Source: a virus
Length of the DNA stretch: 64,000 nucleotides
Reading direction: 5' to 3' (one strand)
Virus record (IMG/VR): IMGVR_UViG_3300032224_001676
Coordinates: 62,001 to 126,000 of that record
Both the position numbers and the translations under genes were made by a program. The notes under the pieces were generated by a model. It saw only the letters and a program-made list of their open reading frames with translations, made no database searches and was not told the DNA's origin. Of this stretch, positions 1 to 64,000 are shown in pieces. Positions within the stretch are counted from its first letter, which is position 1. Each line of letters starts with the position of its first letter.

Positions 1-427
1 TTAAAGCGTTGTCTACTAAATATCGAATTGAATCATAATCACCAGCGTCTAGTAGTTCTACTGAATTTAGTAATGCTTTTTTAAGTTGTTGGTTTTTGCA
101 GAAATTAGAAAATTCTTCCTCTACATAAGCTAAATCATCATCAGATGCTTTGTATGCTTCCTTTAGCTGTTCTTTAATTGATATTTGTAATATTTCATTA
201 TCAATTCTTTTTAATTCTATTTTTAATACCTCCATACTAGGTGTAGAGTGGTATTTGTCGTAGTATTTTAAAATTTCCTTAATAACCCATTTATGTGCTT
301 GATTATCAAAATAATCTTCACTGATTATATCATGGATATTCACTAAGAACTCTTTATGGGTCAATAAAGATGATATTACTTTAATTTGAAAATGCGTCCC
401 ATACTGGGAAAGTGTACTTAATGTCAT
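1..427 (-). CDS. Replicative DNA helicase, gp41/DnaB-like, N-terminal part (cut by window edge)
   Basis: I translated this from the ATG at 425-427; it runs off the left edge after about 142 residues. The visible part is the all-helical N-terminal domain of a DnaB-type helicase. It has an alternating pattern close to T4 gp41: an early hydrophobic helix, then ISEDYF, then a helix ending YYDKYHSTPSME, which matches gp41's YHSIPS segment. The RecA-like motor with the Walker motifs lies outside the window. In T4, gp41 unwinds the fork with primase gp61. It is the last visible gene of a unit holding UvsX, gp32 and the exonuclease, which supports the call. No Walker motif can be checked. Confidence 0.7.
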   Translation of the reverse strand, partial: MTLSTLSQYGTHFQIKVISSLLTHKEFLVNIHDIISEDYFDNQAHKWVIKEILKYYDKYHSTPSMEVLKIELKRIDNEILQISIKEQLKEAYKASDDDLAYVEEEFSNFCKNQQLKKALLNSVELLDAGDYDSIRYLVDNAL

Positions 428-435
428 AACTTTTA

Positions 436-1476
436 TTATTTAAAACTGCTTAATACTTTGAATGTCTCTTTTATCCAATAATCAATATTTTTTAAAACAT
501 TAACTAAACCATCTTCATGATATAGATTTAAAAATTCTTTAGTTTTTAAATTAAATGGTCTAGCTTCTATTAATTCTTGTATAATTTCTTTCTCCTCATC
601 ATCCATTAATGGGTGACTCAAATCCATTATTTTATAGTTATTTTTTATTGAATCACTGTTAAATATTACTCTAGAATATATAACATTGTCCTTATATTTG
701 GTTTCACTAATGTTAAATATGTCTTCTAATACTAAATCTTCTTCAGCTAATTCAGGAAATAATTTAAATAATTTTTTAGGGCCTAATCCTTGCACTCCTG
801 GTATTTTATCTGAATTATCACCCATTAATGTCTTATATAATATAAAGTTTTTAGGTGATAAGCCAAATTTATCTTTTACTGTTTTTGGAGTATAATACTC
901 TTTAACCATAGGGCTATAAACAGTTATATTGTCAGTAACTAATTGTAAAAAATCTTTATCTGCGGATACTATAACGCATTTAGATTGGTATTTTTTGGTT
1001 ATATATTGTGATAAATAAGCGATAATGTCGTCTGCCTCGACTTTATCGAGAGATATTACTTTGATGGGTAAACACCGTAGATAATGAATTAACCTAGATA
1101 TTTGGTTAGCTTTAGAATCTTGTTCATCATCTATATTATCAAACGCATCATAGTTAGTTATTTGTTTAATGTTCCTACCTGATTTATATTCGGGGAGTAA
1201 GTTCTTTCTGTTAACAGAAGAACCAACTCCGTCGAATACAATATATACAGATGTAGGTTTATTTTGGTTTATTAGAAACCCTAATGATCTTAAAAAACCT
1301 CCAAGTCCTCCAATATGAACACCTTCTTGATTAATATAATTTAATACAGCAAAATTTCTTAAAAATAAATTTAAACCATCTATAATTAATACTCTATCAT
1401 GTTTATTAAACGTAGCTTCTTTTTCAGATTCTTGGGTAACATTTTCTAATAACTTAAATAAATCTTTTTTATTCAT
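436..1476 (-). CDS. rnh: 5'-3' exonuclease / flap endonuclease (T4 RNase H-like)
   Basis: This is a FEN-1/PIN-fold nuclease that removes RNA primers and 5' flaps during lagging-strand synthesis. In the longest reading (TTG start at 1491, 351 aa) the acidic metal-site residues appear in order: D38 (IIDGLN), D87 (VFDG), E152/D154/D155 (VEADD), D178/D180 (SADKD) and D225/D228 (GDNSDKIPG). A helix-hairpin-helix element (GVQGLGPKK) follows. I prefer the ATG at 1474-1476, six codons in. It starts one base after the uvsX stop and has GAGGA just upstream, whereas the longer reading needs a TTG inside uvsX. Length (346 aa) is near T4 RNase H (305 aa). It is translationally coupled to uvsX. Confidence 0.88.
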   Translation of the reverse strand: MNKKDLFKLLENVTQESEKEATFNKHDRVLIIDGLNLFLRNFAVLNYINQEGVHIGGLGGFLRSLGFLINQNKPTSVYIVFDGVGSSVNRKNLLPEYKSGRNIKQITNYDAFDNIDDEQDSKANQISRLIHYLRCLPIKVISLDKVEADDIIAYLSQYITKKYQSKCVIVSADKDFLQLVTDNITVYSPMVKEYYTPKTVKDKFGLSPKNFILYKTLMGDNSDKIPGVQGLGPKKLFKLFPELAEEDLVLEDIFNISETKYKDNVIYSRVIFNSDSIKNNYKIMDLSHPLMDDEEKEIIQELIEARPFNLKTKEFLNLYHEDGLVNVLKNIDYWIKETFKVLSSFK

Positions 1477-1477
1477 C

Positions 1478-2560
1478 TTAATCCTCTTCAATTAGTGTTA
1501 TAGCCTCTTTGCTTTCTTCCCATTCTGAGGTGTCTTCAATAAGGTCTACTTCAACACTTCCTAAAATGTCAACCCATTCATTAGCATGTTTTTTCTTATA
1601 TTCATTAATTTCGTTTTCATTAATAAATCCATGAATAGTAGCTATAACAGTACTTTTTGTTTGTAACCCAGTAACGTGATTCTTATCACAAGCTACTTTT
1701 GTTCTAACAGCAAACTCAACCTCCTTACCGTTTTTAGTTGCTTTAATTTTGCTTGTACCACTATTAGTAATATTACCAAATGTTAATACAATTGAAGCGT
1801 CTAAAAACATAGTTTCACCGTTTTTCATTTTCATTTTTGGTTGAGACATAATTGTCTCAGCTGGTGCAACCCAAATCTTGTTAATTGCTACCATTGAATT
1901 AGTATAAGGTGATGTTTCTTTTCTTGATAATGGGAAACGTTGATTAATAAAATTACCAAACTGTTGTGACATTGCGCCTGCATTCCACATTGGGTTGTTT
2001 TTATTTGCTTCAACACTCATCTTACAAGGTATAGAACCAATTGAATCCCAGAAGAAACATAAATCATAAGGTAAATTACCTTTCTTTTGTTCATCTAATA
2101 GATCAGCTATAAACCCTGCTACATCTTCAATCGTTCCTAATGAACTTCTATCAATGTATAAGAAAAATCCTTTATAGTCTATAACTTCTCCAGTTGTTTC
2201 GTCAACTACATCTTCAACTTGAAAACCCATTTGTTTAGCGTGTTCCCAAGACCATTTCATCTCTGTAATGATAAAAACTGGCAAAATGCCCATTTTCTGG
2301 GCATTGATTGCTAGTTCTAGTAATGCAGTGGTTTTACCTGTATTACTGTGTCCTCTTAACAAAGTGATATGGCCTATAGGAGCTCCAGGCACTGAGATTG
2401 ATTCTTGTAGTGCTTTTGAAAACGGAATCCAAGTTTGTTCTTTAAACTTAACATTTGTGTTTAACAGCTTTTTCTCTTTGAATTTGTCTAAGCTAAAATT
2501 AGCTTTCATTTCAGCGGAGACAGCAGCCGTCAACGATGTTGATTTTTTAGTTTTGGCCAT
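1478..2560 (-). CDS. uvsX: UvsX-like RecA-family recombinase
   Basis: This is an ATP-dependent strand-exchange protein that loads on gp32-coated single-stranded DNA for recombination-dependent replication and repair. The 360-aa protein has a Walker A GHSNTGKT at about 70-77, a Walker B ending in D172 (LCFFWDSIGS), and an intervening TEMKWSWEHAKQMGF segment where T4 UvsX has its ATP-capping region. Length fits UvsX (about 390 aa). It lies between the single-stranded DNA-binding protein and the exonuclease, all on one strand with short gaps, so it is probably part of a replication operon read from the promoter near 3484. RadA or Sms is less likely because no zinc finger or Lon-type domain is present. 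Confidence 0.92.
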   Translation of the reverse strand: MAKTKKSTSLTAAVSAEMKANFSLDKFKEKKLLNTNVKFKEQTWIPFSKALQESISVPGAPIGHITLLRGHSNTGKTTALLELAINAQKMGILPVFIITEMKWSWEHAKQMGFQVEDVVDETTGEVIDYKGFFLYIDRSSLGTIEDVAGFIADLLDEQKKGNLPYDLCFFWDSIGSIPCKMSVEANKNNPMWNAGAMSQQFGNFINQRFPLSRKETSPYTNSMVAINKIWVAPAETIMSQPKMKMKNGETMFLDASIVLTFGNITNSGTSKIKATKNGKEVEFAVRTKVACDKNHVTGLQTKSTVIATIHGFINENEINEYKKKHANEWVDILGSVEVDLIEDTSEWEESKEAITLIEED

Positions 2561-2574
2561 AATTTATTTTTATT

Positions 2575-3462
2575 TTAGAATGGTGAACCTTCTCCTTCTT
2601 CTTCTTCGTCGTCAAATAAAGAGTCAAATTTATCAGCTTTACTCATAGGTTTAGCAGGAGTTTTAAGGCTGTAATTTGATTTTGGTTCTGGTTTTGCTTT
2701 AGCTAGAATTGGATCTTCAGTTGGTGCTTCAGTTGGTGTTTCAACTGGTACGTCTTCTTCTTCCTCCTCCTCGTCAATATCATCTTCTGCTTCTTCAGGT
2801 GCTAACCAATTTTGTAGAATTTCTTTTAGAGCATCAAAATCCATTTTACGTTGTAACTCTAAAACACTTGGTTGTTCTGTTAGACAATTTTTAACATAAT
2901 CAGCGTCATCACTTAATTTTGATGTTTTAGGTTTAACACGAATTGATGATTTTAATCCTTGACGACCACCAATGTCACCTGTTACTACATCAACTGTAAA
3001 GTCACGGCCCTCGTTAATGTCAGTGAAATCTCCATAATCCTCATCCTCTGCAATACCAAGTAATTGCATATAAATTTCTTTTCCAAATTCCCAAAGGCGA
3101 ACACCTTTCTCTTCTTCTCCTCTAACAACTACAGGAGCGAATACTCTCATTTTAGGATCTAATTTCTTAGCTAAGCTCCAATTTTCTTTGTCTTGTGTTC
3201 CACGAAGTTGTTTTGCGAATTCAACAATTGGGTCTTTTTCACCCCAGTTAGTTAAAGCATAGATTGGGAATTTTGAGAACCCGTAGTGAACGAACACTTC
3301 TTGAAATGGGTTACTTTTGTCTAAGATCGAAGGCACGATTCGGATTTGATATTTACCTTCTGATTTTGGTTTCCAAAGATGTTTGGAATAATCAACTTTT
3401 TCTTTCTTTTGCCCAGCTGATTGTAAGGCATTCAGTCTTTGTTTGATTGCTTTGATGTCCAT
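2575..3462 (-). CDS. gp32: Single-stranded DNA-binding protein, gp32-like
   Basis: The N-terminal region is basic and includes HLWKPKSEGKYQIRIVPS at about 28-45, which resembles the FWRPtrd...xIRFLP segment opening the T4 gp32 OB-fold core. The C terminus (last about 70 residues) is a long Asp/Glu stretch interrupted by Pro/Thr, ending FDSLFDDEEEEGEGSPF. This is the acidic protein-interaction tail typical of phage and bacterial single-stranded DNA-binding proteins. In gp32 that tail recruits UvsX/UvsY, polymerase and primase. I did not find the Cys/His zinc ribbon of T4 gp32, so metal binding may have been lost. Position directly upstream of uvsX supports the assignment. Confidence 0.85.
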   Translation of the reverse strand: MDIKAIKQRLNALQSAGQKKEKVDYSKHLWKPKSEGKYQIRIVPSILDKSNPFQEVFVHYGFSKFPIYALTNWGEKDPIVEFAKQLRGTQDKENWSLAKKLDPKMRVFAPVVVRGEEEKGVRLWEFGKEIYMQLLGIAEDEDYGDFTDINEGRDFTVDVVTGDIGGRQGLKSSIRVKPKTSKLSDDADYVKNCLTEQPSVLELQRKMDFDALKEILQNWLAPEEAEDDIDEEEEEEDVPVETPTEAPTEDPILAKAKPEPKSNYSLKTPAKPMSKADKFDSLFDDEEEEGEGSPF

Positions 3463-3483
3463 AGCGTTTATTTATTTATTTAT

Positions 3484-3491
3484 TAAAGATA
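3484..3491 (-). promoter_or_regulatory. Candidate host-type (Bacteroidota-like) promoter -7 box before gp32
   Basis: On the coding strand the box reads TATCTTTA, close to the Bacteroidota -7 consensus TAnnTTTG. A TTGG lies about 18 nt further upstream, where the -33 TTTG element would sit. An A-rich leader of repeated AATA units follows before the gp32 start. It would drive gp32-uvsX-exonuclease-helicase. This is a sequence match only. Confidence 0.4.
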
Positions 3492-3570
3492 CGAATTATA
3501 TAAGAGAGGCCAAGTTTAGCTATCGAAGCTTTTAAAATCCTCATAAGAAAATTCTTTTATGTAAGTACGC

Positions 3571-4035
3571 TTAAAGTTCTATTATGCTGTGTATTTTTGT
3601 GTTGAATTGTTTTATTTCATTGCTTTGTGTTAATAATATACAATTTTTATAATGGTGCCAATTTACTTTGTAAGATACATCTACAACACCACCATTTAAC
3701 TTTTTAATTAATTCGTTAAGAGCGTTTATTGTGTATAAAGTATTAGTTTCTTTTTTACGATGTACTAGAATAGTATTTAATGGAATTTCGCTGATGTTAG
3801 ATTCATCAACGTTATATGTTAAAACGTATTCATTTGTGCTTTTAATATATAGCACAAACAATTTGTTATACATAATTTTGTAAGATGTGGTTATGTTTTG
3901 TACCAACCCATCAAGATCAACATCATCCGTAAAAGTACAAAACAACTTATTTGTCATATCTAGTGAAAAATCTATGAAATTACCATTCATATCATAAATA
4001 TTAGGGGATCTTTCAAAAGTTGTAATCATTTCCAT
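3571..4035 (-). CDS. Protein of unknown function, coupled to the polymerase-like gene
   Basis: The product is 154 aa with no recognised domain. Its ATG lies inside the last codons of the upstream polymerase-like gene (23-base overlap), so the two are probably translationally coupled. A second ATG two codons later is an equally good start. A stretch at about 55-95 (LFVLYIKST... then LNTILVHRKKE) resembles the N-terminal part of the polymerase-like neighbour (LSLLYIKSL... INTILQSFDNIYVRDKK). It may therefore be a diverged relative of that domain or work with it. A role in DNA replication is inferred only from context. Confidence 0.6.
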   Translation of the reverse strand: MEMITTFERSPNIYDMNGNFIDFSLDMTNKLFCTFTDDVDLDGLVQNITTSYKIMYNKLFVLYIKSTNEYVLTYNVDESNISEIPLNTILVHRKKETNTLYTINALNELIKKLNGGVVDVSYKVNWHHYKNCILLTQSNEIKQFNTKIHSIIEL

Positions 4036-5269
4036 AACTTAATTTAACATTTAATTTTAATTTTTTGAATATAGATAATATTTCTTCCAACAACACATCT
4101 TCTTCATCTTTATCCATATCAAATAAAAACGAATCATAAGTATATAACACTATTTGACTTTTTTTACCAATTAATAACCTATGAATTTTTAACAATATAC
4201 CAACATTAGTTGATGTCTCCAAATTTTGAAGCATATAGTTAAATAATTTTTGAGGATTCATGTTAGGCAATTGATTATTAAAACAATAACCTGAGATTGG
4301 TACAGTAACTTCGCCTAAGGTATTAAATATTTCCCAGTTATTATTTATAAACTCTGTTGTCTTTTGGAAGAATTCAAGATGTTTATACTCGTCAAATACA
4401 CCTCCATATAACTGTTTAAACGTTAATTCTTTTGCTTTAGCATAATCTACCCCATACATTTCAGCAAAAGCAGCATGAATATCAGGTACATTAAAGTTGT
4501 AATTAACCAACTGTCCTGCAAGTGTTGGGTGATAAGCGGAGATATCGATTTCAATAAACTTATCATTTTTTGGTATAAAACTTTTACGCGCCCCATTTTC
4601 TTTATTTAAAGCAGCGAAATTAACCCCATTAAAACGGTTTGAAGGTCTTCGTGTTGTAGTAAGTAGGTTATATTGGGTGTATACTGTGTTATCATGTATA
4701 GAATACTGGGGGTGTTTAAGGTCATAGAACGCATTGAATTCGTTAGGATTTATTTTTATACCGTTTTTTTCAATTCCAAAAAATGCTAATATTGTTTTAT
4801 CTAAAAATTCATCTTTAGGTTGAATAGATATTTGTTTAAAATTTTCTTCATATGTTTCATAATGCTTGACTACAGGAATAATTCGGTTTATATCTTCTCT
4901 ATCACCAAATTTATTATAGTAATACGAATGGATTTTAGAACTGCTTTGTAATTCAAATTCAATATTTAATTGAATACATTTTTTTATTGGGAAATAATAT
5001 AAAAACGATTTTTTATCTCTAACATAAATATTATCAAAAGATTGTAATATGGTATTTATATGTTTTTCATTTATAGAAAATGTTTCAGTATGGTTAACAC
5101 ATAACATATATCCTTTATTATCATCTAAAGATTTAATATATAATAAAGAAAGATGATTTATAGCAGGGTGAGTGTTGTTATTATAGGGAATAAGCTCTAC
5201 AAATACATTTTTGTATTCTTTAGAGTAAAATTCCAATAACTGATCTTTATTTTCTATAAGCCAAAACAT
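4013..5269 (-). CDS. Small, divergent family A DNA polymerase-like protein
   Basis: The 418-aa protein carries the palm motifs of family A (Pol I/T7-like) polymerases in order. An RRPSNRFNGVNFAALNK stretch at about 207-223 sits where Pol I has its TGRlss.pNlQ segment. Motif A is EIDISAYHPTLAG with D242. Motif B is AKELTFKQLYGG with K280 and Y288 eight residues apart, as in the O-helix KxxxFGxxYG. Motif C is YTYDSFLFD with D379. It is much shorter than Pol I or T7 polymerase. The first about 190 residues have no clear DEDD exonuclease motifs. The Glu of motif A and the His/Glu around the motif C Asp are replaced. T4 itself uses a family B polymerase, which is not in this window. Confidence 0.72.
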   Translation of the reverse strand: MFWLIENKDQLLEFYSKEYKNVFVELIPYNNNTHPAINHLSLLYIKSLDDNKGYMLCVNHTETFSINEKHINTILQSFDNIYVRDKKSFLYYFPIKKCIQLNIEFELQSSSKIHSYYYNKFGDREDINRIIPVVKHYETYEENFKQISIQPKDEFLDKTILAFFGIEKNGIKINPNEFNAFYDLKHPQYSIHDNTVYTQYNLLTTTRRPSNRFNGVNFAALNKENGARKSFIPKNDKFIEIDISAYHPTLAGQLVNYNFNVPDIHAAFAEMYGVDYAKAKELTFKQLYGGVFDEYKHLEFFQKTTEFINNNWEIFNTLGEVTVPISGYCFNNQLPNMNPQKLFNYMLQNLETSTNVGILLKIHRLLIGKKSQIVLYTYDSFLFDMDKDEEDVLLEEILSIFKKLKLNVKLSYGNDYNF

Positions 5270-5293
5270 AACCTTTATTTATTGTAAATATAA

Positions 5294-5301
5294 TAAAGAT
5301 T
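5294..5301 (-). promoter_or_regulatory. Candidate promoter box before the polymerase-like gene
   Basis: The coding strand reads AATCTTTA, a weaker version of the TATCTTTA box seen before gp32, in the short AT-rich gap between the structural gene ending at 5316 and the polymerase-like gene. It would start the early/replication unit separately from the tail genes upstream. Confidence 0.25.
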
Positions 5302-5315
5302 ATAATATAACCAAA

Positions 5316-5879
5316 TTATTTTTGAATTTGGGGTTTATAGTATTGAAGGTAATTTTCTTTTAAAAATATACCTAATCCTAAAACATCATTAGTTTTTTCA
5401 ACTAGTTTTGTTAATTCTAAATTAGACTTATATACTTCTTTTTCATTACCTGTTAATTTCCATTTTAAAGTTAAAGGTTGGTATAAATAATTATGACGAG
5501 TTTGTTGTGGGCTAGAAGTTTGAGAAAATGATTGATATGTAGATTTATTTATTTCTTCAAATATTAATTGATTAACTCGTTTTGTAAAATATCTAGTGAA
5601 ATATCCTCGTTTATAATCTTCATTAGTAGGAAAAATACCAAGAGCTGGGTTTTTAGCTAATTTTTCTTGTTTTATTCCGTTTCCGTCTGGGCCATAGTAG
5701 GGGAATATCCTGACACTGTTAGGGATGTCTCCACTAAATCGACCAGTGTATGCTTCTCCAGTATATAATTTATAATAATTCCCAGTGTAAAACCTGCCAC
5801 TATCATTAGGACTTAAAGTATATTCATTTCCTGGAGTATGTAGGTTAGATTGGATTTTATTTTTAGGTATGTATGGCAT
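5316..5879 (-). CDS. Putative virion-associated protein of unknown function
   Basis: This 187-aa protein begins MPYIPKNKIQ and is rich in Tyr, Gly and Asn. It has a repeated YTGxxYxLYTGEAYTGRF pattern near residues 30-48, which looks like a beta-rich structural segment. I do not recognise a domain. It starts 2 bases after the hub gene stop and closes the late tail operon, so a minor tail or baseplate component is the likeliest role. No membrane segment or signal peptide is visible. Confidence 0.5.
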   Translation of the reverse strand: MPYIPKNKIQSNLHTPGNEYTLSPNDSGRFYTGNYYKLYTGEAYTGRFSGDIPNSVRIFPYYGPDGNGIKQEKLAKNPALGIFPTNEDYKRGYFTRYFTKRVNQLIFEEINKSTYQSFSQTSSPQQTRHNYLYQPLTLKWKLTGNEKEVYKSNLELTKLVEKTNDVLGLGIFLKENYLQYYKPQIQK

Positions 5880-5881
5880 TA

Positions 5882-8800
5882 TTATATAGTTATAGCAGTT
5901 AATGTCCCAGCTGTTACTTTTCTTTTAGCTGCGGCTTGGTTATTTCCTCCTTCTCCTCCACTACTCCAAGATATATGAAAATGAGGCCCTGTAGCTCCAG
6001 TTGATGGGAAATTATATTCGTTTAAGTATCTAAAATTATTATTTCCAGCTGTTAATGGATCTAGTACTTTACTTATAATGCTATCTACATCAGCTTGAGT
6101 AAATTGGACTTGTTTGGTTTTACTTCCGTCCGCTGATGTCCATGTAAATCCGTTTCTTGGAGCAGATGGGTTTGTAACAGAGAAATCAATAGCATTACCA
6201 GTTGAATGGTGAGGAGCGTTATGGAATGTATCATTCCCAGAATTAGATTCAATTTTAAATGTTGGGAAGTTAGTGTGTATAAGTTCAAATACTTTAGCTG
6301 CTGCTTTGTACATATTTTCAGTTATATCTGCTCTAGTATCATAATTTGCTCCAGATCCTCCTCCTGCTGCTGCTAAAGCAGTTCGAAGTTTAGTTGCCCA
6401 ATATCCGGTTCCACCATTACCTCCGCCATTGCCACCACTGTTTCCTCCAGATGATAATTGTGTTGGTTTAGGTGGTTGTTTAACAGATAAATTTTTATCT
6501 ATAGGAGTACCAAGACTATTCAATGTAGTTGTCCAACCATTAATATCTATTTTATGAGATATACCTTTAACTAAAAATTGTAAATGTTTTCTATAATTTT
6601 CAGGTAGTAAAGTTTCATTAATAGTATATACTTCTAATAATCTAGGACCACTAATTCCATCCAAAGTTATTTGCATGTCTAAAGGTATAAATCCTCTAGG
6701 GGGTATGTAATTTTTATTCACTAGATGACCTATATCATAACTATAAATGTCAGCAGTTGTATAAGATATAGCTGATATATCAGCATCAGATACAACTCCA
6801 TCATTTACTGATTTGTTAAATTTTCTTAATGCCGCTAAATTATTAATATATAAAGTTTCAACATCTGGGGCTGTGCTAGGTTTAGAATTAAGATTTGTTT
6901 TGGTTGGTACTATTCTATCTTTTAAACCTGTATTCCATTTACTAAACGCCGTAGAGTCTTCTCCGACAACATTCCCATTAGCTTGAGCTCCTATACTAAC
7001 CATAGTAGCAAAAGCATTTGAAAATTCAGTTTTAATAACTAAATCTTTAACAAAACTTCCATAATTACTATATAATAAATTAGGATTTATTGGAGTTACA
7101 ACTCCTGGGGTAACACCTGAAACTTTAAATAACTCAGGTATATTTGTGTTGTCTATAATTTTTAATAAATTTGTGTCTTCGTCATATATTACCTCAAAAT
7201 TATTAATATTCCCTAAAGCTGCTTGTACACCTTTCATTAAATTACTTAAAAACTCATATAATGATACAGCTCCTGTTTCAGCGTCTATAAAATTTTCTAA
7301 TACTCTAGCTATATAATCAATATTTAATAATATTCCCATAGTAAAACCAACATATGCACTTTTAGTAGATCTAAAACCATCTTTGTCAGTTTGGTCTAAA
7401 TAATAATATATACCTGATGAGAGAGGAGGAACCCCACCACCTCCTAAAAAAGTAAAAGTTACTGTAGATACTGTTCGTTCACCCGCTACAGTATTATCTG
7501 AAGTAGTGTATGTGGCTCCATTTACTACACCATATATAGTTCCAAATACTCCGTTTATATAAGTATCTAAAACAGTAGGAAGACCCAGTATATCAAAAGT
7601 AGTTGTATTTACTACGTTAGCAAGAGGAGGTGTTTTATATGTTGTAGTAACGTGAGTTTCCCTATATTGAGGAGTAGAAGCAGCTGATACTGTGTCTAGT
7701 GGTATTAGACAAACTGTAGGATCTGTGCTACATTGATTAGGTATAGTAAAACAATAATTATGATAAAAATCCCAATCAATTCCTATTATTGGAGGATAAC
7801 CTTCACCTTTATCTACTAATGGTATTGCATTTTTGTTGGTATCATAATATAATAAATAACTTTCTATTACTTTAAGTAGAGTACCAAGTTTTACATAGTA
7901 CTGGGCTCCATACCAAGTACCTTGTTGTAGATTAGGGAATCCAGCCCCCAAACCTTCTAATATTGAATAAAATGGAAGACCAGTATCTCTTTTAAAATTA
8001 GTTGAAAAACCAGTATTCGCTGATATTTGGTCAGTATTTGCTGGTCCATTTGGAGGAATCCCATCTATTATTTTAACGCTTCCTGCTCCTGATCCTCCTC
8101 CACTCCATAATTGATTAGAAAAGTAATTAAGTATAGTATTTAAGGTGGATTTATTTTGGTTTGTATAATATGTAGGATCATTTGATCCTGAGGTTATAGC
8201 TGCTTGTACTTTAGGATAGTTGGTGTTGATTTTTAAAGATTCAATAACGTCCCCAGCAGATACTAAATTAAGAGTAATATCGTAACCACCATCTTGCCTT
8301 AAGGTCCATGAGAAATTTTTTACAAATCCATAAAACCCATCATAATTTCCATCAGATTGTCTTCTTTGTTCTCGGATTTTAGTTAATACAACATTTTCAT
8401 TTAGATTAACTGATACTCCATTTAGTGTAGTTGAACCTGCTAAAAAATCATCTGATATGCTGTAACTTGTATTTTCAAGTAAATTACCACTATTGTCAAA
8501 AAATATTGAATGACCCCACTCAAGTAACATGCTATATTTTAAACGCAAATATAAAGTTTCAATAACTTTAAATTGTTGTAAATTATGACATATTATTTTA
8601 ATGTCTGCAAATCGCAATGAACCTCGGTTAACAGATTTTATATCAGCTGATATTATACCTGGGGGTGGAACGTGTCCGTAATCAGAATCAGATAAGAATC
8701 CATATGATGAATTATCATTATACCCAACTCCTTTAGTTATCGTTTTGCCACCGTTAAATTGAGCTCCAAATAATTGAAATTCTTTAGCTAGATTAGCCCC

Positions 8801-9013
8801 AGATCCATATGAGTATGAAGAATTAGAAAATACTTCAGCAAGTCTAGTTGCATCTACATCTATGCCAGATGTTAGCTTTAACCATGGGGTTTTAGAGTTC
8901 ATGTATTTTAATACATCTTCACTTCTATTATTTGTCCCTAATTTTTCTTGACGAATTTGAATTTGACCTTGTACATACGGGTCAAATGCTTGTCCTATTA
9001 CTCCACTAGCCAT
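5882..9013 (-). CDS. Large baseplate hub/spike protein with C-terminal M15-type peptidoglycan peptidase
   Basis: The product is 1043 aa. The first about 850 residues form a beta-rich structural region without a motif I can name. Next comes a Gly/Asn/Ser linker (about 853-870). The C-terminal domain has M15 (VanY/DacB-type D,D-carboxypeptidase or endolysin) metal ligands: HHSTGNAIDF at about 934-943, matching HxxGxAxD, and GPHFHIS near 1009-1015, supplying the second His. Such domains cleave peptide cross-links in the cell wall. In T4 the hub protein gp5 carries a lysozyme for local wall penetration. A hub with a different wall enzyme is the natural reading, supported by the LysM-like gp53 homologue immediately upstream. 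It is too large for a free endolysin, and no holin is adjacent. Confidence 0.75.
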   Translation of the reverse strand: MASGVIGQAFDPYVQGQIQIRQEKLGTNNRSEDVLKYMNSKTPWLKLTSGIDVDATRLAEVFSNSSYSYGSGANLAKEFQLFGAQFNGGKTITKGVGYNDNSSYGFLSDSDYGHVPPPGIISADIKSVNRGSLRFADIKIICHNLQQFKVIETLYLRLKYSMLLEWGHSIFFDNSGNLLENTSYSISDDFLAGSTTLNGVSVNLNENVVLTKIREQRRQSDGNYDGFYGFVKNFSWTLRQDGGYDITLNLVSAGDVIESLKINTNYPKVQAAITSGSNDPTYYTNQNKSTLNTILNYFSNQLWSGGGSGAGSVKIIDGIPPNGPANTDQISANTGFSTNFKRDTGLPFYSILEGLGAGFPNLQQGTWYGAQYYVKLGTLLKVIESYLLYYDTNKNAIPLVDKGEGYPPIIGIDWDFYHNYCFTIPNQCSTDPTVCLIPLDTVSAASTPQYRETHVTTTYKTPPLANVVNTTTFDILGLPTVLDTYINGVFGTIYGVVNGATYTTSDNTVAGERTVSTVTFTFLGGGGVPPLSSGIYYYLDQTDKDGFRSTKSAYVGFTMGILLNIDYIARVLENFIDAETGAVSLYEFLSNLMKGVQAALGNINNFEVIYDEDTNLLKIIDNTNIPELFKVSGVTPGVVTPINPNLLYSNYGSFVKDLVIKTEFSNAFATMVSIGAQANGNVVGEDSTAFSKWNTGLKDRIVPTKTNLNSKPSTAPDVETLYINNLAALRKFNKSVNDGVVSDADISAISYTTADIYSYDIGHLVNKNYIPPRGFIPLDMQITLDGISGPRLLEVYTINETLLPENYRKHLQFLVKGISHKIDINGWTTTLNSLGTPIDKNLSVKQPPKPTQLSSGGNSGGNGGGNGGTGYWATKLRTALAAAGGGSGANYDTRADITENMYKAAAKVFELIHTNFPTFKIESNSGNDTFHNAPHHSTGNAIDFSVTNPSAPRNGFTWTSADGSKTKQVQFTQADVDSIISKVLDPLTAGNNNFRYLNEYNFPSTGATGPHFHISWSSGGEGGNNQAAAKRKVTAGTLTAITI

Positions 9014-9019
9014 AACTTA

Positions 9020-9322
9020 TTAAATTTCATTTATAAAATTATACAAACGAACAACACCATTTGTATTAACAGGAATTCTTAATTGTGTTCCATCAGGTAA
9101 ATATAATGAATCTTGAGGTAATTCATCATTTGCTGCTGAAATTATCCACCATAATGTAGCATCATTATAATACTGCTGTGCTAATAAATCTAATCTATCG
9201 CCAGATGTTGTGATTACATATATATCACTTAAACTCTTAGGGACAATAGGAAATTTTACATCTCTGTAATATTTAACTCCGTTTGAGTTATTTAAGGTAG
9301 CAACATTCTGGTTACGATTCAT
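9020..9322 (-). CDS. LysM-like baseplate protein (gp53/gpX-type)
   Basis: The 100-aa protein contains a LysM-type fold: TTSGDRLDLLAQQYY at about 40-54, then a WWIISAAN helix, and a DGTQLRIP strand. This pattern (GD.ld.lA..yY.d..lWW.Ia.aN) is shared by T4 baseplate wedge gp53 and small LysM tail proteins of contractile injection systems, where it organises the hub or spike periphery rather than acting enzymatically. It sits between the large hub protein and a large baseplate protein with gaps of 6 and 12 bases. The family call is firm; the exact wedge or hub role is inferred. Confidence 0.78.
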   Translation of the reverse strand: MNRNQNVATLNNSNGVKYYRDVKFPIVPKSLSDIYVITTSGDRLDLLAQQYYNDATLWWIISAANDELPQDSLYLPDGTQLRIPVNTNGVVRLYNFINEI

Positions 9323-9334
9323 ATTATTAATTTA

Positions 9335-11578
9335 TTAGAAACTTGGGATCCCATTTATAAGCTCAGGTCCATTAGTATATATAGATTGAGGGGTAATAAT
9401 ATTAGGATCTTGGAACATTATTTCTCCAGGGTATTCATTTAAGAACGCTTCTGGGGTGTTTGGGTTTATAGGATCTAATGTAGTGTTAGGAAGTGCTACA
9501 ACATTAGATGTGTTTTGGATAGATTGGTAGGAAGTTGTTTTTGATTTTTGGTCAAAAGCATCTCCTAAAATAGTAGTTGGATTGCTTCCTCCGTTATCAG
9601 TATAATCATTTCCTACAAGATTTCCATATGCGTCTTGTAATTCTCCTGTTAATAATTTACTATTACCTGGTGTTCCAACTCCTAATACACTTACTGTAGG
9701 TGTATTTCCATCTTCGTCTGGTATAATACGTTGGGTTGTATTCTTAGCCAAATTATTATGAATTCCTCTGATTCCTATATATGATTCCCCTAGTTTAGGT
9801 ACATACTTGTGAACAGGAGTGAATGCTAAATTAATTTTAATAAGTTTAGGTAGTTGTCCTGTATAAAGAGCAGAATTTTTAAGGATGTTAGTTCCATCTA
9901 CGTTTCTATTAATATCCCACCCCGCTTCAAATACAGGTGTATATGTAAGTGTTTTAATTATGCCGGGTACCCCATTAAAATAATTTCCTAATGTCATTTT
10001 AACTAAGTTACCACGCATAAAACCAACGCTAGAATAATCAGGTGTAAGTAATGATCCTAAATAATTAAGTTTTCTAAAGTTATAAAGCATATCTGCTCTA
10101 GATAAAGCTACAACATTAAAGTTTATATTAAAATCTCTAGTATATCCTTTATATTTATAAAAATTTTCTCCTCTACCTACATATTTAAATGCTTCCCATT
10201 CACCATTGAAAGTATCTGTAAAGTCATCTATATAAGCTTTAAAATCTAATAAAACGTTACTTCCTCCATTTGATATAGAAGTAATATTAAAATCAATTAT
10301 GTCTTCTCCTAATACTCCTTTTTCAGTTTGGTCAGGAGAAATAGCTATATTAGGGTTAAGAACTCTAGCTCCATTTTTAAAATTTCCCTTATATGTTGTT
10401 ATGCTAGTATCATAGGTTAATTCTCTATTAAATACTTTATATGAAGTAGAAGGAATACCATCACCTGTAGATGTAGCATTTATTTTACCTCTAAAATCTG
10501 TGATCGCATTACTAGCTCCGTTTTTATGAGACACAGCGACCATACTTGTTGCTGAGCCTGAGGCTTGGACTTCACTTGGATTTAATAATTGGGTATAATT
10601 AAATACGTAAACATTATTTTCTCCTTTGCTTGGTTTAGGTGGTAAAAAAGTATTAGTTTTTCCAAAACTAGGTTGGTTTAAATTAGCAACAGATGTAAGA
10701 GAATTTGATGTTATGTTTAATTTTTTAGTTTCATTGAAATATAAGAGACTAACCCCAGCTAACCCAGTATTTATAGTTCCAAGATTTAAATTATTATATA
10801 CAGATGTACCTTTACTTATAATTATATTTCCATTAACTATAGCTGATTCTGTTTTAGATTTAGTATCAAAATTTCTTTGAGGTGTCCGAGCAGAATTAAC
10901 TAAGCGTATTCTGGTTTTTCCAAACGGTACCCCTAAAGTACTAGGACCGCCAGCATATGATATTAATATCCCAGGTTGATTAGAGATGTTAAATTCTACT
11001 TCAGATAATTCATTTCTATAATCAGTATTAATTTTAGAAGAATATAAACCTAATAGTCGATTTATATTTTGTTTATTAAGGTCACCAATAATATCATAAT
11101 AACCACCTTTTCCACCTATATAATATGATCTTTCAAATGGGACTAAACCTTGTTTGTTTAAATGTCCACCAAATGCTGACACTCCAGTTTGGAGTATAGT
11201 ACTAGTAGGACTATATATTCTTCTTTGGTATGTAGTTTTAGGATTTTGACGTTCTAGTAATAATTGTTTAGTAGTAAACAATAAACCATTTGGTGATTTG
11301 GTATCAAATAAAAATTTAGAAATCCTACTAACGTCTTCTGCTGTATCTGCAGCTGTAAGAATGCCACCTCTAAGTAAAAAATCAGTGCTGTTTACTGTGT
11401 AATCATTAAGCCCAGGAATGTCTTTAACAATATAAGGTTGGTCACTCGACCCTCCTCCTTTTCTGTCATTCCCGTAATCTAATTTTTTAGCAGAGAAATT
11501 ACCTAAACCCCCTAGTTGTCCTTTGGAGTTGTAATAGTAAAAGTTAGGTAGGTTAGTTACTAAATTTATTAATCCCAT
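9335..11578 (-). CDS. Large baseplate/tail structural protein, unassigned
   Basis: This 747-aa protein is Asn/Gly/Thr-rich with predicted beta character and no catalytic motif. Features include a N-terminal FYYYNSKGQLGGLGNFSAKK segment and a central DFNINFNVVALSRADMLYNF stretch, followed by YLGSLLTPDYS. It overlaps the upstream 116-aa repeat gene by one base and is followed by the LysM baseplate protein, so a baseplate component (wedge or hub) is likely. I cannot match it to a particular T4 protein. Confidence 0.55.
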   Translation of the reverse strand: MGLINLVTNLPNFYYYNSKGQLGGLGNFSAKKLDYGNDRKGGGSSDQPYIVKDIPGLNDYTVNSTDFLLRGGILTAADTAEDVSRISKFLFDTKSPNGLLFTTKQLLLERQNPKTTYQRRIYSPTSTILQTGVSAFGGHLNKQGLVPFERSYYIGGKGGYYDIIGDLNKQNINRLLGLYSSKINTDYRNELSEVEFNISNQPGILISYAGGPSTLGVPFGKTRIRLVNSARTPQRNFDTKSKTESAIVNGNIIISKGTSVYNNLNLGTINTGLAGVSLLYFNETKKLNITSNSLTSVANLNQPSFGKTNTFLPPKPSKGENNVYVFNYTQLLNPSEVQASGSATSMVAVSHKNGASNAITDFRGKINATSTGDGIPSTSYKVFNRELTYDTSITTYKGNFKNGARVLNPNIAISPDQTEKGVLGEDIIDFNITSISNGGSNVLLDFKAYIDDFTDTFNGEWEAFKYVGRGENFYKYKGYTRDFNINFNVVALSRADMLYNFRKLNYLGSLLTPDYSSVGFMRGNLVKMTLGNYFNGVPGIIKTLTYTPVFEAGWDINRNVDGTNILKNSALYTGQLPKLIKINLAFTPVHKYVPKLGESYIGIRGIHNNLAKNTTQRIIPDEDGNTPTVSVLGVGTPGNSKLLTGELQDAYGNLVGNDYTDNGGSNPTTILGDAFDQKSKTTSYQSIQNTSNVVALPNTTLDPINPNTPEAFLNEYPGEIMFQDPNIITPQSIYTNGPELINGIPSF

Positions 11579-11928
11579 TATCCTGGTTGGTTATCTAAAT
11601 ATCTTGGAGGTGTTTGTCCTTCTAAGTCTAATATTGACCCAGGCAACGTCGTTGCTAAAAGCATACCAGTTTGTAATAATACTTGATTTTGGTATGTTTG
11701 TGGTGTTTGACCATTATATCCATCTAATTGAGTTTGGGTCAATGATGTTGCTAATACAGTTGTATTAACGTTATATTGTGGTGGTGTAACCGCGTCTAAA
11801 TCTAATTGAGACCCAGCTAGTGTAGCTGCGTTTAATACAGATACAGATTGGTTAAATCCTGGAGGTGTCTGGCCATCTTGTGCGGTGAGATTAGAGCCAT
11901 TTTGCGCGAGTAAATCTAAAAGTCCCAT
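11578..11928 (-). CDS. Small tail protein built from four 25-30-residue repeats
   Basis: This 116-aa protein is made of imperfect repeats, each with a hydrophobic Leu/Ala segment ending in a QTPPxY-type tail. The visible repeat ends are DGQTPPGF, LDAVTPPQY, YNGQTPQTY and LEGQTPPRY. The periodicity suggests a beta-solenoid or an extended linker. It lies between the tape measure gene and a large baseplate gene, where small hub or initiator proteins are usually encoded. No family was recognised. The late-type AATATTTATAA element lies 13 nt upstream of the ATG. Confidence 0.55.
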   Translation of the reverse strand: MGLLDLLAQNGSNLTAQDGQTPPGFNQSVSVLNAATLAGSQLDLDAVTPPQYNVNTTVLATSLTQTQLDGYNGQTPQTYQNQVLLQTGMLLATTLPGSILDLEGQTPPRYLDNQPG

Positions 11929-11941
11929 ATGTGTGTTTTAT

Positions 11942-11949
11942 TATAAATA
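11942..11949 (-). promoter_or_regulatory. Late-type AATATTTATAA element
   Basis: The coding strand reads AATATTTATAATAAAACACACAT directly before the ATG of the 116-aa repeat protein. It is one of at least fourteen near-identical elements at this place before structural or late genes. Its core is the reverse complement of the T4 late octamer TATAAATA. Confidence 0.5.
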
Positions 11950-11957
11950 TTAAAAAA

Positions 11958-14408
11958 TTAAGCCATGTTAGTATTATACATAACATTATTAGTTGTATTT
12001 ACAGCATTTGTAACTGTTCGGTTTTGGCCTATTTTTTCACCATCTAATTCTACCGATACATTCATTGATCTAATAGCTGCTACTACACTATCAAATTTAG
12101 CATTAAATGAGTCTATTAATTGTTTATTACTAACACCTCCTTCAGATGCAGCATTAACTTTATTTAAAGGTGTTATAGTAGCGCCTGGCCTTTCGGTTCT
12201 AATTTCAGGTCCATTTTCTCCTACCATCACTGCTCCTGCTCCTACAACTGTTCCTCCACTTGCTAAACCAGGTGTTGGTTTTGAGGTATTTGAAGATTTA
12301 AATGTATTTTTGATAGATTCAATATTTTGGCCTGATGCTGTATTTTTAAATTCGGTTCCCATTAAAGACTGAACTCCGGATACTATCCAGTGAAGAGGAT
12401 CAGCTAAAGCAACGATATTTAACAATAATTTAAGTAATTGTCCTACAAATCCTACTATAGGTCCTACAACTTTAAGAATACCAGCAAACGCGTCTACTAT
12501 AGGCATAAGTGATTCCATTACTGATACTAAAATTTCTTTAAATTTTTCAGTTGTGTCATTCCATCTTTCTTGAGCTGATTGAGATTGGAATTGTTGTGCT
12601 AATTTTTCATCACCTAATTTTTTTATAGCTCCTTCGACACCATATTGCTTAACTAATTCATCATATTTCTTTTTAGCTTCTTCAGTATTCTTTGCTCCTA
12701 CATTTTTTAAAGCTTCTTGGTTCATCAACATTTCAGCCATTTCATCTTTTTGCATACCCATTGATTTGGCTATCGCATCTTGTTGAAGACGATTCATGTT
12801 TTGGAATTTAGAAGCTGTTATATTTTGAGCTGCTAATTCTCTAGCAAACCCAACCATATCATTATTTAAGTATGCTAATCTAGCACCCTCTAAATTTAAT
12901 TGTTCGCCTGTTAACAATTGAGCTTCTAATTCGGCAGATATTGAGTCTTCGAATTGTAATAATGATTCTCCGGCTTTTTCTAATTTATCTAAAGATGTAC
13001 CTAATTTAGCAGCTTCGTACCCCGCTTTCATAAATTCTTTAGGCATATTAGCGTAAGTAAGAAGTAATGTTTTTGAAGATTTCATTAAATCCTCAAATAA
13101 TTTTTTCTCATTAATAGCTGTGTCATTTTGCATATTTAAAGCTACAGCTTGGCCTTGCATTAATGCTAAATTTTCAGATATATCTCCTTTAGTAGCTAGA
13201 TTAATTCTAGAAAACTCATCCATAGCTTCCGCTGAGTATTTAGCTTGGTGGGTTATTTGAGCGTAATCGACATTCATTTCGGCAGATAACATAGCATTAG
13301 TACCTAATACTTTATTTATAGCCATGTTAGCTTCTTGAATTTTCTTAGTACTAACAGAGGTAGCCATTGATAGATTAGCTTGAGTATTCATCTCATCACT
13401 AAGACGAGCTGCTTCAGCGTAGCTAATACCAAATTCTCCAGCCATATCACCTATGGCTTTATCAACTTCCTTAAATGTTTTTTTAAGTTCTTCTATTACT
13501 TCTCCAATTTTCTCAATAGCCATCGCTAAAAGCATACCCTCAGGTCCTGCGGCTGATAGCATTGAGGACATTCCTCCGCCACCTCCGCCGCCTCCCATCA
13601 TTCCACCAATTCCTCCACCTCCGCCTCCTGGGGGTGGGGGTGGTGTACCAGCACCACCTGGAGGGGTAAATGCTGATCCTTTATATGAATTAGAACCCGC
13701 TAGTCGTTTGGTTATAGCTTGACCTATTTCTCCTTTTCCAAATAAGGCACTTAATGCTTTAAATTTACCTTCAAAAGCTCTGGTTCCTTTAGCAGCGTTA
13801 TTTAATTCACCATCTATATCACCAATAAGTTCTTTTGACTCTTTTTCTTGATCAAGAAGAATTTTATTTTGAGTTTCGATATCTTTTTTAGTAGCTAAAA
13901 TTTCTTGATATCGTTTTCTTTCTTCACCTGCAGTTTGGTTAAATTTTCTTCCGTTAAGGATACCTTTTAGTTCACTATCTAATCCTTGGGCTCTAAGTTG
14001 ATTTAATCTTAATGAATCAGTTATACGTTGCTTATGTAAAGCCGCTTGTTTTTGAAGTTCTTTAATTTCTTGTCCGGAAAGATCAATATCTCCTTTTTTA
14101 AATTTAATAAGATCTCTAGCTATGTCAGTTAATCCACGATATGCTTTAGATGTTTCTTTAATAGCATTTGGTCCTTTTTTTAACTCGGACATAGCGTCAC
14201 GAAGGCCACTTAATGAATCACTTATTGACTCATTAAATTTATCATACTCTCTAGTAATATCTTTAAGACCAGCTGTTAATATAGCTATAATTTCTTCTAC
14301 TTTATTAGTATTGAAATTTCTAGCATTAAATGGGTTCTTTTTCCCTAAAGCATCATACTTTTCTTCTATCTGTTTTAACAGTTCGTCTATTTCTTTCTTA
14401 CCAGCCAT
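11958..14408 (-). CDS. Tail tape measure protein
   Basis: The 816-aa protein is mostly helical. It opens with coiled-coil-like charged helices (about 1-240) and has a Pro/Gly-rich low-complexity stretch (about 245-290). It ends with hydrophobic helices around 640-680 (VVGPIVGFVGQLLKLLLNIV) and the signature C-terminal VMVGENGPEIRTERPGATI. That GENGPEI..tPGG.. motif is characteristic of phage tape measure proteins. Tape measures set tail length and occupy the tail lumen; their hydrophobic segments may enter the host membrane on ejection. The gene lies directly downstream of the tail assembly chaperone pair, the conserved order in long-tailed phages. Its length suggests a tail near 120 nm by the usual 1.5 angstrom per residue, if all of it is helical. 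Confidence 0.85.
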   Translation of the reverse strand: MAGKKEIDELLKQIEEKYDALGKKNPFNARNFNTNKVEEIIAILTAGLKDITREYDKFNESISDSLSGLRDAMSELKKGPNAIKETSKAYRGLTDIARDLIKFKKGDIDLSGQEIKELQKQAALHKQRITDSLRLNQLRAQGLDSELKGILNGRKFNQTAGEERKRYQEILATKKDIETQNKILLDQEKESKELIGDIDGELNNAAKGTRAFEGKFKALSALFGKGEIGQAITKRLAGSNSYKGSAFTPPGGAGTPPPPPGGGGGGIGGMMGGGGGGGGMSSMLSAAGPEGMLLAMAIEKIGEVIEELKKTFKEVDKAIGDMAGEFGISYAEAARLSDEMNTQANLSMATSVSTKKIQEANMAINKVLGTNAMLSAEMNVDYAQITHQAKYSAEAMDEFSRINLATKGDISENLALMQGQAVALNMQNDTAINEKKLFEDLMKSSKTLLLTYANMPKEFMKAGYEAAKLGTSLDKLEKAGESLLQFEDSISAELEAQLLTGEQLNLEGARLAYLNNDMVGFARELAAQNITASKFQNMNRLQQDAIAKSMGMQKDEMAEMLMNQEALKNVGAKNTEEAKKKYDELVKQYGVEGAIKKLGDEKLAQQFQSQSAQERWNDTTEKFKEILVSVMESLMPIVDAFAGILKVVGPIVGFVGQLLKLLLNIVALADPLHWIVSGVQSLMGTEFKNTASGQNIESIKNTFKSSNTSKPTPGLASGGTVVGAGAVMVGENGPEIRTERPGATITPLNKVNAASEGGVSNKQLIDSFNAKFDSVVAAIRSMNVSVELDGEKIGQNRTVTNAVNTTNNVMYNTNMA

Positions 14409-14421
14409 AAAGTAGATTTGT

Positions 14422-14429
14422 TATAAATA
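14422..14429 (-). promoter_or_regulatory. Late-type AATATTTATAA element before tape measure gene
   Basis: The coding strand reads AAATATTTATAACAAATC, ending 13 nt before the tape measure ATG. It follows the AATATTTATAAYAAA consensus. Confidence 0.5.
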
Positions 14430-14445
14430 TTTAATTCTTAAATTT

Positions 14446-14760
14446 TTATTTATAACTTGGGGCTTTTTGAGGAGCAATTGGTTTAGGTATGCTATTTTTA
14501 TCAACTAGAATATTACCCTGAGAGTCCATTACTGTTGTAGTATTGGGTTTATTTACTTTAGATACTCTATCCCGTTCATTATCATGGAATTTTTGGATTT
14601 CACTAAATGTGAAGTTTCTTAGCCAAACAGGCATATTATAGACTGTTTCCCATGAGTATCCACCATTACCATGAAATACTATTTCATGTATTTGTTTAAA
14701 AACGTTAAATCGAGCTTCAGAAGTATTACTCGTAGTCAGGCCAAAAAAAGTTAAGTCCAA
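14446..14760 (-). CDS. Tail assembly chaperone extension, probably made by ribosomal frameshifting
   Basis: This frame overlaps the end of the gp26-like gene by 35 bases. It has no ATG until a Met about 43 residues in (VYNMPVW). The only upstream initiator is a TTG with no Shine-Dalgarno sequence. The frame is open upstream to 14802. The sequence contains FKQIHEIVFHGNGGYSWETV, YNMPVWLRNFTFSEIQKF and a Pro/Lys-rich tail. It sits between the chaperone and the tape measure gene, the place of lambda gpT and its counterparts, which are expressed only as frameshift fusions. A +1 shift at the T7 run would give a 337-aa fusion; a -2 shift gives 338. An independent TTG-started protein is the alternative. 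Confidence 0.7.
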   Translation of the reverse strand: MDLTFFGLTTSNTSEARFNVFKQIHEIVFHGNGGYSWETVYNMPVWLRNFTFSEIQKFHDNERDRVSKVNKPNTTTVMDSQGNILVDKNSIPKPIAPQKAPSYK

Positions 14761-15460
14761 TTGGAATGGAAATCGATTCGTTACTTCCGAGGGGAAAAAA
14801 AGTTAGATCTACATCTGGTTGAATTGTTTTAATATGATCTCTTAATGCTCGAGAATCTCGAGCTAATAAAGCCGTATCGACATATTCTCGTATAGTTTTA
14901 GTATCTCTATCTCCGTTAACAGATGTAATAATATATTTCATGCGAGTAGATAACTCAGCTGAGATATTTGAGTTAATTTTCTTTAAACCATTGATTTCTG
15001 CTTCAATTTTCTTTTCCTCATGTCCCGTTAATAATCTGAATGTGATTGGGGTTTGAGAAGCAGGTAATATATAAGAGAATTCATTAACACCAGGTGTAAA
15101 TAATGTTTCATCGATAATTTTATTATCTAGTGTAGACAAATCTACTTCATGATGTTCGTTGTTATATTTAAATTTATAGTCCTTGCCGTATCCTAAAACA
15201 CGAGAAGCAACCATAACAGCGTTTTTATCGCCTACTATCAAGTCATCATAATTTATCTTAGATACAATGAGCGAAGTCATTAATTTATCTAAAACAATTC
15301 CTTTTTGAATATATGATTGATTAGTTAGAATATCTTCTTCTTTAGCAGTCATATACTTCATTTCTATTTTACCGCTTGAAAGTGGGTTATCTTTAGGATA
15401 CACTAAACCTTTAGAAGGCAATTCAACAATTTCTGTTGGGACGTTAATTTTATTTTCCAT
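14726..15460 (-). CDS. gp26-like baseplate/tail assembly protein (tail assembly chaperone)
   Basis: The 244-aa protein begins with VELPSKGLVYP and a KYMTAKEEDIL segment, the hallmark of the T4 gp26-type baseplate protein family and of related myovirus tail assembly chaperones. The middle contains LRDHIKTIQPDVDLTFF near the end. It is encoded immediately before the overlapping extension frame and the tape measure gene. That is the location of G/GT-type chaperones, which bind the tape measure protein and recruit tube subunits. In T4 the family is assigned to the hub assembly pathway. The family call is good; chaperone function is inferred from synteny and the frameshift signal. Confidence 0.72.
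   Translation of the reverse strand: MENKINVPTEIVELPSKGLVYPKDNPLSSGKIEMKYMTAKEEDILTNQSYIQKGIVLDKLMTSLIVSKINYDDLIVGDKNAVMVASRVLGYGKDYKFKYNNEHHEVDLSTLDNKIIDETLFTPGVNEFSYILPASQTPITFRLLTGHEEKKIEAEINGLKKINSNISAELSTRMKYIITSVNGDRDTKTIREYVDTALLARDSRALRDHIKTIQPDVDLTFFPLGSNESISIPIGLNFFWPDYE
14743..14749 (-). promoter_or_regulatory. Candidate ribosomal frameshift slip site (seven T run)
   Basis: On the coding strand the gp26-like frame reads AAC TTT TTT TGG. A +1 slip of tRNA-Phe on TTT re-pairs perfectly and moves the ribosome into the GGC CTG frame of the downstream reading frame. An identical T7 run occurs at 14795-14801 (ACT TTT TTT CCC). Both lie inside the 76-base window in which the two frames are jointly open. 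Confidence 0.6.
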
Positions 15461-15492
15461 GATCTTTATTTAATTATAACATTATTATCATA

Positions 15493-15500
15493 TATAAATA
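15493..15500 (-). promoter_or_regulatory. Late-type TATTTATA element upstream of gp26-like gene
   Basis: The coding strand reads TATATATTTATATATG. It lies just downstream of the tail tube terminator and about 32 nt before the gp26-like ATG. This copy deviates from the consensus after the core. Confidence 0.3.
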
Positions 15501-15507
15501 TATAAAG

Positions 15508-15534
15508 AAAAAAAAAGCTCAACAAAAGTTGAGC
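15508..15534 (-). terminator. Rho-independent terminator after tail tube gene
   Basis: Coding-strand stem GCTCAAC, loop TTTT, stem GTTGAGC, then nine T residues. It lies 23 bases after the tail tube stop. It should limit read-through from the abundant tube and sheath transcripts into the chaperone gene. Confidence 0.9.
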
Positions 15535-15556
15535 CTCTTTTAAATTATTTTTACTA

Positions 15557-16045
15557 TTAGTAGTTCAATACGCAATAATCCATACCTACGACCATTGAGA
15601 TATTTTGAGCTACAGATTCATTATCATAGTTGTAATCTCCAAAGTTAGCAGATTTAATAAATGCTCCTTTGATAATCCATTCACTCACTACATCACCTAC
15701 AGGACCTAGGATATCAATGGTTAAATCTTTTTTATAGAAATCTGAATACCCATCTCTACCTGTTACTGATTCGTGGTGTAGACGTACCCATTCCATTACT
15801 GCCTGAGCACCTGATGGTGTTACTGGGTCGAATAATGTTAATGTGATATCGCTCCATTTTGATTTACCTTTTACTTTACGATAAATGTTTATATGGTTTA
15901 AAACTACTTCATCAGCGGTATATTCAACACCTGTTACTCCTTTGATTATATAACTTGGAAAACCATCTACATAAAGGATAAATCTGTTCTGCTGTTTGGG
16001 TTCAAACGCTGTAAAAAATATTTCGTTTGCATCTAAAATTGCCAT
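15557..16045 (-). CDS. gp19: Tail tube protein, gp19-like
   Basis: The 162-aa protein matches the size of T4 gp19 (163 aa) and its fold signature. It shows an N-terminal FEPKQQNRFILYVDG strand, a central KVKGKSKWSDITLTLFDPV strand pair, AVMEWVRLHHE, and a C-terminal WIIKGAFIKSANFGDYNYDN. Tail tube proteins stack as hexameric rings inside the sheath. It is directly downstream of the sheath gene, as in T4, and is followed by a strong terminator, which fits a highly expressed structural gene. Confidence 0.93.
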   Translation of the reverse strand: MAILDANEIFFTAFEPKQQNRFILYVDGFPSYIIKGVTGVEYTADEVVLNHINIYRKVKGKSKWSDITLTLFDPVTPSGAQAVMEWVRLHHESVTGRDGYSDFYKKDLTIDILGPVGDVVSEWIIKGAFIKSANFGDYNYDNESVAQNISMVVGMDYCVLNY

Positions 16046-16091
16046 GTTTCTATTGTATTTTATTTATTATACATATTTATTTTTTCAACTC

Positions 16092-18167
16092 TTACGCTGG
16101 GAAAGTAGCTCCGGTTGGGGTAATGTTGAAATCTAAGTAAATAAATTCAGCGGTTTTAGTTGGTTGTAAATAAATTTGACCTACTAATTGGTTTCTATCT
16201 ACTACATCTGCTGTATTATTTGTATCATCCATCACTACTTTAAATGCATACAATCCTTGACGTTGTTGAACACTTTCTAAGTATGGGTTAACTACTGCTA
16301 AGAAGCTATTTCTTGTGGCTGCTGTGTTTTGTTCAAACACTAAGTTTTGGGCTACTTGAGAAATATAGGCTTTAAGAGCAATTAACAAGCGACGAACATT
16401 TACACGATCTAAAGCTGATGCTCTTGTTTGTAATGTCTTTTGACCGTATACTACTACTCCAGTTGAAGGGAATGTAGCGATTGGGTTTACTTTTCCATTA
16501 TATAAAGTATCACGATATGATTGTGGTAACTTTTGTTCAGCTCTTACTACTTGTAATCCACCACGATTGATACCTGCTGGTGCAAACCAAGGTTCTGATA
16601 TGTTATCTGTGTAAGCATATACTCCACCAATTACAGTTGAAGCTGGTACCCAAACCATGTCTCCGGTATCTGGGTCAAATACTAGAGTCCAAGGCCAGTA
16701 TGTTGAAGCATATGAAGTATTTCTACTTGTAGCTTGAGCTACAACTGCGTTCACATTTGATCCGTAAGGAACCATATCTACTACATAGATATTATCTCCT
16801 CTGTTTTGAGTATTTGTAATAATACTTGTTATTTGTGAAGAATGTAATGAATTAACTAAACCAGGGGTCATTAATACGTTAAATATATAATCATCTTGAT
16901 TTGATAATAAGTTAATCATATTGTCATAATCAGATCCTACTAATCCTTGTGTATTAGTTGAATTGATATCACTATAGAAATTAGCTCCACCCATTATATG
17001 ACCTAAAGCTCCACCAAATACTCCTTCAGAGTCTATTGGAAGATAATCAGCATATTGTGGTTTTGGTGAACCTGCGTTATCAAAATAATTTGGTGTTAAA
17101 TAATTAACAGCACTTACTCTTACATATTGAGATGCGTTAGAATAGAATCCAGTTAATTCAATTTGGTTAGTTGTTGGGTTATATACTTCAACCTGGTCAC
17201 CTAATACTTTAGCTACGAAGTTTCCTTGAGTTGGGTCTAATGATAAACCAGTCCAAGTTTCTAATACAATCTGATCATTAGTTGTATCATCACCTCTTCT
17301 TATTAATAAGTCGAATGTTCCAGCGTCAACGTCTGAGTTTAAGATTTCCCATCTAACGTTGTTTGAAGATCCGCTAGCTAATGCTCCGTAAGCATCAATT
17401 GGACCATCACTATTCATAATTGTACCTTCAGAAAGTGTTTCTAATACGAATGGTACTGAACCAACTCCTGTAACTCCTCCTCCAATTGTTAAAATATTTG
17501 AGAAAGTAGTTCCTGAACCTGAAAGAACAACTGTTCCATTGTATGCTGAGGATGATACTGATGAAGAGAAAATTAATCCGCCTGATCCTGAAGTTACTGT
17601 GAAATAGTCACCTAAAGTTGTATTTAATACTGCTGCTAAGTTAGTTGCAGTTGCTGCAAGATTAGATCCGCTAGCAAAATAATATAATTGTCCATCAACA
17701 TCATCAGCTGGTGTTCCTAATGTAGCGGTAGAAATATATCTATATAAACCAAAACTTCCTGTTACTCTAACTTCTCCAGATCCGATTGCTAAGTTATTAA
17801 CTATATTCACATGGCCTGTAGCAAATGCTCCTGGGAGTGATGGTTCAGAGTTAATAATTCCAGAACTAGTTGCTGGGGAATAATTACCGTTTACTACTCG
17901 AGCAACTAATAATGAAACTCCTCCATTGTTAAAATAATTGTAAGCTGCTATAGAAGTAAAGTAAGTATAAGTATCACTACCACTAATCAATACGGTTCCA
18001 AATTTATTTTTGAAATCACTATATGAACTAACTAATGTAGGTATATTTACAGGTCCTTTAACTGTAGGGCCAATAATTGCGGCTCCAGCAGCAATAGGTT
18101 GGCGAGAAACAAATGAAGAATCATTTTCTCTCGCTAATACTCCTGGGGATATTAAGGTTTCTGCCAT
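16092..18167 (-). CDS. gp18: Contractile tail sheath protein, gp18-like
   Basis: The 691-aa protein (T4 gp18 is 659 aa) begins SPGVLARENDSSF, followed by AIIGPTVKGPVNIPTLVSSY, the conserved N-terminal sheath signature. The C-terminal part carries the core-domain features WPWTLVFDPDTG, a GGVYAYTDN helix, WFAPAGINRGGL, and RRLLIALKAYISQVAQN, typical of sheath proteins. The middle, about 150-350, is a Ser/Gly/Thr-rich variable insertion forming the outer protrusion. It precedes the tail tube gene and is preceded by a late-type element at 18191. Confidence 0.95.
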   Translation of the reverse strand: MAETLISPGVLARENDSSFVSRQPIAAGAAIIGPTVKGPVNIPTLVSSYSDFKNKFGTVLISGSDTYTYFTSIAAYNYFNNGGVSLLVARVVNGNYSPATSSGIINSEPSLPGAFATGHVNIVNNLAIGSGEVRVTGSFGLYRYISTATLGTPADDVDGQLYYFASGSNLAATATNLAAVLNTTLGDYFTVTSGSGGLIFSSSVSSSAYNGTVVLSGSGTTFSNILTIGGGVTGVGSVPFVLETLSEGTIMNSDGPIDAYGALASGSSNNVRWEILNSDVDAGTFDLLIRRGDDTTNDQIVLETWTGLSLDPTQGNFVAKVLGDQVEVYNPTTNQIELTGFYSNASQYVRVSAVNYLTPNYFDNAGSPKPQYADYLPIDSEGVFGGALGHIMGGANFYSDINSTNTQGLVGSDYDNMINLLSNQDDYIFNVLMTPGLVNSLHSSQITSIITNTQNRGDNIYVVDMVPYGSNVNAVVAQATSRNTSYASTYWPWTLVFDPDTGDMVWVPASTVIGGVYAYTDNISEPWFAPAGINRGGLQVVRAEQKLPQSYRDTLYNGKVNPIATFPSTGVVVYGQKTLQTRASALDRVNVRRLLIALKAYISQVAQNLVFEQNTAATRNSFLAVVNPYLESVQQRQGLYAFKVVMDDTNNTADVVDRNQLVGQIYLQPTKTAEFIYLDFNITPTGATFPA

Positions 18168-18190
18168 GTGATGTTGTTATTTAATTTTGT

Positions 18191-18198
18191 TATAAATA
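18191..18198 (-). promoter_or_regulatory. Late-type AATATTTATAA element before sheath gene
   Basis: The coding strand reads GATATTTATAACAAAAT, starting about 31 nt before the sheath ATG. It matches the shared ATATTTATAAYAAA consensus. Confidence 0.5.
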
Positions 18199-18217
18199 TC
18201 AAAGGAGGGTGTAAAAG

Positions 18218-18469
18218 TTAATTAGAACTAATAAATTCTCCTTTTTCTAAATCAATAGTTCCATCACCATATTTTTCTTGAAGTTGTTTTCCTAAACTAG
18301 ATTCTGATTCTATTTGTTTTTGGATTTCAGCTTTAAGAGTTTGTTTGTCTAATTCTAACATTTGCATTTTATATTCTATAATGCCTAGATTTTGAATTAG
18401 TTCATTTTGTTTGGCTTGGATTGATTTTAATACTTCAATTTCTTCTGGGGTTAAAACTTTAGTTGTCAT
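18218..18469 (-). CDS. Small coiled-coil protein of unknown function
   Basis: This 83-aa protein has a heptad-like helical stretch from about residue 7 to 65 (Leu/Ile at a/d positions, KQNELIQNLGIIEYKMQML). It ends in an acidic segment, GTIDLEKGEFISSN. No enzyme motif or membrane segment is visible. It lies between the first SHAEG fibre and the sheath gene, with its own late-type element, so it may be a small tail or fibre-assembly chaperone. That role is a guess from position. Confidence 0.6.
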   Translation of the reverse strand: MTTKVLTPEEIEVLKSIQAKQNELIQNLGIIEYKMQMLELDKQTLKAEIQKQIESESSLGKQLQEKYGDGTIDLEKGEFISSN

Positions 18470-18482
18470 AGATTTATTTTAT

Positions 18483-18490
18483 CATAAATA
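18483..18490 (-). promoter_or_regulatory. Late-type AATATTTATGA element before the coiled-coil gene
   Basis: The coding strand reads TAATATTTATGATAAAATAAATCT, ending before the ATG at 18469. It has one base changed from the AATATTTATAA core. Confidence 0.4.
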
Positions 18491-20680
18491 TTAAGCTAGA
18501 GATGCAGATCTCCAAGCTCCTCCAATATAAGTGTATATGAAATATGATCCTCCATTTTTAGCGGGTACCATTTCTCCTTCTTTACCTGCCCATGTTGGTG
18601 CGGCGCTTTGAGTTGCTACTACAATAGAAGAACTTAATGTTACTTTAAAAGCATCTTTTCCACTACCTAATGCGGTTCCAAATCCTACAATAAATGGGCT
18701 AGTAGTATCTCCAGGGGCGTTAAATGTACCTACTACAGTTTGATATGATCCAGACGCTATTGTACCTCTGCCTCCAGCATGAGAATAAATACCTAACGCT
18801 ATTGTATTAGAACCTTCAGCGTGTGAGTAATTACCTATAGCTGTAGTTCCTGATCCTTCAGTGTGTGATGAGATTCCTATAGCTGTTGTTTGAGTTCCTT
18901 CTGCGTGCGAGTATGAGTTTGACGCTATTGTTTGGTATCCTTCTGTGTGTGATCCAAATCCAATTGCTTGTGTTCTATAATTTTCAGCATGTGAATAATC
19001 ACCAGAAGCTGTTACTTCAACACCTTCAGCGTGTGATGCTATTCCAATTGATAAAGTTCCTGAACCCTCAGCGTGTGAGTAAATACCTTTTGCTGTTGTA
19101 GATGTTCCTTCAGTATGGGAGTGTGAGCCTGATGCTATTGTTTGGTATCCTTCAGCGTGTGAGTACGCTCCAATTGTTGTTGTCTGTCGACCTTCAGCAT
19201 GTGACCATGATCCAGATGAGAGTGTGAAATAACCTTCAGCGTGTGATTTTTCACCTATAGATGTTGTTCCATTTCCTTCAGCATGAGAGTGCATACCTAC
19301 AGCAACAGTATAATAACCTTCAGCATGTGATGCTATTCCAATTGCTTGTCCATAGTTTCCTTCAGCGTGTGAATAGTCACCTTTAGAAGTAGAGTTTTGA
19401 CCTTCAGCATGTGAAGAATATCCTATAGCTTGTGTTCCTGTACCTTCGGTGTGTGAGAAAGAACCTGATGATTTAGTTTGGTTGCCCTCAGCATGTGAGT
19501 AATTTCCTATAGCGACTGTGATGTATCCTTCAGTGTGTGACCAATCCCCAAATGCTGTAGTTATGTATCCTTCAGTATGAGATGCTAAACCTAATGATAT
19601 ATTACCTTGTCCTTCAGTATGTGAATATGAACCTGAAGATATATTTTGTGAACCAGTAATATCATTATAAGATGATTGTAATGCTGGGGAAAGAGTGAAT
19701 GTACTTCTATTGTTTCCAGCACTATATGAAATATTTGTTATTATAGGAAGGGTAGTATAATAATGAGTATTTACAACAAATGCATATGATGGATTTTCTA
19801 AGTAAAGATATTCCATAGTGTATGGAACTGTATTACCTGAGTAGTCACCGGTTACTACTAATGTTGTTGTTGATAATGAAACTACAGGTCCTGCGTATTC
19901 CTCATATTCAATATTAGTAACTGAGGATGGGGTGATAGTGCCTGTTCCTATAATAAATGAAACACCTTCAACATGAGAATTAAATCCTTTTGATGTGGTA
20001 AAATAACCTTCAGCATGTGAACTAACGCCTATTGCTGTTGAATATTGACCTTCAGCATGAGATCCATTTGACGCTGCTTTTGTTTGTGAACCTTCAGCAT
20101 GTGAGAATTGACCAACTGCTACAGTGTTATTTCCTTCAGCGTGTGAGTATTGACCTCCAGCAGTGCTAATATTACCTTCAGCATGTGAATATTGTCCTTG
20201 AGATACATTTGAATATCCTTCAGCGTGTGAATATGAACCAGATGTATTATTATTTAATCCTTGAGATAAACTTCCTGTAATTTGAGCGTTACCATTATGG
20301 GTTCCATCCCATTCTCCTGTCACTCCTGTTAATCCACTACCGTTTCCTATAAATGAACCTGTAAAAGACCCAGTGGCAATTCCACCAAATGATCCAGTTA
20401 TGTTTCCTGCTCCTGTAAATGAACCTGTAAATGAACCTGTAAATGTTCCTACAGACCCAGTCATATTTAATCCTATTACTGAGGTTACTTGTGTAAAATC
20501 TACTAATGAACCCGATAGAACTAATGAACCTGATATTGAGTTCTCAGGGCCTAAAAGAGTATTTGCTAAAAAGATTAAATTGTTATCCATTTCACTAATG
20601 GATATTTTTGCTCCTTTTAAATATACATCATTAGGTAAATTTCCTGATATTGAGCCTTGTCTTAATGTTAATATAGCCAT
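18491..20680 (-). CDS. Repeat-rich tail fibre with about 28 SHAEG (YadA-head-like) repeats
   Basis: The 729-aa protein has a N-terminal fibre segment rich in FTGSFTG repeats (about 65-125). A tandem array of 14-residue units, core SHAEG followed by xxTxAxGxx, fills about 145-680. I count about 28 units, interrupted after the seventh by a roughly 90-residue non-repeat insert. The C-terminal about 50 residues (VGFGTALGSGKDAFKV...) differ and end in an aromatic YIGGAWRSASLA. The repeats resemble the left-handed beta-roll of trimeric autotransporter (YadA/Hia) heads, which occur in phage fibres. A host-binding fibre is the likely role. A shorter paralogue is at 29642-31315. Confidence 0.8.
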   Translation of the reverse strand: MAILTLRQGSISGNLPNDVYLKGAKISISEMDNNLIFLANTLLGPENSISGSLVLSGSLVDFTQVTSVIGLNMTGSVGTFTGSFTGSFTGAGNITGSFGGIATGSFTGSFIGNGSGLTGVTGEWDGTHNGNAQITGSLSQGLNNNTSGSYSHAEGYSNVSQGQYSHAEGNISTAGGQYSHAEGNNTVAVGQFSHAEGSQTKAASNGSHAEGQYSTAIGVSSHAEGYFTTSKGFNSHVEGVSFIIGTGTITPSSVTNIEYEEYAGPVVSLSTTTLVVTGDYSGNTVPYTMEYLYLENPSYAFVVNTHYYTTLPIITNISYSAGNNRSTFTLSPALQSSYNDITGSQNISSGSYSHTEGQGNISLGLASHTEGYITTAFGDWSHTEGYITVAIGNYSHAEGNQTKSSGSFSHTEGTGTQAIGYSSHAEGQNSTSKGDYSHAEGNYGQAIGIASHAEGYYTVAVGMHSHAEGNGTTSIGEKSHAEGYFTLSSGSWSHAEGRQTTTIGAYSHAEGYQTIASGSHSHTEGTSTTAKGIYSHAEGSGTLSIGIASHAEGVEVTASGDYSHAENYRTQAIGFGSHTEGYQTIASNSYSHAEGTQTTAIGISSHTEGSGTTAIGNYSHAEGSNTIALGIYSHAGGRGTIASGSYQTVVGTFNAPGDTTSPFIVGFGTALGSGKDAFKVTLSSSIVVATQSAAPTWAGKEGEMVPAKNGGSYFIYTYIGGAWRSASLA
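18770..20236 (-). repeat. DNA tandem array encoding SHAEG units (42-bp period)
   Basis: Near-identical 14-base segments such as ccttcagcgtgtga recur about every 42 bases, with the array broken by the insert near 19650-19960. Conservation at DNA level beyond the codons needed could allow slippage or recombination that changes fibre length. Confidence 0.8.
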
Positions 20681-20693
20681 GTTATATGTTTAG

Positions 20694-20701
20694 TATAAAT
20701 A
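20694..20701 (-). promoter_or_regulatory. Late-type AATATTTATA element before SHAEG fibre
   Basis: The coding strand reads AAATATTTATACTAAACA, about 13 nt before the fibre ATG. It matches the common core. Confidence 0.5.
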
Positions 20702-20702
20702 T

Positions 20703-21605
20703 TTAAATTTGAGCACCTGGGGGTAGAAAATTTACACTTTCTATTGATGAAACTGCTTCACCGGTAAACGTTAATATGTTTTTATTAGAATATTTTTTAA
20801 TTGAATTAAGATCTTTTTGTAGAATTTCAGGAACTATATATCCATTTATTTTTATGGTGAATGTACTTTTAGCTATACGTTCTGTACCTTCTGTCATTTC
20901 TATATTAGTACTAAAAGTATCAATCATAGTTTTAAATTTAAAACGAGATAGATCACCCCAGTAAGCATCTGATGCGTATTCTATGGCTTCTACTATTTTA
21001 TTTAATTGTTCCATATAGTAGGTAAATACAGCACATTCGTAAGTTATTGTTACGTAATCTGGGACTACAGTGACGTAATATACTTTTTCGGGTCTAATGT
21101 TATTTTGAACATTAAATTTATCATAAGCATTTTGAGTAGAATATGATTTTTGAGTAATAGCATAATTGTATGGAATATTAGCGTCTAATTTATTAGCTAC
21201 ACTTCTATTTTTTTCAACACTTTCTCTTTTAAACATTAAAAGTGGAGCCATTATTCTACCATTAGCATCTCTATAATAACCATCTTTTTGAAATGATTTC
21301 CAACGCTCAGGTGAACCATATATTATAGGTACAGGAAGTCTTTGTCCATTTTGTACTACAGTTGGGCTTATAACATTTTCAAAATAATACATTACAGCCC
21401 AGTCTATATCTTCTAACCCGACTGAAAAAGGTTTTGTAGTATCGTCTTTAAATGATACTTGTTCTCCTCTATTTAAACCCTCAGCTTTATTTGGGTTGCC
21501 AATAGCTTGAAAACCCTCAGCACCTGGAGGTGGCTGGTATGGTCTCTGTTGAGAAATACTTATTTCTCTTTGAGTTTTAGGTATAGGTTTTCTTATTTCA
21601 GTCAT
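20703..21605 (-). CDS. Tail terminator/completion protein, gp15-like
   Basis: The 300-aa protein is close in size to T4 gp15 (272 aa). The central to C-terminal region has VVPDYVTITYECAVFTYYME followed by QLNKIVEAIEYASDAYWG. This agrees with the P.y..ti.v.ty...QMNkIvE segment of gp15-type tail completion proteins. It is followed by a beta region, TFTIKINGYIVPE. gp15 caps the tail and joins it to the neck. The gene order gp13-gp14-gp15 is preserved, with one-base junctions, and supports the call. The first 40 residues are Pro/Gln-rich and probably disordered. Confidence 0.72.
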   Translation of the reverse strand: MTEIRKPIPKTQREISISQQRPYQPPPGAEGFQAIGNPNKAEGLNRGEQVSFKDDTTKPFSVGLEDIDWAVMYYFENVISPTVVQNGQRLPVPIIYGSPERWKSFQKDGYYRDANGRIMAPLLMFKRESVEKNRSVANKLDANIPYNYAITQKSYSTQNAYDKFNVQNNIRPEKVYYVTVVPDYVTITYECAVFTYYMEQLNKIVEAIEYASDAYWGDLSRFKFKTMIDTFSTNIEMTEGTERIAKSTFTIKINGYIVPEILQKDLNSIKKYSNKNILTFTGEAVSSIESVNFLPPGAQI

Positions 21606-22114
21606 TATAATCTAGTTTTTATCAAGTTAAGTCTATCAGCAGGCACATAGTGAGTTTGACATACTATAGATACGTCCCATCCAAAATTACTTAATCCTGG
21701 GTTTAATGGATTAGGATTATATGGGTAGTCTGGGTTTTTACCCGCAAAGTATTGGATTTCGTTTGTGTTGTCTATTTCAAAATAACTTTCTTGATATAGA
21801 ATTATATCTCCAACTTCAGGGTGAGCATTAGCTTGAACTAAATCGTCTCTTAAAAATGCTACATCAATGCTCCATCCAAAATCTGCTCCAAATTCATTTA
21901 TTGGAGTTGTATTGTCTTTTACTGTTATCAAAGAATTTAATAATACAGGGCCGTCATAAAATTTACCCCCTGCTGCTTCTCCATACATGTTAACAGTAGT
22001 TTTATCTAAAATAAATTTGTACAAGGCACATTGTTGAGTGATAACATCCCACAATAACTCGCGGTTAACGTGCCTAAACATTGATATATCTCTTGCCGAG
22101 CCAAATATTGCCAT
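21605..22114 (-). CDS. Neck protein, gp14-like
   Basis: The 169-aa protein starts FGSARDISMFRHVNRELLWDV and contains NMYGEAAGGKFYDGPVLLNSLI and GDIILYQESYFEIDN segments. These match the core of T4 gp14 (256 aa), with the terminal parts trimmed. gp14 with gp13 forms the neck that seals the filled head and receives the tail. It overlaps or abuts both neighbours by single bases, showing tight translational coupling. Confidence 0.75.
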   Translation of the reverse strand: MAIFGSARDISMFRHVNRELLWDVITQQCALYKFILDKTTVNMYGEAAGGKFYDGPVLLNSLITVKDNTTPINEFGADFGWSIDVAFLRDDLVQANAHPEVGDIILYQESYFEIDNTNEIQYFAGKNPDYPYNPNPLNPGLSNFGWDVSIVCQTHYVPADRLNLIKTRL

Positions 22115-23274
22115 TATCCTATATAAATTACCATTGGTACGTTCATAATTTCTTGTTTTCTAAAATCACTTTCTTGAGCACGTCTTTCAAGTAATGATTT
22201 TTGAGATGTATCATCAAAGTATAATCTTAATCTTTCTATTAACGCCGCTCTATCCGCGGTAGCTGAAGCTAATAAATCAGCTTGGTTAAGAGTCATATTT
22301 TGATCTGGGATAGGTACAGTGCTATATTTTCCACGTACGTATCCTAAAATTTCTTTAACTAAAGCTAAAGTGTATTCAAATATCCATTGTCTTCCAACTG
22401 AATTGATTTGAGAATACACTGGGTTGCCATAAGGGGCGTTTGATGGATTTGTAACTCCTCCCGGGGTTACTAATCCATTATTTAGACGTTCTGATGATTT
22501 GATATAATTAAACCAAATATAACCACCATGAGTTTCATTGTCAGTGAAAGGTATAGGGAATATTCGTAGTTTATTATTAATTAATTGGAATGAATAATTA
22601 GATAAACGAACTTGGTTACTCATTTCAATTGCTTGAAGAGTAGACATATCATATGATAATGGCATCATTAAATAACCAGTACCATATCCACTACCTAACA
22701 TTCCTCCACCATATATACCAGCTGATGGTACTCCTCCTAACCCTGCAAATCCACCGTATGGGGCATACATTTGATTAATAGCAGGTAATGGATAGTAAAA
22801 TACTTGTTTAACCTCTATTCCTCCAGTGATTCCATTACTTGCTGCCCATTGTGCTAAATCATAATCTTGAATACTAGAAGTTAAAGCTACTGATCCACTG
22901 TAGTAATTCACGTTACCTCCTACTCCTGCTTCTTCACCATATTGTTGAGACAATCTAACAATATTAGACATATTAGGAGTGATAAGAGCGTTATTTAAAT
23001 TTGATCCTGTAGAAGTTCCTTCTAAAGATAATAAATTATCTCTAACTTGGTAAGCGTATAATTCATTACCATAAGTTGTAATTGCTTCTTCAAAAGCAGC
23101 ATAAAAGTTTACGTCTTGTAATTCAACCTCCATAATAGGATATCCCAATCTAAGAGCACAAAACGTAGTTACTTTATCAGCATCAATTTGAAACTGGTAA
23201 TCGTAGTCGTAAAATCCAAATGGGGTTAGCCCTGGGTAGAATGACGAACTGCCAGGATATATAGGGATATTCAT
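22114..23274 (-). CDS. Neck protein, gp13-like (head completion)
   Basis: This 386-aa protein carries a helical N-terminal region, VTTFCALRLGYPIMEVEL then AAFEEAITTYGNELYAYQVR. That is the usual opening of gp13-type neck proteins (predicted helices contacting the portal). A Gly/Tyr-rich central loop (about 175-205) follows, then a conserved C-terminal helix block (WIFEYTLALVKEILGYVRGK, then ADLLASATADRAALIERLR). T4 gp13 is 309 aa; the excess is mainly the central loop. It is the first of three tightly coupled neck genes and has a late-type element 15 nt upstream. Confidence 0.78.
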   Translation of the reverse strand: MNIPIYPGSSSFYPGLTPFGFYDYDYQFQIDADKVTTFCALRLGYPIMEVELQDVNFYAAFEEAITTYGNELYAYQVRDNLLSLEGTSTGSNLNNALITPNMSNIVRLSQQYGEEAGVGGNVNYYSGSVALTSSIQDYDLAQWAASNGITGGIEVKQVFYYPLPAINQMYAPYGGFAGLGGVPSAGIYGGGMLGSGYGTGYLMMPLSYDMSTLQAIEMSNQVRLSNYSFQLINNKLRIFPIPFTDNETHGGYIWFNYIKSSERLNNGLVTPGGVTNPSNAPYGNPVYSQINSVGRQWIFEYTLALVKEILGYVRGKYSTVPIPDQNMTLNQADLLASATADRAALIERLRLYFDDTSQKSLLERRAQESDFRKQEIMNVPMVIYIG

Positions 23275-23288
23275 ATGTTAGGTTTTGT

Positions 23289-23296
23289 TATAAATA
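23289..23296 (-). promoter_or_regulatory. Late-type ATATTTATAA element before neck genes
   Basis: The coding strand reads GCATATTTATAACAAAACCTA, ending shortly before the gp13-like ATG. It matches the ATATTTATAAYAAAA consensus. Confidence 0.5.
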
Positions 23297-23317
23297 TGCA
23301 AAACTATATGAATCGTA

Positions 23318-23551
23318 TTATTCAGGAAGAGGGGGTTCTATAGTTGGGGGTTCAATAAGAGTATCTTCAGTTATGTTTTCTATTATAGTAGGTTCCTGGT
23401 ATTGTTGATTGTATGTTTCTAAAGCGATAATGAGTTCTTCTTTAGTATCATAAAAAAACAGAATTGGTTGACCTGTTGTTATTTCATCACTATCTTCCAT
23501 TGAACCATAATGGAAAACATCTATTTCATTTGTTGCTAAATACCATTTCAT
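23318..23551 (-). CDS. Short acidic protein of unknown function
   Basis: The product is 77 aa with a folded-looking N-terminal half (MKWYLATNEIDVFHYGSMED) and a Pro/Glu-rich tail (EPPTIEPPLPE). Its start overlaps the stop of the DUF285 protein gene by one base, so it is co-translated with that fibre gene. It might be a fibre-assembly or small virion protein. No family recognised. Confidence 0.5.
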   Translation of the reverse strand: MKWYLATNEIDVFHYGSMEDSDEITTGQPILFFYDTKEELIIALETYNQQYQEPTIIENITEDTLIEPPTIEPPLPE

Positions 23552-25455
23552 TATATTTGTCCTCCATCTACTATTGTCCAGTTATTAGGTGCTGATACTA
23601 ATTTCGCTCTTGAAGCTGATGCTGCTATTGTGTAGTTTATGTTGTTAAAGCTAATGGAAATATTGGGTTTAACAGGTCTAGAAGCCCATCCTATTAATAA
23701 TGCGTCATAATTTGAAGATGAATAGTTCGTGTTTGATTTACCACCCATAAATGAGCCAGCTGCGGTTACATTGCCTATATTCCAGTTTGTTAAAGGTTGG
23801 TTAAAACCATAAGCATATTGGAACATAGTGTCTATAGTAGTAACGTTAGTTGTCACCCAATCTTTAATTGAATTACTATCTCCATTATTAAATGAACTTG
23901 ATTTTCTTGGAGGTGGTAATCCCTTAAACATTCCTTGGAAGTTTGTAGCCTTACTTAAATTCCAACTACCTAAATTAGAATTAAAATCAGGTTGACCATT
24001 AAACATAAAAGATAAATTACTAGCACTAATTGGATTCCATGTACTTAAATTTTGGTTAAATACTCCATCTTCGTTATTTGGTGTGGTTGGTATATTAAGG
24101 AATTGTTGAAAATTTGTAACTTTAGATACATCCCAATTTCCAATAGGTTGATTAAAATTAGTTTGAACATTAAACATATAATACATACTATTAACATTAG
24201 ATGTGTTCCAATTATTAATTGATGGGCTACCACCGTTGTTAAATGATCCTGTTCCATACCCACTATTCATACCAAACATACCAAGCATAGTTGTCACTTT
24301 ACTTGTATCCCAAGTACCTATGTTTTGATTAAAATAAGGTGACATAAAAAATACATAACTCATGTCAGTGACGTTAGAAGTATTCCAATTTTTAAGAGTA
24401 TCAGCCCCACCATTATTAAATACTCCTGTTTTAATATTTGAACCTCCAAATAAACCATACATATTTCGTACTTTACTTACATCCCATGATCCTACATCTT
24501 GGTTAAATGAATATGCTGAATAAAACATTTGAGTCATATCTACTGTATTAGAAGTATTCCAATTATTTAATGGTTGATTAAATAAAGAAGCTGAGTTAAA
24601 CATGAATGACATACTTATTGCAGATACAGTATTCCAATTATTTAAAGGTTGGTTAAATGCTGTATCCATATAAAACATATAGTTAAAAATACTAGCACTG
24701 CTTACATTCCAACTTCCAATTGGTTGATTAAATTGGTCATTATATAAAAATATTTGACTAAAGTTTTGTACCTTACTTGTATCCCAATTTTTAATAGAAT
24801 CACTTCCTCCATTATTAAAAGCATGTTTAACCCCTAACAAACCACAAAATGTATTAGTCATATTAGTAACATTGCTAGTATTCCAATTGCCTATATTTTG
24901 ATTATATCTATATGTAGTATAAAAGGTTTGGGACATATTGTTTACTTTACTTGTATCCCATTCATTAGCTCTACTAATACTAACTAATAAAGAACATGAT
25001 CTAAAAGTAGCATTTAATACTGGGCCATAAGCAGTACTTGAAGAATACGGAGTGTAAAGATTAGGTGTATCTGATATGTTGTTTAAGGTTAAAGCATCAC
25101 ACCCATAAAATTGAGCAGGTAATGAGGTTAATTTTAATCCACCCCATTGAGATATATTAATTAGCTTTCGTCTATCTCCTGTATTGCTAAATTGAAATCC
25201 ATTAATATATCCACTCATTGTGACATTATATGTCCCGGCAGTAGCATAAGAATGAGTTAAAGCGGATTGAAAAGAAGACGATATTGAACTACTAGTGTTA
25301 TCACCCCAATACACCATAAAATTATATAATCCACTACCAGTTAAAGGTATTCTAATTTGGTTAGTAGCACTTGAATTTGAGGATGTATTATCCGTCTTCC
25401 ATGTTGACATGAAAGGTTTAGGTTTTGAGTTAATTATAGTTCTACCGCCTCTCAT
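23551..25455 (-). CDS. BspA-like (DUF285) repeat surface protein with N-terminal PKD-like domain
   Basis: The 634-aa protein has a N-terminal PKD-like beta-sandwich segment at about 30-85 (YWGDNTSS... HSYATAGTYNVTMSG). It is followed by about a dozen 25-45-residue repeats of the type FNQxIGxWNTSNVTxMxxMF. These match the BspA/Mycoplasma DUF285 surface-protein repeat family, which forms leucine-rich-repeat-like solenoids and often mediates adhesion. In a tail gene island it is most likely a receptor-binding or decoration fibre. The repeats are bacterial-type and could have been acquired from a host surface protein. The terminal domain (IDTMFQYAYGFNQPLTNWNI and beyond) ends in VDGGQI. Confidence 0.8.
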   Translation of the reverse strand: MRGGRTIINSKPKPFMSTWKTDNTSSNSSATNQIRIPLTGSGLYNFMVYWGDNTSSSISSSFQSALTHSYATAGTYNVTMSGYINGFQFSNTGDRRKLINISQWGGLKLTSLPAQFYGCDALTLNNISDTPNLYTPYSSSTAYGPVLNATFRSCSLLVSISRANEWDTSKVNNMSQTFYTTYRYNQNIGNWNTSNVTNMTNTFCGLLGVKHAFNNGGSDSIKNWDTSKVQNFSQIFLYNDQFNQPIGSWNVSSASIFNYMFYMDTAFNQPLNNWNTVSAISMSFMFNSASLFNQPLNNWNTSNTVDMTQMFYSAYSFNQDVGSWDVSKVRNMYGLFGGSNIKTGVFNNGGADTLKNWNTSNVTDMSYVFFMSPYFNQNIGTWDTSKVTTMLGMFGMNSGYGTGSFNNGGSPSINNWNTSNVNSMYYMFNVQTNFNQPIGNWDVSKVTNFQQFLNIPTTPNNEDGVFNQNLSTWNPISASNLSFMFNGQPDFNSNLGSWNLSKATNFQGMFKGLPPPRKSSSFNNGDSNSIKDWVTTNVTTIDTMFQYAYGFNQPLTNWNIGNVTAAGSFMGGKSNTNYSSSNYDALLIGWASRPVKPNISISFNNINYTIAASASRAKLVSAPNNWTIVDGGQI

Positions 25456-25456
25456 C

Positions 25457-26770
25457 TTATTGAGTTATCCAGTATTCTACTCTTGTTCCTTTAACCCATT
25501 CAGCATAAATTATATTTAGTGTATTTGGAACATAAACACCATTACTTACTACTACCCATCCTGCTGGGGTTGATGGAGCTACTGAGTTGTTATGGTATAT
25601 TTTTTGTACTATTCCGGTTTTAGCTCCTGTTAAATTATCAGTTATATTCCCTGTCCCTGGTACATCCCATTCATTATAAACTTGGTTGGAAGTAAATGAT
25701 ACTACTGTTCCTGTTGTAGCAGAAGGAGTAGTTAATACTTGATTATTATTCCAATTAAATGAAGAACCTGTAGTATTAATTGATCCGGTTACAGTTATAT
25801 TTTGGTTTAGTATATTTAAATAGGATGCTGTTAAGGCAAATGATGAACTTAATGCTTGGTTAGTGTAGGAGGATGTAGTTGTTAATAAATCTTGATTTGG
25901 ATTATATCTTAAACCTCCATCTACTTGAATACTGCCTGGTCCTGATGTATCAACAAATAAAACGTTGTGTTGTAAATTTTGTGTTGATATACTAGTAGAT
26001 ACTGAAAGTGCCACAGATGATGTTAAGGCAAATGATGAACTTACTGCTTGTGATATATAAGAAGATGTTTGGGCTATAGTCACATAAGAAGCTGTTTGAG
26101 CAGTTACTATATAAGAAGCCGTTTGCGCGTTTTGTATAAATGAGGCTGTGGATGAGAATGAAGAACTTATTGCTTGTAATATATAAGAAGCTGTTTGAGC
26201 AGTTTGTACATAGGATGCTGTTTGCGCTATTGTAACATAAGACGCGGTCATTGCTTCTGATGCTTTTATAGCCCAACTTGATGTGCCTTGTAATGATCCT
26301 GTTATTGAAGGAGCATTCAAACTTCCAGTAATAATATAACCGTTCATATTTAAATTACCAGCAGCTGTTAAAGTACGAGATCCTGTTTCTATTCTCCATG
26401 CTGAAGTTAGCACATTACTGTCCCAACTAGTTACTAAATATAATCCAGCATTATCTACCCAAACATAGTTTTGACCATTATTAGATCCCAATTTTGACCG
26501 CCCGTCAGGGCCAGCTGTCATGTCTATACTAGGACCAGTTGTAGTTATTGATGATCCACTATTAAAATATATATTACCCGATATGTTTAAAGAATTAGAT
26601 ATTAATAAACTACTTGTTGTAGACCAAATATCTCCATTTATGTTAGTAAATATAGAATCACCTTGAGGTCCTGGTTGTCCTTGAGGTCCTGGGGTAGATA
26701 CTTGTATAACACGTGTTCCATCTTGTTGAACAGTGATAGTATTGGTGGATGTATTTACGTTTACTGACAT
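25457..26770 (-). CDS. Collagen-like / TASY-repeat tail fibre
   Basis: The 437-aa protein begins with a short structural segment, then a brief collagen-like GPQGQPGPQGD stretch (about 28-40). A long array of ASYVxxAQTASYxxxAQ repeats follows (about 165-275), resembling triple-stranded fibre shafts. The C-terminal about 110 residues (NQVYNEWDVPGTGN... WVKGTRVEYWITQ) form a distinct tip. Its stop lies 2 bases before the DUF285 gene start. The SHAEG fibre at 29642 and the 73-aa protein at 32395 contain similar TASY/TASF segments, suggesting a shared shaft module. Confidence 0.7.
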   Translation of the reverse strand: MSVNVNTSTNTITVQQDGTRVIQVSTPGPQGQPGPQGDSIFTNINGDIWSTTSSLLISNSLNISGNIYFNSGSSITTTGPSIDMTAGPDGRSKLGSNNGQNYVWVDNAGLYLVTSWDSNVLTSAWRIETGSRTLTAAGNLNMNGYIITGSLNAPSITGSLQGTSSWAIKASEAMTASYVTIAQTASYVQTAQTASYILQAISSSFSSTASFIQNAQTASYIVTAQTASYVTIAQTSSYISQAVSSSFALTSSVALSVSTSISTQNLQHNVLFVDTSGPGSIQVDGGLRYNPNQDLLTTTSSYTNQALSSSFALTASYLNILNQNITVTGSINTTGSSFNWNNNQVLTTPSATTGTVVSFTSNQVYNEWDVPGTGNITDNLTGAKTGIVQKIYHNNSVAPSTPAGWVVVSNGVYVPNTLNIIYAEWVKGTRVEYWITQ

Positions 26771-27171
26771 TATAGTACTGTTACTTGATCACTTAAACTA
26801 ACTTGGCCTTCTAATAATCTTACTGTATATGGACAATTACTACCAGAATATATTTCTAAATCATAATAAGCTGTACTAAAATTAAGCATTGAGGATGTAC
26901 ATGATGAAATATATATTCCAATAGAACCACTAGAGGGTGGTGTTGTACCATTACTCCCACTAAAATTTAAACCAGTGCCATCAGCATTTAAAGAACTAGA
27001 TAATGTAAGATATACTGTACGATTAGGAACAGAAGCATAGTTAGATGCTATTTGCATTTTACCTGAGTAATTAGCTAAATCAACAGGTGTACCTGATGAG
27101 TCTAGATATTGTACTTCAAAATTAGTAGTTGCTCCTTGTTCTATTACAAAAGAATATCTTCCTGCGGCCAT
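26770..27171 (-). CDS. Small beta-rich tail protein (BppU-N-like)
   Basis: This 133-aa protein opens YSFVIEQGATTNFEVQYLDS, then GTPVDLANYSGKMQIASNY, and closes LEIYSGSNCPYTVRLLEGQVSL. The pattern (beta strands, then d..G.pvDLtgy....qI) resembles the N-terminal immunoglobulin-like domain of phage receptor-binding or upper baseplate proteins (BppU-type). It overlaps the downstream collagen-like fibre gene by one base, so it may connect the fibre to the tail. The family match is by eye only. Confidence 0.55.
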   Translation of the reverse strand: MAAGRYSFVIEQGATTNFEVQYLDSSGTPVDLANYSGKMQIASNYASVPNRTVYLTLSSSLNADGTGLNFSGSNGTTPPSSGSIGIYISSCTSSMLNFSTAYYDLEIYSGSNCPYTVRLLEGQVSLSDQVTVL

Positions 27172-27184
27172 GTTAATGTTTAAC

Positions 27185-27192
27185 TATAAATA
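27185..27192 (-). promoter_or_regulatory. Late-type AATATTTATA element before BppU-like gene
   Basis: The coding strand reads CTAATATTTATAGTTAAACATTAAC, then ATG. It would start the fibre subcluster running to 23318. Confidence 0.45.
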
Positions 27193-27240
27193 TTAGAAAG
27201 TTTTAAATTAATTTAAAAATACTAAATAAACTAATTATTT

Positions 27241-28164
27241 TTACCAACTTGCTATTATAACTAAACCACCACCACCATCACCACCGGCACCACCTGGGGT
27301 TCCACCACCACCTCCGCCACCACCAGATCCTATACCACCATTACCTCCTTTACTTCCAGTACCAGTAGTACTACTATTTCCTCCACTTCCACCCCAAGAT
27401 AAAAATGGTTTAAATATATTATTTCCATTAACTCCACTTCCAGAAGTTAATTGAGCAGGTAATAAACCATCTGGTAAATCTAAAGGAAGAGACAAAGAAG
27501 CAGAGCCTGGTGTACCTTGTACTCCTGCTGCTACTCCTGCACCGCCCCCACCTCCGGTTACAGATGTAGTAGATGCAATAGTATTTCCTGCTCCACCACT
27601 AGTTGAACCGTTTCCACCTCCGTTACCTCCAACATATTTTGTTTGGGATACAAAAGAATAATGACCTATATTGGCATCAGAATTAACTCCAACTGCTCCA
27701 CCAGAACCTCCAGCACTTGCCAACCCAACAAGACCACCTCCACCAGCATTAGCATATATTATAACATTAGGTATAGTGAAATAATCACTTAATCCTACAC
27801 TTGCATATACAAAACTATCTGATCCACCACTTCCACCTCCACTTGTTCCTCCTTTTCCTGTATTTCCTACAATTATTGAGAGTTTATCGGGTAAAAACAT
27901 AGCTGGGATTAGTATTGATTGTTGGGCACCACTTGCTCCACCACCTCCACCACCATTATTACCTCCTAAGGCTGATGTAAAACCAGCAGCTCCTCCTCCT
28001 CCACCTCCTATAGCCCATATAGCTACCATCTGTACGCCAGGAGGTTTATTCCATATGTATGGACTTTGTATAGTACCTATCCCAAAACTTGGGGTAGAAA
28101 ATATTTGAACATCTCCACTAAACTGTGGAGGTAAAAAACTATAATCTCTAGAATTCCCGTACAT
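27241..28164 (-). CDS. Glycine-rich tail adhesin, copy B
   Basis: The 307-aa protein shares its first about 20 residues (SRDYSFLPPQFSGDVQIF) and its last about 40 (GSGGGGGGGGTPGG... GLVIIASW) with the gene just upstream. The centre has many poly-Gly motifs of 4-8 residues separated by beta-strand segments. This architecture resembles the polyglycine-II sandwich adhesin at the tip of S16/T2-type long tail fibres (gp38), which determines receptor specificity. A late gene expressed with the adjacent copy. Function is inferred from composition and context. Confidence 0.68.
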   Translation of the reverse strand: MYGNSRDYSFLPPQFSGDVQIFSTPSFGIGTIQSPYIWNKPPGVQMVAIWAIGGGGGGAAGFTSALGGNNGGGGGGASGAQQSILIPAMFLPDKLSIIVGNTGKGGTSGGGSGGSDSFVYASVGLSDYFTIPNVIIYANAGGGGLVGLASAGGSGGAVGVNSDANIGHYSFVSQTKYVGGNGGGNGSTSGGAGNTIASTTSVTGGGGGAGVAAGVQGTPGSASLSLPLDLPDGLLPAQLTSGSGVNGNNIFKPFLSWGGSGGNSSTTGTGSKGGNGGIGSGGGGGGGGTPGGAGGDGGGGLVIIASW

Positions 28165-28168
28165 AATA

Positions 28169-29134
28169 TTACCAACTTGCTATTATAACTAAACCATCTC
28201 CACCATTTCCACCTGTACCACCTGTGGTTCCAGCTCCTCCACCTCCACCCCCACTTCCAATACCACCTTTTCCTCCTCTTCCTCCCGCTCCTGTATCAAA
28301 ACTTCCTCCACCTGTACCACCAAAAGACATAAATGGTTTGAATCTTGTTATACCATCTATACCATTACCACCATTTGTTGTACCACCTGCTATATATGAA
28401 ACAACAGGAGTTAAAGCAAAATCTGGGCCGTCAAATGCTGCATTTAAAGATATTGCGCCCCCAGCAATTGGAGTTGTAGTAGCTATTCCTCCCCCTCCTG
28501 TTCCTTGGCCTGTAGAGTTAAGTATAAATTGGTTAGTAATAGCACCAGCAGCACCTCCAAGTTGAGAACCACCTGCTAATCCAACTAATCCAACTTGGAA
28601 TTTATAGAATATAGATGAAAAATAAAAATGTCCAACACTAGCTGCTGTAGTAATAGTGGGTACGGTTCCTGCTATACCAGCAGCTGTTCCTGATCCAGCA
28701 CCTCCTCCTCCAGGTTGGGCAATATTTGATTGTAATATTAAGTTGGGGATCGAGGTTCCGGCTGTTAAACCTACACCTGAAGCAACATAAGAATTTATCC
28801 CGGCTGCTCCAGCATTGTTAGCTATACCTCCAGCACCGCCTGCTCCTACAGAAACACGAAGTACATCTGGTAAATGGTGGGCAAAGAATAAAGCTGAGGC
28901 TGCACCTGATGATGCTCCACTTCCTCCACCTCCACCAGCCGCTCCTGATGCTCGAGTGAAGCCACCGCCACCACCACCTCCACCTCCTACGCACCACATA
29001 TAAACCATAGTAGCACCAGAGGGTTTGTTCCATGTTTGCCATTGGGTGTTTGTTGTACCCATAGAAAAAAACATTTGAACATCTCCTGTGAATTGAGGAG
29101 GTAAAAAACCATAATCTCTTGAACTTCCGTACAT
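28169..29134 (-). CDS. Glycine-rich tail adhesin, copy A
   Basis: The 321-aa protein is a tandem paralogue of the 27241-28164 gene, 4 bases apart. Both ends are nearly identical (SRDYGFLPPQFTGDVQMF; GLVIIASW), while the central Gly-rich core has diverged. The pattern suggests duplication followed by diversification of the exposed loops, as in gp38-like receptor-binding adhesins. No signal peptide is present. Long proline-rich frames on the opposite strand are by-products of the Gly codons. Confidence 0.68.
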   Translation of the reverse strand: MYGSSRDYGFLPPQFTGDVQMFFSMGTTNTQWQTWNKPSGATMVYMWCVGGGGGGGGGFTRASGAAGGGGGSGASSGAASALFFAHHLPDVLRVSVGAGGAGGIANNAGAAGINSYVASGVGLTAGTSIPNLILQSNIAQPGGGGAGSGTAAGIAGTVPTITTAASVGHFYFSSIFYKFQVGLVGLAGGSQLGGAAGAITNQFILNSTGQGTGGGGIATTTPIAGGAISLNAAFDGPDFALTPVVSYIAGGTTNGGNGIDGITRFKPFMSFGGTGGGSFDTGAGGRGGKGGIGSGGGGGGAGTTGGTGGNGGDGLVIIASW

Positions 29135-29154
29135 AACTTTATATAGTTAAAGAA

Positions 29155-29613
29155 TTAATAATCACCTCCAAATACTGTTGCTTGCCACTGTTGGTTAGTT
29201 GTTTGTGCTACATGTTGTGACACTAGAATATACCTAGAGGCAGGAACAGCAATGTTAAGTGGGATTTCATAGTAGTTAGTAGCGGCTGTACTGTTGGCTG
29301 TTGAAATTGCCGGTACTGAGATTTCCGCTAATAAAGATGTATTAGTAGATGTTGGTGTTCCTGATCCTGTAGAACTTAAAAATACGCGTAATGTAGTCGC
29401 TACAGAATTGACTCCAGCGGCTGATGCTACTGTGTTGAAACGAACACGTTGTATAAAACTTCCGCTTGCGCCTGAGGTAAATACTAAAAATTGATCTGTA
29501 CCAATAGCATTAGTTGCTCCTCCATCTGATCTTGGATTTGTTGCGGTGGTTGTTATCTTTCCAGAACCTACATTTGGGGTTAAAGTGTAAATTGGGTTAA
29601 AATTTTGAGCCAT
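29155..29613 (-). CDS. Putative beta-sandwich virion protein
   Basis: This 152-aa protein is rich in Thr/Ser/Ala/Val with alternating hydrophobic strands (FLVFTSGASGSFIQRVRF, ATTLRVFLSS, YYEIPLNIAVPASRYILV) and ends QWQATVFGGDY. It looks like a small beta-sandwich tail or fibre accessory protein. No named family recognised. It sits between the SHAEG fibre and the adhesin pair, so a fibre connector or head decoration role is plausible. Confidence 0.5.
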   Translation of the reverse strand: MAQNFNPIYTLTPNVGSGKITTTATNPRSDGGATNAIGTDQFLVFTSGASGSFIQRVRFNTVASAAGVNSVATTLRVFLSSTGSGTPTSTNTSLLAEISVPAISTANSTAATNYYEIPLNIAVPASRYILVSQHVAQTTNQQWQATVFGGDY

Positions 29614-29641
29614 ATTTTTTATTTTATTATAATTATATTGT

Positions 29642-31315
29642 TTAAAAACCTGAAAATAGTGTGTTTACTTTTGCTAATGCTACAACTTGGCCTTGGATAT
29701 TAGATACACTACTACCTCCACCTCCACCATTCATAGCATAAGATGCTGTTAAAGCGTAAGATGCAGAACCTTGTAGTGAACCAGTAATACTACCATTTAC
29801 TCTTAATGAACCTGTAATTTGAAATTGAGATCCTGATGCAAAAACTAGGTTTGATCTAGCTGAAGTGCTAGTACCATTTCCTATTATAAAAGCGTTTTGA
29901 GCTGATGAGGATTGGTTGAGTAAACCTTGAACATGTTGGCCATCACCGTTTGCTATTGTATAGTACCCTTCAGCGTGTGAATATTGTCCGTTTGCTGTTG
30001 TATATAATCCTTCAGCATGTGAGTATGGACCATTTGTTATTGTGAGATATCCTTCAGCATGTGAATTTTGTGCATTTGCTGTTGTATAATATCCTTCAGC
30101 ATGAGAACCTATTCCTGATACTGCTGTTGTTGTTGTGAGCATTCCTTCAGCGTGTGAAGCATCACCGTATGCTGTTCCTCCAGGAACAATTACTTCACCA
30201 TCACTATCATAAGTATATCCTCCTTCTGCGTGGGAGCCTAATCCTTGAGCTAATGTGGAAACTCCTTCAGCATGTGAGTAATATCCATTTGCCACAGTAA
30301 CATAACCTTCAGCATGTGAAGCAAAACCACCTACTATTGTGAAATTTCCTTCAGCATGTGAATACTGCCCATTTGCTGTTGTATATACTCCTTCAGTATG
30401 AGAAGTAAAACCATTTGCTATTGTATAGTATCCTTCAGCATGTGAGTAGTATCCATTTGTTGTTGTAGTACTACCAACTCCCTCAGCATGTGAATAATCT
30501 CCTCTTGCTATTGTACTGTTTCCTTCAGTGTGTGAATATTGTCCGTTTGCTATTGTGAAATATCCTTCAGCATGTGAATATGATCCTGATGCTTTATTTA
30601 ATTGCCCTTCAGCATGTGAATAAATTCCTGATGCTGTATTTTGGAATCCTTGAACATGAGAAAATAAACCTGATGCAAGTGATGCTGAGGCTTGATTAAA
30701 TATTCCTTGAATTGAAGTAGAACCAGATACATTTAATGAACCAGTTATAATATTTGTTCCAATTATAGTTTTACTTCCAGAAATAAATACGGAACCTGTA
30801 ATTGTTTTAGTTCCTATTAAGGTATTTGAACCTGTTATTATAAGCGACCCTGATATAATTTCATTTCCTATAAATGTGTTTGAACCTGTTGTGGCAAAAG
30901 ATCCTGTTTGAGTATTAGTTACAAATGAACTTGTAGCACTATTTAAAACATAGTTTGGAGCTAAAGACGCAGTAGCAGCATAAGAAGCACTTAATACTGT
31001 TCCTACAATAGCAGAAGCAGTTACATATGACGCGGTTTGAGCATAAGATGCTGTTCCTTGTAATGAACCTGTAAACCCAAGAGTAGAAGTTGTAGAACCA
31101 GTTATTATTAATGATCCTGTTATAATTGCAGAACCGGTATATGGAAATGCTGCCCCACTTCCTCCTCCAGAACCTGTAAATTCTTTTACAATGTTACCTG
31201 ATCCACTACCATAAAATAGTTTTCCATCTTTAGTATTGATGGCTAATTCACCCTGCTGTAATGAAGAGGGAATCACTCCTGATCCGGTACTATTTTTTAT
31301 TATTATTGTAGCCAT
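29642..31315 (-). CDS. Second SHAEG-repeat tail fibre
   Basis: The 557-aa protein has a N-terminal fibre segment with a phage-fibre-like start (GVIPSSLQQGELAINTKDGK at about 14-33, resembling the N-terminal domain of T4-like hinge or tail fibres). Next come SLIITGS repeats (about 60-200), then about 17 SHAEG repeats (about 220-460) and a TASYALTASYAMN segment with a Gly-rich end. It is a shorter paralogue of the 18491-20680 fibre, with a different N-terminal anchor. The two may form different fibres on the same virion. Confidence 0.78.
   Translation of the reverse strand: MATIIIKNSTGSGVIPSSLQQGELAINTKDGKLFYGSGSGNIVKEFTGSGGGSGAAFPYTGSAIITGSLIITGSTTSTLGFTGSLQGTASYAQTASYVTASAIVGTVLSASYAATASLAPNYVLNSATSSFVTNTQTGSFATTGSNTFIGNEIISGSLIITGSNTLIGTKTITGSVFISGSKTIIGTNIITGSLNVSGSTSIQGIFNQASASLASGLFSHVQGFQNTASGIYSHAEGQLNKASGSYSHAEGYFTIANGQYSHTEGNSTIARGDYSHAEGVGSTTTTNGYYSHAEGYYTIANGFTSHTEGVYTTANGQYSHAEGNFTIVGGFASHAEGYVTVANGYYSHAEGVSTLAQGLGSHAEGGYTYDSDGEVIVPGGTAYGDASHAEGMLTTTTAVSGIGSHAEGYYTTANAQNSHAEGYLTITNGPYSHAEGLYTTANGQYSHAEGYYTIANGDGQHVQGLLNQSSSAQNAFIIGNGTSTSARSNLVFASGSQFQITGSLRVNGSITGSLQGSASYALTASYAMNGGGGGSSVSNIQGQVVALAKVNTLFSGF
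29935..30660 (-). repeat. DNA tandem array encoding SHAEG units, second copy
   Basis: About 17 units with a 42-base period and recurrent ccttcagcatgtga segments. Similarity to the first array makes recombination between the two fibre genes possible. Confidence 0.75.
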
Positions 31316-31322
31316 TCTTTAT

Positions 31323-31330
31323 TATAAATA
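31323..31330 (-). promoter_or_regulatory. Late-type AATATTTATAA element before the second SHAEG fibre
   Basis: The coding strand reads TTTAATATTTATAATAAAGA, then ATG. The core ends only 7 nt before the start codon, so a transcript started here would be almost leaderless. Confidence 0.5.
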
Positions 31331-31504
31331 TTAAAAAGTTCCTCCATCTATGGTAAGGCCATTACCATTCCCTGAGAATGAGCCTGTAAAGTTAAGTATT
31401 GCAAGTGATCCGGTACCATTATAGACATCGCTTCCATCCGACTGCAAAACGCGTTGGTAGCTGTCCTCAATATTTTGACCTGTGAAATCAAATGGTCCAG
31501 GCAT
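31331..31504 (-). CDS. Small fibre-associated protein (57 aa)
   Basis: I read this directly: ATG at 31502-31504, TAA at 31331-31333. The product begins MPGPFDFTGQNIEDSYQRVL, continues with Ser/Gly/Asn-rich sequence (NGTGSLAILNFTGSFSGNGN) and ends LTIDGGTF. The FTGSFSGNGNGLT segment resembles the shaft repeats of the SHAEG fibres. The end GGTF is also the end of the 73-aa protein at 32395. It may be a fibre N-terminal connector or a separated shaft fragment. Earlier annotation would easily miss it because of its size. Confidence 0.6.
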   Translation of the reverse strand: MPGPFDFTGQNIEDSYQRVLQSDGSDVYNGTGSLAILNFTGSFSGNGNGLTIDGGTF

Positions 31505-31517
31505 AACTTTTATTTAA

Positions 31518-32075
31518 TTATTTAGATAGTTTATCAACTATCCCGTTTATAATGTCTTGAACATAATTTTGTTCAATTTTATTTTCTTGTAAGTAAGTAC
31601 CAATTATATTATTTACTTTATTTTTCTTAATAGTTAAATTTTTAATGTTAATATCTTCTTTAATTAACATCCCAACTATTTTAATAATATGCTCAGTTAC
31701 AGGGTCAAATTCTTGAACCCCAGTAATTTGAATTTTAGGAGTAGACTCTTTTATCACTTCAGCGTCATTTGATTTGACTTCTACAGTTACTTTACGAGAT
31801 GCTTCTACTATAAAATCTGATTTCCAAGGGATAAAATACGTATCCTCTGCTATGACTTCAAGTTTTATTTGACCTGAGGTACTATTTTCTAATAATCCTT
31901 TTAATTTTTTAATAGGAATAGAGCATTTTCCATCTTTATTGATAGTTCCATTAAATAAAAAGCTTACATCTTTTGATTCGATGATTAATCGAGCCGAACT
32001 GTTTTTTAATGAAGCACCTTCAAGTTTAATATTACACTCAAATACTTCGGGTTTGTCAGTAAATAATTTATACAT
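31518..32075 (-). CDS. Protein of unknown function, probably structural
   Basis: The 185-aa protein has a beta-rich N-terminal half (FECNIKLEGASLKNSSARLI; GKCSIPIKKLKGLLEN) and a helical C-terminal half rich in Lys/Asn/Ile (MLIKEDINIKNLTIKKNKVN) ending IINGIVDKLSK. It overlaps the 106-aa gene start by one base. The two-part design suggests a decoration or head-tail adaptor protein, but no family could be named. Confidence 0.5.
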   Translation of the reverse strand: MYKLFTDKPEVFECNIKLEGASLKNSSARLIIESKDVSFLFNGTINKDGKCSIPIKKLKGLLENSTSGQIKLEVIAEDTYFIPWKSDFIVEASRKVTVEVKSNDAEVIKESTPKIQITGVQEFDPVTEHIIKIVGMLIKEDINIKNLTIKKNKVNNIIGTYLQENKIEQNYVQDIINGIVDKLSK

Positions 32076-32395
32076 TATAATTCTACTTTTATGTTTACTC
32101 CCAATACTTCTTTAGCGACTAGGGATACGTCCGATATACGTATTTTACGCTCTAGTATTTCTTTCGTTTCTTTGTATTCTTTACCTTCTACTTTACAAAG
32201 TAGTTTAATAAAACGTTTCTTTTTTTCCTTATCTTTAAAATAATCATCAGGTGCTTTACCAGCAGCCATTGCTTCTAGTAAATCTGTTATTAACGCACAA
32301 TCATCCCATGTAAATGGATTTTTACTTTGATTAGGGAATGGGTTTGTATTCCATGCAAAATTTGCGTCTCCCCATTTAAATGGTATCCTAGCCAT
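32075..32395 (-). CDS. Small protein of unknown function
   Basis: The 106-aa protein begins with an aromatic segment (IPFKWGDANFAWNTNPFP... NPFTWDD) and then becomes helical with Lys/Glu (KDKEKKKRFIKLLCKVEGKE), ending VLGVNIKVEL. It is coupled by one-base overlaps with both neighbours. No enzyme motif; a virion or assembly protein is likely from context. Confidence 0.5.
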   Translation of the reverse strand: MARIPFKWGDANFAWNTNPFPNQSKNPFTWDDCALITDLLEAMAAGKAPDDYFKDKEKKKRFIKLLCKVEGKEYKETKEILERKIRISDVSLVAKEVLGVNIKVEL

Positions 32396-32616
32396 TAAAA
32401 CGTTCCCCCATTAATATATGATGATGTATATGAAAAAGAAGCAGTAGTAGCAAATGAAGCACTAGCTATTTTTCCTATAATAAAAGAGGCAGTCGCAGCA
32501 AATGAAGCAGTAGTAGAAAAAGATGACACAGAAGCATAAGAAGCACTAATAGCACTGTTAGCACTTTGGGCTTGCAAAGCTGATTTAGCAAATTGGCTTT
32601 GTCTAACTGTAGTCAT
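32395..32616 (-). CDS. Short TASF-repeat fibre-like protein
   Basis: The 73-aa product is almost entirely Ser/Ala/Thr/Phe repeats of the type ATASFxxxASFATTASF, matching the shaft repeats of the collagen-like fibre at 25457. It ends SYINGGTF, as the 57-aa gene ends GGTF. It may be a fibre remnant or a small shaft protein. The late-type element is 19 nt before the ATG. Confidence 0.55.
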   Translation of the reverse strand: MTTVRQSQFAKSALQAQSANSAISASYASVSSFSTTASFAATASFIIGKIASASFATTASFSYTSSYINGGTF

Positions 32617-32634
32617 ATTGGATTAATTATCTGT

Positions 32635-32642
32635 TATAAATA
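32635..32642 (-). promoter_or_regulatory. Late-type AATATTTATAA element before the small TASF gene
   Basis: The coding strand reads TTAATATTTATAACAGATAATT, then ATG within about 20 bases. It would drive 32616 leftward through the small structural genes. Confidence 0.45.
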
Positions 32643-33329
32643 TTAATCTCTATATTCTTGGTAAAGTTTTAAAATAGGTTCAACTATTTCATGGCGATGA
32701 TTAGTTTTTAAAGTGATTACTTTTACTCCTTTAATTTCAGATTCTAAACGAGTAAAAAACCCAATACCACTATCTTTCTTTTGTTTTAAGTCGGTTTGAG
32801 TTATGTCTCCACAAAATACCATTTTCCCACCTTTACCTAAACGACCTAACATCATTTCAGTTTGACCATGGGTAATATTTTGACATTCATCTACAATCAC
32901 AAAACAATTAGGGAATGTTCTACCTCGCATAAACGCAAAAGGTACAATTTCAATTTGATTTTCAGCTACCATTTTGTCTACTTTATCTTTATCATAAAGC
33001 AAATGTAAGTTAGCATATATAGGAGCTAACCAAGGATCCATTTTTTCTTTTAGATCGCCTGGTAAGAATCCAATATCTTCTTTAGCCACAGTAGGTCGTG
33101 TGATTACAATTTTTTCAACTTCTCTTTTAAAAACCATGTCTAATGCTATTTGACATGCAACTAATGTTTTACCTGATCCTGCCATTCCTTTTATTAAGGT
33201 AACAGGATTTTCTAGAATTAATTGTTTTGCTTCTTTTTGCTCATTATTAAGTTCTATTTTAAATTTAATAGGATTTTTAGGTTTTCTTTTGTTTTGAAAT
33301 ACCTCATCATTGTAATCGTTTGAAGCCAT
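32643..33329 (-). CDS. phoH: PhoH-like P-loop ATPase
   Basis: The 228-aa protein contains GMAGSGKT (Walker A, about 48-55) and CFVIVDECQNI (Walker B, about 142-152). It also has a MVFCGDITQTD sensor segment and a NHRHEIV stretch, all characteristic of PhoH proteins (KOG/COG1702). PhoH-like genes are common in T4-like phages; their function is unresolved, with links to RNA metabolism and phosphate stress in bacteria. It starts 1 base from the Psd gene stop, so it is cotranscribed with the metabolic genes. Confidence 0.92.
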   Translation of the reverse strand: MASNDYNDEVFQNKRKPKNPIKFKIELNNEQKEAKQLILENPVTLIKGMAGSGKTLVACQIALDMVFKREVEKIVITRPTVAKEDIGFLPGDLKEKMDPWLAPIYANLHLLYDKDKVDKMVAENQIEIVPFAFMRGRTFPNCFVIVDECQNITHGQTEMMLGRLGKGGKMVFCGDITQTDLKQKKDSGIGFFTRLESEIKGVKVITLKTNHRHEIVEPILKLYQEYRD

Positions 33330-33330
33330 A

Positions 33331-34050
33331 TTATTTGTATATTAGTTTAACTAACGTGTCTATCCCCGCTTCTACGTGAGTTGTGTCGGGATGTATTAAT
33401 TCAAAGTTATAACGCTCATCTAACGGTAATACCAAATCTACTTGACTGCCCCAACGTATTAAACTAAATCTTTCATTTTGGGTTAGATAAGTATTTTGAT
33501 ATTTAACAAATGGAGCTATAACATCTACGTCTTCATCTGCTATTTGTATTAAATAGTAAGAGTAATCTAATGAAGGCGAATAAATTTCATTAAACATTCG
33601 CTCATTATTTTTTAAATAATCTAAATTATTAGGGTTAATAGCTTTATTTAAAATATCTTTTTCAAGTGCTAACATAGGTTTGTTAGTTGACTCTATACTT
33701 TCAATTGGATCATATTTTAATATACCCGAATATGGTATTCTATTAATATGAACATCATAAAATGACATAAATACACCAATTACAAGAGACGGAGTATCAT
33801 ATGTTGGATCGCACATCACATCTTGTAATGTATAATTTACACCTTTAATTTCTACAACTGGGTCTTTTGGGTTAGTTATAAACTTTTGGTATAAAATAGT
33901 TCCATCAGCTGGTGAAAAAAAGTATTCATTATTGATAAAATTGGTACGAGGTGGATCTCTAAAGAAAAAAGTATTTGAAAGATCACCTGTAGGTAATTTA
34001 AGTAGTTCTTTTACATCACTGTCTAACCACTCTTCTAATGTTTTAGCCAT
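33331..34050 (-). CDS. psd: Phosphatidylserine decarboxylase-like enzyme
   Basis: The 239-aa protein has the self-processing Psd layout. SPADG at 46-50 (D49) and FMSFYDVHINRIPYSG at 94-109 (H101) supply the catalytic Asp and His. RFSLIRWGSQVDLVLP at 194-209 contains the Gly-Ser site (G201-S202) where Psd cleaves to make its pyruvoyl prosthetic group. It would convert phosphatidylserine to phosphatidylethanolamine at the membrane. The N terminus lacks a clear membrane segment. It is encoded between PhoH and a DDAH-fold enzyme, 6 bases from the latter. All key residues are present, so it is probably active. Confidence 0.85.
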   Translation of the reverse strand: MAKTLEEWLDSDVKELLKLPTGDLSNTFFFRDPPRTNFINNEYFFSPADGTILYQKFITNPKDPVVEIKGVNYTLQDVMCDPTYDTPSLVIGVFMSFYDVHINRIPYSGILKYDPIESIESTNKPMLALEKDILNKAINPNNLDYLKNNERMFNEIYSPSLDYSYYLIQIADEDVDVIAPFVKYQNTYLTQNERFSLIRWGSQVDLVLPLDERYNFELIHPDTTHVEAGIDTLVKLIYK

Positions 34051-34056
34051 AACTTA

Positions 34057-34971
34057 TTATAAAAGGATTTTATTTTGATCTACTCTGTTTAAGTGCATAA
34101 CCATGCAACTTAAAGCAGCGCCACTTTTAGCGTACTCACTAATGTTAAAAAATACAGGTTCTAAACCTAATTTGTAACATATTTTCTCCATAAAGTCAAT
34201 TTTTGCTTTCTCACCATCATACCATTCATGACCTTTATCTAATTCATGAATAAATGAACTACCTAAAACCATATTACCATACCGTACAGCATTTGTAACA
34301 TCATAATAATGAATATGTTCAGGTACGTCTATAATGTTAGTATACTGTTCTATTAACTTAATTTCTTCGGGTTCGTAGAAGTCGGTGCAAATTAATGTGT
34401 CTTCGCTTGTTAACGGGAATATAGAGCAATCTAAATGATATAAATAATCATCTACCATTTCTACTTTGATAATATTCATATCAAAGTTTTTCTCCATCCA
34501 CTCATATGCTTTAATATCTGAGCGAATACCGTAACCACCGATGTAAACATTATCATGTAGGTATTTTAAATCTGCTTCACCTTCCCATTTGTGTGGGCTA
34601 ATGTAAGTATCATAACCCATCATATTAAAGAATTTTTCACCTACATATTCTTCACCTTGTCTTGGCTCTGAAGTATAATTAGATAGTAAAATAGTGTTTT
34701 TATCTGTGATATGGGGTAATTGTAGTCCTAAATTTGCTACATATACTTGATCTTGGAAATTGCCTTCATTAGGCAATAGATATACTAAGGCACCTGCAGA
34801 TATAAAGTTATAAACATCCATAAACTGTTTATATGCTTTTCTTTTATCTACTTTTAATTCTTCGGGGCTTAGTTCTTGCATCCAAATATTATTTGGATTA
34901 GATGTGTCTAATGTAAAAGGAAAATTCATTACATAAGACGGAACATTTAGTTGTGACGGGGTTTCTTTCAT
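34057..34971 (-). CDS. Amidinotransferase/DDAH-fold enzyme (guanidino-group hydrolase or transferase)
   Basis: The 304-aa protein matches the alpha/beta-propeller amidinotransferase family. QDQVYVANLGL (about 73-83) is the substrate-loop segment. PHKWEGEADLKYL (126-138) supplies the Glu/Asp. LYHLDCSIFPLT (177-188) has H179 and D181. GAALSCMVMHLNR (284-296) carries the nucleophile Cys, C289. This Cys-His-Glu/Asp set fits dimethylarginine dimethylaminohydrolase or glycine amidinotransferase-like enzymes; arginine deiminase is less likely from length. The substrate in a phage setting is unknown. It is the first gene after the capsid terminator and has no late-type motif upstream. Confidence 0.72.
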   Translation of the reverse strand: MKETPSQLNVPSYVMNFPFTLDTSNPNNIWMQELSPEELKVDKRKAYKQFMDVYNFISAGALVYLLPNEGNFQDQVYVANLGLQLPHITDKNTILLSNYTSEPRQGEEYVGEKFFNMMGYDTYISPHKWEGEADLKYLHDNVYIGGYGIRSDIKAYEWMEKNFDMNIIKVEMVDDYLYHLDCSIFPLTSEDTLICTDFYEPEEIKLIEQYTNIIDVPEHIHYYDVTNAVRYGNMVLGSSFIHELDKGHEWYDGEKAKIDFMEKICYKLGLEPVFFNISEYAKSGAALSCMVMHLNRVDQNKILL

Positions 34972-35038
34972 TATATACTTTATTTTAATATAAATATAAG
35001 TAAAGACCTACTAAATATAAAACATATATAAGAAAAAT

Positions 35039-35064
35039 AAAAAAAGGCCGGATAAAATCCGGCC
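35039..35064 (-). terminator. Rho-independent terminator after major capsid gene
   Basis: Coding-strand stem GGCCGGAT, loop TTT, stem ATCCGGCC, then seven T residues. It lies 23 bases after the gp23 stop. It separates the very abundant capsid message from the metabolic cassette. Confidence 0.92.
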
Positions 35065-35087
35065 TCTTTTAAATTATAATACTAAGA

Positions 35088-36785
35088 TTATAGAGCGTTC
35101 AATCCGCTAACATAGATCTTACCATAGAATTCAGGACGTAACATCTTCTTAGCAAAGCGAGTCAATAAACCTTTACGTGGAGTGAAGGTGTTTGGATCGT
35201 ACACTAGAGGAGTCATGATCAATGGAATGTATGGAGCGAATACAGCACCTGCTTCTAAGAACTGAGTTCCACGGAATCCTAATAAGATTGTGTTTTCAGT
35301 CATATAAGGGTTTTTGTAAACTTTATAGCGACCGTTTAATTGGCCAGCTTTTTGTACACCAAACGCATATTCCATTTGAGCCACATCACCATTGTTGCTA
35401 GAAGCAAATCCTGGGATTGATTCTAAAATTGTAGCTACAGTTGGAGAACATACTAAGAAATTTGCTCCACCACGCATTGTCAACTGGTGAATTTTGTTAC
35501 TTAACTTTTGGATCTTAGTACCAAGAGTTTGGAACCATTGACCTTGAGTGTTGTAATATCCGTTTTGAGTAGTTGAAGTTGGGAAATCAAATCCGTTTGT
35601 GTTTGCTGGGTTATAAACACCGTTGTTCAATACTGTCCAGTACTCAGTACCTGCAGCTGCGTCTTCGATCAACATATCTAAGATTTCAAGGTCAATCTCT
35701 AAAGAGATATACTCGCTCATAATGTTAGTCAATTCTGCTTCAGCATCCAAGTTTTGGTAAGCATTTAAATCTTGAGCAAACTCAGGAGTCCAAACTGCTT
35801 TTAACTTTTTAGTCTTAGCTGTGATAGCTTGTGACTGCATGCTAACGTTAATCTCTGGGATAACGATAGTAGAGTTACTTTCAACGTTAGGTGTTGAGTA
35901 AGAAACTGCTGGAGTATCTTCGAAATCACCACGCTTATTATCAGATGTTAACTTGTTATACTCAACAACGTAAGATCCAGTACCGCTTTGGAAGAAATCG
36001 TTTGCAGTTGAACCAGTTACATAGAAAGTAATTGTGTTGTTAGTGTAATCATAAGTTGTAAACGCTGGTAAGTTTTTAGAAGTGTTATTACTAGAGTAAG
36101 AACCAGATACTACTACGAAACCACGAACAGCATCGATATCGAAGTTAGCTAAAGTTGTAGTAGCGCTAGTTACAACAAGTTGAATGATTTGGCTAGCAGC
36201 AGCAGAAGCTGATAAAGATGAATCGAAGTTCACGTTAGACCAAGACGCTACACGTGCAGTTGCAGATGAACCAGAAAGTACAGTTACAGACTGAGAGAAT
36301 TGGTTGGTAGAATATGTGAAACGACCAGCACCATACAAACCACCAACTGGGTTAGGAGTTGCGAATGGATATTGGCTTCCAGTAGTACCATATACAGATC
36401 CGTTTTTGTTAAATGGGTTCTTATCGGTACCATATTGGAAATCTAAATAGAATACAAGACCAGAAGGTAAGTTCATTGGTTGAACGCTAACGAATTCTTT
36501 CGCTGCGATTTGTCCAAATACCTTACGTACTAATGGCAATGCGATTCCAGCCCACTGCTCACCTTGTCCTACTGTGAAAGTAGCACCGGTTCCAGTTTGA
36601 GAGCTTTCGATTACTAATTGTTTTGCTTGGTTTTCAAGCATAAGGGCCATGTTATTTTTGTTAGTTTCGTTGTCGATACCTTCTAACAAACCTGTTTTGG
36701 TCCATTTGTTTGCTAACTTGGCTGAATCACTTTGAAGTGACTTCCATGGATTAGCAGACTCTAATAGGGATTGAATTGAGTTCAT
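35088..36785 (-). CDS. gp23: Major capsid protein, gp23-like
   Basis: The 565-aa protein has the gp23 pattern. It shows a helical N-terminal propeptide with NKNNMALMLENQAK, then IALPLVRKVFGQIAAKEFVS and VQPMNLPSGLVFYLDFQYG. A C-terminal block has ANFLVCSPTVATILESIPGF, YKNPYMTENTILLGFRG and YGKIYVSGLNAL. T4 gp23 is 521 aa and is cleaved by gp21 at an I/L-x-E site. TGLLE (31-35) and LLE near residue 9 are candidate sites here. A Ser/Thr-rich insertion sits at about 150-290. It follows the scaffold gene, as in T4. Confidence 0.95.
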   Translation of the reverse strand: MNSIQSLLESANPWKSLQSDSAKLANKWTKTGLLEGIDNETNKNNMALMLENQAKQLVIESSQTGTGATFTVGQGEQWAGIALPLVRKVFGQIAAKEFVSVQPMNLPSGLVFYLDFQYGTDKNPFNKNGSVYGTTGSQYPFATPNPVGGLYGAGRFTYSTNQFSQSVTVLSGSSATARVASWSNVNFDSSLSASAAASQIIQLVVTSATTTLANFDIDAVRGFVVVSGSYSSNNTSKNLPAFTTYDYTNNTITFYVTGSTANDFFQSGTGSYVVEYNKLTSDNKRGDFEDTPAVSYSTPNVESNSTIVIPEINVSMQSQAITAKTKKLKAVWTPEFAQDLNAYQNLDAEAELTNIMSEYISLEIDLEILDMLIEDAAAGTEYWTVLNNGVYNPANTNGFDFPTSTTQNGYYNTQGQWFQTLGTKIQKLSNKIHQLTMRGGANFLVCSPTVATILESIPGFASSNNGDVAQMEYAFGVQKAGQLNGRYKVYKNPYMTENTILLGFRGTQFLEAGAVFAPYIPLIMTPLVYDPNTFTPRKGLLTRFAKKMLRPEFYGKIYVSGLNAL

Positions 36786-36813
36786 TTGTTTATTAATTTG
36801 GTTTTGTTTTTAA

Positions 36814-37857
36814 TTAGTTAATTCCAGCTAATCTTTGCATACGAGCAAATACTTCGTTGGATTCAATTATTGGTTTTTTAGGGGCCATACCCATTGCTTT
36901 TGAAGCTGAACCTAATGACTCTTTAATTGGGGATTTTTTCTCAATTGAGGTATTTAATCCTTCAGATAAAGTTTCATATACTAGTTTAACTTCTTTTACA
37001 GAACTCGCTTTATCAAATGTTGATAATACTTTTATTTTTTGTGTTTCAGATAAGTTTTTAGCTTTGAAAATCTTATTAGTGTAAAGTAATTTAGCATTTA
37101 ATAAATTAACTTCATCTAATTCGTTTTTCAATTCATTTAATGAATCCATAGCTTCTTGAAGATCTTTTTTCAACTTTTTAGATTCTTTGTCTTCTTCATC
37201 TTTCTCTTTTTCTTCTTTATCTTTCATAGCTTTTTTCTTGTTTTTCTTTTCTAAAAGCTCGATTTCAGCAAGAAGTTCGTTAAGATCGATTTCGTCAACA
37301 ACCTCTGTTTCAGTTTCCTCTTCTTCTTCTTCACCCATGTCATCATCACCCATCTCCATTTCATCATCACCAGCTTCTTTAGATTTTAATTTAGCAGCTT
37401 CTTCAGCTGAAGTTAAACCTAAATCAACCATGATATCAACTACAAGCTCTTTAAGATCTTCAGCTGATAAGTCTTCAATATCAAAATCTTCTTCAGATTC
37501 TTCTTTATCTTCGTTTTCGTAGAGACCTTCAGTTTCTTCTTCTTCTTCTAATGCTTCATCGGCTTCTTCGTCGATTTTATTTGAATTTTCAGATTCTTCT
37601 AGTTCAGCTAACTCACGTAAGATTTCTTCAAGATCCATCTCTGTAGCGTCATTTTGAGTTTCATCCTGCATTTCGTCTTTCATTTCGTCCTCTTCTAAAT
37701 AATCTTCGTTTTCAGCTAGTGTTTCTAACTTTGCAGCGAACATTGATTTAAGATGTGGAGTAAATGCTTCTTCGAGTGCAGCTTTTGCGCTTTCTATAGC
37801 TGTTTCTTTAACGGCTCTAGCGTCAGCGATTGCTTCTTTAAACAAGGTTTTACTCAT
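36814..37857 (-). CDS. gp22: Prohead core scaffold protein, gp22-like
   Basis: This 347-aa protein sits just before the capsid gene and is extremely acidic in its middle (about 55-220, many EEEE and DDE runs). Lys-rich coiled-coil helices follow (about 205-260). It starts MSKTLFKEAIADARAV and ends EVFARMQRLAGIN. Size, charge and position between gp21 and gp23 match the T4 core protein gp22, which is degraded by gp21 during maturation. The C-terminal MQRLAGI motif recurs in three other proteins here. A rare strong Shine-Dalgarno site lies 8 bases upstream. Confidence 0.85.
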   Translation of the reverse strand: MSKTLFKEAIADARAVKETAIESAKAALEEAFTPHLKSMFAAKLETLAENEDYLEEDEMKDEMQDETQNDATEMDLEEILRELAELEESENSNKIDEEADEALEEEEETEGLYENEDKEESEEDFDIEDLSAEDLKELVVDIMVDLGLTSAEEAAKLKSKEAGDDEMEMGDDDMGEEEEEETETEVVDEIDLNELLAEIELLEKKNKKKAMKDKEEKEKDEEDKESKKLKKDLQEAMDSLNELKNELDEVNLLNAKLLYTNKIFKAKNLSETQKIKVLSTFDKASSVKEVKLVYETLSEGLNTSIEKKSPIKESLGSASKAMGMAPKKPIIESNEVFARMQRLAGIN

Positions 37858-37865
37858 TTGTTTTT

Positions 37866-37871
37866 CTCCTC
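37866..37871 (-). promoter_or_regulatory. Strong Shine-Dalgarno site for the scaffold gene
   Basis: The coding strand reads GAGGAGAAAAACAA before the ATG. Most genes in this window have no such purine-rich site, so the scaffold gene seems tuned for high initiation. Confidence 0.75.
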
Positions 37872-38005
37872 AATTAATTTGTTTTGGAAATACGTTTATT
37901 AAGAAACGTAATAGATAATTAGTTAATAGATACTGCATAGACGAGCAGTATATTCTAATATACATATATGAGGATTCTTTAAAATTGCACATGGATGAAA
38001 AAGAA

Positions 38006-38051
38006 ATGCCTCTCTTTCGAGAGGCATCAATCCTAAAATACTATTTTAGGA
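38006..38051 (-). terminator. Double-hairpin terminator after the 153-aa gene
   Basis: In transcription order there is a TCCTAAAATA/TATTTTAGGA inverted repeat (38031-38051). It is followed by an ATGCCTCTC stem with a GAAA loop (38006-38027) and a TTTCTTTTTC tract. It closes the transcript that includes gp21. The following 140 bases to the scaffold start hold no gene; they probably contain a scaffold promoter, but no strong box was recognised. Confidence 0.85.
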
Positions 38052-38055
38052 GAGG

Positions 38056-38517
38056 TTATCTATCCATTTCTTGTTGATGTCTTAACCATTTAAATAAATA
38101 TTTTTGTTTATCAAGTGGTAGTAGTTTAAAACCAGGTTCATCTTCTAAACCTTCTATATAAGCTGGTCCGTTTTCTGGGTTGTATTTAGCGAATAATTCA
38201 TCATAGGTTAATATTTTTTTAGACTCTGTGTCTTCAGATTCTGTAACGTTTTTAGATTTATCCATCCAAAAGTTTTCTTCTTCGATACCACTATTAAGTT
38301 TACTAATGTATGATTTTAATACATTTATAAATGATTCAAGTCTTTTAATTCTTTCCTCAGAAGTAATTTTTTTACTTAATCTAAGATCTTTAGCTAGATA
38401 AGAATCATAAAAATCATTTAATGCTGATTCAATTGAAGCAAATTCTGGGGTTGAAGTTTCTTTTAAAACTTTTTTTAATTCTTCTTTGATGATTTGTTTT
38501 AGTCGTAATTTATTCAT
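38056..38517 (-). CDS. Probable head-core protein with LKQIIKEEL N-terminal helix
   Basis: The 153-aa protein begins MNKLRLKQIIKEELKKVLKE, an amphipathic helix shared with many proteins of the 38-46 and 57-63 kb regions. The rest is helical (ESFINVLKSYISKLNSG) and ends with KYLFKWLRHQQEMDR. No domain is recognised. Its location between gp21 and gp22 suggests a prohead core or internal protein. It is followed by a strong terminator. Confidence 0.55.
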   Translation of the reverse strand: MNKLRLKQIIKEELKKVLKETSTPEFASIESALNDFYDSYLAKDLRLSKKITSEERIKRLESFINVLKSYISKLNSGIEEENFWMDKSKNVTESEDTESKKILTYDELFAKYNPENGPAYIEGLEDEPGFKLLPLDKQKYLFKWLRHQQEMDR

Positions 38518-38521
38518 AATT

Positions 38522-39136
38522 TTACCAAACAGGACAAGTACCTTGTGAACAAAGTATGTCGGTTATTAATGAGTTAACTTTAGAGTATTTATTAAAAGAT
38601 TTAGCATTTAAACCCTCATTCATCATTCCTCCAGTTGGAGCCATATATGAGCCGGGGTTTGATGGTGTTGAAACAAAATCCCAACATAATAATTCAAAAT
38701 CATCTTGTACTTCCATCAATTCACCCATTTGTTTTAGTGAACCCATACCGCGAGATGAAACACCTACAGGTATATTATTTTGAAATAATGATGTTAATAT
38801 GTTACCAGATGGAGTAGGTAATAGTTCAATCATTCCTATTACATTATCACCATCCCACCATATGTCTTTTATATTATGAGATACATTTTTTAAATTGATA
38901 ATAGATGAATCTGGGTGGTCTAACTCGCCTAATGCTCGGTTAGTTTTAACATTTTCCATGTATTTACCAATTTCACGTTCCCATAAATCTTTTGAATAGT
39001 AACGACCGTTACCATTTTTAACTTCAGCTGTAGCTAAGATACCCTTAACAAGCAAGTTCCCACTCTTACTTTTACCTTCAGCAAGTTGTACAGGTGTAGC
39101 TGTAAATGTTTGGGTTTCAATTAGTACTTGTTTCAT
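38522..39136 (-). CDS. gp21: Prohead protease, gp21-like
   Basis: The 204-aa protein is an S77/herpes-assemblin-type serine protease. It has a GELDHP segment with H74, VGVSSRGMG with catalytic S127/S128, and CWDFVSTPSNPG at about 151-162. These match the gp21 active-site blocks. gp21 cleaves scaffold, capsid and internal proteins at I/L-x-E sites during head maturation. T4 gp21 is 212 aa. Located upstream of the scaffold gene. Several internal proteins here show ITE or LTE sites that could be its targets. Confidence 0.92.
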   Translation of the reverse strand: MKQVLIETQTFTATPVQLAEGKSKSGNLLVKGILATAEVKNGNGRYYSKDLWEREIGKYMENVKTNRALGELDHPDSSIINLKNVSHNIKDIWWDGDNVIGMIELLPTPSGNILTSLFQNNIPVGVSSRGMGSLKQMGELMEVQDDFELLCWDFVSTPSNPGSYMAPTGGMMNEGLNAKSFNKYSKVNSLITDILCSQGTCPVW

Positions 39137-40854
39137 TATACTGATCTAGCGTCTTTAGTTCCTGGTATTTCTGTTGCTCCGCTTTTCTTTAAGGCAGATA
39201 CGCTTGCATTACTAGAAGCTACTACTGGGGCTGCGTTTGGGTCTTTTGGTTTAAATAAAGATTCATCCATTTCTTTGTCTTTCTTTTCACCACCTAGTTT
39301 CTTTTTAGCTGTTTCTAATTTTTCAATTTCTTTTTTTAATTCTTTTACTTTTTTAGGGTTAACAGAATCTTCTTCAAGTTCAGTTAAAGTGGTTAATGCT
39401 TTAAGTTTTTTCTTACGCATGTTTATTTCTTTATCAATTTTAACACGCATTGCTTTATTTTTAGCATCCTCACCAGCTTCTTCAATATGTTTCATATCAA
39501 GTTCTTCTTTGATAAGATAAGAAACTATTGAACGAAATTTTTGCTCATACATGCTTGGATTAGCACCTAAATCTCTTAGGTCTGGGTTTTCGTCATCCCA
39601 TTGGTAACTTTGATTATACATGTCATCATCGTAGTTATCTAAGTCATTAGCAAACTCATCATCCATAAACATGTCTTCACGGTTATTAATTTCTTCACCG
39701 TTTTCGTAACTACATACTGTGGTGTCACTATCATACCAATCAGATATTTCGTATCCGTTATCGGTTTTATTTACATGCTGAGTGTATCCTTCTTTAGAAT
39801 TTTCTTGTGCTTCTTTTTTAGCTGCTTCTAAATCGTTCATGTTAGATTCAGTTAATCCAGCTGCGAATGGAGTTGTTATTTTATAGTCTCCGTTTCCTAC
39901 TTTAGCTATAGGTAAATTTACCTTATGCATTGGTTCTCCATTTACTACAACAGTTTTATTATCAAAATTATTTTTAATTAAATTAATAATTTCATTTGAT
40001 AATTTGTCTTGTACTTTTTTAAGCATTGGAGGTAAATTACGAACGTCTTGACGACCTCTATGTATAGCAGCAAATACCGGTGGTAATTTAGCTGAGATAT
40101 ACATTTCTATACCTGCTGGTGAATTAACCATTTTGATAAGACCTGGAAAGGCGTTAGCTGCTTCTTTAGGAAGCATATAGAATGAAGGAATAAATCGTTT
40201 TCCACCACTACCTTTTTGTGGGAGGATATGGATAATTTCTTCTAATTCATCATTCATAGACTCTTTTAGTTTAACAGGTTCCATTCCAGATGATTTATAT
40301 TTACCTTTTGCTTCTTTTGGAGTACCTAAAGCTGGTGCTTCAGTTGTGTATCCTAATCCCTTAGTTCCAAATTGACCATCTTTAACATAATGTTGGTTAT
40401 CTTTAGCTAAATTTTTAGCTACAATAGCTTTTAACTCATCAACACTTTTATCTTTGTTTTTAGGATCTTTCATTTCATCATAATATCCAATTAAAAACTC
40501 TTGTCCGTAAACATTATCAATATTTTTAGGATCTTTATAATCGAAACCACGTGTTTCCATATCGGTTACATCTTTAGTAGGTTTCTTTTCTTCAGCTTTT
40601 GCTTCTTTTTCTTCTTTAAGAGTATTTATATTTTCACTAAAAATAGAAAACCAATCTGGTGTTCTACCTTTAGTAACAACACCACCAATTCCTTCGCTGA
40701 TAACGCTTTTGCTTTTTAGAATATTGATGGCGTCATTATATGATGTATATTGGTTAACATATTCAGGAAATAAGTTACGAACAGACTTCATAAAAACGTC
40801 TTTGTTACCTTTACCTTCTTTAAGTAGGTTGTATTGTTCTTGTATTGTTTTCAT
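39136..40854 (-). CDS. Probable prohead core / internal head protein (572 aa)
   Basis: This 572-aa protein begins MKTIQEQYNLLKEGKG, somewhat like the T4 capsid-targeting peptide MKTYQEFI. It contains a conserved central part (YMLPKEAANAFPGLIKMVNS, FAAIHRGRQDVRNLP) and a Lys/Glu-rich coiled-coil C terminus. Candidate gp21 sites I/L-x-E occur at ISEG, LKES and LTES. It is encoded between gp20/gp17 and gp21, so it is most likely a head-core or packaged protein. No enzyme motif recognised; acidic Asp/Asn-rich stretch at about 385-435. Confidence 0.55.
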   Translation of the reverse strand: MKTIQEQYNLLKEGKGNKDVFMKSVRNLFPEYVNQYTSYNDAINILKSKSVISEGIGGVVTKGRTPDWFSIFSENINTLKEEKEAKAEEKKPTKDVTDMETRGFDYKDPKNIDNVYGQEFLIGYYDEMKDPKNKDKSVDELKAIVAKNLAKDNQHYVKDGQFGTKGLGYTTEAPALGTPKEAKGKYKSSGMEPVKLKESMNDELEEIIHILPQKGSGGKRFIPSFYMLPKEAANAFPGLIKMVNSPAGIEMYISAKLPPVFAAIHRGRQDVRNLPPMLKKVQDKLSNEIINLIKNNFDNKTVVVNGEPMHKVNLPIAKVGNGDYKITTPFAAGLTESNMNDLEAAKKEAQENSKEGYTQHVNKTDNGYEISDWYDSDTTVCSYENGEEINNREDMFMDDEFANDLDNYDDDMYNQSYQWDDENPDLRDLGANPSMYEQKFRSIVSYLIKEELDMKHIEEAGEDAKNKAMRVKIDKEINMRKKKLKALTTLTELEEDSVNPKKVKELKKEIEKLETAKKKLGGEKKDKEMDESLFKPKDPNAAPVVASSNASVSALKKSGATEIPGTKDARSV

Positions 40855-41363
40855 TTTTGTTTAGGTTGGAAAAGTTCAATTAAATCATCTAAATATTCTT
40901 TAGCAGTGCTAGTACTATATTTTATATCGTATGATGGGTTTTCTTTATAATAATTTATAGTGTCATATTTAGCTTTAACTAATAAGTCTTTTAAATTGTT
41001 TAGTTGGGCTTCTATTTGATCATAATCTCCAATTTTCCCAGCTATATGTTTTTTAAGTTTTTCATCTTCAATATTTAAACTATTAACATAGTCGTCTATA
41101 TTGAATTTAGCATCTGACCCTTCTTCATTTACCCACAATTTTTTAGTATCAACAGCTTTAGAATTTTTAGCTAATTTTTCTGAGTTAACTAATTTATAAC
41201 CTGCTTTAAAATATTGGTTAGCGTTTTTAGCTGTGTTTTTCTTTTTAACAATAGGTGTAGCAGTAGCAATCCCAGACCCAGGAGTGTAAGAGGCACCAGT
41301 GCCTGTGGCACTCATCTCTTTCACTACAGATCGTATTACTGCTTTTAGTTTTTCACTTAACAT
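40851..41363 (-). CDS. Probable head-core protein with amphipathic N terminus
   Basis: The 170-aa protein starts MLSEKLKAVIRSVVKEM, a version of the LKQIIKEEL helix, followed by a flexible GTGASYTPGSGIATATP linker. Helical segments fill the remainder. Its start lies 2 bases from the end of the upstream 284-aa gene, and it overlaps the 572-aa gene by 4 bases. The small T/G-rich segment after the N-terminal helix resembles prohead-processing junctions. No domain named. Confidence 0.5.
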   Translation of the reverse strand: MLSEKLKAVIRSVVKEMSATGTGASYTPGSGIATATPIVKKKNTAKNANQYFKAGYKLVNSEKLAKNSKAVDTKKLWVNEEGSDAKFNIDDYVNSLNIEDEKLKKHIAGKIGDYDQIEAQLNNLKDLLVKAKYDTINYYKENPSYDIKYSTSTAKEYLDDLIELFQPKQK

Positions 41364-41364
41364 A

Positions 41365-42219
41365 TTAATTAACTTTTTTTAATTCTTCCAATAATTCATA
41401 ATATTGGAGTAAATTAACCATATGATCATTAGTTACATTAGATGTTTTATCTAATTCTTTTAAAAGTGAAAAAACTTCGTCTAATTTTATTTTAGTTACT
41501 TTATCTGATACTGTAATTTTCAACATAGATAATTCGTTTTTTATCTCGTTTATCTTTTGGTTGTAAAATATTTTTAATTTTGGGGTTGAATCAGTTGAGT
41601 TAATAAACTCTTTTAAAACTAATTTTTGATTAGAATTTAAACTATCATATTTAGTATTAAATTTCTCTAAAAGAATTTTATATGTTAAAATACGTATGTC
41701 TTTATCGTGTGAATTAAATTCTTCTATCACTTCGCTTTCTACATTCTTTTTATCTAAATTAGAAGATGTTAAATACTCTAAAAGAGTTATTTTATTATCT
41801 ATAATTTGGTTCAAATTAGGTGAACTATTTTGGGTATAGTTTTCTAATAAAATATATATAGAAGCTTGAGCTTTATAATTAGGCAATTTTGTTTTAAAAA
41901 ATTCATCTATATTATAATACTGTTTTATTTCTTTAATTAAATTATACTTTTGTCTTTTTAGTATAGATTGATTAAGGTGTTTAGCAGATTCTAAAACAGT
42001 ATTTGTTATCATATCTGCTTTACCTTCACTTAAATTAGTATTTTTTAGTAAAGTCTCATATAACTTGTATTCTCTCCCTAATTCTGTTTTAACAAAATGT
42101 TTTTTGAGGATACCAGTAGCCTTTGAGTCTTTATTTGACAAAGTATCTGATGTAATTTGTCTAACGAGTAACTCAAAAAGAATACCCGTATTTTTATATT
42201 TGGAATGTTTAATTTCCAT
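41365..42219 (-). CDS. Helical protein of unknown function between portal and core genes
   Basis: The 284-aa protein is Lys/Asn/Leu-rich and almost all helix. It begins HSKYKNTGILFELLVRQITS (residues 4-23) and ends NLLQYYELLEELKKVN. Its position directly downstream of the portal gene suggests a head-assembly factor. I found no nuclease or ATPase motif and no membrane segment. It has its own late-type element. Confidence 0.5.
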   Translation of the reverse strand: MEIKHSKYKNTGILFELLVRQITSDTLSNKDSKATGILKKHFVKTELGREYKLYETLLKNTNLSEGKADMITNTVLESAKHLNQSILKRQKYNLIKEIKQYYNIDEFFKTKLPNYKAQASIYILLENYTQNSSPNLNQIIDNKITLLEYLTSSNLDKKNVESEVIEEFNSHDKDIRILTYKILLEKFNTKYDSLNSNQKLVLKEFINSTDSTPKLKIFYNQKINEIKNELSMLKITVSDKVTKIKLDEVFSLLKELDKTSNVTNDHMVNLLQYYELLEELKKVN

Positions 42220-42232
42220 TAAGAATTTTTAT

Positions 42233-42240
42233 TATAAATA
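42233..42240 (-). promoter_or_regulatory. Late-type ATATTTATAA element before the 284-aa gene
   Basis: The coding strand reads CATATTTATAATAAAAATTCTTA, then ATG. It is one of the clearest matches to the shared consensus. Confidence 0.5.
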
Positions 42241-42251
42241 TGACGAGACCC

Positions 42252-44168
42252 TTATTCCTTTATATTAGATTCATCTAATAACGATTTCTCTTCAGGTTGA
42301 TGTGTAAATACTATTTTCTTTTCTAAACTTTCAAACAATTGTTTATTTTTTAGAAATGAAACTTGAGCATTTTCTAATGCTAAAGGTGAATTACCTTTAA
42401 AATTATACCCTACATTTTTATCTTCGCCTGTGTCGTCTCCTTTTTTCATACCTACATTTCCTAATCTATCTGTACCTAAAGCATTATCTTGAGTACCTAT
42501 ATCAGATGCTCTTTCTTTAGGGCGACCTAGTGTTAAATCTTCGCCATACCCAGCTGGTACTCCTCCGTCCATACCTGCATATCTGCCTTTACCGTATAAA
42601 TAAGCTAAATCATGAGGTGTACCATATGATTTACCTGATTCTACTGGGTCATTACCTTCGTTTTCTATTTGTTTTAATCTAAATGTGCGTTTTTGGTCTT
42701 GTGTAATCAAGTCTCTGTATTCATCATATTGATCTTCACTTAAGTGGAATATATTATCGTAAATCCAATCAGTAGGTAATAATTTAGTTTCCATCATTTG
42801 GCGAGCTAAATCTACTTTTTCTTTCATTAATGCTATTCTTTCTTGATCGTATATGATAGAAGGAGTAGTTAATGTTAGATCAAAATTAGTTAAGTTTTCG
42901 CTTTTATACCCTTGAGTATATAAGTGAACTAAAGCTATTTTATATAGTTCTGATAGTATAATACGTTGAATACGATCAATTGTACGAGCAAAACGAATAT
43001 CCTCGGCTGCTAATGTTGCTTTACCAGTTAAGTCTTTTTCGTAACCCATAAATGCTTTAGGTACTTTTAAAGCAGCAAATAATTTATCTCTTAAATAAAC
43101 TACGTCTGTAATACCATCGTATTCCATACCTTTTGTAGGTTCAATACGAGTTGTTTGGTCATTACCTCTAATAGGAATATAAAAATCTTCTAACATATTT
43201 TGCATGTTATATTTTAAGTTATATTCACCAGTTTGAGGATCCATAAGAGGTGTTCTTTTCATAGAAGAAATAGTCTTCTGCATAAAGTTTTCAACTTCAT
43301 TTGGAGGAATAGAACCAACATTCACATAAAAAATACGTTTTTCTGGGGCGCGGGCAATTCTATGAATAAGCATAGCATCTTCCATTAAAACATATTGTTT
43401 AAATAATTTACGAGCAGGCTCTAAATATGATCTACCATATGGGAGATAGTTAACATCAGTCATTAAGCGAAAATGAGCCATTTCATAATTATCAAAGTAG
43501 ATAGAATTATCATCTTTGTTATTATTATATGAACCATAAGCGTTTGGAGTACCATAATACCCACTTCCTCCCGCGTATCCATCTGGGCTATATTTAAATC
43601 TTACCGCTGCTGGTGCTGCTTTATCATATCCTTCTTCTCTCATGATATGGTAGGCGGTGTATGGTATAACATTATACACACCAAATTTTTCAGTGATTTC
43701 AAGTTTTAAGAAAAAATCACCATATTTGCACATTTGGCGAACCCAAGACCATAAATTAAATTCAATATTTAATACATCATAAAATAAGTTGTATAATATT
43801 TTTTGAATATCTTCATCACTACTTCTAATTTGAAGTACTTCACCTAAGTCATTTTTTAATGTACTTTCATCTGCTATAATATCTAAAGCTGAAGCAATAA
43901 TAGCATCGGTATCCATAGAGTCATAATCAGAATATAATTGAGGGCGAAGATACTGGTAGTTAAGGTTTAATTGAGCTCCGTAAAGTGATGTACTATTAGT
44001 TGAATATATACGATTAAATCTATCCATTAAAGAATTATTTGCGTATTCTCCACTAGTTTGGATAGAGTTAACATCCATTACTTTTAACTCGTTTCCTCCG
44101 GCGTTACGAATTATTACATCAGTTGAGAATAATCGTCTTAGTCGGGTAAAAATGTTAGTATCTGCCAT
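42252..44168 (-). CDS. gp20: Portal vertex protein, gp20-like
   Basis: The 638-aa protein has the gp20 hallmark blocks. They are YDSMDTDAIIASALDIIADE near the start, KYGDFFLKLEITEKFG, HRIARAPEKRIFYVNVGSIP, YLRDKLFAALKVPKAFMGYE, and FARTIDRIQRIILSELYKIA. T4 gp20 is 524 aa; the extra length is in Gly/Asn-rich loops (about 195-215) and the C-terminal tail (about 540-638). The portal forms the DNA entry vertex and nucleates head assembly. It lies just downstream of the terminase gene. Confidence 0.95.
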   Translation of the reverse strand: MADTNIFTRLRRLFSTDVIIRNAGGNELKVMDVNSIQTSGEYANNSLMDRFNRIYSTNSTSLYGAQLNLNYQYLRPQLYSDYDSMDTDAIIASALDIIADESTLKNDLGEVLQIRSSDEDIQKILYNLFYDVLNIEFNLWSWVRQMCKYGDFFLKLEITEKFGVYNVIPYTAYHIMREEGYDKAAPAAVRFKYSPDGYAGGSGYYGTPNAYGSYNNNKDDNSIYFDNYEMAHFRLMTDVNYLPYGRSYLEPARKLFKQYVLMEDAMLIHRIARAPEKRIFYVNVGSIPPNEVENFMQKTISSMKRTPLMDPQTGEYNLKYNMQNMLEDFYIPIRGNDQTTRIEPTKGMEYDGITDVVYLRDKLFAALKVPKAFMGYEKDLTGKATLAAEDIRFARTIDRIQRIILSELYKIALVHLYTQGYKSENLTNFDLTLTTPSIIYDQERIALMKEKVDLARQMMETKLLPTDWIYDNIFHLSEDQYDEYRDLITQDQKRTFRLKQIENEGNDPVESGKSYGTPHDLAYLYGKGRYAGMDGGVPAGYGEDLTLGRPKERASDIGTQDNALGTDRLGNVGMKKGDDTGEDKNVGYNFKGNSPLALENAQVSFLKNKQLFESLEKKIVFTHQPEEKSLLDESNIKE

Positions 44169-44179
44169 TTGTTTTTATT

Positions 44180-44187
44180 TATAAATA
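44180..44187 (-). promoter_or_regulatory. Late-type AATATTTATAA element before portal gene
   Basis: The coding strand reads TTTAATATTTATAAATAAAAAC, then ATG within 14 bases. It abuts the end of the terminase gene at 44188. Confidence 0.5.
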
Positions 44188-45768
44188 TTAAAATAACCAA
44201 TTTAAATCCTCGTGTTGTCCATTAACATTAAAATTATATGGATTATTTGGACTAGCTGTATTATACGCACCTAAAGGAGAATTCCTAGTTGAAGTGATAT
44301 TATTTAACATATTTCGCGTAAGATCTAAACTTTGTTGTCTAAATTTCAAAGATGTGTCTCTTAAATACATAGCAATACCAAAACTCATTACTAAATCGTC
44401 GTTATAACCCGACTGAGCTTCAGGTCGACCATTTTTCCATATAAACACTTTCATTTCCTCTAATAACCGTTTAGACTGTATAGTAACGCTTTTATCGCCG
44501 ATGTACTCCCTAAATTTATTAATTACTAGTGGTCTTGTTCTCATAGACATTGTAAAACCAGGAACGATGTTGTCTGGGTTTTCAAACTTATTAAAATATG
44601 TTTCAGCTGTGATATTAGTGTCAGATTTAGGAGAAAAATATAGATTTCTATATTCTCTTTCTTGTATGGCGTCTAATGTAGCCCACCCTATGTTAGCGTT
44701 TTCAACTGCTAATAATGCTTGATTATATTCTGTAGCTATAGCTACTAAAAAGTAACCAAATTCTTTAGGCGATAATTGTCCTTTATATTCTGCTACTTGA
44801 GTGTTAGTTGCTATATCTATAACATGAAATGCTGAAAAGTCTTTACTGTCTCCACGAGCGACGTCGGCTGTAACTAAATAATCTCGTGTATAATCAGCTG
44901 GTTCCCAGATCCATAAATTTTGGTCTGCTCCTCTTCTTTCTAATGGTTCTTTAATAGTAGTTTGACCAATAAATTCTAACCATTCACTATAAAATACTAT
45001 ATCTCCAGAAGTACTAAAATCACAATCACATTCTTGGGCTGCTATTCTAGGATCACCTAATAATTCATCTTGTTTTTTCCTCCATTCCTCATTTCTTTCG
45101 GGGTGAACAAACCAAGGTAATTTAATAGGTAAAAAATCATTTTCTTGAGATTCTGCTCTAACCCATGTTTGATGAAACCAATTACCCGTACCATAAGGAG
45201 TAGACAATACAATTGCTCCACCACCAGTTGCTAAGGTTTGTTGAGCTGATGCCCATATTTCACCAATTCCTTCGATAAATGCAGCCTCATCGACCAATAG
45301 CAAAGATACTGCTTCTGATCGACCTGCATCACTACTCGCAGATGTAGCTTTAATTTGTGATCCGTTATTTAAACGTAATGATAGTTTATTATTTTCGTCT
45401 GCTGGTATTTTTAACCATGAAGGGAGGTTATCAAACATGAATTTAACCTTTGTAACCATGTTACGAGCAGTTTCTTGCTTAGTAGCTATACATAATACGT
45501 TTTTATCTTTATGGAACAACATAAGCCATAAAGAATAACCAGCAGCTAATGTTGATATACCTAATTGACGTGATTTTAATACTATACTATATGGGTTATC
45601 TCTCCATAAATGTAATACTTTACTTTGGAATGGATAAAGATTAAAGTGTATTCTACCTCTTTGTGGGTGTTGAATAAAACAGTATTTGTTCATAAAGTGC
45701 GCCGGATCAGTGGCGCACTTTACAAACTCTTCACGAATTATCTCCCTAATATTTGGGGATTCACTCAT
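44188..45768 (-). CDS. gp17: Terminase large subunit, gp17-like
   Basis: The 526-aa protein has an ATPase domain with KSRQLGIST (65-73, a Walker A variant with Lys at the start of the loop rather than before Ser/Thr) and LLLVDEAAF (Walker B). A coupling motif STPYG follows. The nuclease domain has VTADVARGDSKDFSAFHVID and a late DDLVMSFGIAMYL. This is the packaging motor that translocates and cuts DNA. T4 gp17 is 610 aa. The N terminus NIREIIREEF echoes the amphipathic tag seen in core proteins. It sits upstream of gp20 as in T4-like phages. Confidence 0.95.
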   Translation of the reverse strand: MSESPNIREIIREEFVKCATDPAHFMNKYCFIQHPQRGRIHFNLYPFQSKVLHLWRDNPYSIVLKSRQLGISTLAAGYSLWLMLFHKDKNVLCIATKQETARNMVTKVKFMFDNLPSWLKIPADENNKLSLRLNNGSQIKATSASSDAGRSEAVSLLLVDEAAFIEGIGEIWASAQQTLATGGGAIVLSTPYGTGNWFHQTWVRAESQENDFLPIKLPWFVHPERNEEWRKKQDELLGDPRIAAQECDCDFSTSGDIVFYSEWLEFIGQTTIKEPLERRGADQNLWIWEPADYTRDYLVTADVARGDSKDFSAFHVIDIATNTQVAEYKGQLSPKEFGYFLVAIATEYNQALLAVENANIGWATLDAIQEREYRNLYFSPKSDTNITAETYFNKFENPDNIVPGFTMSMRTRPLVINKFREYIGDKSVTIQSKRLLEEMKVFIWKNGRPEAQSGYNDDLVMSFGIAMYLRDTSLKFRQQSLDLTRNMLNNITSTRNSPLGAYNTASPNNPYNFNVNGQHEDLNWLF

Positions 45769-45784
45769 AACTATTTTTTTAAAA

Positions 45785-46390
45785 TTATTTTTTAGCCATA
45801 TTAGAAAGATTCATAATATATGCTTTTTCCTCGTCTGTAAAATCAGTAATTCCTTTTGCGAATTTAGCTGCGATTTTTTCTCCCATTGATTTTACACCCG
45901 GATCTACAACTCTTGGACGACCTTTAGCACCTGGGTTTTCTGATTTTGCTTTAGTTTTGAATTCATAGTCACCTACAATATCTCCAGTTTCGTCGTCTGC
46001 TTGAACATACCCAGATGATGGTTCTAGTATTCCAAATTTTGTTAATGCTTTAAAAGCTTGAGCTAAACCAGCTGTGTCACCAACTCCTGTTGGGCTAGTT
46101 AAATTAGCTACTTTTTGTTTAGTCATCATTCCTTTTGAGGAACCGTCTTTTTCAGACATAGCTTTTACAATACCTCTAACAGGTCCTAAAAGTTCACCTT
46201 TTTTACCATATATTTTAGCTTTTAATATAGCATCTTCTGGAGATTCAGGATTAACAGTTGCTAGATCTGCTAATTTTTCTTTCCATCCGTCTACTAAAGC
46301 TATACCTTTAGCAGGTTTTGCCATTTCATCTATTTCCATTTCCTCAATGGTTTCTCTGATGATTTGTCTTAATAAGTTAAGTTGTTTCAT
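45785..46390 (-). CDS. Protein upstream of terminase; possible small terminase or packaged protein
   Basis: I place the start at the ATG 46388-46390 (201 aa) because a late-type element lies just upstream; a longer reading to 46429 would cover it. It begins LLRQIIRETIEEMEIDEMAK, the recurrent amphipathic helix. A GDTAGLAQAFKALTKFGILE segment could be a winged-helix or helix-turn-helix. A basic GAKGRPRV stretch follows. Position directly before gp17 is where T4 encodes the small terminase gp16 (164 aa), so that is one candidate. The tag-like N terminus equally fits a head-packaged DNA-binding protein. Confidence 0.45.
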   Translation of the reverse strand: MKQLNLLRQIIRETIEEMEIDEMAKPAKGIALVDGWKEKLADLATVNPESPEDAILKAKIYGKKGELLGPVRGIVKAMSEKDGSSKGMMTKQKVANLTSPTGVGDTAGLAQAFKALTKFGILEPSSGYVQADDETGDIVGDYEFKTKAKSENPGAKGRPRVVDPGVKSMGEKIAAKFAKGITDFTDEEKAYIMNLSNMAKK

Positions 46391-46415
46391 TGTTCTTAAG
46401 GGTTTAAATTTTGAT

Positions 46416-46423
46416 GATAAATA
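46416..46423 (-). promoter_or_regulatory. Late-type ATATTTATC element before the terminase unit
   Basis: The coding strand reads ACATATTTATCATCAAAATT, about 26 nt upstream of the ATG at 46390. It would start the terminase-portal transcript. Confidence 0.4.
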
Positions 46424-46425
46424 TG

Positions 46426-46956
46426 TCAAAATCCTAAATAAGATTTAATTTGTCTAATTCTTTCTTCAGTAGTACCAGCAATAATACCAAAGTTTTGAAT
46501 ATGAATTAGATTTTCATTAATAACACCTTTAATAGTCATATCAATTAACTTACGATAATAGGCATCTGTTTCTCTTACACCATTATCTTCAATATCAACT
46601 CCAATAGGTGACACATAAAATATATAATCATATTCTTCAATTAATGGAGCAGCATAAGTAGTAAATGCTACTTTATCTTTATCACGAATTGAATGAGCAC
46701 ATTTAGCAAATGACATTACATCAATAATTGTTCTATCAGTAATAACATTTTCACGCATTAATTCAGAACAACGTTCAGCTAAAAATATTGTTTGTCCTTT
46801 TAATGTGCTATCAGTATTTAATGGGATACCTAAATCACGTAAGTATTTACTACGTTCAGTAGCAAAATAATAATCTTTAAATTCAGGTAATTCTTTTAAT
46901 GCATTTACTAATGTAGATTTACCTACACTCATTGTTCCACAAAATCCTATTTTCAT
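46426..46956 (-). CDS. P-loop NTPase, NadR/AAA_28-like kinase family
   Basis: I place the start at the ATG 46954-46956 (176 aa); an extended reading to 47001 would run through a terminator and a promoter box. The protein begins MKIGFCGTMSVGKSTLVNAL (Walker A GTMSVGKS). It has an ERSKYLRDLG segment, DRTIIDVMSFAKC and IFYVSPIGVDIEDNGVR, typical of the AAA_28/NadR kinase-like family. The substrate is unknown; nucleotide or nicotinamide riboside phosphorylation are possibilities. The promoter box TATCTTTA and the terminator of the upstream gene precede it. Confidence 0.72.
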   Translation of the reverse strand: MKIGFCGTMSVGKSTLVNALKELPEFKDYYFATERSKYLRDLGIPLNTDSTLKGQTIFLAERCSELMRENVITDRTIIDVMSFAKCAHSIRDKDKVAFTTYAAPLIEEYDYIFYVSPIGVDIEDNGVRETDAYYRKLIDMTIKGVINENLIHIQNFGIIAGTTEERIRQIKSYLGF

Positions 46957-46970
46957 AACGATTGTTTTTA

Positions 46971-46978
46971 TAAAGATA
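46971..46978 (-). promoter_or_regulatory. Host-type TATCTTTA box before the kinase-like gene
   Basis: The coding strand reads TTATCTTTATAAAAACAATCG, about 15 nt before the ATG at 46956. It lies immediately after the terminator of the upstream gene, a clean unit boundary. Confidence 0.45.
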
Positions 46979-47000
46979 ATAAAAAATGGCCCGAAGGCCA
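46979..47000 (-). terminator. GGCC-UUCG-GGCC terminator, copy 1
   Basis: Coding-strand TGGCC, loop TTCG, GGCCA, then TTTTTT. It follows the 135-aa gene. The same hairpin occurs at 52052 and 54425. Confidence 0.9.
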
Positions 47001-47026
47001 AATTTATTTAATATGTTTTTTTGAGA

Positions 47027-47434
47027 TTATGATCCTAACCAATCTGAAACAGCATCTACTACTTCATCAAAAGTTAAATGTTCTCCAAAATCAAGACTAG
47101 GATCGTTTGAGTCAATTACCCATGAATTAAAATTCTCATCATCTGTATCCTGGTATACATCATCTGCTCCAATTGCTATTTCTTGTTTTCCTTTTTTGTA
47201 GACCAACATATCCATATCTCCATCTTCTGCTGATACTCTTGGTAGCCAAGAGATTGCGCGGTATGGTTTTATTTGGCCGTGAACTCCGGTGCCTTGAAAT
47301 ATATAATCCATTAAATCATTGATGGCTTCATATGCTGGTGGAGTGTAGTCATCGTTTTCTTTTAGTTTGTTTTTCATTTGGCTTTCAGTAATCAAACCAG
47401 CCAATTTTTGCATTTTTAAGAATTCTTTATTCAT
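47027..47434 (-). CDS. Probable capsid-packaged protein with MQKLAG targeting peptide
   Basis: The 135-aa protein begins MNKEFLKMQKLAGLITESQ. The MQKLAG peptide and following I-T-E match a motif in three other proteins and look like a capsid-targeting sequence cut by the gp21 protease after E17. The rest is acidic (DDVYQDTDDENF; HLTFDEVVDAVSDWLG) and of unknown fold. It ends with the GGCC-UUCG terminator. No clear late-type element, but an imperfect AATATTTATTG occurs 25 nt upstream of the ATG. Confidence 0.55.
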   Translation of the reverse strand: MNKEFLKMQKLAGLITESQMKNKLKENDDYTPPAYEAINDLMDYIFQGTGVHGQIKPYRAISWLPRVSAEDGDMDMLVYKKGKQEIAIGADDVYQDTDDENFNSWVIDSNDPSLDFGEHLTFDEVVDAVSDWLGS

Positions 47435-47478
47435 TATCTTGTTTTTTTAGTATGTTTACAATAAATATTCAAAGAAAA

Positions 47479-47715
47479 TTAAAATCGCTGTTTTGCGACG
47501 CCTGATTTGTACCATGGTAAACCGACTCCGTCTTTTCTAGCTTTTTTATGGCTATCTTTAGTGTGTTGAGTACCATTGATATAATACTCTTCTTTACCCT
47601 CAGGTGTGATTAATGCTGGGCCTTCCCAGTTGTGTAATTTACCATCTTTAATATAACGAACTGTGCCGTCAGGTGATGTAAACTTTTTTGTTTGTAATGT
47701 TGGATCAATACTCAT
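47479..47715 (-). CDS. Small protein with a GPA-type (MORN-like) beta-hairpin repeat
   Basis: The 78-aa product contains GTVRYIKDGKLHNWEGPALI and EEYYINGTQHTKDSHKKARK. The pattern DGxxxyxxxGklHxxxGPAxxxxxGxxxyyinG is a short repeat widespread in phages and giant viruses, related to MORN-type hairpins. Function is unknown. It is flanked by gaps and a TATCTTTA box upstream, so it may be an early or middle gene. Confidence 0.6.
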   Translation of the reverse strand: MSIDPTLQTKKFTSPDGTVRYIKDGKLHNWEGPALITPEGKEEYYINGTQHTKDSHKKARKDGVGLPWYKSGVAKQRF

Positions 47716-47737
47716 AACTTTTATTTTTTATTTACTA

Positions 47738-47745
47738 TAAAGATA
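47738..47745 (-). promoter_or_regulatory. Host-type TATCTTTA box before the small repeat gene
   Basis: The coding strand reads GTTATCTTTATAGTAAATAAA, about 25 nt before the ATG at 47715. It shares GTTATCTTTATA with the box at 50816. Confidence 0.45.
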
Positions 47746-47774
47746 ACGTCTATAGATAAAAAGCCAAACATAGG

Positions 47775-48014
47775 TTATATATTTTCCAAATATTCTAAAA
47801 AGTCTTTAAATACTTGTTTATGTTCTGTTGTTGAGTTATTAATAACTTCTGTTAGTAAGATTTTAGGATCTGTATTAGATTCTGTTAGTAGTGTTTTGAA
47901 ATTACCTAAAACATATTCTGCTAGTATTATATCTTCAATTTCATCTCCATAATCATTTAGATCATTGAGATAAAGTTTAATGCATTCGTTTATGTTATTT
48001 TTTAAAGATTTCAT
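47775..48014 (-). CDS. Small helical protein of unknown function
   Basis: This 79-aa protein is helical and acidic (INECIKLYLNDLNDYGDEIE; FKDFLEYLENI). Its start lies inside the last codons of the DUF6884-like gene (20-base overlap), so the two are co-translated. No domain recognised. Confidence 0.5.
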   Translation of the reverse strand: MKSLKNNINECIKLYLNDLNDYGDEIEDIILAEYVLGNFKTLLTESNTDPKILLTEVINNSTTEHKQVFKDFLEYLENI

Positions 48015-48477
48015 TTAAAATATTTTTAATTTTTAATACTACTTCTTTTACATTTTGGATTTGAGAATTTAACCAACTTAAACGTTGACCAAAACGTTTA
48101 CCTTCCATCGGTTTAGATACATGATCAGAAGGAATATATTTTAATAATGGTTTAAGATATTCGTTACCTGTTAAAAATATAAAATTATCATTTTTAAGAT
48201 CAATCCCAGATGATTTCATCTGTTTTGCTACTTCTTCACCCCAAGCTTCTTTTTCATCTGCTGGCATTTCTTTCAATGTTTTATCATATGGTGCTAACTT
48301 TTTATTTAGGGGTACTAAATGATGTTTAGCAGATAATATATACATTTTGTCTGGTTTGAGAGACTTACCGTATTCTAATGTTTTTTTAAACATTGGGGAG
48401 GCTGAGTATAGTTCTTGTGCTGGAGCAGCGTGGTCTAATTTGGATTTAGAACAACTTAAAAGTACTATATTAGCCAT
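47995..48477 (-). CDS. DUF6884-like protein
   Basis: The 160-aa protein begins IVLLSCSKSKLDHAAPAQEL, then YSASPMFKKTLEYG and MYILSAKHHLVPLNKKLAPY. This is the signature of the DUF6884 family (the lisCskxK...A..lY.S.lf..a...a....ilSAkhGlv pattern), distantly related to YaaA/DUF328 proteins. The biochemical function is not established to my knowledge. The gene carries a late-type element upstream. Confidence 0.65.
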   Translation of the reverse strand: MANIVLLSCSKSKLDHAAPAQELYSASPMFKKTLEYGKSLKPDKMYILSAKHHLVPLNKKLAPYDKTLKEMPADEKEAWGEEVAKQMKSSGIDLKNDNFIFLTGNEYLKPLLKYIPSDHVSKPMEGKRFGQRLSWLNSQIQNVKEVVLKIKNILNEIFKK

Positions 48478-48492
48478 TGAGTATTATTTACA

Positions 48493-48500
48493 TATAAATA
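48493..48500 (-). promoter_or_regulatory. Late-type AATATTTATA element before DUF6884-like gene
   Basis: The coding strand reads TTAATATTTATATGTAAATAATACTCA, then ATG. It abuts the stop of the 367-aa gene at 48501. Confidence 0.4.
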
Positions 48501-49604
48501 TTAATGAAGAATTATTTCTTTAATAAGATTTGATTTTGAGATTATATTGATATGATATACTAAACAAGGCATTAAATTAGGTAATAGTTCAGGACATTTC
48601 TCTCCAAAAAATGATAACAAATGATCAAATGTAGGTGTACCATATCGTGTAGATGTACGAATATTTAATGAAGATTTATCTAGTATTTTTTGAACTATTT
48701 TATAATTCTTATTCATAGTTGATTTCCGTAGTTCAGGAAATATGTTGTATAAAGCCACAATATATGGTTTAGAGGCGTCAAACTCACAATTAGCGATAAT
48801 TTCCTTAGCCATCTCATAGTTACTAGTATCAGTACTATTAAGCATATTATATAAGTTTTGAAATACTCCAGAATCAATAATTAATCCTTTATTAATTTCA
48901 TTATTTACTGATGAATCTAATACTACTTTGGTTTTGTAAGAGGATATATTGTTAGCAAAATCTAATAAAAAATCACAAGCATCAGTTAATGGTTTAGACC
49001 CATGTTCTTTTTCTAATACTTGTCCTCTTATAACCTCTCCTAACATTTTTAACTCAGTAAATGCTGGGTTGGTATTTATCATTTCTTGGAACTCGTTTTC
49101 TCTTATTATGAAATGAGTACATTTAGGAGATTCAATAGTATAATCTAATGCATCAAGTGGCCTTTGGTTGAATGCGATATGCTGTTTAATTTTATTATTA
49201 TCTAATAATGCCTCTGTTGGGATGACTACAAGTTCTTCCATCCCATCTTTTACATATTGATTTAATCTCCAATCCCATCTTGTTTTTTCAAAAAATTGGT
49301 TGATAAATATTTCGTCAATGATAACAGTGTCTATTTTTTCCCATTTTCTAGCTGTTTTAATATCTAATTTATTATCAGTTATGTAACTTTTTAGTTTATA
49401 TGGGGGTAATGTAGATAATGATGAACGATACACTATCGAGTTGTCAGTTAGTTTATTATCTTTAGCATTTTGAATTATACCATATATTTCTTTTTTAATA
49501 TTTTCAGGTATAATATGAGTATATTGTTTCCAAGATAAAAGAGTTCGTTTTCCACTATGGGTAGTAGCATTAGATATTTGTAAATCTTTATATACTTTAT
49601 TCAT
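48501..49604 (-). CDS. Unknown third member of the AAA+/VWA module
   Basis: The 367-aa protein begins with DLQISNATTHSGKRTLLSWK and contains RKWEKIDTVIIDEIFINQFF, a Lys/Asn/Ile-rich middle and a helical C terminus. I do not recognise a domain; the IDTVIIDE string is not a supported Walker B because no P-loop precedes it. It starts 4 bases after the AAA+ gene stop, so it is cotranscribed with the AAA+ and VWA genes and may be the substrate, adaptor or effector of that pair. Confidence 0.55.
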   Translation of the reverse strand: MNKVYKDLQISNATTHSGKRTLLSWKQYTHIIPENIKKEIYGIIQNAKDNKLTDNSIVYRSSLSTLPPYKLKSYITDNKLDIKTARKWEKIDTVIIDEIFINQFFEKTRWDWRLNQYVKDGMEELVVIPTEALLDNNKIKQHIAFNQRPLDALDYTIESPKCTHFIIRENEFQEMINTNPAFTELKMLGEVIRGQVLEKEHGSKPLTDACDFLLDFANNISSYKTKVVLDSSVNNEINKGLIIDSGVFQNLYNMLNSTDTSNYEMAKEIIANCEFDASKPYIVALYNIFPELRKSTMNKNYKIVQKILDKSSLNIRTSTRYGTPTFDHLLSFFGEKCPELLPNLMPCLVYHINIISKSNLIKEIILH

Positions 49605-49608
49605 AATA

Positions 49609-50802
49609 TTATTTCATTAAAAATGTAACTAAAGTTTTATTTAACATTAATGACTTAAATGATGATGTATCACCATTATAGATTGATTTAACTACTTTAT
49701 ATTTTAAATCAGTTGCTAATAGTTCTTCATTCATTAAAAACGCTAAACGATCAATATATGACTTTTCAATTTTATTATTTTTAGAATAAAATAAGCTAAA
49801 GTTAATTAAACGTGTTGATATAATTGAAGCTAAATCTGCTCTATATTTATCATCTTTACCAATAATACCTTTTAAAGTATTTAAAACATATTCATTACTT
49901 TCGTGAGTCATAATTGTTTCTGGTGAGATGATCTTATCTAGTTTATTGTTAATAAACATTGTAAACATAGTTGTGAACTCAGACCCAACACTACCCTCAC
50001 CAATCATTTGAATCAATCCTAATTCATTATCAAATGAATTTAACGACGAAATTGAATTAAAAAATGTTGTGATACTTCTTGAGTTGGTATTAGTTGATAC
50101 TAATTCTGGGTGTTTTAGTAAGAAATTAATACATCTATTATCTACTGTAGCGTTTTCAGCCCACTCACTCCAACAGTTAATATCAAATTTTAAATTAACT
50201 GAGATAAATCGTGTTTTTTGTGCGCTATCGATACTATTAACCAAATAGTCTCCATTATCAGGATTACTTGTTAAAATAATATGCCAATCTTTAGGCAATG
50301 TCCAACTAATATACTGCTGTCTATCAATTAATTCCATAACAGCTTGAATAAATCTTACATCAGCGCGATTCCAATCATCTAATAATAGAATACCGCCATT
50401 TGTTTTACCACTAATCCATTCAGGTGGGCAATAACTCATACGATTTAAACCTGTAAATTTGTATCCTTGTTTGGTGTATTCTTCTACAGCGTGTTCATCA
50501 ATCCATAAACAATCATTGTCAGTTTTGCATACTTCAAACTGGCGAATTGGAAAACCTACTAAGTCACCTAACTCTTCAATTTGAGCTAAATTTAACTTAA
50601 CAAAATTTAAATCTGTTTCTTTTGCTAATTGTAAAATTGTTGATGTTTTACCAATACCAGAGTCACCAACTACCTCAACTGCTACAGGTGGCTTACCATT
50701 TTCTTGTAGGAAGCGATTGTTGTTAATAATGTGTTTTAGGAATTGTTTTGCCTCTTTAATGTTTAGAGACACTTCAGCGTGTTTTGTTTTTTGTTTTGCC
50801 AT
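49609..50802 (-). CDS. MoxR-type AAA+ ATPase
   Basis: The 397-aa protein has Walker A GDSGIGKT (46-53), Walker B ILLLDDWNRAD, and an ILTSNPDNGDY sensor. These are MoxR/dynein-related AAA+ motifs. It is encoded directly after a VWA protein with a HELLH motif; MoxR-VWA partners act as chaperone-like machines in bacteria (e.g. RavA-ViaA). In this phage the target is unknown. A TATCTTTA box lies before it, so it may also be expressed from its own start. The C-terminal part is helical, ending LNKTLVTFLMK. Confidence 0.82.
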   Translation of the reverse strand: MAKQKTKHAEVSLNIKEAKQFLKHIINNNRFLQENGKPPVAVEVVGDSGIGKTSTILQLAKETDLNFVKLNLAQIEELGDLVGFPIRQFEVCKTDNDCLWIDEHAVEEYTKQGYKFTGLNRMSYCPPEWISGKTNGGILLLDDWNRADVRFIQAVMELIDRQQYISWTLPKDWHIILTSNPDNGDYLVNSIDSAQKTRFISVNLKFDINCWSEWAENATVDNRCINFLLKHPELVSTNTNSRSITTFFNSISSLNSFDNELGLIQMIGEGSVGSEFTTMFTMFINNKLDKIISPETIMTHESNEYVLNTLKGIIGKDDKYRADLASIISTRLINFSLFYSKNNKIEKSYIDRLAFLMNEELLATDLKYKVVKSIYNGDTSSFKSLMLNKTLVTFLMK

Positions 50803-50815
50803 AACCTTTTTTTTA

Positions 50816-50823
50816 TAAAGATA
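50816..50823 (-). promoter_or_regulatory. Host-type TATCTTTA box before AAA+ gene
   Basis: The coding strand reads GTTATCTTTATAAAAAAAAGG, about 13 nt before the ATG at 50802. It resembles the boxes at 46971 and 47738. Confidence 0.45.
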
Positions 50824-50834
50824 ACATTGTTTTT

Positions 50835-52028
50835 TTAAGAAGCCAAACCTATTTTAATTGTATGACCCCATCCATTTTCTTTTACTGATTCTACATCATC
50901 GCCACTTGAACATATAACCATCATCATTGGCTTAAATGTTTTAACTTCATTTATGCCTATATGGCCATCAGTTAATATAATAAGACTATTAAACTCTTTA
51001 TGATCGTTAAAATATGCAATAAATGGATTCATATCAGTACCACCTCTACCTGTTATTTTATCAGGTATGTCACCTTTATATTCATATATATTAGTGATAT
51101 CGGCGTCACCTTCAGCTATAGTGATCGACACGCCAGTTTTATGCATATGATTAATCTCATTAAAAAACTCAATTAAATCTTCATTACCAACTGAACCTGA
51201 TGTATCAACTCCTACTAATATTTTCTTTTTAGTTTTGATTTTTAATGCTGGGTTTTCTTGGAAGCGTTTGTTTAGTTTACGTCTTGTTTTTTTAGTGTAC
51301 GTTTTTGATGATGTACCACAAAATCGTCTAAAATATGTTTTCCAATCGTATGATGGTTCTGAGTCTTCAAGCATTCCGTCAATCCAACTTTGTAATTCTG
51401 CTGGTATAAATCCTCTATCTTTTTGTGAACTAACAATATCTTTAATTTGATGTTCAATTTGTGCTTTAGCTAATTTAACATCAGCTTCACTCATTCCATC
51501 AAATTCTTTCCATGTTGGGTGTAAACCATCAAATTCCCCAGGTCCTGTTAAAGCATCCATTAAACCCTGTAATAATGGACTTGTACCTTCATCTAATGCT
51601 TTTTGCAGTAGGTTGTAATATACTTTGGTGCCTGCTTTTTCAGGTAAATCTAACTCAGGAAATGACGATAATAATATAATACCTTCTGTTGGGTAATATT
51701 CTGGTGTTAGATACTGGTTGATTTCTAAGTCTGCTGCTATGTTATGTAATTCTTGGTTTGGAAACCATTCTCTGTCTTCTAAATGATTAAAACAGATATG
51801 CAGTAATTCATGTTTTAATAACCCAATTTTCTTTTTATCATTGTCTAATGAGTCCCAAAAATCTTTATTAACTGCTAATTGGTAGTTAATGTTTTGTTTA
51901 CATACACCAGCAGTGGGCACATCTTTTCTTTCAACTTTATTAAGTGTTGATAAAAATAAACCATAAAATGGTTCACTAAACATTAACTGTTTACCTATTC
52001 GTGATAAGTCTTCTTGTAAATTTGTCAT
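50835..52028 (-). CDS. VWA-domain protein with HExxH motif (DUF2201-like)
   Basis: The 397-aa protein contains LLKHELLHICFNHLEDRE at about 70-87, a putative zinc-metallopeptidase HExxH (H73, H77). A VWA MIDAS, GVDTSGSVGNED, follows at about 273-284 (D275, S277, S279). A GRGGTDMNPFIAYF block and LIILTDGHIG complete the metal site. This combination is known as the DUF2201/VWA-like family, encoded beside MoxR ATPases. A role as the metallopeptidase or scaffold partner of the AAA+ protein is inferred; proteolysis is untested. The preceding promoter-like box reads TATTTTTA. Confidence 0.8.
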   Translation of the reverse strand: MTNLQEDLSRIGKQLMFSEPFYGLFLSTLNKVERKDVPTAGVCKQNINYQLAVNKDFWDSLDNDKKKIGLLKHELLHICFNHLEDREWFPNQELHNIAADLEINQYLTPEYYPTEGIILLSSFPELDLPEKAGTKVYYNLLQKALDEGTSPLLQGLMDALTGPGEFDGLHPTWKEFDGMSEADVKLAKAQIEHQIKDIVSSQKDRGFIPAELQSWIDGMLEDSEPSYDWKTYFRRFCGTSSKTYTKKTRRKLNKRFQENPALKIKTKKKILVGVDTSGSVGNEDLIEFFNEINHMHKTGVSITIAEGDADITNIYEYKGDIPDKITGRGGTDMNPFIAYFNDHKEFNSLIILTDGHIGINEVKTFKPMMMVICSSGDDVESVKENGWGHTIKIGLAS

Positions 52029-52051
52029 AACCTTTTTTTTGTAAAAATAAT

Positions 52052-52071
52052 AAAAAATGGCCCGAAGGCCA
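52052..52071 (-). terminator. GGCC-UUCG-GGCC terminator, copy 2
   Basis: Coding-strand TGGCC-TTCG-GGCCA followed by TTTTTTA, just after the heptosyltransferase-like gene. Near identical to the copies at 46979 and 54425. Confidence 0.9.
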
Positions 52072-52075
52072 AATT

Positions 52076-53122
52076 TTATTTTTGAATTTTTTCTTTTATA
52101 ACTTTTAATACATCTTCTTTTGAGACAGGATGTAATACTTCTTCGTATTTAATACTTTCTCTAGGATGATTTTTATTATATATTCTAGTAATATTTTCTG
52201 TTGGTTCATGATATGGAGGAGTGAAATCACTAATTAAAAATACATGAGAGCCACATCCCCACGCTAACCATGATAAGCCTGATGAGTTACCGACAAAAAA
52301 TTCAGATTCGGCTAAATCTTTAATGCGATCTTCTAGTGGATAATCACCTGATTTGTTAGTAACATTTTTTAAATATGAGTATTCTTTACTAATTACTACA
52401 ACTTCGTATCCATATTCATTGAATAAATCAACGATAGCTTGCCATCCTCCTATAATATTCCATTCTTTAGTTTTTAAACTAGCATACTCACTAATACAAA
52501 CTTTTTTCTTGCGTGGAATATTAGGATAGTTAATTTTTGGTTTAGATTCTTTATATTCTAATCCTAAAATATCAGAAGCAATTTTTTGTAATGGGTTATT
52601 TAAATATAAACTAGGTTGATACACTTTATTAGGACTGTTATTAGTACCTATATAATATTGAGCAGCAACATTAGTGATTTTAGTGTTAGGAGCTACAAAC
52701 ATTATGTTTGGGTATATTTGTTCAAATAATTCGTTAAAAAACGTAGAACATATTACATGACATTTATGTTTAATTCTAAATTGGTCTACATAATCAATCC
52801 ATGCTAAATTATCACCTAATGCTCTAGCATCCATTTTAATGAACACTACTTTATTTTCTAAATCTAAAGTATAAGTTCCTAATATGTTGCTTTCTAAATC
52901 TTTAAAAATCAATTTCCATTTAGTGTAATACTGTCTAAACCCAGGAACTGGTTTATTGTCTAGTTTAACTAACCTAAAGTCTACTAGTTTATTAGTTTCA
53001 TCATCTATAAATTCTACTATTATAGATGAATTTATTTCACTTTCAACTTCAGGGGAAGCTGTAATGATTGGTGTTCCTACCTCTAATGGTAAGTTAGTTG
53101 AAAAATCGATTTTTATATTCAT
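52076..53122 (-). CDS. O-heptosyltransferase-like protein (autotransporter Aah/TibC type)
   Basis: The 348-aa protein contains KVVFIKMDARALGDNLAWID, then QFRIKHKCHVICSTFFNELF, YPNIMFVAP and LQKIASDILGLEYKES. These blocks follow the autotransporter strand-loop-strand O-heptosyltransferase family (Aah/TibC), which transfers heptose to Ser/Thr of surface adhesins. The GT-B-like C-terminal half includes YEVVVISKEYSYLK and FFVGNSSGLSWLAWGC. Iron-binding Cys positions of TibC were not verified. The ATG is overlapped by 4 bases with the FAD gene stop upstream, so they form a coupled pair. Sugar donor and target are unknown. Confidence 0.68.
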   Translation of the reverse strand: MNIKIDFSTNLPLEVGTPIITASPEVESEINSSIIVEFIDDETNKLVDFRLVKLDNKPVPGFRQYYTKWKLIFKDLESNILGTYTLDLENKVVFIKMDARALGDNLAWIDYVDQFRIKHKCHVICSTFFNELFEQIYPNIMFVAPNTKITNVAAQYYIGTNNSPNKVYQPSLYLNNPLQKIASDILGLEYKESKPKINYPNIPRKKKVCISEYASLKTKEWNIIGGWQAIVDLFNEYGYEVVVISKEYSYLKNVTNKSGDYPLEDRIKDLAESEFFVGNSSGLSWLAWGCGSHVFLISDFTPPYHEPTENITRIYNKNHPRESIKYEEVLHPVSKEDVLKVIKEKIQK

Positions 53123-54408
53123 AATAAATTTTCTGCTACGTAAATTCCATGTGCGCCACTAACTGTTATACCTCTAGCACTCAAAGCATCTCCTACAAAA
53201 TGTACATTAGGATAATTAGTTAAAGCTAAATTAGTATAATCAACTAGTGGTTCAGGACTTAAATATTTTACTTCAGGTATATACATTCCCCAATCATTTC
53301 CAAATTCAAATACTTTATTCATTTGATCAATAAAGTTAATAATGTAATCAGCGTATTCACCCATTACTTCTTTAAATTGATTTAAATTAAAAATTTGAAC
53401 TGTGTTAACATTTTCGCCTTCAGATGTTTGTGATGGTGTACGAGATGGACTATAATATAATCCAATATTCCTAAATTGTAGTTTACTTACTATTTCACGT
53501 GACCATTCAAATGGATTTTCAATACCTTTAATTTCCATTAAAATACCAAAATTAGTCATATCATTTCTAAATTCTTCACCTTTTTTAGCGTGACCATTAT
53601 AAGTAATATCACCATATGTTTCCTCTACTGCTACATATGCTGCGTTATTGTTAGTACAGAACGAACGTAATGATACATTGTCAAACTTTTGATATAGTTT
53701 AAAATCATAACTAACATCAATTAACTTTTGGAAATATTTTTGTGGTGCCTCAAAACGTACTCCAATTTGTACTGATTTTGGTTCAGTTGGTAGATTATAT
53801 TGGTTAGATACTTTTTGGGCAAAGTCAATACCTGATTTGCCTACAGCAAATATAAGAGTATCATACATTATTGCTTCGTTTTCTCCATACCCATCAATAT
53901 AATTAACCCAATTGTTAGCTAAATTTAAATTAGTAACTTCTATCCCCCACATAAAATTAACACCATTGTCAATTAAATATTGATACCATGTTTTAGCAAT
54001 TTCATGTAGATAATTTGAACCAATATGCCATACAGGGAACAAACGTAATCCAAAATACGGTTTAATAAAATCAGGTTCTGCTTGTGGGTCAGAGCAAAAT
54101 ATTTCCTCTGGTTTAGGATGGAAACGTCTAAAGTTGTTAATGACTTGATCCATTAACCCCATTGCTTTTTCTTCACCACAATACTTTGATAATACACCTC
54201 CGATAGCAGTATGGTATGTTAATTTACCATCTGACCATCCACCTGCTCCTAACATTCCTGTCATTACCTCTTCAGGTAAACGATTATGTGGGTCATTTCC
54301 TTTGTCTATGATTGTAATTAATTCACCTGGGTAACCATTATCGATTAATTTTGTAGCTGCGTTTATGCCTGCTACACCAGCGCCTACTATAACTATTTTT
54401 TTATTCAT
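53119..54408 (-). CDS. FAD-dependent oxidoreductase, COG2509-like
   Basis: The 429-aa protein starts IVIVGAGVAGINAATKL (GxGxxG dinucleotide-binding motif at 9-14). It has GAGGWSDGKLTYHTAIGGVL at about 55-74, which fits the GG.G.fSDGKL block of the uncharacterised COG2509 FAD dehydrogenases. The C-terminal part closes with HFVGDALSARGITVSGAHGI, an FAD-contact segment. The substrate is unknown. It lies in an operon with the heptosyltransferase-like gene and between two identical terminators. Such genes are rare in phages as far as I know. Confidence 0.78.
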   Translation of the reverse strand: MNKKIVIVGAGVAGINAATKLIDNGYPGELITIIDKGNDPHNRLPEEVMTGMLGAGGWSDGKLTYHTAIGGVLSKYCGEEKAMGLMDQVINNFRRFHPKPEEIFCSDPQAEPDFIKPYFGLRLFPVWHIGSNYLHEIAKTWYQYLIDNGVNFMWGIEVTNLNLANNWVNYIDGYGENEAIMYDTLIFAVGKSGIDFAQKVSNQYNLPTEPKSVQIGVRFEAPQKYFQKLIDVSYDFKLYQKFDNVSLRSFCTNNNAAYVAVEETYGDITYNGHAKKGEEFRNDMTNFGILMEIKGIENPFEWSREIVSKLQFRNIGLYYSPSRTPSQTSEGENVNTVQIFNLNQFKEVMGEYADYIINFIDQMNKVFEFGNDWGMYIPEVKYLSPEPLVDYTNLALTNYPNVHFVGDALSARGITVSGAHGIYVAENLL

Positions 54409-54424
54409 ATGCTATAAAAATAAT

Positions 54425-54444
54425 AAAGAATGGCCCGAAGGCCA
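54425..54444 (-). terminator. GGCC-UUCG-GGCC terminator, copy 3
   Basis: Coding-strand TTTGGCC-TTCG-GGCCATTCTTTATT after the 926-aa gene. The stem is unchanged; the T tract is interrupted by one C. Confidence 0.85.
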
Positions 54445-54470
54445 AACTTTATTTTAAAATTTCAAATATA

Positions 54471-57251
54471 TTACTTAATTATGCCTGCTAATTTTTGCAT
54501 TCTTGTAAATGACTCTTTTATAGGTTGTGTTGGTTTATTTTGAGTTGCTTTTTCATTTCTATCAGCAGCTGTCTCAGTGTTAGTAAGTTCATTAGCAGCC
54601 GCAACAATTGCTCCTCTAATTTGTGATTTATTCTTTAAGAACTCTGGGCTGAGGAATGGTATTATTTCGCGTAAAATAACTTGTATAGCTTCTTCAGCAC
54701 TGTCGATATTTTTAAAACGAGTTACTAAAGTAGGATTTTTAAGAATGTTTTGGATAGCAGTAGAAGCATCTTTTTCTTCTTCTGTAATCCTGTTTCTCAT
54801 TCCGTACATTAAACTTCGTAGTTTTGTCTTGTCTTGAATTAATTTTGGGTTAAATATACCTATAAGACCAGTAACAAGATCTTTAAGTTCATCTTTTTTG
54901 TTAATTAATTTAAGGTATCGTTGTATATCTTTTCTTTTCCCAATTTCTGCTCCCACTTTATCCGCGTCTGGTTGAGCTTTAGTACTTTTAGAATTTCTAT
55001 CAAAATCACCAGTTCGTATTTGTTGTGCTGTGTCACCAGGTTTCATATAAACATAATTTCCTCCAGCTTGGGGTGCAAACCCCATACCTTGGAGTTCTTT
55101 TTGTTCTTGTTTAGAAAGTTTTGAAGGATCTACAATACTAACATCTGTATTTCCGTCTGCAGCATACATGCTTCCTAATAATGCTATAATAGCTACTCTG
55201 TTAGCTTTAATTTCTTCAGGTGTTATTCCTAATTCACTGAATAAATCATCAATAGCAGCCTCTTGTAAGTAAATTTGGGCTTCAGTTACTTGTGTAATTG
55301 GAGCTTGTGTATTAGCTCCAGGTTTAGTAGCAACTGCTTTAGCTCTTGGAGCTAACTCAATACCAGTAAGAGCAGATACTTTTTTCAGAAATGAATCTGG
55401 TGATTTTCTAAGATTTGGGATAAGTTTAGCTAATTTTTTAGCTGTTTCTGAAGCGTTACTGTCTTGAATTTTTTTAAAGTCGTTGTCTGAAAGACTAGTT
55501 ATAGTGTTTTTACCTAATTGTGTAAAAATATTAAGTTTAGGACTCATGCGAGATAAAACCATCGCTATTTGTCCATTTCTATTTAATTTAGATAAATTAG
55601 TAACGTCTTGTTTAGCTTGAGCAGGTCTAATAGGAGCAGCCTTTTTATCAGATACATCTAATGGTGGAAGTACTACACCAGTTTTATCAGATTTATTTGA
55701 TGATGTTTTTGGTGTTTCTTCATCAGATGGTTTTTCTTTTTCTGATGGTTTTTCTTTTTTACCACCGTATGTGTCAAAAAGAGGATCATATCCTAATAAA
55801 GTTGTAGGATTAGGAGGTGTTACTGGGGCGTCTTTTTCTCCAACTTCACCTACTCTAATAGCAGATTGGGTGGCTGTGTCATCGGTTCTATCAATTTGGG
55901 TTAATTTATCAATGTCGTTTCCCCCACCAATTTTTAACTCATATGTCCCTCCATCTTCTAGCTCAATTGTGTTTCCACTTCTAGTATATTTTATACCATC
56001 TTCTTTTAATTGAGATTCAATATCATCAATAGCTGCCTCAGCAGTGTTATTAGCTCTATTAACATTTAAGTCTCCTCCTTGTGCATCTACATTAGAGTTA
56101 TTAGCAGAGTGACTTGATGCTCCTAAAATTGTTTCAGAATAGTTTTGACCATTCTTTAAGAATTTAATAATATCAGCATTTTCCTGGCTAATTTTCTTTA
56201 AATCGTCTTGGTCTAATTGGCTAGAACCATTTTTAAATTTAATAAAGTTAACAGTTTGATTATCATCACTATCAATATCTAATCCTTGTTTTTTAGCATC
56301 TGCTAAATCTGGGTTATCTGTCTCTAAATCTCCTAAATCGTCTGATGAGTCGTCAGCATCGTCGCCTCCATCATCACCTCCATTGTCATCGGGAGATTGT
56401 CCATTATCATCTAAAGCAGCACCAGATTGCCCACCAGCATCTGCTGAAGATTCCCCATTTAAAAAGCTGTTAATTTGATCATTAGAGAAACCTGCTTTAG
56501 CAAGTTGTCTAATAGTTTCTTGAGAAGCAGCATCGCTTCCATCCATATCAATATCTGTTACTGCATCTACGGCATTTCCTATATCGTCAGCTAACCCAAC
56601 ATAAGCTGTACCTAAAAACATTGCGCCTGAAAGAAGTTTACCTATAAGCGTATCAGTAAAAAATTTATTGAGAGAAGATATTACTCCTTTATTTTCAGTT
56701 TTACCTGCTTTATTAAGTTTACTTCCAACTGATTTCCATGTGTCTTTAGTAATAAATATTTCTTTTGTTTGGTCGCCTTCTTCGTCTGTAGGTTGATCAA
56801 AATAATAACCTTCTACACCATTAACTGTAACCCATTTTGGTTCCTCAGCCTTTGCTTCATTTAATGATTTGTTTTTTATAATACTAATTGCAGCTGCTAC
56901 TTCTTCTTTATTTTTAAGATCTATTCCTGCGTTACGTAATGCACTTAATGCTGCTAATGCTTCAGCTGGTTTTTTAGTAGATGTTAATGATTTGAGAAAC
57001 TTATCTAATTTTGGGAGTTGTTTTTTAGAAAAATTATCCTTTACAACTGAGAAGAATTTTTTAAGTTTGTTTTCCGTTAACTGGCTTTCTAATAGTGTAG
57101 ATCTGCGAGTTAATAAATGTTCTTTAATGAGAAAATTAAGTAGAACATTATGGTTTTTAGTGTATGTTATTTTATTATGATTTTTATTAGTAGGTTGAGC
57201 ACCCGCTAATTTTTGCATACGAGCGAACTGCTCGTTAAGAGGTTGTATCAT
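54471..57251 (-). CDS. Large putative internal/ejected virion protein with OmpA-like domain
   Basis: The 926-aa protein has the MQKLAG targeting peptide at both ends: LNEQFARMQKLAGAQP near the N terminus and IKESFTRMQKLAGIIK at the C terminus. A hydrophobic stretch (GKLLSGAMFLGTAYVGLADD) sits around 204-225. An acidic Asp/Gly-rich linker follows (about 265-320). An OmpA-like segment comes at about 337-450 (FIKFKNGSSQLDQDDLKKIS, ... ILGASSHSANNSN...). OmpA-like domains bind peptidoglycan. The layout suggests a protein packaged in the head and ejected to aid DNA transit or wall contact. No lytic active site was recognised. It overlaps the cupin-like gene by 4 bases. Confidence 0.55.
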   Translation of the reverse strand: MIQPLNEQFARMQKLAGAQPTNKNHNKITYTKNHNVLLNFLIKEHLLTRRSTLLESQLTENKLKKFFSVVKDNFSKKQLPKLDKFLKSLTSTKKPAEALAALSALRNAGIDLKNKEEVAAAISIIKNKSLNEAKAEEPKWVTVNGVEGYYFDQPTDEEGDQTKEIFITKDTWKSVGSKLNKAGKTENKGVISSLNKFFTDTLIGKLLSGAMFLGTAYVGLADDIGNAVDAVTDIDMDGSDAASQETIRQLAKAGFSNDQINSFLNGESSADAGGQSGAALDDNGQSPDDNGGDDGGDDADDSSDDLGDLETDNPDLADAKKQGLDIDSDDNQTVNFIKFKNGSSQLDQDDLKKISQENADIIKFLKNGQNYSETILGASSHSANNSNVDAQGGDLNVNRANNTAEAAIDDIESQLKEDGIKYTRSGNTIELEDGGTYELKIGGGNDIDKLTQIDRTDDTATQSAIRVGEVGEKDAPVTPPNPTTLLGYDPLFDTYGGKKEKPSEKEKPSDEETPKTSSNKSDKTGVVLPPLDVSDKKAAPIRPAQAKQDVTNLSKLNRNGQIAMVLSRMSPKLNIFTQLGKNTITSLSDNDFKKIQDSNASETAKKLAKLIPNLRKSPDSFLKKVSALTGIELAPRAKAVATKPGANTQAPITQVTEAQIYLQEAAIDDLFSELGITPEEIKANRVAIIALLGSMYAADGNTDVSIVDPSKLSKQEQKELQGMGFAPQAGGNYVYMKPGDTAQQIRTGDFDRNSKSTKAQPDADKVGAEIGKRKDIQRYLKLINKKDELKDLVTGLIGIFNPKLIQDKTKLRSLMYGMRNRITEEEKDASTAIQNILKNPTLVTRFKNIDSAEEAIQVILREIIPFLSPEFLKNKSQIRGAIVAAANELTNTETAADRNEKATQNKPTQPIKESFTRMQKLAGIIK

Positions 57252-57508
57252 GATTTATAAATTTTCAATTTTAAAGTGCCAGTTCCTTTTATAACACGAT
57301 GCCACTCATGTTTAGGAATAAATATTGGAGAATCCATAGAAGTTGGTAACTGATTTTCAAGTTGTATTTTCCAATCAGTTTCTCCTATAATTTCTACAGT
57401 GCGATGCTCATTATCTCTATGCCACATCAATTCAATAGGATCTATATTTTCGCTAAATTCACGAATAATATACTTATCTGTAACTTCTATATCTATGTAA
57501 GGTCTCAT
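57248..57508 (-). CDS. Small cupin-like protein
   Basis: The 86-aa protein contains IELMWHRDNEHRTVEIIGET, then DWKIQLENQLP and FIPKHEWHRVIKGTGTLKLK. The WHRDxExR...IPxxxWHRvikG pattern is frequent among T4-like phages and resembles a single cupin barrel with His residues for a metal. No substrate is known. Overlaps both neighbours by 4 bases, so translation is coupled within this packed region. Confidence 0.65.
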   Translation of the reverse strand: MRPYIDIEVTDKYIIREFSENIDPIELMWHRDNEHRTVEIIGETDWKIQLENQLPTSMDSPIFIPKHEWHRVIKGTGTLKLKIYKS

Positions 57509-57756
57509 TCTGCTTTAGGCAAGAACCAATTAGAACACCACATTGATGGATCTTTTATCTGCTCATTAGTTATAGGATCTATTAATTCATTAGTACCCAT
57601 ATAATTTTGGTAATTTTTATTACCACAGTAGTGTTTATCCTCTTGCATGCTGTAAAATCTACAAACATGACATCCAAATCCATCATGTGAATACATGTAT
57701 GGTGGGTATTTTTTCTCTGTTTGAGTTTCGCTTAATAAGTCAATTAGTTTAATCAT
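57505..57756 (-). CDS. Small cysteine-rich protein
   Basis: The 83-aa protein begins MIKLIDLLSETQTEKK and has four Cys: CHVCRF, YCGN and WCSNWF. This could form a zinc or iron-sulfur site; the spacing recalls HiPIP- or rubredoxin-like folds. The N-terminal helix resembles the tag-like N termini of neighbouring proteins. No named family. Confidence 0.55.
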   Translation of the reverse strand: MIKLIDLLSETQTEKKYPPYMYSHDGFGCHVCRFYSMQEDKHYCGNKNYQNYMGTNELIDPITNEQIKDPSMWCSNWFLPKAE

Positions 57757-57760
57757 TTTA

Positions 57761-58165
57761 TTATAGACCTTTTAGTTCAATATCGCCAATTTGTTTAAAA
57801 TAGTTTACACCGTCTATTCTACGGATATCACCTATGATGCCTTTAACATCTTCTTTTCCAAATCCACCTTTACCTATATAAGGATGAGGGTCAACTTTAA
57901 TACTTAATACAGATTCATCAGTTTGAGGAGTTATATTTTCTCCTTCAGCTGGTTTAGTAGACACAATTGTAACACCAGTTAAAGAACGAATATCTGATAG
58001 TACTTCTTCTTTGTTGCGTTTATTGGTATTTACTGATAAAAGGCCTTTAAATTTATATACAGTAGATTTTGTCACAGCTTCGGCCATATTGCCACTTTTA
58101 GGGCGGATATGAGCTATTTCATCTAGTATTTCTCTTATTGTTTGTTTGATTTTATGTTGGTTCAT
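57761..58165 (-). CDS. Small protein with amphipathic N-terminal helix
   Basis: I choose the ATG at 58163-58165 (134 aa), 5 bases after the upstream stop; the alternative ATG at 58189 would overlap that gene by 19 bases. It begins MNQHKIKQTIREILDEIAHI, the recurrent amphipathic helix. Then a small alpha/beta part follows with KFKGLLSVNTNKRNKEEVL and IGDIRRIDGVNYFKQIGD, a ferredoxin-like or ACT-like beta-alpha pattern. Unknown function; probably packaged. Confidence 0.5.
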   Translation of the reverse strand: MNQHKIKQTIREILDEIAHIRPKSGNMAEAVTKSTVYKFKGLLSVNTNKRNKEEVLSDIRSLTGVTIVSTKPAEGENITPQTDESVLSIKVDPHPYIGKGGFGKEDVKGIIGDIRRIDGVNYFKQIGDIELKGL

Positions 58166-58170
58166 ATTAA

Positions 58171-59052
58171 TTATTTTGTTTTTCCCCATTTTTTACCCTT
58201 ACCTTTAGTTTTACATTGGGCGGGTGTAGGCCGACATGATGGGTATTTAGCGCGGTTTTCGCCTTTTTTGCGACCACAAGACTTACACTTACCATCACGG
58301 CATGTGTTACAGTCTACCCAACCGCCTTCTTTACCAGGTGTCCCTTTACGTTTAAACCATTTATGTAATGATTCATCTTCTGAGATAAGTTCATATTTCC
58401 ATTTTTGAATTGATTCTAAATAACTACGAGCCGCGGATTTGTCTTTAGTAAAAGATAGTAATTTACCTTGATCCTTTTTTAAGATTATTTGTCTTAATTT
58501 ATTTTTAAAATTATTTGTGTTAATTTTTTTATTTTCTATTGAATTTATATCAATATTTAATCCTGTGTTATTGGTATAGTATATATATTCAAAAGAAAAA
58601 TTAGGATCTAAACGAGCTATAACTTCCTTTTCATGCTTAAACGTGCTATATAAGTTATTGTATAATTCATTATCTTGATTATCTTCTAAAAATTTATCTA
58701 AATCAATATACTCTGTATTTTGTTTTATAATAACAATTAAAGGATTTAAATCTAAAACTCTATATATTTCTCCTTTATTAGTATATCCGTTCCTTTTAAG
58801 GTAAAGAAATATAGATTCTGGGAATTTATCTGGTCTTTTAAAATCCGCAGTATTTATCCAAGACCCAAGAAATTTAGGTATATTTAATTCTTCTTTTAAA
58901 TTTTTCCAGATTTTACCTTGACGACATCTAACAATAGCCCCAGATTTGTAAGCAGATGGTTTATCGTACTTACGATCAGCAATGCGTTTACAACGATCCG
59001 CTTTTTTCTTCTTTTCTTCAAGAAGTTGTCTTAGTATCTCTGTAATTTTCAT
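58171..59052 (-). CDS. Cys-rich DUF5872-like protein with amphipathic N terminus
   Basis: The 293-aa protein begins MKITEILRQLLEEKKKKADR. It has an early basic block (ADRKYDKPSAYKSGAIVRCR) and a C-terminal Cys-rich module: HKWFKRKGTPGKEGGWVDCN, then CRDGKCKSCGRKKGENRAKY and SCRPTPAQCK. This GWvdC...Cgr...YPaCRP module occurs in many T4-like phages and giant viruses (I associate it with DUF5872, by memory). It may bind zinc or nucleic acid. The very basic C terminus (KGKGKKWGKTK) fits DNA binding inside the head. Confidence 0.55.
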   Translation of the reverse strand: MKITEILRQLLEEKKKKADRCKRIADRKYDKPSAYKSGAIVRCRQGKIWKNLKEELNIPKFLGSWINTADFKRPDKFPESIFLYLKRNGYTNKGEIYRVLDLNPLIVIIKQNTEYIDLDKFLEDNQDNELYNNLYSTFKHEKEVIARLDPNFSFEYIYYTNNTGLNIDINSIENKKINTNNFKNKLRQIILKKDQGKLLSFTKDKSAARSYLESIQKWKYELISEDESLHKWFKRKGTPGKEGGWVDCNTCRDGKCKSCGRKKGENRAKYPSCRPTPAQCKTKGKGKKWGKTK

Positions 59053-59053
59053 A

Positions 59054-59767
59054 TTACCAGTATCCTGAAAATGTTGTTTTGATTCCTAATAATTTAGCGT
59101 AGCGGGGTAAACGGCATGACCAATATGAAGCTTTTGTCTTATCTTTCTTTTGAGGACAATTATGACGTTTAGAGAACGCTTGGCGCGCTTTAGGGTTATT
59201 TAGTTTAGCATGTAATCCACCTCCGGCCATACCAAATGATACTTTTTTAATACGTTTGGTTTTAGGATCTCTAACATAAACGTAGAATTTTTTAGAACCC
59301 CCACGATGAGGTTTATTAAGAGGTGGAGTTTTCTTTTTACCATCTTCAGATATAGGCTCATCAGATATGGTATTAATATCAGCTGCTTCTGAGTCTTCTG
59401 CTTCCATAATTGGGAAGTCAAGAGGAACTATTTTGTTCTCGAATACACCCACAACACCTAAATCTGTTTTCTCAAATAGTTCTTTATCAGTACCTTGTAA
59501 TTCTATAATGCCTTGTTTCCACAAATTTCTAGCTTCAATAACTAGATTGATATGAGATGTTGATGCGGCGCGGAAAACACTTTCGTTAATCGCGATTTTA
59601 TTGGTTATATGATACCTTAAATTCTCAGAAATAGGAGCATCGTATTGTTTAGATTCATTTAATATAGGCGCTTTATTGCAGTTGCGAGAACATCCACAAT
59701 CACACTTTTTTTTAGATTTTAATCTAATTAATGCTTCTTTAAGTATTTTATCTTCTAAACTTTTCAT
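59054..59767 (-). CDS. Cys-rich phage protein with conserved C-terminal module
   Basis: The 237-aa protein begins MKSLEDKILKEALIRLKSKK, then a CDCGCSRNC cluster. An acidic middle (EAEDSEAADINTISDEPISE) follows. The C-terminal module is KKFYVYVRDPKTKRIKKVSF, then FSKRHNCPQKKDKTKASYWS and CRLPRYAKLLG. That module recurs in many phage genomes and probably binds nucleic acid or metal. It overlaps the nuclease-like gene by 4 bases. Function unknown; packaged-protein role inferred from the tag-like N terminus. Confidence 0.55.
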   Translation of the reverse strand: MKSLEDKILKEALIRLKSKKKCDCGCSRNCNKAPILNESKQYDAPISENLRYHITNKIAINESVFRAASTSHINLVIEARNLWKQGIIELQGTDKELFEKTDLGVVGVFENKIVPLDFPIMEAEDSEAADINTISDEPISEDGKKKTPPLNKPHRGGSKKFYVYVRDPKTKRIKKVSFGMAGGGLHAKLNNPKARQAFSKRHNCPQKKDKTKASYWSCRLPRYAKLLGIKTTFSGYW

Positions 59768-60411
59768 AATAATTCTATTTGGGTTATAAATCTAATTCTA
59801 ACTTTATCTCCTATTTTAAAAGATTTAGTTGATTTCAAATTATGTCCGGTTTTCATTAAATTATCTAACAGTGGGTAAAAATCCATTAAACTTAAACCTT
59901 CTTTTAGTTGGTTTTCTAATGTAAGGGAGTTACCTGTAGCAGATAACTCACGAGTAATGGTATCACCTAATGATAAATAGTATAAAATTTCACTAGATAT
60001 CATCCTTAATGTTAAATCAGGAGATGAAGTGTTAGTTACAAAACAATAAAATTTATTAGAGACGTTAGATGCGAAAGAGGTTTGAAGATGAGACTGGATA
60101 GTGTTGTCTCTAGATGATTTAATTTCTATTTGGTTATTACCTATTAATATATCATCATGTCCTCTTTCTGAGAATACTCCTTTAGATAAAGAATAGTTGA
60201 CTAAGACTTGCTCGATTTCTTTGCCTATATTACTGTGAGTCCCAGTTGAATGTTGTTTCCAATTAGGTATAACATACATAGGAGTAGGGAATACTATGTT
60301 AATAGGATCTAAGTCTCTATTATTATTATAAGTAAATCGAGCTAGTTCATTGAAGTACTCTACTCGAGTTTGGTTTAAACTCTGGGTAGGTATTGAATCA
60401 AATGTAACCAT
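59764..60411 (-). CDS. Putative PD-(D/E)XK endonuclease
   Basis: The 215-aa protein has a run consistent with a PD-(D/E)XK nuclease: GKEIEQVLVNYSL (about 63-75, candidate E65), ERGHDDILIG (82-91, candidate D86/D87) and NQIEIKSSRD (93-102, E96 and K98). The strand-turn-strand D...ExK spacing fits restriction-endonuclease-like folds. A C-terminal basic part ends DKVRIRFITQIELL. If packaged with the neighbours, it could act on host DNA or on defence plasmids. This assignment is from motif spacing only. Confidence 0.5.
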   Translation of the reverse strand: MVTFDSIPTQSLNQTRVEYFNELARFTYNNNRDLDPINIVFPTPMYVIPNWKQHSTGTHSNIGKEIEQVLVNYSLSKGVFSERGHDDILIGNNQIEIKSSRDNTIQSHLQTSFASNVSNKFYCFVTNTSSPDLTLRMISSEILYYLSLGDTITRELSATGNSLTLENQLKEGLSLMDFYPLLDNLMKTGHNLKSTKSFKIGDKVRIRFITQIELL

Positions 60412-60419
60412 AGAATAAC

Positions 60420-61268
60420 TTATTTGGTTATTATCTTTATGAGCTCTTCTTTAATGATTTGTTTTAGTTGGTCTTTAGATAATGCTTGTTCAGTTAAACT
60501 TTTAAATTCTCTATAATTAAGTTGTGGGAAATCTTTTAGTATATCCTTTTTTAGAATTTCAACTGTGCTTTTATATTTTTGTGGTGCTGATACAGGGGCA
60601 GTAGTTGTAGCGTATTTTTGAGAAGCGGCTGTTGGTTTATATAAGTTAGAACTTATAAGAAGTCCTACTATGTTAGCTGCTCCTTTAGTACCAAATGAAG
60701 CTACCTTTTTTTCAAATTCTATATTATTATCTCTAAGAATGTCTTGTATTTTTTCAAAGTTCTCTTTTCCACCAAAATTATGAATAAATACTCTTAATTT
60801 TTTATCAAGACGAGGTCTTGTGTTATCATCATTTTCTTCATTAATCATTTTAGTATCAATTTTAATAAGATTTTTTAAACTTTTTCTATATGTTTGTAAC
60901 CCATTTAATGTTACAAATACATTAACTCCGTCTGGGGAGATATTTTTAACATAATATATTTTAGGGTCATTTTTAAATTCAACTTGTGAATTTGTTTTTA
61001 ACATTTGTTTAATTCTACCTAAATCTGCCTCATTTAATGGAACTTCATCGTATATGTTATTATTACGTTCTATATATAAGATATCCATGTATGTCTCAAT
61101 ATCATCTTCAGACAATCCTTTTTCACTTAATATATCACGTATAATGTCTTCTAATTCAAGACTTTCGTCACTATTAGCTGGAGAGTTAACAAATTCCTTC
61201 CTTAATGTAGGATTTAATTTTATGTTAGCTACAACTGATGGTGATATTTCTTTAATATTCTTTTTCAT
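60420..61268 (-). CDS. Unknown protein with C-terminal LKQIIKEEL tag
   Basis: The 282-aa protein ends LSKDQLKQIIKEELIKIITK, an almost exact copy of the N-terminal helix of the 38056 gene, here at the C terminus. The body has NIKEISPSVVANIKLNPTLR, an acidic part, and FHNFGGKENF- and FGTKGAANIVGL-type segments. No domain recognised. The tag at the opposite end parallels scaffold gp22, whose MQRLAGI tag is C-terminal. Confidence 0.5.
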   Translation of the reverse strand: MKKNIKEISPSVVANIKLNPTLRKEFVNSPANSDESLELEDIIRDILSEKGLSEDDIETYMDILYIERNNNIYDEVPLNEADLGRIKQMLKTNSQVEFKNDPKIYYVKNISPDGVNVFVTLNGLQTYRKSLKNLIKIDTKMINEENDDNTRPRLDKKLRVFIHNFGGKENFEKIQDILRDNNIEFEKKVASFGTKGAANIVGLLISSNLYKPTAASQKYATTTAPVSAPQKYKSTVEILKKDILKDFPQLNYREFKSLTEQALSKDQLKQIIKEELIKIITK

Positions 61269-61792
61269 TATACTTCAGCTGGTATTTCTTCTTCTGGTTT
61301 TGGAGCCTCTTCTTCAGGTTCAGGTGTTTCTTCCGCAGGTGGGGGTGTTTCTTCTCCACCTTCAGGTTCTTTTTCTGGCTCTGAGGCCCAAGCATATGAT
61401 AATATACGTGCTATAGATTCAGCAGCACGCTCTTCTTCAGGAAGGTTTAGTAAATAATATTGTTTGCCTTCTACTTTAGCGATCCAAGATTTAGCAGTAT
61501 GGGTAAGATAAAAACTTTGCCCATTGTTTAATATAATCTTAAGAGTAGTAGGTCTAGGAGCAGTCCATTGAATTTCTTCTATAAATGACTCATATTGATC
61601 TGTTAGTAAATCTATCAAAATACCTTTTAAAGGTGGAAATTTAGTTAAGATAGGAAATCTCCCAGCATCAAATGATATAGGAGGAGTAACAGTATCTAAA
61701 TTTATTTCTTGAGACGAAGCTGATGATTTGCTTGAATCAGAAACTTGTTTGATGACAGTTTTAATTTTTTCTATTAATTCTTTCTTGGTCAT
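61268..61792 (-). CDS. Unknown protein with Pro/Glu-rich tail
   Basis: The 174-aa protein begins MTKKELIEKIKTVIKQVSDS (tag-like helix). It has a folded middle (FPPLKGILIDLLTDQYESFI; GQSFYLTHTAKSWIAKVEGK) and a C-terminal stretch of PEEE/PEPE repeats (about 135-174). Overlaps the next gene by one base and the previous by 4. No family recognised. Confidence 0.5.
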   Translation of the reverse strand: MTKKELIEKIKTVIKQVSDSSKSSASSQEINLDTVTPPISFDAGRFPILTKFPPLKGILIDLLTDQYESFIEEIQWTAPRPTTLKIILNNGQSFYLTHTAKSWIAKVEGKQYYLLNLPEEERAAESIARILSYAWASEPEKEPEGGEETPPPAEETPEPEEEAPKPEEEIPAEV

Positions 61793-62493
61793 TTGGTTTC
61801 ATTCATTAAAAAATCAAATACTTGATCTATATCTTCTTTAGCAGCAGTCATATGATCATCTGCCCAGTCATGTCCGTTTTGGAGTATAGAGTCTATTACC
61901 ATAGGGTCCATCTCCATTAATATTTCAATTTGGCGTTTCATTTGTTTTAAATTACTAAAAAACATATAATTCTCAACTTCTCCGTTTCCTCCTTCTCCTA
62001 AAGATTCTTTATTATATTTTTTGTTTTTAGTTGCTTTAACAGCATCTTTTTTACTCTTGCCAGATGCTACCATACGAGATATCATAACGTCCGCAAAGTC
62101 ATTATCTCCGTCACCATCTTGGTCTTTTTTAGATTTACTGTTATTTAAAACGTCTTTTATTATTTCTTTAAGTTTACTTTTATTCATCTTATTAAGTTTA
62201 TTTTTAGCCCTATCTACCGCACTATAGTACGCTACTTGGTCTGCTTTAGGCCCATAGTTCTTAAATAACTCTTTATGATTTTTACCAACCATACTTTGAT
62301 AATAATAGTTGATTAAATCTGTTTCTTTGTCTGATAAATTAGATGGGGTAGTTTTATCATTTAAATACTCTTTGATTTCAGAAGAGTATAATGCTTTCAT
62401 GTATTTTTTAGCTTTTTCAACAGATGAAGAGCATCCTTTTCTCTTCCCGGTTTCTTTATTATAAACACATTTTCCTTTTCTAATATACGGCAT
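61789..62493 (-). CDS. Unknown protein with EF-hand-like loop and amphipathic tag
   Basis: The 234-aa protein begins YIRKGKCVYNKETGKRKGCS, a short basic module common in T4-like phages. It then has MNKSKLKEIIKDVLNNSKSK (tag-like helix, about 103-122). DQDGDGDNDFADVMISRMVA follows, where DGDGD resembles a calcium-binding loop. The C terminus is helical (FDFLMNETK). A packaged structural role is inferred from the neighbours. Confidence 0.5.
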   Translation of the reverse strand: MPYIRKGKCVYNKETGKRKGCSSSVEKAKKYMKALYSSEIKEYLNDKTTPSNLSDKETDLINYYYQSMVGKNHKELFKNYGPKADQVAYYSAVDRAKNKLNKMNKSKLKEIIKDVLNNSKSKKDQDGDGDNDFADVMISRMVASGKSKKDAVKATKNKKYNKESLGEGGNGEVENYMFFSNLKQMKRQIEILMEMDPMVIDSILQNGHDWADDHMTAAKEDIDQVFDFLMNETK

Positions 62494-62507
62494 GACGTTT
62501 ATTTTTA

Positions 62508-62515
62508 TAAAGATG
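62508..62515 (-). promoter_or_regulatory. Candidate CATCTTTA promoter box before the 234-aa gene
   Basis: The coding strand reads CCCATCTTTATAAAAATAAACG, directly after the terminator of the 56-aa gene and about 14 nt before the ATG at 62493. It resembles the host-type TATCTTTA boxes; the first base differs. Confidence 0.3.
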
Positions 62516-62535
62516 GGGGGTATTTTACACCCCCC
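62515..62535 (-). terminator. GC-rich hairpin terminator after the histone-like gene
   Basis: Coding-strand stem GGGGGGT, loop GTAAAAT, stem ACCCCCC (plus-strand coordinates 62515-62521 and 62529-62535), then ATCTTTAT. The T tract is weak, so termination may be partial. Confidence 0.7.
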
Positions 62536-62557
62536 TTATCTTTTAGTTTAGGTATAC

Positions 62558-62728
62558 TTATTTAGTTTTACCTTCAGCAACTGATGCTTTATTATAAGCT
62601 GCAATTACTTTTTTTAGGTTACTAGCTGCTTTTCTAGCGCGACCTGCTGCTGCTTTTGTAGTTTCGTTATGGTTTTCCACTAGCTCATTCCACAAAGTTT
62701 GCATTTGTTCAAATAACTCTTGTTTCAT
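62558..62728 (-). CDS. Histone H1/Hc1-like small basic protein
   Basis: I read this directly: ATG at 62726-62728, TAA at 62558-62560. The 56-aa product begins MKQELFEQMQTLWNELVENH and continues TTKAAAGRARKAASNLKKVI, ending AYNKASVAEGKTK. The KaAagRARKa..ikK motif is characteristic of Bacteroidota and chlamydial Hc1-type histone H1-like proteins, which condense DNA. It is a candidate nucleoid-binding protein for the packaged or replicating genome, and one of the better hints at a Bacteroidota host. Confidence 0.7.
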   Translation of the reverse strand: MKQELFEQMQTLWNELVENHNETTKAAAGRARKAASNLKKVIAAYNKASVAEGKTK

Positions 62729-62746
62729 ATATTTTATTTTTAGGGG

Positions 62747-63484
62747 TTATACTTCTTCAGTAGAGATTTGCTGTCTTGTGAAATAAGTAAGAGCGTTACC
62801 AATTTGTCTTACAAGTTTTTTATCTCCTAATTGTTTAGCTGAGTTTAACGCAGCTGTTAAATCTTTTTGTACTTCATCAGTTGATCCGCCTCCACTTGTA
62901 GAATCATCAGTTGTATCATCAGCTGTATCTTTAGTATCAGTGTCTTCAGCATCTAAAGTTATTTCTTCTTCTTCGTCCTCATCTTTTTTAGCTTCTTCTA
63001 AATCTATTCCGTCTTCAGTTAAAGCAGCCATAATTTCTTTACGAATAGCTTCTTTTAACTCAGTTTTAGACATTTTCTTATTTTTAGGTTTTTTAGACTC
63101 AGCGAAAGTATCTTCATCAGTATCAAATGGAAAATCTTCCATTTCACCATTATAGTTGTAAATATCGTCTGTATATGAATTAATATTACTACTATCAAAA
63201 CCAGTTATATATGAAAGTAAAGATTGCTTTATACTTTTTACCATATCTTCTGGTAGTTCGCCCAATGATAAGCCTAAGAATTGGGTAGCGTCTCCATCGT
63301 CTGTTAATGGTTCAATGAGCATTTCTTTAGTACCACGGTCTAATGAGTCCCATGTTTCTTCAAATTTAGCTTCATCACTACTAAAATTCATTTCATTTAT
63401 TTTACTAACATATTGCGACTCAGTAATTACTCCTGCAAGTTTTTGCATTTTAATAAACTGTTCATTGATTAATGTTTTGGCCAT
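62747..63484 (-). CDS. Probable capsid-packaged protein with MQKLAG targeting peptide
   Basis: I place the start at ATG 63482-63484 (245 aa); the longer reading covers the late-type element. It begins AKTLINEQFIKMQKLAGVIT, then ESQ: the targeting peptide plus an I-T-E site, almost identical to the 47027 gene. A second tag-like helix, SKTELKEAIRKEIMAALTED, lies at about 138-157. Acidic Asp/Thr-rich stretch follows (about 160-200), then a helical C terminus (LNSAKQLGDKKLVRQIGNAL). Two targeting-type modules in one protein suggest a head-core component. Confidence 0.58.
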   Translation of the reverse strand: MAKTLINEQFIKMQKLAGVITESQYVSKINEMNFSSDEAKFEETWDSLDRGTKEMLIEPLTDDGDATQFLGLSLGELPEDMVKSIKQSLLSYITGFDSSNINSYTDDIYNYNGEMEDFPFDTDEDTFAESKKPKNKKMSKTELKEAIRKEIMAALTEDGIDLEEAKKDEDEEEEITLDAEDTDTKDTADDTTDDSTSGGGSTDEVQKDLTAALNSAKQLGDKKLVRQIGNALTYFTRQQISTEEV

Positions 63485-63499
63485 TGTGTATTGTTTTAT

Positions 63500-63507
63500 T
63501 ATAAATA
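63500..63507 (-). promoter_or_regulatory. Late-type AATATATTTATAA element before the packaged protein
   Basis: The coding strand reads AATATATTTATAATAAAACAATACACA, then ATG. The core lies about 15 nt upstream of the start at 63484. Confidence 0.5.
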
Positions 63508-63509
63508 TA

Positions 63510-63659
63510 TTATTTTTTAGGAGTGTTATCATGTCCACATTTATGGCATATGAATAAGTCGTCTCCTCCGTCTTTTATTTTCCATGACCACCCACATTTA
63601 TCACAAATGATTTTAGAATTAGCAATCATTTCTTGTATTATATCTGTTAGTTTGATCAT
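63510..63659 (-). CDS. Small zinc-ribbon protein (49 aa)
   Basis: I read this directly: ATG at 63657-63659, stop at 63510-63512. The product is MIKLTDIIQEMIANSK, then CDKCGWSWKIKDGGDDLFIC and HKCGHDNTPKK. Two CxxC pairs form a classical zinc ribbon. The N-terminal helix resembles the tags of nearby proteins. It overlaps the upstream gene by 4 bases (ATGA). Zinc ribbons of this size often contact nucleic acid; the role is unknown. Confidence 0.7.
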   Translation of the reverse strand: MIKLTDIIQEMIANSKIICDKCGWSWKIKDGGDDLFICHKCGHDNTPKK

Positions 63660-63952
63660 TTTTTATTTTTGATAGGAACACAATTTGGAACTTGTTTGCC
63701 ATTTTTTTCTTTCATCCCTACTTGTTTATATCCTTTCCAACATGCTTTTTTCTCAGATAATACTTTTTCTACTATTTCTTTAAGACTTGGCACACCATTT
63801 TGACGATGTAAATCGTTTTGCATTTCAATATATAATCTATGCAAAGCTTCTTCAGCTTGTTTGCCTTTAGCATTAACATATATAGATGGTTTATAACCAT
63901 CAGATTGAAGTAAAGTATTAATAGTCTCTATATAGAATTTATAGTCTGGCAT
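63656..63952 (-). CDS. Small phage protein with C-terminal GYKQVG...VPNCVP module
   Basis: The 98-aa protein has a helical N-terminal part (QAEEALHRLYIEMQNDLHRQ). The C-terminal CWKGYKQVGMKEKNGKQVPN plus CVPIK block is found widely in T4-like phages. Two Cys in that module may bind metal. No function known. Its ATG overlaps the stop of the upstream gene (TAATG). Confidence 0.6.
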   Translation of the reverse strand: MPDYKFYIETINTLLQSDGYKPSIYVNAKGKQAEEALHRLYIEMQNDLHRQNGVPSLKEIVEKVLSEKKACWKGYKQVGMKEKNGKQVPNCVPIKNKK

Positions 63953-64000
63953 TATTTTAGGAATTGGAGTTTATATGCTGTTGATTCTACTAACTCTACT
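63952..64000 (-). CDS. C-terminal end of an upstream gene (cut by window edge)
   Basis: Only the last 15 residues are visible, VELVESTAYKLQFLK, ending in TAA at 63952-63954, which overlaps the ATG of the 98-aa gene. The frame is open to the right edge. Nothing can be said about function. Confidence 0.35.
   Translation of the reverse strand, partial: VELVESTAYKLQFLK

Follow-up and report, generated by a model that had tools for sequence, protein, structure and literature searches.

A predicted thumbless family A DNA polymerase and its conserved partner gene in the replication operon of a T4-like phage

We analysed a stretch of 64,000 nucleotides (hereafter the window), corresponding to positions 62001-126000 of the 127,786-base IMG/VR virus record IMGVR_UViG_3300032224_001676, and found in it a gene for a 418-aa protein that is almost certainly a divergent family A (Pol I type) polymerase. 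The protein looks like a naturally minimal member of this family, in which the thumb that holds the duplex is gone and the active site is strongly constrained, and it is probably active as a DNA polymerase. Aquatic T4-like viruses of a large group carry it as an additional polymerase, and at every locus that could be checked its gene lies with the same replication genes and a conserved partner. For this gene we computed the fold, the active-site residues, the selection, the gene linkage and the co-occurrence with another polymerase.

Identification of the polymerase gene

The first-pass annotation had reported a 418-aa ORF and had read it as a compact, divergent family A polymerase. The ORF exists, on the minus strand, and the reading is borne out by the predicted fold and by the retention of the main catalytic positions. 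The gene and its relevant segments are the following:

4013-5269, minus strand: 418-aa protein, predicted to be a thumbless, exonuclease-dead family A polymerase-like protein (ORF and translation, AlphaFold, fold search, profile matches)
4820-5269, minus strand: residues 1-150, degenerate 3'-5' exonuclease fold (strand and helix order of the model, alignment to Bst Pol I, acids not conserved)
4637-4759, minus strand: residues 171-211, short link in place of the thumb, ending in a conserved T-x-R-P-S-N in which R208 corresponds to Pol I R668 (interval lengths compared with five PolA proteins)
4520-4552, minus strand: residues 240-250, motif A, in which D242 corresponds to Pol I D705 and H247 to Pol I E710 (no change in any of 14 divergent members)
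4400-4444, minus strand: residues 276-290, motif B or O helix, with K280, F284 and Y288 (model, profile comparison, conservation)
4118-4144, minus strand: residues 376-384, motif C (YTYDSFLFD), whose D379 corresponds to Pol I D882 (profile comparison, conservation)

Taken alone, the 418-aa protein had no convincing match to any Pfam, PHROG or NCBIfam model, and a single-sequence search of solved structures returned only spurious matches. The family profile searched against solved structures reached the Klenow fragment at E 0.0023, and PF00476 matched 8 of the 26 family members (best E 5.1e-10); it also matched gp001 of Flavobacterium phage immuto, with a score above the curated cut-off. Profile-profile comparison of the family with five PolA proteins (those of E. 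coli, T7, a T5-type phage and Thermus phage P23-45, and immuto gp199) gave a probability of 97%. Structure prediction, which had been proposed as a check of the reading, gave a confident Pol I fold: the AlphaFold2 model, made with the 26-sequence alignment, had a pLDDT of 88.4 and a pTM of 0.85. With this model, Foldseek returned as top matches the apicoplast PolA and Klenow (E 1e-16 to 1e-17, down to 1.6e-17), all the leading matches being family A proteins, and in VIA-align about 390 of the 418 model residues superposed on residues 300-874 of the Bst Pol I large fragment (Z 25, rmsd 3.4-4.2), at a sequence identity to Klenow and Bst Pol I of 12-15%.

The gene is under purifying selection. 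Precisely, dN/dS was 0.118 against a 92%-identical relative, 0.163 against a 70%-identical one and 0.115-0.168 for other pairs; these values (0.12-0.17), together with residues that are invariant throughout the family, rule out a chance ORF or a decayed gene.

A search of IMG/VR with the single sequence found 51 relatives, and with the 26-sequence alignment at least 593 related stretches. Only six of the 50,697 phage records matched, namely four of Flavobacterium phage immuto and one each of Microcystis phage Mel-JY01 and an uncultured 484-kb phage. The few matches in bacterial genomes were MAG contigs, with the same phage gene order where the flanks reached far enough. In the Mel-JY01 record, the label 'DNA polymerase I' is carried by WWT39339 (PP395634.1 55792-56832), yet by its position and 40% identity this is the 5'-3' exonuclease; the true PolA-like protein is WWT39333, labelled hypothetical. 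The existence of the gene is not new, since GenBank already labels homologues as family A polymerases (immuto). A literature search, with most subscription journals outside its scope, returned no description of the thumbless architecture, of the linked partner or of the coexistence with gp43.

Active-site motifs

Residue conservation was judged on 14 divergent members, which range down to about 28-30% identity with the window protein. R208, D242, K280, Y288, Q348 and D379 (equivalent to Pol I R668, D705, K758, Y766, Q849 and D882) were invariant in all of them, and F284 was nearly so. D242, K280, Y288 and D379 lie where the first-pass annotation had put them, the Lys and Tyr of motif B being eight residues apart. 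It had also remarked on unusual substitutions, and these are real: motif A (DISAYHPT in the window protein) has no Glu, with the steric-gate Glu of Pol I E710 replaced by His (H247) in all 14 members, and the Asp of motif C is flanked by Tyr and Ser (Y378-D379-S380, in YTYDSF). Across the family motif C reads Y-D-S/A, hence Pol I H881 is replaced by Tyr and E883 by Ser or Ala, and in the window protein R754 is also replaced, by Tyr. Because the equivalents of E710, H881 and E883 are changed, in addition to R754 in the window protein, the polymerase activity could be weak. In Pol I, a Glu of the E710 type sterically blocks rNTPs (PMC9324360); the bulky His found here may do the gating instead.

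Thumb and fingers

We measured the thumb interval from the conserved Gly of the ERNG-like motif to the Arg of the TGR-like motif. In the family it spans 20-40 residues, versus 124 (E. coli), 133, 143, 198 and 214 in the five PolA references. The thumb of Tt72 polymerase comprises residues 230-336 and 366-375 (PMC9324360), therefore the measured interval is essentially the thumb. The thumb subdomain of canonical Pol I, whose absence the first-pass annotation had not mentioned, is missing from the 418-aa protein and, judging from these interval lengths, appears to be almost wholly deleted in the family. The family A thumb binds the DNA duplex (review PMC9224347), and without it the enzyme should be distributive. 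The fingers are shortened as well, with 37-45 residues from motif A to the O-helix Lys versus 47-72 in the references, and the distance from the O-helix Tyr to motif C is 88-92 residues versus 116-144.

N-terminal domain

The protein had been described as lacking an identifiable exonuclease domain. For sequence searches this holds; structurally it does not, as a degenerate fold is present. In fact, the alignment starts at model residue 1, on Bst residue 300, and omits few residues, so residues 1-150 can only fall on the exonuclease domain; the order of elements in these residues of the model (three strands, helix, strand, helix) agrees with it. Mapped by this order, the exonuclease acids fall at about E25, I27, D85 and E141. 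The active 3'-5' exonuclease acids, which are not universal in Pol I, are not conserved under this mapping: an Ile (I27) is invariant at the position mapped to E357, and E25 and D85 vary, which makes proofreading by the 418-aa protein unlikely. The invariant residues of the domain in the 14 members are I27, H34, H60, K87, P132 and E138. Since it retains invariant His, Lys and Glu residues of its own, the domain is probably reused rather than decaying.

The replication operon and the 154-aa partner

The polymerase gene had been noted as lying next to gp32 and uvsX. This is confirmed, with one further ORF in between, an invariant partner gene that the first-pass annotation had not mentioned. The neighbouring genes are the following:

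3571-4035, minus strand: conserved 154-aa partner ORF, overlapping the polymerase gene by 23 bases (directly downstream of it in all the testable loci)
2575-3462, minus strand: gp32-like single-strand DNA-binding protein (Pfam gp32 E 1.4e-10; PHROG)
1478-2560, minus strand: UvsX-like recombinase (PHROG UvsX E 2.5e-18)
436-1491, minus strand: FEN-type 5'-3' exonuclease, a stand-alone gene of the Pol I 5'-nuclease family (Pfam 5_3_exonuc_N E 5.6e-34)
1-427, minus strand: 5' part of a DnaB-type helicase gene that continues outside the window (ORF 61057-62427 of the record; similar to immuto gp007, annotated as replicative DNA helicase)

The 5'-3' exonuclease, which canonical Pol I carries in the same chain, is in this case a separate gene of the same operon. 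We considered as testable those loci with enough sequence. The 154-aa ORF was present in 119/119 of them, gp32 in 100/100, UvsX in 73/75, the FEN-type exonuclease in 68/68 and DnaB in 44/44, and the linked genes were all on the same strand as the polymerase gene. As all these loci come from one broad phage group, their counts cannot be treated as independent. In the 53 loci that were complete, distances between the polymerases correlated with those of the exonuclease (r 0.82), DnaB (0.74), the 154-aa protein (0.71), gp32 (0.68) and UvsX (0.52).

The six phage records that contain the polymerase are also the only ones with the 154-aa protein, which has a mean column identity of 64% over 28 sequences. 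It matched no Pfam or PHROG family. Its model had a pLDDT of 84, and the fold search with it gave weak and mixed matches (the SV40 T-antigen origin-binding domain, PII proteins and others, best Z 6.3); we did not take any of these matches as homology.

Other polymerases and primase candidates

A genome-wide look for gp43 had been recommended, and it found a family B gp43 in the same record, outside the window, coded in two ORFs at 40379-43676. The first piece (585 aa) holds the exonuclease domain and motifs A and B, and the second (296 aa) a DTDS motif C. The split hence falls between motifs B and C, and an ORF in the gap (41259-41897) looks like a GIY-YIG homing endonuclease. A divided gene 43 has been described in Aeromonas phages 25 and 44RR (PMC2988022). 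One relative (G003) has gp43 split at a similar place, into overlapping ORFs of 568 and 319 aa with no endonuclease; in three other relatives and in Mel-JY01 it is intact, with open frames of 855-880 aa.

PolB was found in 8 of the 11 searched records, and either PolB or a full-size PolA in 9. The additional record is immuto, in which PolB was not detected and a full-size 777-aa PolA (gp199) has an exonuclease domain. The two remaining records may be fragments; one of them, of 140 kb, ends within dnaB, and gp43 in the window's record lies about 18 kb past dnaB. Since PolB is present in most relatives and a full-size PolA in immuto, the small family A enzyme appears to be an accessory second polymerase, retained even where the main polymerase differs. 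The first-pass annotation had set against its own reading the combination of a complete gp43 elsewhere in the genome and missing catalytic residues here: gp43 is present, the catalytic residues are not missing, and only half of this combination therefore applies.

Toprim-domain primase candidates of 313-333 aa were found in five relatives, and none in the window's own, probably incomplete record. An ORF of this record (8980-9588) was considered as an AEP primase and received no support from Pfam. The record is probably incomplete, because, going by the 92%-identical relative, a Toprim primase candidate would be expected just past its end.

The phage and its record

The T4-like assignment of the phage made in the first-pass annotation agrees with the markers in the window: Gp23 capsid protein, T4 portal Gp20, T4 prohead protease, T4-type terminase and a contractile tail sheath. 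Across the window there were no tRNA genes and no Rfam matches, and a scan for promoters and terminators stayed at chance level. Other genes of the window, all on the minus strand, code for an AAA ATPase adjoining a DUF2201 metallopeptidase/VWA protein, a MoxR-VWA-like pair in a phage (49609-52028), a DUF6884 protein (47995-48477, E 1e-41) and a FAD/NAD-dependent oxidoreductase-like protein (53119-54408). Outside the window, ORFs identified by eye from their translations include a pair at 1146-2919 of the record, in which a thymidylate synthase-like ORF is overlapped upstream by an HNH-endonuclease-like ORF (2182-2919), and a group resembling FolE, QueE, QueD, QueC and DpdA (50686-55410), which suggests 7-deazaguanine DNA modification, as annotated in phage immuto.

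Proposed role

From the results above we infer the activity, processivity, partnership and biological role of the protein. With gp32 and a 5'-3' exonuclease of the Pol I type as neighbours, its most straightforward job would be to fill short gaps and replace primers. The protein, with a Pol I palm, trimmed fingers, hardly any thumb and a degenerate exonuclease domain whose catalytic acids are not conserved, would be a second polymerase next to the replicative gp43-type enzyme. It would act as a weakly processive, non-proofreading gap filler, paired with the FEN-type 5'-3' exonuclease and gp32, that replaces RNA primers and fills the short gaps arising in lagging-strand synthesis and UvsX recombination, and the 154-aa partner may provide DNA grip or docking instead of the thumb. 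Together with the operon's exonuclease it would amount to a Pol I split over two genes. We put this reading forward tentatively. In its favour, the divergence of the polymerase follows, among the neighbours, that of the 5'-3' exonuclease most closely; against it, the linkage to UvsX and gp32 fits a recombination role equally well, and in T4 primer replacement is not known to require a Pol I-type enzyme. A recombination or translesion polymerase, extending the D-loops made by UvsX or copying damaged templates, could tolerate low processivity and the lack of proofreading, and both the presence of UvsX and gp32 in the operon and the unconserved exonuclease acids suit it. We regard this role as possible but doubtful: the divergence tracks the exonuclease (r 0.82) far better than UvsX (r 0.52), UvsX was not found in 2 of the 75 testable loci while the exonuclease was missing in none of 68, and in T4 it is gp43 that extends D-loops.

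The invariant His at the E710 position, where the Glu of Pol I blocks rNTPs (PMC9324360), and the absent thumb would also suit an enzyme that accepts rNTPs and makes or lengthens primers for gp43. This is unlikely, given the Toprim primase candidates in five relatives (the window's own record, probably incomplete, has none), which weaken in particular the idea of a sole primase of the phage, and given that the bulky His may take over as the gate. A more elaborate and distinctly unlikely version would be a polymerase of two obligate subunits, with the small protein standing in for the thumb and the complex able to use ribonucleotides or lengthen RNA primers; it would resemble Pol alpha as a lagging-strand enzyme but have a family A core. 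The changes at the E710, H881, E883 and R754 positions and the missing thumb could also mean a catalytically dead scaffold or regulator that has kept the polymerase fold and binds primer-template ends; yet the two metal-binding Asp residues, the Lys and Tyr of the O helix and the counterpart of R668 do not vary even among very distant members, and Ser in place of E883 also occurs in the active Tt72 polymerase (PMC9324360), so we consider this very unlikely. The first-pass annotation had left open a specialised repair or a replicative polymerase, and of the two a specialised role is likely. A replicative stand-in for gp43 is barely credible: the gene does sit in the replication operon, but the record also has PolB and candidates for a clamp and a clamp loader, 9/11 searched records have either PolB or a full-size PolA, and the idea is largely refuted by the PolB (split here) of the own record and of most relatives.

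Activity, rNTP selectivity and dependence on the partner are accessible with small proteins, and isolates for genetics exist, namely phage immuto on Flavobacterium sp. LMO8 and Microcystis phage Mel-JY01.

Comparison with known systems

With Klenow and Bst Pol I the protein shares the overall fold, including the exonuclease domain (degenerate here), the motif A Asp, the Lys and Tyr of the O helix, the motif C Asp, the T-x-R motif and the equivalents of N845 and Q849. It differs from them in size (418 residues versus about 580-605), in the nearly absent thumb, in the exonuclease acids, which are not conserved, and in the replacement of E710 by His, H881 by Tyr and E883 by Ser or Ala.

As for T4, whose replication system includes gp43, gp32, UvsX and RNase H, the phage of the window combines a gp43-type polymerase, gp32, UvsX and a FEN-type 5'-3' exonuclease; unlike T4, which is not known to have a Pol I-type polymerase, it carries one in an operon with the 154-aa partner.

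The direct homologue in phage immuto, gp001 (YP_010114413.1, annotated as DNA polymerase family A), is 38% identical over 99% of the query and lies in a locus with the same gene order as the window. The two phages differ in their other polymerase, which is the full-size PolA gp199 (777 aa) in immuto, with no detected PolB, and gp43 in the phage of the window.

The polymerase of Thermus phage Tt72 is likewise a family A phage enzyme with Ser for E883 beside the motif C Asp, and it is active (PMC9324360). It differs in having 703 residues, a full thumb and strong proofreading, and in keeping the E710 equivalent, E389 (PMC9324360), a residue with an accessory role in that enzyme (PMC9324360).

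Follow-up and report, generated by a model that had tools for sequence, protein, structure and literature searches.

In phage lambda, the short tail assembly chaperone G and its C-terminally extended form GT are made from overlapping ORFs located between the tail tube and tape measure genes; the downstream ORF lies in another frame, has no start codon, and is entered by re-pairing at a conserved slippery site through a -1 shift. These G/GT frameshifts, their role, the exception represented by T4, and a likely +1 shift in the tail chaperone of the archaeal myovirus HSTV-2 are reviewed in PMC5009743. T4 has the same short/long relation between gp26 and gp51, except that these are two full genes with no frameshift. 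A two-gene form was described earlier in phage 0305phi8-36 (PMC2147016), and, as cited in PMC10885494 and PMC12846349, the T4-like two-gene form is credited to Vladimirov, Gautam and Davidson (2022, Virology 566:9), to whom PMC12846349 also credits poly-T -1 signals in T4-like chaperone genes. A +1 shift occurs in RF2 at CUU UGA, with a stop codon in the A site and a Shine-Dalgarno (SD) sequence three bases upstream; the slipperiest +1 codons in RF2 are CUU, followed by CCC and UUU (PMC10885494).

We analyzed a window of 64,000 nucleotides (the whole stretch of DNA under study) that lies in a 127,786-base virus record, IMG/VR IMGVR_UViG_3300032224_001676. In this window, a tail assembly chaperone gene related to T4 gp26 is probably expressed as a G/GT-type fusion by a programmed +1 ribosomal frameshift at AAC TTT TTT TGG, a reading to which we assign a probability of about 0.88. 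The features of the locus are listed in Table 1. With lambda, the locus shares its position between tube and tape measure, the overlapping ORFs, a short and a predicted C-terminally extended form, a conserved slippery site, a startless downstream ORF in another frame and, as we read it, re-pairing at the site. It differs in the direction of the shift (+1, exceptions to -1 being known in the literature) and in the site itself, which is YTT-Y and not a -1 heptamer; no sequence similarity to lambda has been demonstrated. It resembles RF2 in forward re-pairing and in a P-site codon, CUU or UUU, that has U as the next base; here, however, the A site holds the sense codon UGG and there is no such SD sequence. 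HSTV-2 is comparable in the likely direction of its shift. A prior reading of the window, made from the sequence alone, had considered +1 unusual for tail chaperones, which is right in that the shift is usually -1, yet HSTV-2 provides a reported precedent (PMC5009743).

Table 1. Features of the chaperone locus and neighboring tail genes (window positions)
Feature	Position	Strand	Basis
G-type (short) tail assembly chaperone ORF, T4 gp26-like, 244 aa	14726..15460	-	phrog_150, E=1.4e-8
Whole open +1 frame	14443..14802	-	overlaps the G ORF at 14726-14802
Putative T domain, 98 aa + stop, read only after a +1 shift; begins GLTTSNTSEARFNVFKQIHEIVFHGNGGYSWETVYNMPVWLRNF...	14446..14742	-	relatives keep a +1 ORF here; by profile, homologous to cyanophage gp51 (-1 frame); members weakly match phrog_634 and tail assembly chaperone families
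Candidate shift site AAC TTT TTT TGG	14741..14752	-	kept across 247 related loci; information profile
Tape measure-type protein, 816 aa, directly downstream	11958..14408	-	position and size
Tail tube protein (T4 gp19-like), upstream neighbor	15557..16045	-	phrog_4542, E=2.7e-26
Tail sheath protein, upstream	16092..18167	-	phrog_23, E=3.5e-76

The window and phage immuto both carry sheath, tube, G, T, and tape measure in this order, and the immuto gene at the position of our tape measure-type ORF is annotated as tail tape measure. The sequence-only reading had described a gp26-like frame and a downstream frame jointly open for 76 bases, two seven-T runs, and a downstream frame lacking an ATG in its first 40 codons and located just before the tape measure gene. 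All three observations stand. The joint opening measures 77 nt, the runs lie exactly at 14795-14801 and 14743-14749, no ATG occurs in the window's +1 frame for 36 codons after the slip site, and the gap between the stop of that frame and the tape measure ORF is 37 nt. Since off frames of the window's genes meet stops at a rate of 0.106 per codon, 119 open +1 codons would be expected by chance with a probability of about 1.6e-6. The G ORF ends in ...IPIGLNFFWPDYE followed by its stop codon, the last residues being FFWPDYE. The tetramer AACT of the shift site occurs also at codon 163. No tRNA genes were found in the window.

Under the mechanism we propose, two forms of one tail assembly chaperone would come from the locus: G, the short one (244 aa), and GT, the long one (about 337 aa). 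The majority of ribosomes would terminate at the TAA at 14728-14726 and release G. A fraction would slip +1 when the P site is occupied by the second Phe codon, TTT (14746-14744), with TGG (Trp) waiting in the A site; tRNA-Phe would re-pair with TTT at 14745-14743, and these ribosomes would then read GGC (14742-14740), CTG, ACT and on through the T domain. By analogy to lambda, G may coat the tape measure protein and GT may recruit tail tube subunits. The slippage itself, its efficiency, and the functions of the proteins are what we infer from the sequence.

To place the site among relatives, viral contigs were scanned with the window protein, yielding 80 loci, and matches in a phage collection comprised immuto, Mel-JY01, SP-15, RM378, GXN1, and one 484-kb uncultured phage. 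Additional scans with the immuto, Mel-JY01, SP-15, and S-PM2 proteins brought the total to 334 loci, including the -1 set discussed below. Among the +1-type loci (window-type, immuto, Mel-JY01, RM378, SP-15, and GXN1), the downstream domain is clearly in the +1 frame in 241/247. Five lack a clear frame call, contig-end loci and short ORFs among them, and one is ambiguous, carrying TTT TTT TGG together with a longer ORF in the other frame. The comparison with homologues that the sequence-only reading had proposed thus finds both the frame relation and the site recurring across hundreds of sequences. A seven-T run is a classical place for homopolymer errors in sequencing or assembly, and such an error, together with homologues fused in frame, had been named as what would overturn the frameshift. 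Because the frame relation is shared by 241 loci, drawn both from isolates and from independent metagenomes, this explanation is already refuted and its probability is negligible. A separate case is one locus (L028) whose +1 frame closes 30 codons after the slip while near-identical loci stay open, perhaps owing to a sequencing error or a mutant.

The T frame might instead be an independent gene, started at the TTG at 14758-14760 or at an inner ATG (at MPVW). This TTG is the sole start-like codon of the window's +1 frame ahead of the slip, and in the annotation of immuto an ORF of 37 aa does begin at the inner ATG. However, an ATG, GTG, or TTG ahead of the slip is absent in 71/239 loci, a start at the inner ATG would lose the conserved QIHEIVFHGKGGY half, and constraint on the +1 frame sets in exactly at the slip. 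In addition, 26 loci have a +1-frame stop 5-8 nt ahead of the slip codon; together with the startless loci, these rule out both the first T run and an internal start. We therefore regard a separate gene as very unlikely. The first run, which had been offered as a slip candidate alongside the second, was rejected as the shift site: in many homologues the open +1 frame does not include it, and it is not conserved, the upstream FF motif being encoded by TTC TTC in 8/28. Of the two candidates only the second stands, and the first is incidental. The idea that a short duplication, suggested by the likeness of DLTFFPLG and DLTFFGLT, created the overlap was rejected as well. QPDVDLTF is a conserved zero-frame motif among homologues; the second DLTFF, in contrast, sits upstream of the slip in a frame that is not translated, and its codons vary between homologues. 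For this reason DLTFFGLT is no evidence of duplication, and the resemblance is incidental.

Codons at the slip position were counted with an amino-acid anchor only, i.e., with no codon filter. The unique sites were TTT TTT TGG (148), TTT CTT TGG (28), TTT CTA TGG (4), CTT TTT TGG (3), TTT TTT TAC (3), and TTT TTT TTC (2), along with single instances of TTT TTT CAC, TTT TTT CGT, TTC TTT CGT, TTT CTT TAC, and TTT CTA TTC. Where the slip position encodes Phe, the codon is TTT in 159/159 unique sequences, compared to 79% TTT elsewhere in the same genes, which would have a probability of about 4e-17 if the sequences were independent; as they are related, this and the other codon statistics are nominal. 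Where it encodes Leu, the codon is CTT in 29 unique sequences and CTA in 5. The set behind the start and stop counts, the 79% figure, the information profile, and the SD-like counts was picked with a TTT/TTC/CTT filter, and site invariance in that set is thus partly built in. The A-site codon is TGG, TAC, CAC, CGT, or TTC across the family and is never a stop. In the information profile, the minimum ahead of the site falls on the third codon position of the zero frame; past the site it falls on the first, which is position 3 of the +1 frame. One locus (L014) illustrates the switch, its zero-frame P being replaced by V while G-L is kept in the +1 frame.

These variants also bear on two other ways of reaching the downstream frame. 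RNA polymerase slippage on the T run could produce mRNAs shorter by one base, and a run of exactly seven T in 190/247 loci (eight in 8) would suit it. Yet 43 loci have TTT CTT or TTT CTA, with no T run longer than 3 and an unchanged frame relation; because these variants interrupt the run, we consider transcriptional slippage excluded for practical purposes. A -2 ribosomal slip, as in Mu, would lead into the same frame with one more Phe, and at TTT TTT T the tRNA-Phe could re-pair two bases back as well. Elsewhere in the family this works poorly: the Streptococcus phage GXN1 site (TTC TTT CGT) would present TCT as its -2 codon, and the codons two back pair poorly in the TTT CTA variants, whereas P-site tRNA can re-pair forward in every variant, by TTT-T, CTT-T, or TTT-C. 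In the CTA variants (L304, L315, L327, L328, and L085; TTT CTA TGG or TTC), CTA itself cannot re-pair at +1, and the slip there would therefore have to fall one codon earlier, on TTT-C. The recurrent alternative CTT is, moreover, the +1 codon of RF2. Of the two directions left open by the sequence-only reading, +1 is thus supported, and -2 is disfavored by several site variants and, in our estimation, unlikely. The two predict different products, a +1 slip giving the junction peptide ...NFFGLTTSNTSEAR with no additional Phe and a -2 slip giving FFF-GLT. The +1 shift at AAC TTT TTT TGG is the reading best supported by the conserved site and frame relation, the constraint switch, and the homology of the fused product, through the cyanophage proteins, to T4 gp51, which is read in a single frame.

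No excess of RNA structure was detected downstream of the site (mean z -0.83 just downstream versus -0.68 and -0.81 in controls), and SD-like stimulators are not enriched at +1 sites (12/121 versus a background of 13%). Codon hunger in its simple form is unsupported, as GGC, the A-site codon after a +1 slip, is used less often in the window than TGG.

G and the T domain were folded separately with AlphaFold2, using alignments with no named-phage rows. The G model (pLDDT 93.4) found T4-like baseplate hub and hub assembly proteins, SP-15 among them, as its best named viral fold matches; its best solved-structure match, the HK97 tail chaperone 2OB9, is weak (E 1.0, prob 0.47) and serves as a lead only. 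The T domain model is predicted to be helical (pLDDT 77), and a fold search with this domain alone gave no significant match. Relatives of the T domain have weak matches to phrog_634 (gp51), the tail assembly chaperone phrog_32580, and Pfam Phage_TAC_13, as well as, for window positions 14446-14760, to DUF6760 (best E 0.0014). When G and T were used as fold queries, they matched A0A343LED6 and A0A343LED7 of the Leptospira phage LE4 (consecutive accessions; the T match is weak), possibly another split chaperone.

The phrog_150 family, in which the G ORF falls, is that of T4 gp26 and gp51, gp26 covering positions 14-235 of the profile and gp51 positions 13-280; the window protein itself gave no match to Pfam PF12322, the Pfam entry for this family. 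Where T4 has two full genes, the family described here would recode one gene by +1. A third arrangement is found in P-SSM2, S-PM2, Syn9, P-SSM4, and KVP40 (L126, L127, L128, L130, and L129), whose annotated gp51 is short and follows gp26 in the -1 frame. Across these and L131-L210, the heptamer T_TTT_TTC is invariant in 60/60 unique junctions, one codon ahead of the stop, and an SD-like motif lies 12-15 nt upstream in 43/60 (background 9%), which differs from the +1 family with its lack of SD-like enrichment. In the relevant text of Sullivan et al. 2010 (PMC3037559), the short gp51 is noted and no frameshift is named. RefSeq lists gp26 and gp51 as two separate genes.

By hhalign, the +1 fusion aligns to the cyanophage/KVP40 -1 fusion (97.3%, E 2e-11) and the latter to T4 gp51 (98.2%, E 4e-14), in both cases through the FF junction. 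Direct comparison with the T4 gp51 profile was not significant for the +1 fusion (P 0.22), nor was it for the first +1 set. Through the cyanophage fusions, the +1 long form is homologous to T4 gp51, and the cyanophage/KVP40 gp26-short gp51 is a homologous fusion at the same FF junction. In an unrooted tree of 43 proteins, the +1 loci form one group (100/99), and two changes, the least possible, explain the three arrangements. The +1 clade spans phages of Flavobacterium, Microcystis, Rhodothermus, Bacillus, and Streptococcus, and we found no report of it in the open-access library that was searched. We consider it probable that one chaperone family uses three routes at the same FF junction, namely a +1 shift, a -1 shift (cyanophages and KVP40), and gene duplication (T4), with the direction of recoding switched and the junction fixed.

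The locus would then carry a +1 version, conserved over deep divergences, of the known G/GT tail-chaperone switch, in relatives of T4 gp26 over a very wide range of phages. G/GT shifts are for the most part -1, and T4 had long stood apart from them. From the sampled sequences it can be read at which point of the family tree the change of mechanism took place, and site conservation in hundreds of relatives suggests that the two-protein output is kept while the ribosomal route changes. These sequences also offer natural sets of candidate +1 sites (UUU-U, CUU-U, and UUU-C, with sense A-site codons) for studying forward slippage in bacteria, among them the Bacteroidota, in which SD pairing is scarcely used. 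The predicted long chaperone is absent from the deposited annotations of immuto, Mel-JY01, and SP-15, which were those examined, and these may be corrected. In the RefSeq entry for immuto, gp038 (L081:6854-6964, 37 aa) is a T domain fragment beginning at the inner ATG, the real product probably being the fusion. Elsewhere on the same strand of the window, 18491-20680 and 29642-31315 each encode a long protein in which SHAEGY/SHTEGY-type repeats are numerous; both are probably tail fibers or adhesins.

Follow-up and report, generated by a model that had tools for sequence, protein, structure and literature searches.

The window analysed here is a stretch of 64,000 nucleotides, bases 62001-126000 of the 127,786-bp virus record G000 (lake-water phage). 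The terminase, portal, sheath and major head protein of G000 match PHROGs of contractile-tailed phages. In the window, a transferase gene and an oxidoreductase gene (the FAD gene) form a bicistron on the minus strand (Table 1). The junction sequence shows that the two ORFs share 4 bases, and both are intact, as had been described in an earlier, sequence-only reading. Compared with their relatives, both genes are under purifying selection (dN/dS ~0.05-0.2).

Table 1. Features discussed in the text (window positions, except where G000 is given)
Feature	Position	Strand	Description
Compact TibC/Aah-type O-heptosyltransferase (predicted)	52076-53122	(-)	348 aa; N-terminal beta domain and GT-B domain; intact ORF
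COG2509-like FAD-dependent oxidoreductase	53119-54408	(-)	429 aa; intact ORF; upstream gene of the bicistron with the transferase
Terminator hairpin GGCC-UUCG-GGCC	52058-52071	(-)	between the transferase stop and the VWA/metallopeptidase gene
Identical terminator hairpin	54431-54444	(-)	between the 926-aa gene and the FAD start
Third identical terminator hairpin	46987-47000	(-)	ends a different unit; motif not specific to the pair
Putative acceptor fibre, YadA-head repeats	18491-20680	(-)	729 aa; 26% Ser+Thr; 18 SHAEG repeats; PF05658 E 2e-18
Putative acceptor, second fibre	29642-31315	(-)	557 aa; 26% Ser+Thr; 13 SHAEG repeats; PF05658 E 0.005 (below cut-off)
SHAEG-repeat proteins outside the window	G000:43743-45647 and G000:47707-50154		

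Copies of the hairpin TGGCCUUCGGGCCA flank the pair, and in folding they are far more stable than shuffled sequences. By chance, the window should contain 0.07 matches to GGCCNNNNGGCC. The sequence-only reading had taken these terminators as the borders of a self-contained cassette. Both are indeed present and identical, but the third copy closes another unit, and relatives seldom carry the exact motif. Since a third copy ends another unit, the hairpins are ordinary phage terminators and not cassette borders. In the window, the 926-aa protein (54471-57251) and the proteins at 47027-47434 and 62747-63538 carry a short N- and/or C-terminal motif like 'F-x-[RK]MQKLAG', which occurs twice in the 926-aa protein and is possibly a targeting or prohead-type signal.

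Family, fold and active site of the transferase

The transferase matched TIGR04414 (Aah/TibC O-heptosyltransferase) with an E value of 1.1e-52 and 179.2 bits, a score below the curated cut-off of 200 bits. The match to TibC (4rap/4rb4) had an E value of 2e-27 by sequence and 7e-79 by profile comparison. An AlphaFold2 model built on a 35-sequence alignment (pLDDT 95.2, pTM 0.91) predicted an N-terminal beta domain and a GT-B catalytic domain, the full-length fold of the BAHT enzymes TibC and Aah (TIGR04414; 4RAP, 4RB4). The leading Foldseek matches of this model were all TibC chains (E ~1e-25, TM 0.78-0.85 on the query, full length), followed by GT9 and WaaC/WaaF heptosyltransferases. WaaC/WaaF (GT9), the second-best structural match (E ~1e-7), share the GT-B ADP-heptose transferase fold. 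However, they do not possess the TibC-type N-terminal beta domain, act on the lipid A-core and show 10-13% identity.

In TibC, D110, K230, R286 and W305 are important by mutation, and T226 is a donor-binding residue (PMC4358343). These residues correspond to D104, K219, R266, W285 and, as a conservative replacement, S215 in the window enzyme; thus, the catalytic Asp and the Lys, Arg and Trp for ADP-heptose are the same as in TibC/Aah. D104, K219 and W285 are invariant across the 35 sequences, and R266 and S215 are present in at least 90% of them. The site that selects between D,D- and L,D-heptose is Pro300 in TibC and Ser294 in Aah. The window transferase has Ser at this site, as does Aah.

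Two elements of TibC, the iron finger with its four cysteines and the beta-hairpin thumb, are both required for the TibC dodecamer. The iron finger is absent from the window transferase and from the whole compact branch described below. The loss looks clean, with ~26 residues missing relative to sister phage proteins. The thumb is shortened by a deletion at its position, seen in the pairwise alignment and in alignment A2. Since the thumb and the iron finger are needed for TibC activity on TibA (PMC4358343), substrate recognition by the compact enzyme must differ. TibC and Aah also differ from the window enzyme in their setting: no autotransporter gene of the AIDA-I/TibA type was seen beside the transferase, whose neighbours in the window and in the relatives are phage genes. 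Sequence and modelled fold place the gene product in the TibC/Aah (BAHT) superfamily, as a cytoplasmic GT-B glycosyltransferase for which heptose transfer to Ser/Thr is predicted. The Aah/TibC assignment of the sequence-only reading, and the glycosyltransferase fold that it implied, are borne out.

When the phage alignment was used for a scan of viral sequences, at least 524 relatives of the transferase were found, and related patterns gave 18 prokaryotic loci in ~85,000 genomes, two counts that are not strictly comparable because the search patterns and limits differ. Some of the 18 loci are on short MAG contigs and could be viral. The relatives form two groups: compact enzymes of ~340-350 aa without the iron finger, and enzymes that possess it, which are often fusions with GT4 or other domains. 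In the tree, the compact branch is monophyletic and phage-dominated (support 100/100), and the iron finger is present in its sister branch, which holds phage and bacterial proteins. In the open-access literature searched, we found no report of a compact phage branch without the iron finger tied to YadA-type fibres. The same literature gave nothing direct on TibC-like enzymes or nonulosonic-acid synthesis in phages.

The FAD gene and its 3' side

The FAD protein has an FAD/NAD-binding N-terminus and matches phrog_12409 over its full length. The nearest solved fold is 3nlc VP0956, which we take to be a COG2509 protein; the profile match covers residues 128-427 (E 0.0028), and Foldseek with a moderate model (pLDDT 76) gave an E value of 1e-16, with similarity over the whole length. 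The COG2509-like call of the sequence-only reading is borne out by all three results. Close relatives were found at no fewer than 489 viral loci, with high identity, and distant kin occur in Campylobacter phages. In a large group of uncultured phages, the FAD gene belongs to the core and is strongly conserved.

Among the best 80 of these at least 489 loci, 77 do not possess the transferase, and FAD identity is 75-97% with or without it. When 30 FAD records without the transferase were searched whole, no TibC-like gene was found, in a search in which no positive control matched. Conversely, the FAD gene is absent from 20 of the 27 compact-transferase records. The 4-base overlap recurs in L001, the two genes are adjacent in L003, and in L103 and L104 no more than three genes lie from the transferase to FAD. 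Thus, the two genes are mostly apart in other genomes, an outcome that the sequence-only reading had itself named as a refutation. Its paired, self-contained cassette is rejected on this distribution, although its view of family and fold is supported and fibres are likely acceptors. The FAD gene is probably unrelated in function to the transferase.

The conserved gene order is FAD, VWA/metallopeptidase and AAA, and the gap after FAD is empty in most relatives with this synteny. In L014, this gap is ~80 bp long and contains a terminator-like hairpin. In L020, an ORF in the gap (L020:7336-7944) resembles, by our own reading of the frame, a GIY-YIG homing nuclease. The transferase occupies the gap in the window and in L001. 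It comes after FAD in L003-type genomes too, but with different genes downstream. Since the gap is empty or holds a GIY-YIG-like ORF or the transferase depending on the genome, the 3' side of FAD is a site that takes cargo. The transferase may have been inserted there, 3' of the resident FAD gene and ahead of the terminator, and would be co-transcribed with it.

Fibres near the transferase and candidate acceptors

A fibre was defined as a protein of at least 200 aa with at least 20% Ser+Thr. Such a Ser/Thr-rich fibre lies within four ORFs of the transferase at 10 of 22 deduplicated compact loci and at 21 of 29 iron-finger loci, versus 2 of 77 FAD loci. A YadA-type repeat fibre is nearby at 7/22 deduplicated compact loci versus 0/77 FAD loci, and collagen-like proteins are found near the iron-finger enzymes (14/29 loci). 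At the level of records, YadA_head is present in 12/21 of those with a compact transferase (deduplicated) but in 3/30 of those with FAD only (P 0.0005). A stricter in-genome null took large non-fibre genes from the same set of 12 genomes: a fibre within two ORFs was expected 1.6 times and observed 6 times (P 0.0014), and a nearby YadA-type fibre was expected 0.54 times and observed 4 times (P 0.0008). The P values are somewhat optimistic, because the composition rule and the repeat pattern were chosen after the first cases had been seen.

If the FAD-linked trio is set aside, the closest relatives in the tree are L008, L099, L102, L103 and L104. All five lie next to a fibre, which in three cases is of YadA type. 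The transferase of L008, 58% identical to that of the window, has a GT4 gene on one side and a gene for a fibre-like protein of 1269 aa on the other, and this GT4 gene is preceded by a 1005-aa YadA-head repeat protein (PF05658 E 2e-84). In the window, the nearest SHAEG fibre is ~21 kb from the transferase. Since the other five members of the subclade are fibre-adjacent, the window lineage has probably moved away from an ancestral proximity to fibres. For about half of the compact branch, the neighbours are not fibres; LRR-like (468 aa) and RNase H-like (PF04308) proteins recur beside the compact transferase at L106:5599-7568 and similar loci.

Four proteins of G000, two in the window and two outside it, are built with SHAEG repeats, and each contains 13-22 exact copies of the motif. 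The repeat type of the 729-aa protein is that of the fibres beside the transferase's relatives. The SHAEG proteins are putative tail fibres, judged by the type of their repeats, their composition and their location among structural genes. In the 14-residue repeat S-H-A-E-G-x-x-[TS]-x-[AST]-x-G, Ser is invariant, position 8 is mostly Thr/Ser, and more Thr/Ser occur at positions 9 and 10. This periodic display loosely resembles that of the AIDA-I/TibA repeats. Since a YadA fibre protein query gave only 3 loci, a DNA repeat pattern was used to sample SHAEG fibres in other phages. Only 1 of the 50 sampled records contains a TibC-like gene, which is not fibre-adjacent there; therefore, the modification would be optional. 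The linkage statistics and the four YadA-head-like fibres of G000 support the Ser/Thr-rich fibres as likely acceptors, a role that the sequence-only reading had suggested for fibres encoded nearby.

Sugar donor, alternative readings and significance

No match to rfaE domain II or to SIS_2/GmhA-type models was found in G000. Therefore, an ADP-heptose donor would have to come from the host, and on these models phage-made ADP-heptose is rejected for G000. The record of L153, an iron-finger relative, holds an rfaE domain II (ADP-heptose synthase) domain over the cut-off. Microcystis phage Mel-JY01 has an iron-finger relative of the transferase; a 'cytidylyltransferase-like' neighbour there was considered as HldE but not supported, with only weak NMN-adenylyltransferase/PF01467 matches. 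The promoter motif TAnnTTTG, taken as a clue to the host, was not enriched.

Other genes of G000 lie outside the window. A nonulosonic-acid-like sugar operon at G000:20621-33229 (L091:621-13229) encodes a NeuB/PseI-type synthase (PF03102 E 5e-64), a PseB-like dehydratase and a PseH-like acetyltransferase, together with CMP-sugar transferase, aminotransferase, Gfo/Idh, GT4 and GT2-like genes. NeuB is also present in the close relative G001 and in 0/39 other records searched. QueE- and QueC-like genes at G000:52209-54604 (L092:12209-14604) suggest 7-deazaguanine modification of DNA or tRNA. GroEL- and GroES-like genes at G000:36766-38681 (L091:16766-18681) were read by eye from the translation.

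The explanation that we prefer, and to which we give about an even chance, is that the transferase acts in the cytoplasm on the YadA-head-like repeats of the phage's own fibres, probably with host ADP-heptose. Heptose made available by the host as ADP-heptose would be O-linked to Ser/Thr of the SHAEG repeats before virion assembly, and the resulting sugar coat may alter the adsorption range, protect against proteases or decoys, or make the fibres stiffer.

A different target on the phage side has a modest chance of being the correct answer: another virion or non-virion protein could be O-glycosylated, or a different ADP-/NDP-sugar used, so that the fibre linkage would reflect only a shared variable cargo region. 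The half of the compact branch that is not fibre-adjacent and the varied cargo of the FAD-VWA gap, such as the GIY-YIG-like ORF, fit this view. So do the mycobacteriophages Che8 (gp110), Corndog (gp38) and Myrna, in which virion glycosylation is known (Freeman et al. 2023, cited in PMC12363180). As in our proposal, these phages encode transferases that place sugars on their own structural proteins, but the acceptors are the capsid and the tail tube, and the consulted sections of PMC12363180 mention no TibC-type enzyme or fibre acceptor. Against other acceptors, the fibre enrichment holds versus the in-genome null, specifically for YadA-head fibres; against other sugars, the ADP-binding Arg is widely kept. 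There is a similarly modest chance that the enzyme modifies the host envelope (LPS, capsule or surface protein) during infection and blocks the adsorption of competitors by superinfection exclusion. The host-recognition cluster of pelagimyophages offers a parallel, with glycosyltransferases beside tail-fibre genes in aquatic phages and with YadA domains and rfaE reported; there, however, GT8 is the commonest type and the enzymes are interpreted as modifiers of the host O-chain (PMC7029224). A text search of that paper found no heptosyltransferase (PMC7029224). The nonulosonic-acid-like operon of G000, with its GT2/GT4-type genes, could also feed a surface glycan. However, the fold matches TibC, a protein-modifying enzyme, over the full length and well ahead of WaaC/WaaF, the genomic linkage is to fibres, and no finding here favours the host surface over the fibres.

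Two further readings carry little weight. A pathway shared by the two enzymes, in which the FAD protein would oxidise either the donor or the sugar once attached, would agree with the overlap in the window and L001, the co-transcription between terminators and the proximity of the genes in L003, L103 and L104. Nevertheless, this is very improbable and already largely refuted by the distribution given above, in which each gene mostly occurs without the other and FAD identity stays at 75-97% with or without the transferase. A role in phage DNA modification, like that of the T4 glucosyltransferases, is the least credible reading: GT-B folds include T4 AGT, a weak Foldseek match to 1y8z (E 8e-4) was obtained and the phage has QueC/QueE-like base-modification genes, but the TibC-type N-terminal domain is kept and the similarity to TibC is overwhelming. 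In addition, the ThyA-like gene matches thymidylate synthase, and no hydroxymethylase was found among the proteins scanned.

Our preferred reading, fibre glycosylation, can be widened to the family, a step that we take tentatively and regard as falling somewhat short of probable. The compact, iron-free branch of the TibC superfamily would hyperheptosylate phage fibres at dozens of repeated Ser/Thr sites. Phages would then have taken over both an enzyme of autotransporter-adhesin glycosylation and fibres that resemble autotransporter (YadA) heads, which would amount to a widespread viral O-glycosylation system with a second arm, the iron-finger and often GT4-fused enzymes, acting on collagen-like fibres.

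TibC-type enzymes are known as the adhesin heptosyltransferases of bacterial autotransporters in pathogens. Described here is a distinct, phage-dominated branch that dispenses with the iron finger and, partly, with the thumb, both of which were thought essential. The window transferase is a small single-domain enzyme for the predicted O-heptosylation of repeat proteins. If fibre heptosylation is true, environmental phages bear sugar-coated receptor-binding fibres, which would bear on host range, on the prediction of fibre-receptor contacts from sequence and on the origin of autotransporter glycosylation.
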